Shown: positions 1-18,909 of the stretch, piece after piece
Numbering within the stretch: position 1 is the first letter of the stretch
How the letters are laid out: the number at the start of each line of letters is the position of its first letter
Source of the DNA: Candidatus Omnitrophota bacterium
Lineage (GTDB): Bacteria; Omnitrophota; Gorgyraeia; Duberdicusellales; 4484-171
Assembly (NCBI GenBank): GCA_030601015.1
Contig: JAUVUO010000005.1
Location: forward strand, 1 to 18,909
Length of the DNA stretch: 18,909 bases
Direction of reading: 5' to 3'
The notes under the pieces: generated by a model
The model's input: only the letters and a program-made list of their open reading frames with translations
Database searches by the model: none
Told to the model about the DNA's origin: nothing
Translations under genes and position numbers: made by a program

Positions 1-352
1 ATAAATTCAAAGTTCCGTTGGCATTAATCTCAAAATCGGTAAAAGGCTCACGGGCGGCCCAATCATGAGAAGGCTGGGCTGCGGTATGAATTATAAGCTC
101 AAAAGGATATTTTTTAAAAACTTCTTCGACTTTTGCCTTATCGCGTATATCTATATTTAAATGAGTATACTTATCTTTAAATATCTCCTGCAGCCGTTTT
201 TTGTTCTCATCGGTACTAGCCTCTTTACCAAAAAAGTAAGCCCGCATATTATTGTCGATGCCAACCACTTTAAATCCTTTTTCAATAAAGAATTCGACCG
301 CCTGAGAACCGATAAGCCCTGATGAACCAGTGATTAAAGCGTATTTAATCAT
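1..352 (-). CDS. NAD-dependent epimerase, CDP-paratose 2-epimerase-like (C-terminus cut by window edge)
   Basis: About 117 N-terminal residues of an extended short-chain dehydrogenase/reductase (SDR) are visible; the rest lies beyond position 1. The protein opens with a Rossmann NAD(P)-binding motif TGSSGLIG (residues 8-15) and an acidic end to the second strand (GIDNN). A later segment contains HTAAQPSHDWAA followed by DFEINANGTLNL. The AAQPSHDW stretch and the long insert after GIDNN (RAYFFGKEAS) are, from memory, typical of proteins annotated as CDP-paratose/CDP-tyvelose 2-epimerase-like; real substrates of this group are mostly untested. The ATG at 352-350 overlaps the TGA of the upstream ligase-like gene by 4 nt (ATGA), so translation is probably coupled. 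The catalytic YxxxK lies outside the window. SDR assignment is firm; the substrate is a guess. Confidence 0.85.
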   Translation of the reverse strand, partial: MIKYALITGSSGLIGSQAVEFFIEKGFKVVGIDNNMRAYFFGKEASTDENKKRLQEIFKDKYTHLNIDIRDKAKVEEVFKKYPFELIIHTAAQPSHDWAAREPFTDFEINANGTLNL

Positions 353-1632
353 AATACACGAATGTAACTTTGTTTCATTTCCGAAATGTTTCGTTTTTCT
401 TGAGGAATTGAACCGGCGACTACTCCAAACAGAAGCCAAAATATCGGCGTATCTTGGAAACCAACAGTAATAATTGTACACGATAAAGCAAAAATAAGGC
501 CGGCAAGAATTGAGCCTGCTAACCCTATCTGAATTACCTGACTATTTCTATCCCGACACAATCTTATCGGCCTAAATACATTCTTAAAAAACACCACAAA
601 AATCCATAAAAACGCTAAAAGACCTACAATCCCCATCTCACACAAAACCTCCAAATAAGTATTATGAACATGGAAATTATTTCCTTCAGAATATCCTCCT
701 ACAGGAGCATATTCATAAAGAAGTTTTTCATACATGCCCGGTCCTATCCCAAAAATAGGATAATCTTTAAATATTCTTATTGCAGACCCACTTAATTCTT
801 TTCTAACAATATATGATTTTTGGGCAGAAGGATTTAAAATACCTTTCATTCTTTGTTGATAATTCTGAGGCATAATAAGCAAAATAACAACAGCTATAAG
901 GAAAGAAAAAAATATATATTTCTTTCTTTTCGAAAAAAGAACAATAAATATCAAAGAAATCGCTACCGCCACCCATGCCCCTCTTGAACCATTACAAACC
1001 AAAACAAAAAACAATAGTCCAAATGTAATAAAACCGACTGCTTTAAGCAGCTTATTTTTTGCACAGACAAAAAAAGCAAAGCTAAAAGGCGTAAAATAGA
1101 CTAAATAAACAGGTAGCATATAAAAACTTATTTTTTTTCCAAAAACTGTCCAAAGCCTACCGGGATGAAACCGAAAATAATCCCAAACTCCGCCTATGCC
1201 TATAATAGCTCCCAGTAATAAAAAAGAGCCGGCAATAATACCTATATTCGACAAGGATATCTTTCTGCCAAAAAAACTACCGAGAACCGGGCCAATCGAA
1301 TTCCGGGTTAAATCAACTCCTAAAAAAAATAGGACAAAATAAGGAAGATACCGCTGGAAAAGAATTTCCTGGCTGTGATAAGGCTTAAGGCTGAATATCG
1401 TTGAAAAAACAGCCGCAAGAAAGAAAACTGCTATGGCCGTGTTAGAAAATGTGCGAGAAAAGAATCCTCTATAAAATTTACTCTTATATTTCAATATATT
1501 AAGAGCCAGCCAAAAAACTACGGCAGAATAACATAGAATTTTGCCGAGATACTTATCAAAAGGAATAATAAGTAAAAACCCACATAAAATAGCCAATAAA
1601 ACTTTCTCAATTATGAATACGGTTTTTTTCAC
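349..1632 (-). CDS. O-antigen ligase/polymerase-like membrane protein (Wzy_C/WaaL family)
   Basis: This 427-aa, very hydrophobic protein has roughly ten or more predicted membrane segments. Family landmarks visible are NGSRGAWVA (about residues 214-222), the periplasmic-loop arginine region of the O-antigen ligase superfamily; DYPIFGIGPGMYEKL (about 290-304); and HVHNTYLEVLCEMGIVG (about 321-337), the Wzy_C signature. Members either ligate undecaprenyl-linked O-antigen to lipid A-core (WaaL) or polymerise repeat units (Wzy), and sequence alone does not separate the two. A second such protein sits at 15215-16555, so the pair may split these roles. The start is GTG at 1632-1630, overlapping the TGA of the 4,6-dehydratase gene as GTGA. 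No other in-frame start lies near, and there is no strong Shine-Dalgarno, which fits translational coupling. Confidence 0.88.
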   Translation of the reverse strand: MKKTVFIIEKVLLAILCGFLLIIPFDKYLGKILCYSAVVFWLALNILKYKSKFYRGFFSRTFSNTAIAVFFLAAVFSTIFSLKPYHSQEILFQRYLPYFVLFFLGVDLTRNSIGPVLGSFFGRKISLSNIGIIAGSFLLLGAIIGIGGVWDYFRFHPGRLWTVFGKKISFYMLPVYLVYFTPFSFAFFVCAKNKLLKAVGFITFGLLFFVLVCNGSRGAWVAVAISLIFIVLFSKRKKYIFFSFLIAVVILLIMPQNYQQRMKGILNPSAQKSYIVRKELSGSAIRIFKDYPIFGIGPGMYEKLLYEYAPVGGYSEGNNFHVHNTYLEVLCEMGIVGLLAFLWIFVVFFKNVFRPIRLCRDRNSQVIQIGLAGSILAGLIFALSCTIITVGFQDTPIFWLLFGVVAGSIPQEKRNISEMKQSYIRVL

Positions 1633-3479
1633 TCGTTGTATTGAAGATTTGGAATAAAAGAAGGGACGATGTCCCGTATTTTTCTTATAATTTCTCGTTC
1701 ATTCCTTATTTTTATTAATTTTTCTAATTCTTTAATCTGGCTTCTCAACTTTCGGGAATCAAAATCATTAGGCTGAGTAATATAAATTTTATTATGTTTA
1801 GTAACCTCATCTCGTTCAGCATCATGCAATGTTTGTTCACGTAATTTTTCACCCGGGCGCAAACCAATAAACTTTATAGATATATCTTTTTCCGGCTTAA
1901 GGCCGGAAAGAGCAATCAGATTTTTGGCAAGGTCAACTATTTTTATCTGCTCTCCCATATCTAAAATAAATATCTCCCCACCTTTTCCTATAGCACCGGC
2001 TTGTAAAACTAATCGCACAGCTTCATACACACTCATAAAATAACGCATTGCATCAGGATGAGTAACAGTAACAGGCCCTCCACCCTCTATCTGCTTCTTA
2101 AAAAGGGGAACAACGCTTCCATTTGAACCCAACACATTTCCAAAACGAACCGCCATAAATTTAGTCTTACTGTTTTTCGCCTTTGCCTGTAAAACCATCT
2201 CAACAATACGTTTAGTTGCTCCCATTACGCTTGTAGGATTAACCGCTTTATCCGTAGATATTAAAACAAAACGCTCAACATTATAATGTTCAGCGGCATA
2301 GATAAGGCTTCTACTGCCAATAGCATTATTCCTAAAAGCCACGGCTACATTTTTTTCCATCAAAGGTACATGTTTAAAGGCCGCGGCGTGAGAAATTATC
2401 TGGGGCCTTAATCTAGAAAAAGTATATTTAAGCAGGCTGATATCCTTTATATCCCCTATAATAGTCTTTAAAGAAAGGTTGGGATAATCAGCCTGCAATT
2501 CTCTTTCTAAAAAATATATATCATTTTCATTGTGGTCCCACAAAATTAATTTTTGAGGGAAAAAGCCGGCAATTTGTCTTGAAAGCTCTGAACCAATCGA
2601 GCCTCCAGCCCCGGTTATTAAAACAACTTTTCCTTCAGTATAACTTTTTATCTCTTCTTCATTGATATCCACTGTCTCACGCCCTAAAAGGTCTTCCGGC
2701 TGAACATCTCTTAATTTAATCTCTAAATCTCCGCTTAAAATCTTATACATTCCGGGTGCAATTTTAATCTTAATTCCTTTAATCTGACAATATCCCAAAA
2801 TGTCTCTAATAACTTTTCCTTCGGCGGAAGGAATCGCGATAATAATTCCCTCAACTCCATATTTATCTACTACTTCAGGGATCTTCTCTCTGTCGCCTAA
2901 AACCTTTACGCCCTGAATGTGTAAATTCCGCTTGCCAACACTATCATCAATAAATCCCACTATATTAAGATGCATATCAGGATTTCTCCGACATTCTTCC
3001 AAAACCAAATTCCCTGCTTCGCCGGCCCCCACAATAATAACTTTTTTATCTCGAAGCTTTAAAGAAAAACTCCTTTTCTCTCTGATCAGCCTTCCGCTAA
3101 ATTTAAACCCGCCAATTAATATTAAACACATTCCCCAATCTAAAACAAATATTGAACGCGGATAACCTACCACTCGATAGATAAAAGCAATAATCAAAAA
3201 GAAACCCACGCTGGCAACACTATTAGCTTTTATAATCTGCCAAAGATCAAACATGCTCACATATCTCAGCGAAGAATGGAATAAACCAAAGCAATAAAAT
3301 ACAACTATCTTTATAAGAATTAATATCGGCAATGTTTTTGAGATAAAAGACGTATATGCGGAGATAGAAAAGTCAAAACGCAGAAGAAAAGACAAGTAAT
3401 AAGAAAATGCTATTAGAACGCAGTAAAATCCAATTATAAAAGGAAGCCTAAATTTTCTAAAAACACGCAAAAATGTCAT
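1629..3479 (-). CDS. Membrane-anchored UDP-GlcNAc 4,6-dehydratase (WbpM/PglF/CapD family)
   Basis: The 616-aa length matches the large, membrane-anchored WbpM/PglF branch. About four hydrophobic helices (residues 12-125) precede a first Rossmann domain (VIIVGAGEAGN, 147-157) and then the catalytic SDR domain starting at VLITGAGGSIGSE (286-298). The active-site stretch STDKAVNPTSVMGATKR carries S408, M419 and K423, the altered Ser-Met-Lys triad known for WbpM-type enzymes instead of Ser-Tyr-Lys. The family converts UDP-GlcNAc to UDP-4-keto-6-deoxy-GlcNAc, the precursor of QuiNAc, FucNAc and bacillosamine-type sugars. The ATG at 3479 has AAGGG about 9 nt upstream and follows the only sizeable intergenic gap, where a promoter candidate is visible. 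Together with the nearby WbpV-like reductase (4230-5174) and phosphoglycosyl transferase (3670-4233) it suggests production and loading of a HexNAc initiating sugar. Confidence 0.95.
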   Translation of the reverse strand: MTFLRVFRKFRLPFIIGFYCVLIAFSYYLSFLLRFDFSISAYTSFISKTLPILILIKIVVFYCFGLFHSSLRYVSMFDLWQIIKANSVASVGFFLIIAFIYRVVGYPRSIFVLDWGMCLILIGGFKFSGRLIREKRSFSLKLRDKKVIIVGAGEAGNLVLEECRRNPDMHLNIVGFIDDSVGKRNLHIQGVKVLGDREKIPEVVDKYGVEGIIIAIPSAEGKVIRDILGYCQIKGIKIKIAPGMYKILSGDLEIKLRDVQPEDLLGRETVDINEEEIKSYTEGKVVLITGAGGSIGSELSRQIAGFFPQKLILWDHNENDIYFLERELQADYPNLSLKTIIGDIKDISLLKYTFSRLRPQIISHAAAFKHVPLMEKNVAVAFRNNAIGSRSLIYAAEHYNVERFVLISTDKAVNPTSVMGATKRIVEMVLQAKAKNSKTKFMAVRFGNVLGSNGSVVPLFKKQIEGGGPVTVTHPDAMRYFMSVYEAVRLVLQAGAIGKGGEIFILDMGEQIKIVDLAKNLIALSGLKPEKDISIKFIGLRPGEKLREQTLHDAERDEVTKHNKIYITQPNDFDSRKLRSQIKELEKLIKIRNEREIIRKIRDIVPSFIPNLQYNE

Positions 3480-3507
3480 AATTTATTGCCCTTATCTAAA
3501 AATACAC

Positions 3508-3521
3508 CTCTTTCAAAAGAG
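3508..3521. repeat. Short perfect inverted repeat in the leader of the 4,6-dehydratase gene
   Basis: CTCTTT and AAAGAG arms are separated by 2 nt, about 30 nt upstream of the ATG at 3479 and downstream of the promoter candidate. It could be a small operator or a weak leader hairpin. It has no run of T residues after it, so it is not a convincing terminator. Short palindromes like this also arise by chance in AT-rich DNA. Confidence 0.25.
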
Positions 3522-3553
3522 AAACTCAATCTCTGCAAACTATATTAAATGTA

Positions 3554-3581
3554 ATTATAGCCTTGAAAACAAAAAGCGCAA
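3554..3581 (-). promoter_or_regulatory. Candidate sigma70-type promoter for the 4,6-dehydratase gene and downstream genes
   Basis: On the minus strand a perfect -10 hexamer TATAAT (3559-3554) is preceded, after 16 nt, by TTGCGC (3581-3576), which matches the first three bases of the -35 consensus. Transcription would begin near 3547 and give a leader of about 70 nt before the ATG at 3479. It lies in the only intergenic gap longer than 15 nt in the window, which strengthens the case for an internal transcription start. The call is from sequence alone, and perfect TATAAT hexamers are not rare in AT-rich DNA. Confidence 0.5.
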
Positions 3582-3625
3582 TATCTTAATTGCACCTTAA
3601 TCTTTTTCTGCCCCACTCTCTTTCT

Positions 3626-3660
3626 ATCGACTATCGACCATGGACTTAGGACTACAGACT
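3626..3660. repeat. Degenerate heptamer tandem repeat (five units) in the intergenic gap
   Basis: Five consecutive 7-nt units (ATCGACT-type) run from 3626 to 3660. Every unit ends in GAC followed by T or C, and the first three bases vary. Read on the minus strand this is an AGTC phased every 7 nt. It sits just past the stop of the phosphoglycosyl transferase gene and upstream of the promoter candidate. The rest of the 3480-3669 gap holds the promoter candidate and the small inverted repeat; I see no small gene in it. Confidence 0.7.
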
Positions 3661-3669
3661 CCCCTAACC

Positions 3670-4233
3670 TCAATGACTCACTCCCTCTCTCCTAATAACC
3701 TTCACAAATGTCCTAAACAGGATCTTAAGATCAAATAGAAACGACTTATTTTTCAAATAATATTCATCAAATTCTACCTTAACTGGAATGGGTAATTCAT
3801 CTCGTCCATTCACTTGTGCCCATCCAGTAATTCCCGGAATAATTTTATGTATTCCTTTGCTAGTTCTCGATTCAATCAAATCATCCTGGTTGTATAATGC
3901 GGGACGAGGGCCTACAAAACTTATATCTCCCTTGAAAATGCTATATAATTGCGGCAATTCATCCAAACTAAACTTACGCAAAAAAAAGCCAATCGGAGTA
4001 AGGTAAACTTTAGGATTTTTCATAAGATGAGTAGCAACAGTAGGAGTATCAATACGCATCGTTCGAAATTTAGGCATCCTAAATATGCTATTATTAATCC
4101 CGACTCTATCCGACCAATACAACACCGGCCCTTTCGAAGTCAGTTTTACCATCAATCCGACAACAAGAATCGGCACACTTAAAAAACACAATGTAATACT
4201 GGCCATAGCTAAATCAAAAATACGCTTGATCAT
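3670..4233 (-). CDS. Undecaprenyl-phosphate sugar phosphotransferase (PglC-type monotopic phosphoglycosyl transferase)
   Basis: The 187-aa size fits the minimal PglC-like members of the bacterial sugar transferase family. An N-terminal re-entrant hydrophobic helix (residues 4-30) is followed by KFRTM (55-59), the catalytic Asp-Glu dyad in SLDELPQL (D91, E92), SFVGPRPA (105-112) and the C-terminal PGITGWAQVNGRD (133-145). These enzymes transfer a sugar 1-phosphate from a UDP-sugar to undecaprenyl phosphate at the cytoplasmic face, the committed step of repeat-unit assembly. The gene follows a WbpV-like SDR with a 4-nt ATGA overlap and precedes the 4,6-dehydratase. I infer that the sugar loaded is QuiNAc, FucNAc or a related 6-deoxy-HexNAc. 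There is no obvious Shine-Dalgarno at ATG 4233, consistent with coupling. Confidence 0.95.
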   Translation of the reverse strand: MIKRIFDLAMASITLCFLSVPILVVGLMVKLTSKGPVLYWSDRVGINNSIFRMPKFRTMRIDTPTVATHLMKNPKVYLTPIGFFLRKFSLDELPQLYSIFKGDISFVGPRPALYNQDDLIESRTSKGIHKIIPGITGWAQVNGRDELPIPVKVEFDEYYLKNKSFLFDLKILFRTFVKVIRREGVSH

Positions 4234-5174
4234 GATTTAAAGTGTTTGACAGTTTCCTTAATACCTTCTTCAAGAATGAAGGGCGGTTCCCAGCCAAGTA
4301 AATTCCTGATTTTGTTGCTGTCAACAAGAAGAGTCCTTGTCAATTTTTCCGCTTCTTCGCCTTTGCCTGCAATTTTACATAACACTTTTAAGATACTGGG
4401 ATGCAAAGAAAACAAAATCGGCTTTTTATTCATCATAAAAGCGATCATCTTTATTAATTCCGGAGAAGAAACATCCTGTCCATCGCTTACCATAAAAGTT
4501 TTGCCTGCTGCCTTTGGATGAGCAACACAAGTAATAATAGCATCTACCAAGTTACCTAGATAAATAAAACTGCGCCGGTTATTGATACCCTTAAACGGTA
4601 AAGGCAAGCCAACAATTTTAATCAAATTCTTAAAATTAGCTTTCACATCCGGCCCATAAACCAAAGGAGGCCGTAAAATTACAGTCTGAAGTCCCGTCTC
4701 CGCGGCTATACAAGCTAATGCCTGTTCTGCCTCCATCTTACTGATACCATAAGCATCTTGAGGTGAAGGAAGGTCATTTTCGGTGTACGGCCGCAAGGCT
4801 CCTTCGCCATTTACCTTGACCGAACTAATAAAGACAAACCGTTTCACTCCGGCAAACACAGCCATACGTGCCAACCGCTCAGTCCCCAAAACATTAACTT
4901 TCCGGAAAGCATCAAGTGGATCAACCGTTGAATCATTCATGATATGGACACGTGCCGCAAGATGAACAACCGTATCTATCCCTGCAAAATCCTGATTGTG
5001 GAAATTACAATTTTCAACTAAATCTAAACATACGCTTTCAACACCGACCGGCAAGAGACTGATTTTAGATTCTTCCCGAACAAAAGCCTTAACCTTCCAA
5101 TTGTTTTCCAACATTTTAGCGCATAATGAACGTCCGATAAAACCAGCGGCACCAGTTATCAAAATCTTTTTCAT
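4230..5174 (-). CDS. NAD-dependent SDR, WbpV/WreQ-like 4-keto-6-deoxy-HexNAc reductase candidate
   Basis: This 314-aa extended SDR has the NAD(P)-binding motif TGAAGFIG (residues 7-14), HLAARVHIMND (71-81), a Ser pair in FISSVKVNGE (S117/S118) and the catalytic Y142-xxx-K146 in YGISK. HLAARVH.MN followed by FISSVKVNGE and PQD.YGISK is, in my recollection, the signature of the WbpV/WreQ group. That group reduces the product of WbpM-type dehydratases to UDP-QuiNAc (or the FucNAc counterpart) and is commonly misnamed UDP-glucose 4-epimerase. Its position directly upstream of the phosphoglycosyl transferase (ATGA overlap) and one gene from the dehydratase supports this. The base composition looks richer in G+C than the AT-rich genes just upstream. 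Family certain; product inferred. Confidence 0.93.
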   Translation of the reverse strand: MKKILITGAAGFIGRSLCAKMLENNWKVKAFVREESKISLLPVGVESVCLDLVENCNFHNQDFAGIDTVVHLAARVHIMNDSTVDPLDAFRKVNVLGTERLARMAVFAGVKRFVFISSVKVNGEGALRPYTENDLPSPQDAYGISKMEAEQALACIAAETGLQTVILRPPLVYGPDVKANFKNLIKIVGLPLPFKGINNRRSFIYLGNLVDAIITCVAHPKAAGKTFMVSDGQDVSSPELIKMIAFMMNKKPILFSLHPSILKVLCKIAGKGEEAEKLTRTLLVDSNKIRNLLGWEPPFILEEGIKETVKHFKS

Positions 5175-6316
5175 AAAACTAATTTACTTAATAAAATATC
5201 AGCTATTTTTTTTGAAGCCTTACCATCGCCATAAGGATTTTTTAGCGTAACCATTCGCTTATATACCTTTTTATCTGTCAGCAATTTTTTACATTCTTTA
5301 AAGATTTTTTTTTCATTTGTTCCAACAAGTTTCGCGGCACCGGCCTTCACTCCTTCAGGACGCTCTGTAATATCTCGCATTACAAGAATCGGCTTCCCGA
5401 AAGTTATAGCCTCTTCTTGTATCCCTCCCGAATCTGTTAAGATTAGATATGACTTCTTCATTAAATATACAAACGGAAGATACCCCAAAGGTTCTATTAA
5501 ATGAATATTTGACAATTTATTTTTATTTAATATATTTTTCACTGGGCCTTGGACATTAGGATTTAAATGAACCGGATATACAAAATCACATTTAGGAAAA
5601 GATAATGCAAGCCTCCTAATTGCATTACAAATACTCCTAAAACCCCTGCCGAAACTTTCTCGCCTATGGCCTGTAATTAAAACAATTTTTTTACTTTTTC
5701 CTTTTAGAAAATAAAAACTTTTCTCAAGCTTAATTTTCATACTAGACGATTTAATTACTTTCAAAACGTCACCTAAGGCATCTACCACGGTATTTCCTGT
5801 AACAAATATTTTGCTTTCTAAAATCCCTTCTTTAAGCAAGTTGTCTCTTGCCCATTTTGTCGGTGCAAAATTAAAATCAGCAATTTCCGTTACTAAACGC
5901 CTATTTATCTCTTCCGGAAATGGTGAATACTTATTATTTGTTCTTAATCCCGCTTCCACGTGCCCGATTGGAATTTTAAAATAAAATGCAGCCAAAGAAG
6001 TGACAAAAGCCGTAGTTGTATCTCCCTGAACTAAAATGACATCCGGTTTACTTTTAAGTATAACGGATTTTAATTGAGTTAAAGATCTCGCCGTAAGGCT
6101 AAAAAGATCTTGATTTTTCTTCATTATATTTAAATCATAATCAGGCTTGATATTGAAAATATTCAAAACTTGATCTAACATGTGTCTGTGCTGAGCTGTT
6201 ATACAAATCTGCGTCTTAAAATTAGAACGAGATTTTAATTGTTTAATAACCGGGGCCATCTTTATAGCCTCGGGCCGCGTTCCAAATACTACTAATATTT
6301 TTTTTCGCATACTCAT
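5171..6316 (-). CDS. wecB: UDP-N-acetylglucosamine 2-epimerase (non-hydrolysing)
   Basis: The 381-aa protein has the full motif set of the WecB/MnaA family: FGTRPEAIKMAPV (residues 11-23), QGDTTT (97-102), EAGLRT (121-126), FPEEINRR (133-140), ITGHRRE (214-220), and DSGGIQEE (295-302) followed by MRDITERPE. It interconverts UDP-GlcNAc and UDP-ManNAc in the cytoplasm. No WecC-type dehydrogenase is next to it, so the product is probably used as ManNAc, or is oxidised by an enzyme encoded elsewhere. The start is ATG 6316; an internal ATG two codons later is equally possible. The gene overlaps the downstream SDR by 4 nt and follows the radical SAM gene after 15 nt. A WbjD/Cap5G-like role in L-FucNAc synthesis is an alternative but less likely, because the small Cap5E partner is absent. 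Confidence 0.95.
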   Translation of the reverse strand: MSMRKKILVVFGTRPEAIKMAPVIKQLKSRSNFKTQICITAQHRHMLDQVLNIFNIKPDYDLNIMKKNQDLFSLTARSLTQLKSVILKSKPDVILVQGDTTTAFVTSLAAFYFKIPIGHVEAGLRTNNKYSPFPEEINRRLVTEIADFNFAPTKWARDNLLKEGILESKIFVTGNTVVDALGDVLKVIKSSSMKIKLEKSFYFLKGKSKKIVLITGHRRESFGRGFRSICNAIRRLALSFPKCDFVYPVHLNPNVQGPVKNILNKNKLSNIHLIEPLGYLPFVYLMKKSYLILTDSGGIQEEAITFGKPILVMRDITERPEGVKAGAAKLVGTNEKKIFKECKKLLTDKKVYKRMVTLKNPYGDGKASKKIADILLSKLVL

Positions 6317-6331
6317 CTTAACTATTTTAAA

Positions 6332-7783
6332 TTATCTCAAAAGTTTCATAGCAAATTTTCTCGCTATATTCCGTGATTTGCTTATAACACCCTTATCCGC
6401 TGACGGCTTCAAAAAGAATAATAGGGGCCGTTTAAAAAATAAAATGATTTTAAGTAATATTTTTTCAAAGAGAAAAGGAAATTTCATTTTTGAGAGAATT
6501 AATCGGGCATAAAAAAATATCTGCAATAAATTAAAATACTTTTTTATTTCTTTATGCGTTATGAAAGTTTCTTTTAAGCAAGGAGATTCTAAATATCCTG
6601 AGAATGATTCAATACCATCTAGTATCATTCCATATTCAACACATTTTTCGTAAAGTTTTGTTCCCGGATAAGGATAAAAATAAAAACATTTACCAAAATC
6701 TGGTTTTAATTCTAGATTCAAATCAAACGTTTCTTTTGCCATCTTAGATGTTTCAAAGGGTAATCCAAACATATTAAAAGAAAAACTCTTAATCTTTTCT
6801 TTTCTGGTTATCCGAAAAGCTTTTTTTATCTGCTCGTTAGAATATCTTCTATTTAAAATATTCTTTCTTAACCATTCATTTGCTGTTTCTATGCCGAAAT
6901 CAATAGATATGCATCCCGCATTTTTAAGGCATTTTACAACATCTTCATTAATTGTTTCAACTCTCGCATTGCATAAGAATGGTAGTCCTACATTTTCTTT
7001 ATAACTTTTACAGAAATCTGATAACCATTCTTTGTTTAGAGTAAAGGTATCGTCAGCTAAAGCTATTTTTCTAGTATCAGGATATAGCCCAAGGTTATTT
7101 TTAATTATGCTTATCGCCCTTTTTATTGATGGAAAACGAACATATTTGCTTTTATTCGGATATATTTCCCGAAAGGCATGATTGCAGCAATAATTACAGT
7201 TATAAGGACATCCTCTAGATAATATCATAGGAAAACAATTACCGTTCTTGCTTATAATTCCATAATAATCAAACAAAGTATAATCAGGCAAAAAGAAAGA
7301 ATCTATATCTTGCAAGGGAACAATGGTATTTTTTACTATTTCCTTATTTATTTTAAAGTAAAAACTGGGGATGTCCAAAAAATCCATTTTATTATCAAGC
7401 CTTTCACACAGCTCTTTCAAAGCATTCTCCCCTTCCCCTATGCATACAGCATCAAGCTCAGGAAATTCTTCAAAGGTCTTATCTTTTAATAATGAACAAT
7501 GCACTCCTCCTGCAATTAATAACTCCGCTTTTATATTAGCTTTATTCAGAAAACTCCTTACATATTTTCTCTGATTAGTTGTAAAAGATAAAGCTATTAT
7601 ATCAAACTTTTTATTACCCAAATGTTCAATCGCCCTGTTTAACTCTGGCTTATTAATTATATGGCTCAAAGATACACTATGGTTATTGCTTTTAAGCATA
7701 CCAAAAATATATGCCAAGCCATGATGAAGGCTTGGAAAATATCCGGTATTTACATCAAAATAGACAAAATGTATCTTTGCCAT
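6332..7783 (-). CDS. B12-binding-domain radical SAM enzyme (first of two)
   Basis: The 483-aa protein has an N-terminal cobalamin-binding-type Rossmann domain (about residues 1-135), recognised by HGLAYIFGMLKSNNH, FDIIALSFTT, LLIAGGVH and the GEGE-like IGEGEN. A radical SAM barrel follows with the cluster motif SRGCPYNCNYC (C192, C196, C199), then IALADDTF, a FGIETAN segment and FNMFGLPFET. The DxHxxG histidine motif of classic B12 domains is not visible, as in many members of this BchE-like class. Such enzymes perform C-methylations, cyclisations or other radical chemistry; the substrate here is unknown. Its place between a sugar SDR (sharing the A of TAATG) and wecB suggests action on a sugar, lipid carrier or peptide linked to the glycan. 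The region is very AT-rich. Confidence 0.92.
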   Translation of the reverse strand: MAKIHFVYFDVNTGYFPSLHHGLAYIFGMLKSNNHSVSLSHIINKPELNRAIEHLGNKKFDIIALSFTTNQRKYVRSFLNKANIKAELLIAGGVHCSLLKDKTFEEFPELDAVCIGEGENALKELCERLDNKMDFLDIPSFYFKINKEIVKNTIVPLQDIDSFFLPDYTLFDYYGIISKNGNCFPMILSRGCPYNCNYCCNHAFREIYPNKSKYVRFPSIKRAISIIKNNLGLYPDTRKIALADDTFTLNKEWLSDFCKSYKENVGLPFLCNARVETINEDVVKCLKNAGCISIDFGIETANEWLRKNILNRRYSNEQIKKAFRITRKEKIKSFSFNMFGLPFETSKMAKETFDLNLELKPDFGKCFYFYPYPGTKLYEKCVEYGMILDGIESFSGYLESPCLKETFITHKEIKKYFNLLQIFFYARLILSKMKFPFLFEKILLKIILFFKRPLLFFLKPSADKGVISKSRNIARKFAMKLLR

Positions 7784-8820
7784 TATTTATTCTTTTCTCT
7801 TACCGCTGAAGACATGCCAGGGGTAAAGGCGGCATCTTCCTCTATTGAATCCCAATTTTTCCCAAACCATACAATTGCTTCCTTAAGCCCTTTTTCAAAA
7901 GAGGTTTTTGGCTCATATCCGATAAGATTCTTTGCCTTTTTAACCGAGGCCAAAAGCCTACTTTTTGTATCCCATTTTCTCTTTGCTATAAATTTCATTC
8001 CGGCCGAATTTCCGGTTGCTTTATTAACCATATTCGCAAGATCAACAATTTTTGTTTCCCGGCCTGAAGCTAAATTAAATTCTTGGCCGATTGCTTCCTC
8101 AAAATGCCCTGCTCTTAGCAAGCCATCAACCAAATCTTCCACATAAGTAAAATCTCTTGTTGCCTCTCCTGAACCGGTAATAGGCAAAGTCATACCTTTC
8201 ATCGCCCAATATATGAAATTTGGAATAACATTCCTATATTGCCCGGGAATTTCGCCCGGACCATAAGAATTAAAAAAACGGGGCTTCACAACAGGCAAAT
8301 CATAATGGTGATAAAAGAAATTACAATACATCTCTCCAAGACTTTTAGTTATCTGGTACGGAGTGCTTAAATGCAAAGAGGTAAACTTTTCTGTTAATGG
8401 AAGCGGCGCATCTGCTCCATATATAGCACACCCCGAAGAAGCATAAACAAATCTTTTAATATTCGCAAGAGCAGAATACTCAAGCAGCTTAACTGTCCCT
8501 AATCCATTTACATGCAAATCTTTCTCAGGATAATCTACAGAGTTTTGATTAGCAAAAAAAGCTGCTAAATGAAAAATGTAATCGGGTTTTTCAAAAAAAA
8601 CTCTTTTTAAAACTATATCATCCGTTATATCTCCTTTAACAACCATTATATTTGACATAACCGGTATATTCCATTGATATGAAGAACTGAAATCATCAAG
8701 CACAATTACACATTTAGCGCCGGCATTTGCTATTACTCTTGTCAGATTACTACCAATAGCACCAGCACCGCCGGTAATTAAAACAATTTTATTTTTATAG
8801 TTATTCTTATATTGTTCCAT
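7783..8820 (-). CDS. NAD-dependent epimerase/dehydratase (extended SDR, GalE-like)
   Basis: This 345-aa SDR shows TGGAGAIG (residues 16-23), an acidic strand end VLDDFSS (40-46), FHLAAFFA (83-90), YASSGCAIYG (126-135) and the catalytic Y155-xxx-K159 in YQITK. PRFFNSYGPGE and a TRDFTYVEDLVDG segment later on are typical of nucleotide-sugar 4-epimerases and 4,6-dehydratase relatives. The exact reaction cannot be read from sequence. The tail after WFGKNWDS is a few residues longer than usual and its coding end meets the radical SAM start in a TAATG. The ATG at 8820 lies inside the 3' end of the preceding glycosyltransferase gene (14-nt overlap) and has a strong AGGAGG ahead of it. It is the third gene of the AT-rich block with the two radical SAM genes. 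Confidence 0.92.
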   Translation of the reverse strand: MEQYKNNYKNKIVLITGGAGAIGSNLTRVIANAGAKCVIVLDDFSSSYQWNIPVMSNIMVVKGDITDDIVLKRVFFEKPDYIFHLAAFFANQNSVDYPEKDLHVNGLGTVKLLEYSALANIKRFVYASSGCAIYGADAPLPLTEKFTSLHLSTPYQITKSLGEMYCNFFYHHYDLPVVKPRFFNSYGPGEIPGQYRNVIPNFIYWAMKGMTLPITGSGEATRDFTYVEDLVDGLLRAGHFEEAIGQEFNLASGRETKIVDLANMVNKATGNSAGMKFIAKRKWDTKSRLLASVKKAKNLIGYEPKTSFEKGLKEAIVWFGKNWDSIEEDAAFTPGMSSAVREKNK

Positions 8821-10039
8821 TTTTCCTCCTGTTTATTGTTTTAAAAATTTCCTCATATTGATCAACAGCACCTTTTTGTGAGAAATTTTCTTTCACAAAC
8901 AATGCGGCTTTTCTTCCCATTTCTTCTCTAAGTATATCTTCTTTCTCAAGAATGAATATTGCATTAATAACCCCTTCTATGTCTTCCGCCATAAAAGAAA
9001 AACCGCATCCTGCTTTCTTTATTATTTCATGGCCATCACTTTCTCTGTTTAAAACAGCTAAAACCGGTAACTTACTAGCCATATAACCCATAAGTTTTCC
9101 GGGAACCACCGGAGTTTTATTTTGGCCGCTTAAACACACTAACCCAACATCAACGCTTTTCAACAATAAGGCATACTCTTTTTTATTAATAAAAGAGTAA
9201 AAAGAAATGTTTGAAAGTTTTAGTGCTTTCGCTCTATTCATAAGTTTATTCTTTTCTGTCCCATCACCAACGAAAAGAAAATGAGCCATACTCCTTTTTT
9301 CAATCTTTTTCGCAATATCCATAATTACATCTAAGCCCTGGGCAGGGCCTAATATCCCAGCAAATAAAATAACAAATCTTGAATCAACATTATATTTTCT
9401 TCGAAACTCCCAGCTCTTAGCTGCTTTATCAAAGAAATCACAGTCGATCCAATTATGCACAACTTCAATTTTTTCAGGAAGCAATTGTTTGTTTTTTATT
9501 AAAAACCGCTTATTACCGTTAGAATGTACTGTAATCATATCAATCTTCTTATAAATCCATCTCTCAATCCGTTCAAAAAACCTAATCATTATTGAATTAT
9601 TAAGTATACCCAAATCGATAGCATTTTGAGGAAAGATATCTTGGACGTTCAATATGCTCTTGGCAGAAAAATGTTTTTGCAGCCATACGCAGGCAAGGCC
9701 TAAAGTAAGCGGTGGTGAATATGCTATTACTATGTCTATTTTTTTCGAAATATTCTTTTTTGCTGAATGACAAAAAATAAAAGGCAGCCTTAATAGCGAC
9801 AAGCCTCTAACTAAATAATTAATTTTAGTAAGAAACACGGTTTTTACTCTAATAACATCCACTCCATCTTCACAAGAAATAACTTTGTAGATTTTATTAG
9901 CTTGATTCTTCGGAGGAAAAGCTGTTATTACAGAAATTTCGTGGCCTCTCCTTTTTAACTCTTCCACGAATTCATGCATCAGATGCGATACTGAACGAAT
10001 TTCAGGAGGGTATGCAATAGTTAAAATCAGTAAACGCAT
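8807..10039 (-). CDS. Glycosyltransferase family 4 (WcaI/WbuB-like)
   Basis: The 410-aa protein has the GT-B layout. The N-terminal domain opens with LILTIAYPPE and carries LKRRGHEISVITAFPP (28-43); the region NVQDIFPQNAIDLG (131-144) is typical of the WcaI/WbuB subgroup. The C-terminal nucleotide-sugar domain shows ILFAGILGPAQGLDVI (224-239), FLFVGDGTEK (255-264) and VVPGKLMGYMASKLPVLA (311-328). Retaining GT4 enzymes of this type add a sugar (often an amino or 6-deoxy sugar) to the growing lipid-linked repeat unit at the cytoplasmic membrane face. Donor and acceptor are not determinable here. The ATG at 10039 is 2 nt after the stop of the upstream radical SAM gene, and the 3' end overlaps the next SDR by 14 nt. 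Confidence 0.93.
   Translation of the reverse strand: MRLLILTIAYPPEIRSVSHLMHEFVEELKRRGHEISVITAFPPKNQANKIYKVISCEDGVDVIRVKTVFLTKINYLVRGLSLLRLPFIFCHSAKKNISKKIDIVIAYSPPLTLGLACVWLQKHFSAKSILNVQDIFPQNAIDLGILNNSIMIRFFERIERWIYKKIDMITVHSNGNKRFLIKNKQLLPEKIEVVHNWIDCDFFDKAAKSWEFRRKYNVDSRFVILFAGILGPAQGLDVIMDIAKKIEKRSMAHFLFVGDGTEKNKLMNRAKALKLSNISFYSFINKKEYALLLKSVDVGLVCLSGQNKTPVVPGKLMGYMASKLPVLAVLNRESDGHEIIKKAGCGFSFMAEDIEGVINAIFILEKEDILREEMGRKAALFVKENFSQKGAVDQYEEIFKTINRRKNGTI
8825..8830 (-). promoter_or_regulatory. Strong Shine-Dalgarno for the SDR at 8820
   Basis: AGGAGG lies 4 nt before the ATG at 8820, a rather short spacing but full complementarity. It is embedded in the coding end of the upstream glycosyltransferase and supports the chosen start despite the 14-nt gene overlap. 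Confidence 0.7.
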
Positions 10040-10041
10040 AA

Positions 10042-11511
10042 TTATTGCTTCATATCCTTAAGAAAAAATATAGATCGCAACTTATCCACGATAGATTCAA
10101 TAATCAATTTAAGTATATACAAGAATGCTCCAGGTTTCTCCCAGTTTTGAATAAAGTAATTCTTTACTCTTGTCGGATTAACTATTTTATTACGAACATT
10201 ATTTATGAATTCATAAAAACACTTGTCGTCAACTTTGGTAAAATTTAAGTCTTCTACTTCTTCAATGCTTTCTCTATTAATTAAATTTCTATCTAAAAGG
10301 TCATCAAATAGCTTGCTCCCCGGCAAAGGGACAAACTCTCCAAACCCAATCCAATGAGGTTTAATTTCTTTCATGAAATTTCGTGTTTTATCTAAGTCTT
10401 CCATATCTTCTCCCGGAAGCCCGACTATCATATTTGCGTGAACCTGAATACCAGCCTCATGAAGTATTTCAGCTGCTTTATAATTTTGTGCAACAGTCGT
10501 TCCCTTATTTATTACATCTAAAGTTTTTTGCGAACCTGACTCAAATCCGACATCTACCCTTATACACCCCGCCTCTTTCATTAATTTTAATAAGTCTTTA
10601 TCCATTGAATTTGCTCTTAGCTGAGCATTCCAGCGGATCTTTTTATGCATATTATTTTTTATTAATTTTCTACATATACTTACTGCTCTATCTTTACTGA
10701 CATCAAATACATCATCAGCAAAATACAATCCCTCAATCTCATAATCAGCAATTAGTTTTTCTATTTCTTCAATAACTAAATCTATAGACTGAAACCTAAC
10801 ACCTCTACCCAAGGCTATATTCCCCGCACAAAAAGTACAATTATAAGGGCATCCTCTGGATGTAAATATTGTAGTTGCCTTTGAGTATATTCCATGCATA
10901 ACATGCGGGTTTGCCTTACTATAATATTGCATATCTACAAGATGCCTTGAGGGAAAACAAAAGTCATCAATGTTATTATGCGGTGCCCTTTTTTGATTAT
11001 TAGCAATATTGTTTCCGTCTCTATATGTGATTCCTGCAATACTCTCTATCTTAGCGCCTTTTGCTATCTCAAGCATTACCAACTCACCTTCGCCTCTACA
11101 GATAATATCGATTTCACTACAAATTTGTAAAGAATCTTCAGGTAAAGCTGAAACATGAGCTCCTCCTGCAATTATTGTTATTTTGCTATCTATTTTACGG
11201 ATAATTTTAACAATATTGCGTCTAACATCAAAAAAAGTTGGCGTTACTACTGAAATACCAACTATGTCCGGCTTAAATTTTCTTATTTCAGCTTCTGTTA
11301 TATTATCAACAACTAATTGATTAGAACGATTTTTCGTCATCAAAGAATTTCTATCTATGATTTTTACTTTTATTCCATTTTTTTCTAACATATTGGCAAT
11401 ATAACATAAGCCAAGCGGCGGATAAAATGACATTCCGACATTATTCTTCAACGACCTGCTTAACAAGCGTTGAAACGAAAAAAGAATTGGGTTTATTAAA
11501 CAAACTTTCAT
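10042..11511 (-). CDS. B12-binding-domain radical SAM enzyme (second of two)
   Basis: The 489-aa protein has an N-terminal B12-binding-type domain (MKVCLINPIL, YPPLGLCYIANMLEKNG at 30-46, PDIVGISVVTPTF at 81-93, IIAGGAHVSALPE at 113-125, GEGE at 140-143). A radical SAM barrel follows with TSRGCPYNCTFC (C221, C225, C228). Further landmarks are GLYFADDVF, RVDVGFESGSQKTL and a VGLPGED stretch. These are characteristic of the large cobalamin-dependent radical SAM class; the reaction is unknown. It differs clearly from the copy at 6332-7783 in sequence, so this is not a recent tandem duplication. It lies 6 nt downstream of a short SDR and 2 nt upstream of a GT4 gene, so it is co-transcribed with glycan genes. 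A role in modifying a sugar, lipid or peptide of the surface polymer is inference from context only. Confidence 0.92.
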   Translation of the reverse strand: MKVCLINPILFSFQRLLSRSLKNNVGMSFYPPLGLCYIANMLEKNGIKVKIIDRNSLMTKNRSNQLVVDNITEAEIRKFKPDIVGISVVTPTFFDVRRNIVKIIRKIDSKITIIAGGAHVSALPEDSLQICSEIDIICRGEGELVMLEIAKGAKIESIAGITYRDGNNIANNQKRAPHNNIDDFCFPSRHLVDMQYYSKANPHVMHGIYSKATTIFTSRGCPYNCTFCAGNIALGRGVRFQSIDLVIEEIEKLIADYEIEGLYFADDVFDVSKDRAVSICRKLIKNNMHKKIRWNAQLRANSMDKDLLKLMKEAGCIRVDVGFESGSQKTLDVINKGTTVAQNYKAAEILHEAGIQVHANMIVGLPGEDMEDLDKTRNFMKEIKPHWIGFGEFVPLPGSKLFDDLLDRNLINRESIEEVEDLNFTKVDDKCFYEFINNVRNKIVNPTRVKNYFIQNWEKPGAFLYILKLIIESIVDKLRSIFFLKDMKQ

Positions 11512-11517
11512 ATCAGC

Positions 11518-12393
11518 TCATAATATTTTATCAAGTGAGAAAAGACAATCATATAGACCGGATGATAGGCTAATCTCCGGTTGCCATTGAAAATCCCGCT
11601 TAACTTTTTCGATATTCGCATAACATTCGCCTACATCATTTTTGCGTGCTTTTCCCTCAACATGGATTCGAACCGAATTGCCTGCCAATTCATTGGCCAT
11701 CTGAGCAACTTCGATGTTTTTATAGGGTATACCGCCGCCAACATTGTAAATTTCAAGCCCTGAATAACCGGAATGAACTATAATGTCAACTAACCTTATA
11801 AAATCAGAAATATGAAGATAGTCTCGGCTGGGATCAGGGTCTTTGACTACAATTGTCTTATTATCCCGTATAGACGCTACAATAGAAGGAATAAGTTGAT
11901 TGTCATTCTGTTTTGGGCCATAAAAAGTAAATCCTCTAAGAATCATAACCGAAAAATCCATACATTGGTGAAGCTGACAACATATCTGTTCCCCAAGAAG
12001 CTTACTCCCCATATAGGGGTTAAGCACAAATGCCGGATGCTTTTCTTCTACAGGCAAATAATGAGGCTTTCCGTAAACATAAGAACTCATATATAAAAAT
12101 TTAGACTTTTTTGATATAGCAATATCGAGAGCAGCCATGGTCGAATGCATATTACGCCGATAAATATCCATCGGCGCTTGAAAAGATTCCTCAATAGATT
12201 TTGTCGCCCCGAAATGTAATACCCAATCAAGTATTTCCGGAATAATTATTGCCTCTTTTTCAGTATCCGGACAGACCAAACTATCCAACACAATTACATT
12301 GTCCCCATTGTTTTCAAAATGTTTGAAAATAGCCGATCCAACAAATCCGCTCGCACCAGTAAGGCCAATATTAAGTTTTTTTCTGTTTTTCAT
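11518..12393 (-). CDS. Short NAD-dependent epimerase/dehydratase (SDR)
   Basis: At 291 aa this SDR is shorter than its neighbours (314-345 aa). It has TGASGFVG (residues 12-19), an acidic VLDS, LHFGATKSIEES (59-70), YMSSYVYG (101-108) and catalytic Y127-xxx-K131 in YMGSK. Late landmarks are RGFTFYGPKQND, DPSRDYLHISDF and YNVGGG. The segment between the second strand and the HFGAT strand is clearly reduced: only about 20 residues separate VLDS from VLHFGAT. That stretch normally holds the D(I/L)xD strand that lines the adenine pocket. The active site is intact, so I treat it as a functional variant rather than a pseudogene. It follows the nucleotidyltransferase after 3 nt, suggesting that the two act on the same activated sugar. 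Confidence 0.88.
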   Translation of the reverse strand: MKNRKKLNIGLTGASGFVGSAIFKHFENNGDNVIVLDSLVCPDTEKEAIIIPEILDWVLHFGATKSIEESFQAPMDIYRRNMHSTMAALDIAISKKSKFLYMSSYVYGKPHYLPVEEKHPAFVLNPYMGSKLLGEQICCQLHQCMDFSVMILRGFTFYGPKQNDNQLIPSIVASIRDNKTIVVKDPDPSRDYLHISDFIRLVDIIVHSGYSGLEIYNVGGGIPYKNIEVAQMANELAGNSVRIHVEGKARKNDVGECYANIEKVKRDFQWQPEISLSSGLYDCLFSLDKIL

Positions 12394-12396
12394 AAG

Positions 12397-13116
12397 CTAC
12401 CGAAAATGAGTATAAAATTTCAAAAAGCCTTCTTCTGCTGCGTTTAACTCCTCAATCGTATTGAAAGTAATATCATGGCCTTCATGAGAATAAACATAGA
12501 GTTTATTAAGCTCCTTTAATATTTTAAAAAAGGCGATCAAGCCTTTTCCATCAGATAAATTTATTATCTCTTCGGAAATATATTCCATTGCCTTTTTTTC
12601 CATGATAAACGTACCTATATAATAATGAAGTACGGGTTTCTCGGCAAGAGTTTGTACCTGTTTGTCTTGGTTAGACGTCACCAAACCAAATGGACTTTGT
12701 ATCGGAGCAGTCACGATACTTAATAAGGCTTTTTTTTCGAGATGAAAATCTATTAAGTGTTGCAACTGGATGTTTGAAATGCTATCACCATATGTTACAA
12801 TAGCTCGATCTTCAAACAAAGCGCCTGCATCATAGATTCGGCGAAGCATTCCGGCATCTTCACCGGAATCAGAAAAATCAACGTTAAAATTCAAATCCAG
12901 CCCCCGGCAAGCATCAATAATCATATCCCCTTTATAACCGATTGCGATAATGAAATTACGGAAATCTTGGTTAATACTATGGCTTAACTTGCGATATAAA
13001 ATAGGTTTTCCACGCAGTTTTACCAAGGACTTTGGTATACTTTGTCCGAGCTCACCTAAGCGCGTCCCTCTGCCCCCGCATAAAATAATTGTTTTATATT
13101 GGCTTTTGGATTTCAT
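12397..13116 (-). CDS. NDP-sugar nucleotidyltransferase (RfbF/HddC-like family)
   Basis: This 239-aa protein is a single nucleotidyltransferase domain. LCGGRGTR (residues 12-19) is the nucleotide-binding loop, and PKSLVKLRGKPIL (28-40) carries the usual Lys contacts. AIGYKGDMI (58-66) follows, and VTYGDSISN (107-115) is in the metal-binding Asp position, resembling the YGD.(V/L)SD motif of CDP-glucose-type enzymes. The LAEKP stretch (about 150-158) is the second substrate motif. It would activate a sugar 1-phosphate with a nucleotide (CTP or GTP are both possible; the base cannot be assigned). The neighbouring SDRs at 11518-12393 and 14198-15211 probably use its product. ATG 13116 is 6 nt beyond the stop of the GT4 gene; no strong Shine-Dalgarno is visible. 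Confidence 0.9.
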   Translation of the reverse strand: MKSKSQYKTIILCGGRGTRLGELGQSIPKSLVKLRGKPILYRKLSHSINQDFRNFIIAIGYKGDMIIDACRGLDLNFNVDFSDSGEDAGMLRRIYDAGALFEDRAIVTYGDSISNIQLQHLIDFHLEKKALLSIVTAPIQSPFGLVTSNQDKQVQTLAEKPVLHYYIGTFIMEKKAMEYISEEIINLSDGKGLIAFFKILKELNKLYVYSHEGHDITFNTIEELNAAEEGFLKFYTHFR

Positions 13117-13122
13117 CGCGCT

Positions 13123-14196
13123 TTAATTTTTTAAGCCGGCTGTTTGTTTAAAGATATTAATAAAAATTTCGGCATTGTTTACCTGTTGAGTCTCCACATT
13201 ATGTTGAATACTCCTACTATTACCTAATGTTTCACGTGTAAGCCTGCACAAATCGCTAATATTTCTGTTGCGGAACAATATCGTTCCTTCAGGACGATCA
13301 CATACATCACTTGCTACAGAAGGCACCCGATAATAAAGCGCCTCTCTTAAGGTTAACGCGTCACCGTCTGTGTTCGTGGCACGAATGAAAAGATCAGCAT
13401 ATTTTAAAAATGGAACAAATGAAAAGTGATTGCCAATCACAAAACAAAAAAAGGAATCAAGGCCCTTTTCTCGAATATTAGCTTTAAGTTTTCTAAAATA
13501 GCTCTCGTTGGTGATCTCAGGAATAACCACGACAAATCCTGCCTGAGGTAAATCCATACTCAATTCTTGCGCCAATTGTATAAAAAGGTCTAAGCCATAA
13601 AGATCTTCATTCGAATAAAATAATGGCCCATAAGCATAAGTAAGAATTAGCGGCTTATGTTTTGTGCAGAAATCAATCATACTTCGTGAAACAGGCCTTT
13701 CAATAAAATCGCTATCCCGGGAGGGAATAAATGCCGGAATAATGGAAATTTTATTTTTTGAGATCCCATGACTAATCAATATCTTTTGAAGATCCTTATT
13801 AACTGTAATAATATGACTCGAAATACGAGCTGATGCCAAAATATAAAATAGCTTTAAGGAGTTTTTGTCGATCATCTCTTCCGGCGACCCGACAAATGTT
13901 ATCGTAAGCCGGATGCCGATAAGCTTTAAAAAAAAACAAAAGATTAACCGGCTGAAAGACACACTGGATATTAGGCAATGCGAAACATTGATCCCTTTTA
14001 GTTTCAGAAAACTTGTTAACAGCTTCAGAGGCTGCCGATGCAATGAAACAACACGCTTATTAGTTTTGTGCTGTCCTGAGTAATCCCAAACAACATACTT
14101 AATCCCCTCTTCTTCTATATATGGAATAAGCCTTTCTATGTGAGTTGTAACACCGCCTCGCGGAGGAGGCAAAGCCCCGATAATTATTAAGTTCAT
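13123..14196 (-). CDS. Glycosyltransferase family 4
   Basis: The protein is 357 aa with the start chosen here. It opens with NLIIIGALPPPRGGVTTHI, the donor-domain glycine-rich start common in GT4 enzymes. Near the C-terminus a segment reads TNTDGDALTLREALYYRVP and ends ASDVCDRPEG, which carries the acidic catalytic-loop residues and the donor-binding Glu of GT-B retaining enzymes. The central region is little conserved, so donor and acceptor are unknown. The longest ORF begins at a TTG (14223) inside the upstream SDR gene. I prefer ATG 14196, because it follows the SDR stop TAA by 1 nt, places the first strand right at the N-terminus, and matches the tight junction style of the operon. Residues before it would be non-conserved. 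Confidence 0.88.
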   Translation of the reverse strand: MNLIIIGALPPPRGGVTTHIERLIPYIEEEGIKYVVWDYSGQHKTNKRVVSLHRQPLKLLTSFLKLKGINVSHCLISSVSFSRLIFCFFLKLIGIRLTITFVGSPEEMIDKNSLKLFYILASARISSHIITVNKDLQKILISHGISKNKISIIPAFIPSRDSDFIERPVSRSMIDFCTKHKPLILTYAYGPLFYSNEDLYGLDLFIQLAQELSMDLPQAGFVVVIPEITNESYFRKLKANIREKGLDSFFCFVIGNHFSFVPFLKYADLFIRATNTDGDALTLREALYYRVPSVASDVCDRPEGTILFRNRNISDLCRLTRETLGNSRSIQHNVETQQVNNAEIFINIFKQTAGLKN

Positions 14197-14197
14197 T

Positions 14198-15211
14198 TTA
14201 CGCACGTTGGCTCTTACTGCCAATTCCTTTGCTCAAACAAACAAGCGGTGAATCTGCATTGTAATACACCGTTAGATAATTGCGAAACCATTCTATTGTA
14301 ATATCAAGCCCTTCTTCAAAACTAACTTTCGGTTTCCAGCCTAAGAGTTTTTGGGCTTTGCTTGCATCTGAACTCATTTTCCATATCTCATTCGGCCGGG
14401 TTGGAAGTCCTCCTATTCTAAGCTCTGATTTTGACTTGGTTTTTTTATGGATGAGGTTAGCAATATTCCGGATAGCGATATCTCTTCCGGTTCCTAAATT
14501 AATAATTTCACCTATCACCTTATCTGAAAGAGCAACGGATATCATACCTTCAGCAAGATCCGTAACAAAATTAAATTCGCGCGTCTGCTTGCCTTCTGTT
14601 GTCAAAACTACTTCTCCTCTTAAGCATTTGACAATCAGCTCCGGTATTACCGCTCTTGTACTTTGGTACGGGCCAAACGCATTAAAAGGCCTGATAACAA
14701 CAATAGGATTGTTTGACTGCCTCTGTTTCATAAGGCTGTATAATTCACCGGCATACTTACCTACAGAATATGGAGAATTTGGATGCGGGTACATCTCTTC
14801 GATGAATGGAACACAATCCTGTTGGCCGTATACTTCAGATGTAGATATATATATAAATCTTCCATAATCCTGCACCGTCTCAAGCAAATTAGCTGTTCCA
14901 TTATTATTCGTTTCTAACGCCTCACCCATATGAAGAAAACTATTCCCGACATGGTTATATGCAGCCAGATGAAATATAAAATCAAATTTCATGCTTCTGA
15001 GCGGCTTTAAAGATTCTATATTGCGAATGTCTGCTTCAATTATTTCAATCTTATCCCACACGGGGCTCAATCGCACATTATGCTCAATGCTATTATATCT
15101 GGCAATTATAGCTACTTGGGCTCCCTCCTGAATTAGAAGTTGAGTAAGCTGATGCCCAATAAAACCAGACGCACCTGTTATTAACACGTTTTTCTTATCC
15201 ATTTTACCCAT
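14198..15211 (-). CDS. NAD-dependent epimerase/4,6-dehydratase (extended SDR)
   Basis: This 337-aa SDR shows TGASGFIG (residues 12-19), EADIRN (59-64), FHLAAYNHVGNSF (80-92), YISTSEVYG (121-129) and the catalytic Y148-xxx-K152 in YSVGK, followed by RPFNAFGPYQS. The STSEVYG/PYSVGK pairing resembles GDP-mannose or dTDP-glucose 4,6-dehydratase relatives (STxEVYG, with T then D/E preceding), so a dehydratase or 4-epimerase role is plausible. Here the position after S-T is S-E, as in many extended SDRs with uncertain activity. A good GGAGGG 7 nt before ATG 15211 supports that start over the ATG three codons later. Together with the nucleotidyltransferase and the short SDR downstream it could form a pathway to one activated sugar; that is inference. 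Confidence 0.92.
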   Translation of the reverse strand: MGKMDKKNVLITGASGFIGHQLTQLLIQEGAQVAIIARYNSIEHNVRLSPVWDKIEIIEADIRNIESLKPLRSMKFDFIFHLAAYNHVGNSFLHMGEALETNNNGTANLLETVQDYGRFIYISTSEVYGQQDCVPFIEEMYPHPNSPYSVGKYAGELYSLMKQRQSNNPIVVIRPFNAFGPYQSTRAVIPELIVKCLRGEVVLTTEGKQTREFNFVTDLAEGMISVALSDKVIGEIINLGTGRDIAIRNIANLIHKKTKSKSELRIGGLPTRPNEIWKMSSDASKAQKLLGWKPKVSFEEGLDITIEWFRNYLTVYYNADSPLVCLSKGIGSKSQRA

Positions 15212-15214
15212 TAA

Positions 15215-16555
15215 TTAACCCTCCATAAATAAGTTCTTACGGTTACAAGTATGTATTTCATAAATCCCTATAAGTGCCCAAAAAATACAAGAAGTATAGG
15301 TTGCAGTAAAGTTATTCTGGAATAATGAAGAGACTATAAATAGCATAAAAATACTATACATCGCGCCTACGATTGAAACACCTTGACATCTCTCCTCAAA
15401 GAAATAAAAATCACTTTTAAGCTTTTTATATATTCGTCCAATCAATAACATAAATATAGAAAAAGAAACTATACCTGAAATGCCAAGTATCGAAAGATAC
15501 TGATTATGGGCTGCGTATGGCCATCCAAAGGCAATCCCTGTTAAAGGATTTTTATTAATTGTTTTGAATGTATTTAATTGCACTTTAATCCTTCCTGATG
15601 TACTCTTATCTATAACTTGTGTGTTATTCTTCAAATAATTGCCTATGTAACCTGTAGTGCTCATCAAACGAGTAAAGCTCGCATTTTGAGATAAAACACC
15701 GGGATAAAATATACCTACTGACAATGCGATAATTACCAGCCATATAAAGAAATTAAGGAATGTTTTTTCCTTAACTCTTTTAAACAGATAAAACGCAAAG
15801 AGAAAAATCAAAGCAATTAGGCTATTCCTTGAATGAAAACTAAGCCCATAAGCGTAAAGAATGACTGTGAATATTATAAGTACGTTTCTTTGAAAGGAAT
15901 ATCTTACCTTATTAATAGTTTCATGAAAAAAAATAACAAGAGTTAAAAATAAAATAGGATAATAATCATACGCCCCATATAAATGTATCTTCTGGTTGTC
16001 AATCATAAAAAAGTATGATGAAGCAAGTATGATCTTTCCAGAGAGCTGCCAGTTGAAATATAAAGAAACACAAAATTGTAATAGAAGCGAAGAAATAAGT
16101 ATGACCTTGACAACATTAAACTTTATATGTTTTGAAAAATTAAGCAGATAAAAATAAGCAAAAAAAGGCATCATTGCCTGACCTAAAAGAAATATCCTGA
16201 TTATTTTTATCTCCTTTAGCTGGCCATATAGCATTACGAGAAAACAAACACAAGAATATAGAATTATCAACTTTCCGAAATAACCTCCCTTTAATTTCGG
16301 TTTATTAAGCAACTTTAGGCCGAGTAATAGAACAAAGGCTGGAAAAAGCAAAATGCCTATATTTATAGTAAATCCTTGACGTATTCCCATAAGATAATTA
16401 GCAAATCTAATACCCTTAGAGCCAATATGAACAAAAATAGGAGCTGAAATTAAAAACAAATACACATAAAAAATACCTCCAAGGAAATTAGTTATTAAAT
16501 TATCCTTGCTAATTTTTACCTTAACCGCTAATTCCTGCGTAGTTCTGATCGGCAC
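15215..16555 (-). CDS. O-antigen polymerase-like membrane protein (Wzy candidate)
   Basis: The protein is 446 aa from the start chosen here and strongly hydrophobic, with about ten or more predicted membrane segments. Superfamily landmarks are FHSRNSLIAL (about residues 240-249, the counterpart of the SRG region) and NPLTGIAFGWPYAAHNQYLSI (about 336-356), the Wzy_C-type periplasmic loop with HNQYL. It probably polymerises undecaprenyl-linked repeats in the periplasm; a ligase role cannot be excluded. The longest reading starts at GTG 16570 inside the upstream GT2 gene. I prefer the GTG at 16555, because GGAGGG lies 7 nt ahead of it and it begins 1 nt after the GT2 stop. The second ligase/polymerase-like gene is at 349-1632, about 14 kb downstream. 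Confidence 0.88.
   Translation of the reverse strand: MPIRTTQELAVKVKISKDNLITNFLGGIFYVYLFLISAPIFVHIGSKGIRFANYLMGIRQGFTINIGILLFPAFVLLLGLKLLNKPKLKGGYFGKLIILYSCVCFLVMLYGQLKEIKIIRIFLLGQAMMPFFAYFYLLNFSKHIKFNVVKVILISSLLLQFCVSLYFNWQLSGKIILASSYFFMIDNQKIHLYGAYDYYPILFLTLVIFFHETINKVRYSFQRNVLIIFTVILYAYGLSFHSRNSLIALIFLFAFYLFKRVKEKTFLNFFIWLVIIALSVGIFYPGVLSQNASFTRLMSTTGYIGNYLKNNTQVIDKSTSGRIKVQLNTFKTINKNPLTGIAFGWPYAAHNQYLSILGISGIVSFSIFMLLIGRIYKKLKSDFYFFEERCQGVSIVGAMYSIFMLFIVSSLFQNNFTATYTSCIFWALIGIYEIHTCNRKNLFMEG
15219..15224 (-). promoter_or_regulatory. Shine-Dalgarno deciding the start of the SDR at 15211
   Basis: GGAGGG lies 7 nt before ATG 15211, inside the last codons of the polymerase gene. It favours this ATG over the one three codons further in. 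Confidence 0.7.
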
Positions 16556-16556
16556 T

Positions 16557-17543
16557 TTATAGCCCTCCACACCATTTTCTTATACTGAAAAGCAAACGAT
16601 CGCCTTTGTACAAAATCAGAAGTATTATTTTTCTTAAATAGCCGGGAAAAAATGATATCAATAAGCCTGCGCAGCTTTTTACCTTTCCGGCTATGCTAGA
16701 GGTACTTTTTAATGCTTTCATGTAGTATTTCCTGCTCTGCTGTTGGTCAAATTCCAGTAAATTGCGTGCTATGGCCAAGTGAATTAAAGCTTTCGGTTCC
16801 ATAATATCCTCATACTTTGCATAACCCAGATTTACTTGCCTATCGAGAATTATCAAGCAATTTTTTGATACCACAAAAGACTGATATCCTCTTTTGCGAG
16901 AAACAAAATAAGTCAAAAGCGGATTTTCAAGAACTCTAAATGAGCCGTACCTCGCCATTCTTAGCCAAAGCTCCCAATCTTCGATGAAAGAAAAGTTTTT
17001 ATCCTCGTCAAATAGCCCAGCCCTGTCAAGCGCCTCTCTTCTAATAATAAGTGAAGATGTTATTATTCGATTAAGGTTCAAAATATCTCTATACTTATAA
17101 TCAATATATCCCCGCTTTGATCTTGCCAGATTATCCTTCCTGTAATATGGGGTCTCGCTAACTAATACAGCGTCACTGGCCACCCCAATAATTTCAGATG
17201 CCCCAAAATGAAGCAGCTGCTTTTCTAATTTTTCCTTGTGCCAAATATCATCAGAATCTAGGAAAGCGATGTATTCCCCATGTGAATGTTTTATCCCATA
17301 ATTTCTGGAAACAGCAATAATCCCGTTGTTTCTAAATTTTAAATAACTAATTCTATCATCTTTATATGAAACAACTATCTTTTCGGTATCATCTGCGGAA
17401 TAATTATCAATAATAATCAAATCAAGATTCTTATAAGTTTGATTTAATGCAGACTCTATCGCTTTGCCTATGAACCTTTCATGATTATATGTCGGCATTA
17501 TAACGGAAATCAATGGTTCCTGCGATTTCCTAATCTGTCTCAT
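16557..17543 (-). CDS. Glycosyltransferase family 2
   Basis: This 328-aa protein is a GT-A fold enzyme. SVIMPTYNHERFIGKAIESA (residues 13-32) is the nucleotide-binding start, IIDNYSADDT (44-53) supplies the uridine-contacting Asp, and FLDSDDIW (94-101) is the DXD-like metal site. FIEDWELWLRMARYG (186-200) holds the ED catalytic-base motif. Inverting GT2 enzymes of this kind add sugars to the lipid-linked repeat at the cytoplasmic face. A C-terminal hydrophobic stretch (about 290-315) may give membrane association. A GAGGAG about 8 nt ahead of ATG 17543 supports the start, which overlaps the upstream SDR stop as ATGA. The 3' end contains the GGAGGG for the next gene. Confidence 0.95.
   Translation of the reverse strand: MRQIRKSQEPLISVIMPTYNHERFIGKAIESALNQTYKNLDLIIIDNYSADDTEKIVVSYKDDRISYLKFRNNGIIAVSRNYGIKHSHGEYIAFLDSDDIWHKEKLEKQLLHFGASEIIGVASDAVLVSETPYYRKDNLARSKRGYIDYKYRDILNLNRIITSSLIIRREALDRAGLFDEDKNFSFIEDWELWLRMARYGSFRVLENPLLTYFVSRKRGYQSFVVSKNCLIILDRQVNLGYAKYEDIMEPKALIHLAIARNLLEFDQQQSRKYYMKALKSTSSIAGKVKSCAGLLISFFPGYLRKIILLILYKGDRLLFSIRKWCGGL
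16563..16568 (-). promoter_or_regulatory. Shine-Dalgarno deciding the GTG start at 16555
   Basis: GGAGGG at 16568-16563 is spaced 7 nt from GTG 16555, ideal spacing. This is the main reason to shorten the polymerase-like gene by five codons from the GTG at 16570. Confidence 0.7.
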
Positions 17544-18499
17544 CCTAAAAACTCCTCACATACATCCATAGTTTTTGATATTTCAGTTTTTATACCGCCT
17601 TTTAAACTAAACCCGGTTGCTATTAATTTATCTATGCTGTAAGAAAAATGTCTTGATTCTTCAGCGGCAACAGCAGTTAAGGATGTTTTTATTTCTAAAT
17701 GTTCTCTATTGTATTTTTCACAATACACCTCAGAAACTTTTCGCGCCATATCCAAAATGGACATTGTGCAATTCCCTCCAAGATTATAAAGACCATCTCC
17801 CCACCTATCCAAGATGGTACAAAGAAAATAATACACTGTTCGAGCAATATCCTGCAAAGATATAAAATCTCTGTATTGTTTTCCCGAAGACTTTAAAATA
17901 ATCTTATTGGCAACAACAGCCTGACGGCACAAATCGTTTACCACCAAAGTCCATCGGTTGATATTTTTATCCATAGGATAACCATATCCATTAGAAACCC
18001 GAAAAATAAGTGTATTCATGCCCTTTTTACGGAATAACGCTACAGCTTTCTCAGCTGCAAGATGAGTGCTGGCATAACGGCCGGAGGGTTGTGTGGGAAT
18101 TAGCTCTGTAATAATCGATTCGGTGGGTTTGCCATATACATGAAAAGTGGAAAAATAAATAAATCTTTTCACTTTATTTGCATGGGCTATTTGTAAAAGT
18201 TTTTCTGTTCCTCGGTAATTTACCTCCTCTGCCAATTCGGGGTTAAGTTTAGAGTCAATCTCATTAACTGCTGCAAGATGAATAATACAGTCGGGCTTGC
18301 TATCACTTATACACTTTTGTATCGATTGTTCATCTAAAAGTTCCAGGGGAATAACGGTAAAATCTTTTGCCCACGATGGAAGATACTCACAATCTTTACG
18401 CGTAGTAATACTAATATCAAGGCTGGAATCCTTGCTCTTGCAATAAGCTGCGATTCTTCCTCCTATGTATCCTAAACCTCCTGTTATTAATACATTCAT
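17540..18499 (-). CDS. NAD-dependent epimerase-like SDR with YxxxH active site
   Basis: With the start chosen here the protein is 319 aa: NAD-binding TGGLGYIG (residues 6-13), IHLAAVNEID (73-82), YFSTFHVYG (115-123), then RYASTHLAAE, where the normal catalytic Tyr is Y142 but the Lys four residues later is H146. The ST pair is present, and the later RVSNGYGYP and YRDFISLQDIAR segments match extended SDRs. The Lys-to-His change is unusual and may mean altered chemistry or a binding-only role; some uncharacterised SDRs share YxxxH in my recollection. The longest ORF uses a TTG at 18517 inside the cupin gene. I chose ATG 18499 because it makes the usual ATGA overlap with the cupin stop and has a purine-rich AAAGAGAG just upstream. 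Confidence 0.88.
   Translation of the reverse strand: MNVLITGGLGYIGGRIAAYCKSKDSSLDISITTRKDCEYLPSWAKDFTVIPLELLDEQSIQKCISDSKPDCIIHLAAVNEIDSKLNPELAEEVNYRGTEKLLQIAHANKVKRFIYFSTFHVYGKPTESIITELIPTQPSGRYASTHLAAEKAVALFRKKGMNTLIFRVSNGYGYPMDKNINRWTLVVNDLCRQAVVANKIILKSSGKQYRDFISLQDIARTVYYFLCTILDRWGDGLYNLGGNCTMSILDMARKVSEVYCEKYNREHLEIKTSLTAVAAEESRHFSYSIDKLIATGFSLKGGIKTEISKTMDVCEEFLG
17552..17557 (-). promoter_or_regulatory. Shine-Dalgarno for the GT2 gene
   Basis: GAGGAG lies 8 nt before ATG 17543, within the 3' end of the upstream SDR gene. Its good spacing supports the chosen start and suggests efficient independent initiation in addition to ATGA coupling. Confidence 0.6.
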
Positions 18500-18909
18500 C
18501 TCTCTTTTGGTCCCCAATCATATGGTATACGTTTATCACAATAACCCAGTCTTCCAATCTCATCAGGTTCATGAGGAATAGATGCTAAATTAGCGACTAT
18601 AGCTTCGGTATCGCTTACGCCTTTAAATCCGTTCCATATCATCGGTGGTATTTTAACAACGCAATAATTATCACCACCCAAAAATATCTCCTGAACTTCA
18701 CCCTTGGTAAGTGAGTCCTCCCTTTCATCGTATAGCACAAGCTTTATCATCCCCTGGACAACAACATAATTTAAAGTCATCTTTTTATGTATATGCCACC
18801 CCTTTACGATTCCAGGATACACCGTTGAAAAATAAATTTCCCCAAATTGTTCAAATTCTGGATCGTCCGCGCGCATCATATGCATTATAGTTCCGCGTTC
18901 ATCCGGGAT
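18496..18909 (-). CDS. Cupin-fold sugar epimerase, dTDP-4-dehydrorhamnose 3,5-epimerase (RmlC)-like (N-terminus cut by window edge)
   Basis: An ATG exists at 18885, but the frame stays open to the window edge and reads IPDERGTIMHMMR, the start-like PDERG motif of this family. The gene therefore very probably begins upstream of 18909; 137 residues are visible. Landmarks are FGEIYFSTVYPGIVKGWHIHKK, where KGWH corresponds to the RGLH catalytic-His region of RmlC, and KIPPMIWNGFKGVSDTEA, matching the P.G..HGF..LSD region. The usual HGF is replaced by NGF. RmlC-type enzymes epimerise 4-keto-6-deoxy sugars; related cupins act as 3,4-ketoisomerases or only at C3. The overlap with the SDR downstream (ATGA) suggests that the two act on one sugar. 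Subtype uncertain. Confidence 0.85.
   Translation of the reverse strand: MPDERGTIMHMMRADDPEFEQFGEIYFSTVYPGIVKGWHIHKKMTLNYVVVQGMIKLVLYDEREDSLTKGEVQEIFLGGDNYCVVKIPPMIWNGFKGVSDTEAIVANLASIPHEPDEIGRLGYCDKRIPYDWGPKER

Follow-up and report, generated by a model that had tools for sequence, protein, structure and literature searches.

B12-type radical SAM genes and an amino-sugar cassette in an Omnitrophota surface-polysaccharide operon

The stretch of Candidatus Omnitrophota DNA that we analyzed (18,909 nt of contig JAUVUO010000005.1, hereafter the window) is a surface-polysaccharide operon with an amino-sugar cassette in its middle, consisting of a WecB-type 2-epimerase, an SDR, and a GT4 glycosyltransferase. 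Two further genes in this region, rSAM1 and rSAM2, encode B12-type radical SAM enzymes. We consider it quite likely that rSAM1 and rSAM2 tailor a glycan, and the explanation that we favor overall, an amino-sugar cassette operon with B12-type radical tailoring enzymes, is probable; that they act by C-methylation in particular is a tentative proposal. A sequence-only reading of the locus had suggested that the two genes belong to a sub-module for an unusual sugar. Its core survives, in that genuine B12-type radical SAM enzymes do lie in a glycan operon, but the sub-module, the supposed rarity of such enzymes in O-antigen loci, and their kinship with BchE do not.

Gene content of the operon and the amino-sugar cassette

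The SDR and GT4 genes are enclosed by the two radical SAM genes, as had been read from the open reading frames (Table 1). The four are tightly packed and all on the minus strand: rSAM1 and the SDR overlap by 1 nt, the SDR and GT4 overlap by 14 nt, and a 2-nt gap separates GT4 from rSAM2. The gene content of the window also bears out the placement of both radical SAM proteins inside a glycan operon. rSAM1 lies between the SDR and the WecB-type 2-epimerase, and rSAM2 is immediately upstream of GT4. The upstream half of the operon encodes three SDRs, an NTP transferase, a GT4-like protein (under Pfam's cut-offs), a Wzy-like protein, a GT2, and a dTDP-sugar-isomerase-like cupin.

Table 1. Features of the window, with the evidence for each.
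Feature	Position	Strand	Evidence
rSAM1 (family F1), B12-binding + radical SAM, 483 aa	6332-7783	minus	Pfam, alignment, AlphaFold model, tree
WbmF/Mth375-type nucleotide-sugar SDR, 345 aa	7783-8820	minus	430.7 bits to PDB 6pmh (Mth375); motifs; above Pfam cut-off of PF01370
GT4 glycosyltransferase, 410 aa	8807-10039	minus	Above Pfam cut-offs of PF13439 and PF00534; nearest NCBIfam model WcaI family (PRK10307); NF007640 173.6 bits, below cut-off 276
rSAM2 (family F2), B12-binding + radical SAM, 489 aa	10042-11511	minus	Pfam, alignment, AlphaFold model, tree
WecB-type non-hydrolysing UDP-GlcNAc 2-epimerase, 381 aa	5171-6316	minus	TIGR00236, 506.1 bits, above cut-off 210.15
Context: SDR	4230-5174	minus	Pfam
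Context: small sugar-phosphate transferase	3670-4233	minus	Nearest TIGR03025, 220.5 bits, below cut-off 295.55
Context: WbpM/CapD-type dehydratase	1629-3479	minus	Polysacc_synt_2, 377.3 bits
Context: O-antigen-ligase/Wzy-type membrane protein	349-1632	minus	Wzy_C, 94.2 bits
Context: upstream half of the operon	11518-18885	minus	Contents given in the text

By its motifs, the SDR between rSAM1 and GT4 appears to be of the WbmF/Mth375 type. All five of the motifs that we used to define this type (xFANQ, SGC, YQxTK, PGxYRN, and TRD[FW]) are present, as FFANQ, SGC, YQITK, PGQYRN, and TRDF at 88, 129, 155, 192, and 221. (The active-site motifs of Mth375 are from Table 4 of PMC12820599, in the part of that paper that was available.)

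The SDR and GT4 are independent of the radical enzymes and belong, with the WecB-type 2-epimerase, to a cassette of their own. This cassette comprises a WbmF/Mth375-type SDR, mostly accompanied by WecB, GT4, and an ADH-GFO/IDH fusion. WecB adjoins the SDR in seven of ten copies (it is one gene away in the window), and in most of the other copies with this GT4, the ADH-GFO/IDH fusion occupies the position of rSAM2. A B12-type radical SAM gene lies within the stretch that we read in six of the ten copies. Because the other four have none there, the SDR and GT4 do not exist solely as a module of flanking radical SAM genes, and we rejected that explanation. The proposed rSAM-GT4-SDR-rSAM sub-module fails on the same copies; also, outside the window, F1 and F2 are found together only by way of one shared contig size (44,019 bp). 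We infer that the rSAM1 and rSAM2 genes were inserted separately.

The two radical SAM proteins and their nearest known relatives

Both domains, the cluster motif, and the fold identify rSAM1 and rSAM2 as members of the B12-type radical SAM superfamily. The N-terminal B12-type domain and CxxxCxxC cluster that had been noticed in both genes are real: rSAM1 scores 72.6 bits for Radical_SAM and 39.3 bits for B12-binding, and rSAM2 scores 96.2 and 79.4 bits, all above Pfam's curated cut-offs of 29.5 and 32.1 bits. The motif is CPYNCNYC in rSAM1 (residues 192-199) and CPYNCTFC in rSAM2 (residues 221-228), and CxxxCxxC is kept in 38 of 39 and 36 of 36 aligned rows, respectively (rows were hand-picked from 120 listed, with fragments and near copies removed). 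The AlphaFold models (mean pLDDT of 90.5 for rSAM1 and 90.9 for rSAM2) match AprD4, MgmA, OxsB, TsrM, CysS, and TokK over most of the chain, among the matches listed. The last five share domain order, CxxxCxxC, and fold with rSAM1 and rSAM2, but in the structural alignments all six are only 13-24% identical to them.

The pair had been called divergent, and this is correct because rSAM1 and rSAM2 are only 30% identical. In the tree, the F1 clade has a support of 100, and the F2 clade has 100 in the group table and 94 at the drawn fork. These clades are unsurprising because the F1 and F2 rows of the tree were themselves picked as best matches. (Paralogs from the same genome were added by ORF length, and one of them, L004_own_3_419, with a branch length of 10, is probably not a homolog.) The low identity and the separate clades rule out a recent duplication as the origin of both genes.

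Neither protein reached the cut-off of any listed NCBIfam family (for rSAM2, among the best 25 of 40 matches), so we rejected membership in these families. For BchE (TIGR02026, cut-off 481.35 bits), which is the top match of rSAM1 and had been named as an example of cobalamin radical SAM enzymes, the scores were 121 bits for rSAM1 and 178.9 bits for rSAM2, which does not support kinship. For HpnJ (TIGR03471, cut-off 577.6 bits), which is the top match of rSAM2 within the best 25 of 40, they were 85.9 and 197.1 bits; for AprD4 (NF033070, cut-off 500 bits), 79.2 and 94.1 bits; and for TIGR04295 (B12_rSAM_oligo, cut-off 400 bits), whose name suggests oligosaccharide loci and which shares the B12 and radical SAM domains, 48.1 and 107.3 bits. 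Judged by these cut-offs, F1 and F2 appear to be undescribed subfamilies of a known kind.

These top matches raise the possibility of chemistry like that of HpnJ, whose reaction is a ring contraction: rSAM1 and rSAM2 might act on a lipid-linked amino sugar, or on the lipid that carries it, by rearrangement (e.g., ring contraction) or oxidation rather than methylation. The known system is suggestive, as the available part of PMC12583986 describes HpnJ as a radical SAM protein that follows HpnI and HpnK, with bacteriohopanetetrol-linked glucosamine as its substrate. Basic C-terminal stretches also fit this idea. In the relatives of rSAM1, the C-terminal stretch is basic and partly hydrophobic (positive in 39 of 39 rows, with a median net charge of +11), and such a stretch would fit a lipid-linked substrate in the membrane, which speaks for the tailoring proposed below as well. 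The SDR served as a control: its tail is likewise basic (+6) and has a similar hydrophobic moment (0.54 versus 0.58 and 0.59). However, the scores for HpnJ and BchE are well under the cut-offs, the gene neighborhoods differ, and the window genes that we scanned are sugar genes, none of which passed the threshold for any hopanoid family. We consider HpnJ-like chemistry unlikely. An arrangement like AprD4/AprD3, in which rSAM1 would dehydrate a vicinal diol of the sugar and the adjoining SDR would reduce the product to a deoxysugar, is improbable: AprD4 ranks first by structure for both proteins (among the matches listed) and also has a radical SAM enzyme beside an SDR, but the SDR in the window is of the WbmF/Mth375 type, which is found elsewhere without a nearby radical SAM gene.

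Proposed tailoring of an amino sugar

We propose that WecB would invert C2 of a UDP-HexNAc-type sugar, that the SDR would epimerize the product further (WbmF reportedly catalyzes a 3,5-epimerization towards an L-sugar), and that GT4 would attach the epimerized sugar. rSAM1 and rSAM2 would each hold SAM at the [4Fe-4S] cluster and a cobamide at the N-terminal domain. The 5'-deoxyadenosyl radical would abstract a hydrogen from an unactivated carbon of the sugar, and that carbon would, most likely, receive the methyl group of methylcobalamin. The methyl acceptor could be the nucleotide sugar or the growing lipid-linked glycan. The domains, the fold, the gene order, and the recurrence of the cassette, with and without rSAM genes, are computed results, whereas we infer the substrate, the product, the binding of cobamide, and the order of the steps; a gene for cobamide assembly (CobS) is found in the window's genome. 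As neither protein has a close characterized relative, the reaction itself is a guess. rSAM1 and rSAM2 are best read as optional tailoring enzymes, most likely C-methyltransferases, that act on the amino sugar or on a lipid-linked form of it, and they probably decorate an unusual amino sugar.

If this is true, then B12-type radical chemistry is routine in the making of surface glycans in Omnitrophota and in some bacteria of other phyla, and such chemistry extends beyond the pathways for antibiotics, pigments, and lipids. More speculatively, and we have our doubts, F1 and F2 might be cobamide-using families dedicated to glycans, which add a methyl branch to an amino sugar of the WecB-WbmF pathway or otherwise rebuild one of its unactivated carbons. 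Bacteria from several phyla, including many uncultured bacteria, would then display C-branched surface amino sugars that are absent so far from recorded structures.

Distribution of the radical SAM genes

Together, rSAM1, the SDR, GT4, and WecB form a concrete, testable gene set that is also present in Dissulfurispira thermophila (Nitrospirota), a cultured species. There, rSAM1 (62% identity; its sequence is the same as protein P0011 over the full length), an ADH-GFO/IDH fusion, GT4 (46%), the SDR (59%), and WecB (55%) are consecutive. In genome G003, the SDR (70%), WecB (55%), an rSAM1-like gene (40%), and a sugar transferase are consecutive, and in genome G280, one B12-type radical SAM gene adjoins the SDR and a second is beside a sugar transferase. 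Counting against the tailoring reading, an rSAM1 ortholog (55%) in genome G131 is on a 3.5-kb contig and adjoins a gene for a type II/IV secretion ATPase.

For rSAM2, the link to the SDR family outside the window is indirect, as it comes from equal contig sizes only. We compared contig sizes among the best 120 matches each of 1437, 2728, and 7714. Above 5 kb, there were four equal-sized contigs for rSAM2 and the SDR, two for rSAM1 and the SDR, and one for rSAM1 and rSAM2, versus 0.20, 0.17, and 0.14 expected; the contigs of each pair have a common source. The same counts at all sizes compare with 0.97, 0.84, and 0.84 expected, and the highest counts that chance gave above 5 kb, over 2000 trials, reached 4, 3, and 3. 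Except for rSAM2 and the SDR, this test is weak. Thus, the recurrence beside SDR and GT4 genes that the sequence-only reading looked to was found directly for rSAM1, which is also beside WecB in Nitrospirota, and for rSAM2 only through equal-sized contigs.

Both results bear on whether the radical SAM genes are passengers, which serve other steps of glycan or secondary metabolism and were placed in the cassette by reshuffling of the island. The rSAM-free copies of the cassette would fit this, as would the several subfamilies to which the radical SAM genes near the cassette belong (in the tree) and the rare and patchy occurrence of rSAM1 (2 of 384 genomes, including the window's own). Against it, rSAM1 is kept with the SDR, GT4, and WecB in another phylum, with all four proteins at 46-62% identity, and relatives of rSAM2 are on contigs equal in size to those of the SDR more often than expected. 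We think it improbable that the genes are passengers, and we return to tailoring enzymes as the preferred reading.

B12-type radical SAM genes are a frequent part of Omnitrophota glycan loci, contrary to the earlier claim that they are not standard in O-antigen loci. In two of three relatives examined (G079 and G157), nearly all of the genome's B12-binding matches lie within one glycosyltransferase-rich island, where B12-type radical SAM genes sit among the glycosyltransferases, although in the third (G002) seven matches are scattered. (These genomes and the control stretches were hand-chosen.) Bacterial O-antigen loci with B12-type radical SAM genes are not described in the available parts of PMC12583986, PMC12820599, PMC5461906, PMC9902471, and PMC9723712; most subscription journals were outside the search. 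What was available of PMC9723712 does mention a huge virus that encodes 15 radical SAM enzymes; viral O-antigen genes come up there separately.

Broader searches gave more distant relatives. A sample of L119's phylum gave 0 of 395 for rSAM2 at E <= 1e-110, a figure that carries no weight because the run had no positive control. When genome contigs were searched with the rSAM1 alignment, the matches listed had best-segment identities of 38% or less, were dominated by the general radical SAM motif, and did not include Dissulfurispira (P0011). Relatives on viral contigs were at 25-36% identity, and those on plasmids were all below 60% (below 33% in the rows listed). We read five of the plasmid regions. 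One, on pDCAR1, is a nonulosonic-acid cluster with four genes annotated as "radical SAM protein", of which three encode a B12-binding domain; the others comprised one gene among transposases, one unrelated setting, and two BchE references.

The operon and its two radical SAM genes

The window, a single contig from a draft genome (1.47 Mb in 241 contigs, 80.65% complete), carries a long minus-strand run of genes (see table). By Pfam and NCBIfam, this operon encodes SDRs, an NTP transferase, GT2 and GT4-type proteins, two Wzy_C membrane proteins, a WecB-type 2-epimerase, a small sugar-phosphate transferase, and a WbpM-like dehydratase. The genes for two B12-binding radical SAM proteins, which we term rSAM1 and rSAM2, lie in mid-operon, as a sequence-only reading had placed them. 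That observation stands, but its interpretation was right only in part. rSAM1 and rSAM2 represent undescribed subfamilies of a known type of enzyme, and their setting is a normal one for the phylum.

Features of the window and of the loci compared with it
Feature	Location	Strand	Remark
Run of 17 genes	18885 down to 349	minus	ORFs in the window
WecB-type 2-epimerase	5171-6316
rSAM1	6332-7783	minus
SDR	7783-8820
GT4	8807-10039
rSAM2	10042-11511	minus
Second nucleotide-sugar unit	11518-15211		LegB-like SDR, NTP transferase, another SDR
GT4-type protein	13123-14223		scores under Pfam's cut-offs
WecG-type glycosyltransferase	L143:8578-9327		GT4 not found in this cassette copy
WecG-type glycosyltransferase	L260:12188-12946		GT4 not found in this cassette copy
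G157 glycan island	C5 501-645 kb
G079 glycan island	C6 79-185 kb
L273 and L274	G157:C5:535001-575000		beside glycan island; just 3 ORFs of at least 100 aa called in 40 kb

In the second nucleotide-sugar unit, the LegB-like SDR scores 218.8 bits (cut-off 475), and the NTP transferase is nearest to glucose-1-phosphate cytidylyltransferase (81.6 bits; cut-off 300.25).

B12-type radical SAM genes in glycan loci of the phylum

In the glycan loci of Omnitrophota, B12-type radical SAM genes are commonplace. With rSAM1 as the query, 57 of 58 genomes (its own included) had matches at E ≤ 0.001, with up to 25 per genome, and with rSAM2 all 58 did, with up to 27 per genome, which was also the largest number of candidates scored in any genome. 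In both cases some of the matches may be to other kinds of radical SAM protein. Most best-match loci (14/17) also hold a glycosyltransferase, SDR, sugar-transferase, WecB-like or Wzy-like gene, as judged by BLAST against the window; the same search found no window-like glycan gene in the stretches of the other three (L142, L145, and L149). We examined every B12-binding match in three relatives. G157 has all 10 of its matches on one contig, in a span of 143 kb, and G079 has 15 of its 17 within 105 kb, in both cases in a glycan island; the 7 in G002 are dispersed. By local profiles, of which the radical SAM profile may pick up other radical SAM proteins, the two islands (211 ORFs) hold 23 B12-type radical SAM, 24 GT2, and 10 GT4 genes, versus 2, 1, and 0 in six 20-kb control stretches (107 ORFs). 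The claim that such enzymes are not standard parts of O-antigen loci is not supported for this phylum. Also, plasmid pDCAR1 of Solidesulfovibrio carbinolicus has four radical SAM genes, three with a B12-binding domain, amid pseudaminic-acid-type genes and one glycosyltransferase.

The scarcity of ORFs in L273 and L274 points to at least one very long reading frame; giant genes occur in this phylum.

The SDR cassette and its link to the radical SAM genes

Judged by its sequence, the SDR belongs with WbmF and Mth375: it matches PDB 6pmh at 430.7 bits and has the Mth375 motifs (taken from PMC12820599). At E ≤ 1e-110, 9 of the phylum's 384 genomes have it, its own included. We compared stretches of 14 to 20 kb around ten copies: all nine from the phylum (the window, L143, and L258-L264) and L170 from Dissulfurispira thermophila. 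WecB (≥ 40% identity) is present in eight: it adjoins the SDR in seven of these, and in the window a single gene separates the two. It was not found in the stretches for L261 and L263. GT4 (≥ 33% identity) is present in seven (the window, L170, L258, L259, and L261-L263). An ADH-GFO/IDH fusion is also present in seven (L143, L170, L258-L261, and L263; checked with Pfam for L143, L170, and L258) and was not found in the stretches read for the window, L262, and L264. It is directly upstream of GT4 in five of the six other GT4 loci (L170, L258, L259, L261, and L263; all but L262); in the window, rSAM2 holds this position. Six copies have B12-type radical SAM genes (two each in the window, L170, and L260; L143, L259, and L264), each with a B12-binding domain above the cut-off, and the stretches for L258, L261, L262, and L263 have none. 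The SDR-GT4 pair is part of a wider cassette; the rSAM-GT4-SDR-rSAM sub-module suggested earlier is not supported.

In D. thermophila, rSAM1 (62% identity), the fusion, GT4 (46%), SDR (59%), and WecB (55%) are consecutive; in G003 (locus L143) the order is SDR (70%), WecB (55%), an rSAM1-like gene (40%), and a sugar transferase. The rSAM1 orthologue of G131 is on a short contig that ends downstream of it; a type II/IV secretion ATPase gene lies on the upstream side. For metagenome proteins (the best 120 listed per search), we took identical longest-contig sizes as a proxy for a shared contig, which is blind to distance on long contigs. There were 4 such matches for rSAM2-SDR, 2 for rSAM1-SDR, and 1 for rSAM1-rSAM2, all above 5 kb, where jittered sizes gave expectations of 0.20, 0.17, and 0.14 (highest counts in 2000 trials, 4, 3, and 3; expectations at all sizes, 0.97, 0.84, and 0.84). 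Only rSAM2-SDR shows a strong excess.

Predicted chemistry

On the simplest reading, WecB and the SDR would make an amino sugar, which GT4 would transfer onto a glycan and which rSAM1 and rSAM2 would tailor. The commonest reaction of such enzymes is cobamide-dependent C-methylation. Because CobS is present in the window's genome (and in 4 of 11 other genomes tested), cobamide assembly there is plausible. One alternative is a dehydration like that of AprD4 (PMC5461906); another is a rearrangement like that by HpnJ, which acts on a lipid-linked amino sugar according to PMC12583986. As for the SDR, the consulted part of PMC12820599 describes 3,5-epimerisation of UDP-2,3-diacetamido-ManA to the L-GalA form by Bordetella WbmF but names no Mth375 substrate. 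The predicted chemistry of rSAM1 and rSAM2 is testable, best in D. thermophila.

The C-terminal stretch is basic in all 39 aligned rows of rSAM1 (median +11) and all 36 of rSAM2 (median +7.5); the SDR control has a median of +6. Its most hydrophobic 18 residues average 0.54 in rSAM1 and 0.34 in rSAM2 versus 0.20 in the control, and the hydrophobic moment is about equal in all three. These features hint that the stretches may attach the proteins to the membrane. Among the 39 rSAM1 relatives, one (P0007, at 64% identity) no longer has the CxxxCxxC motif.
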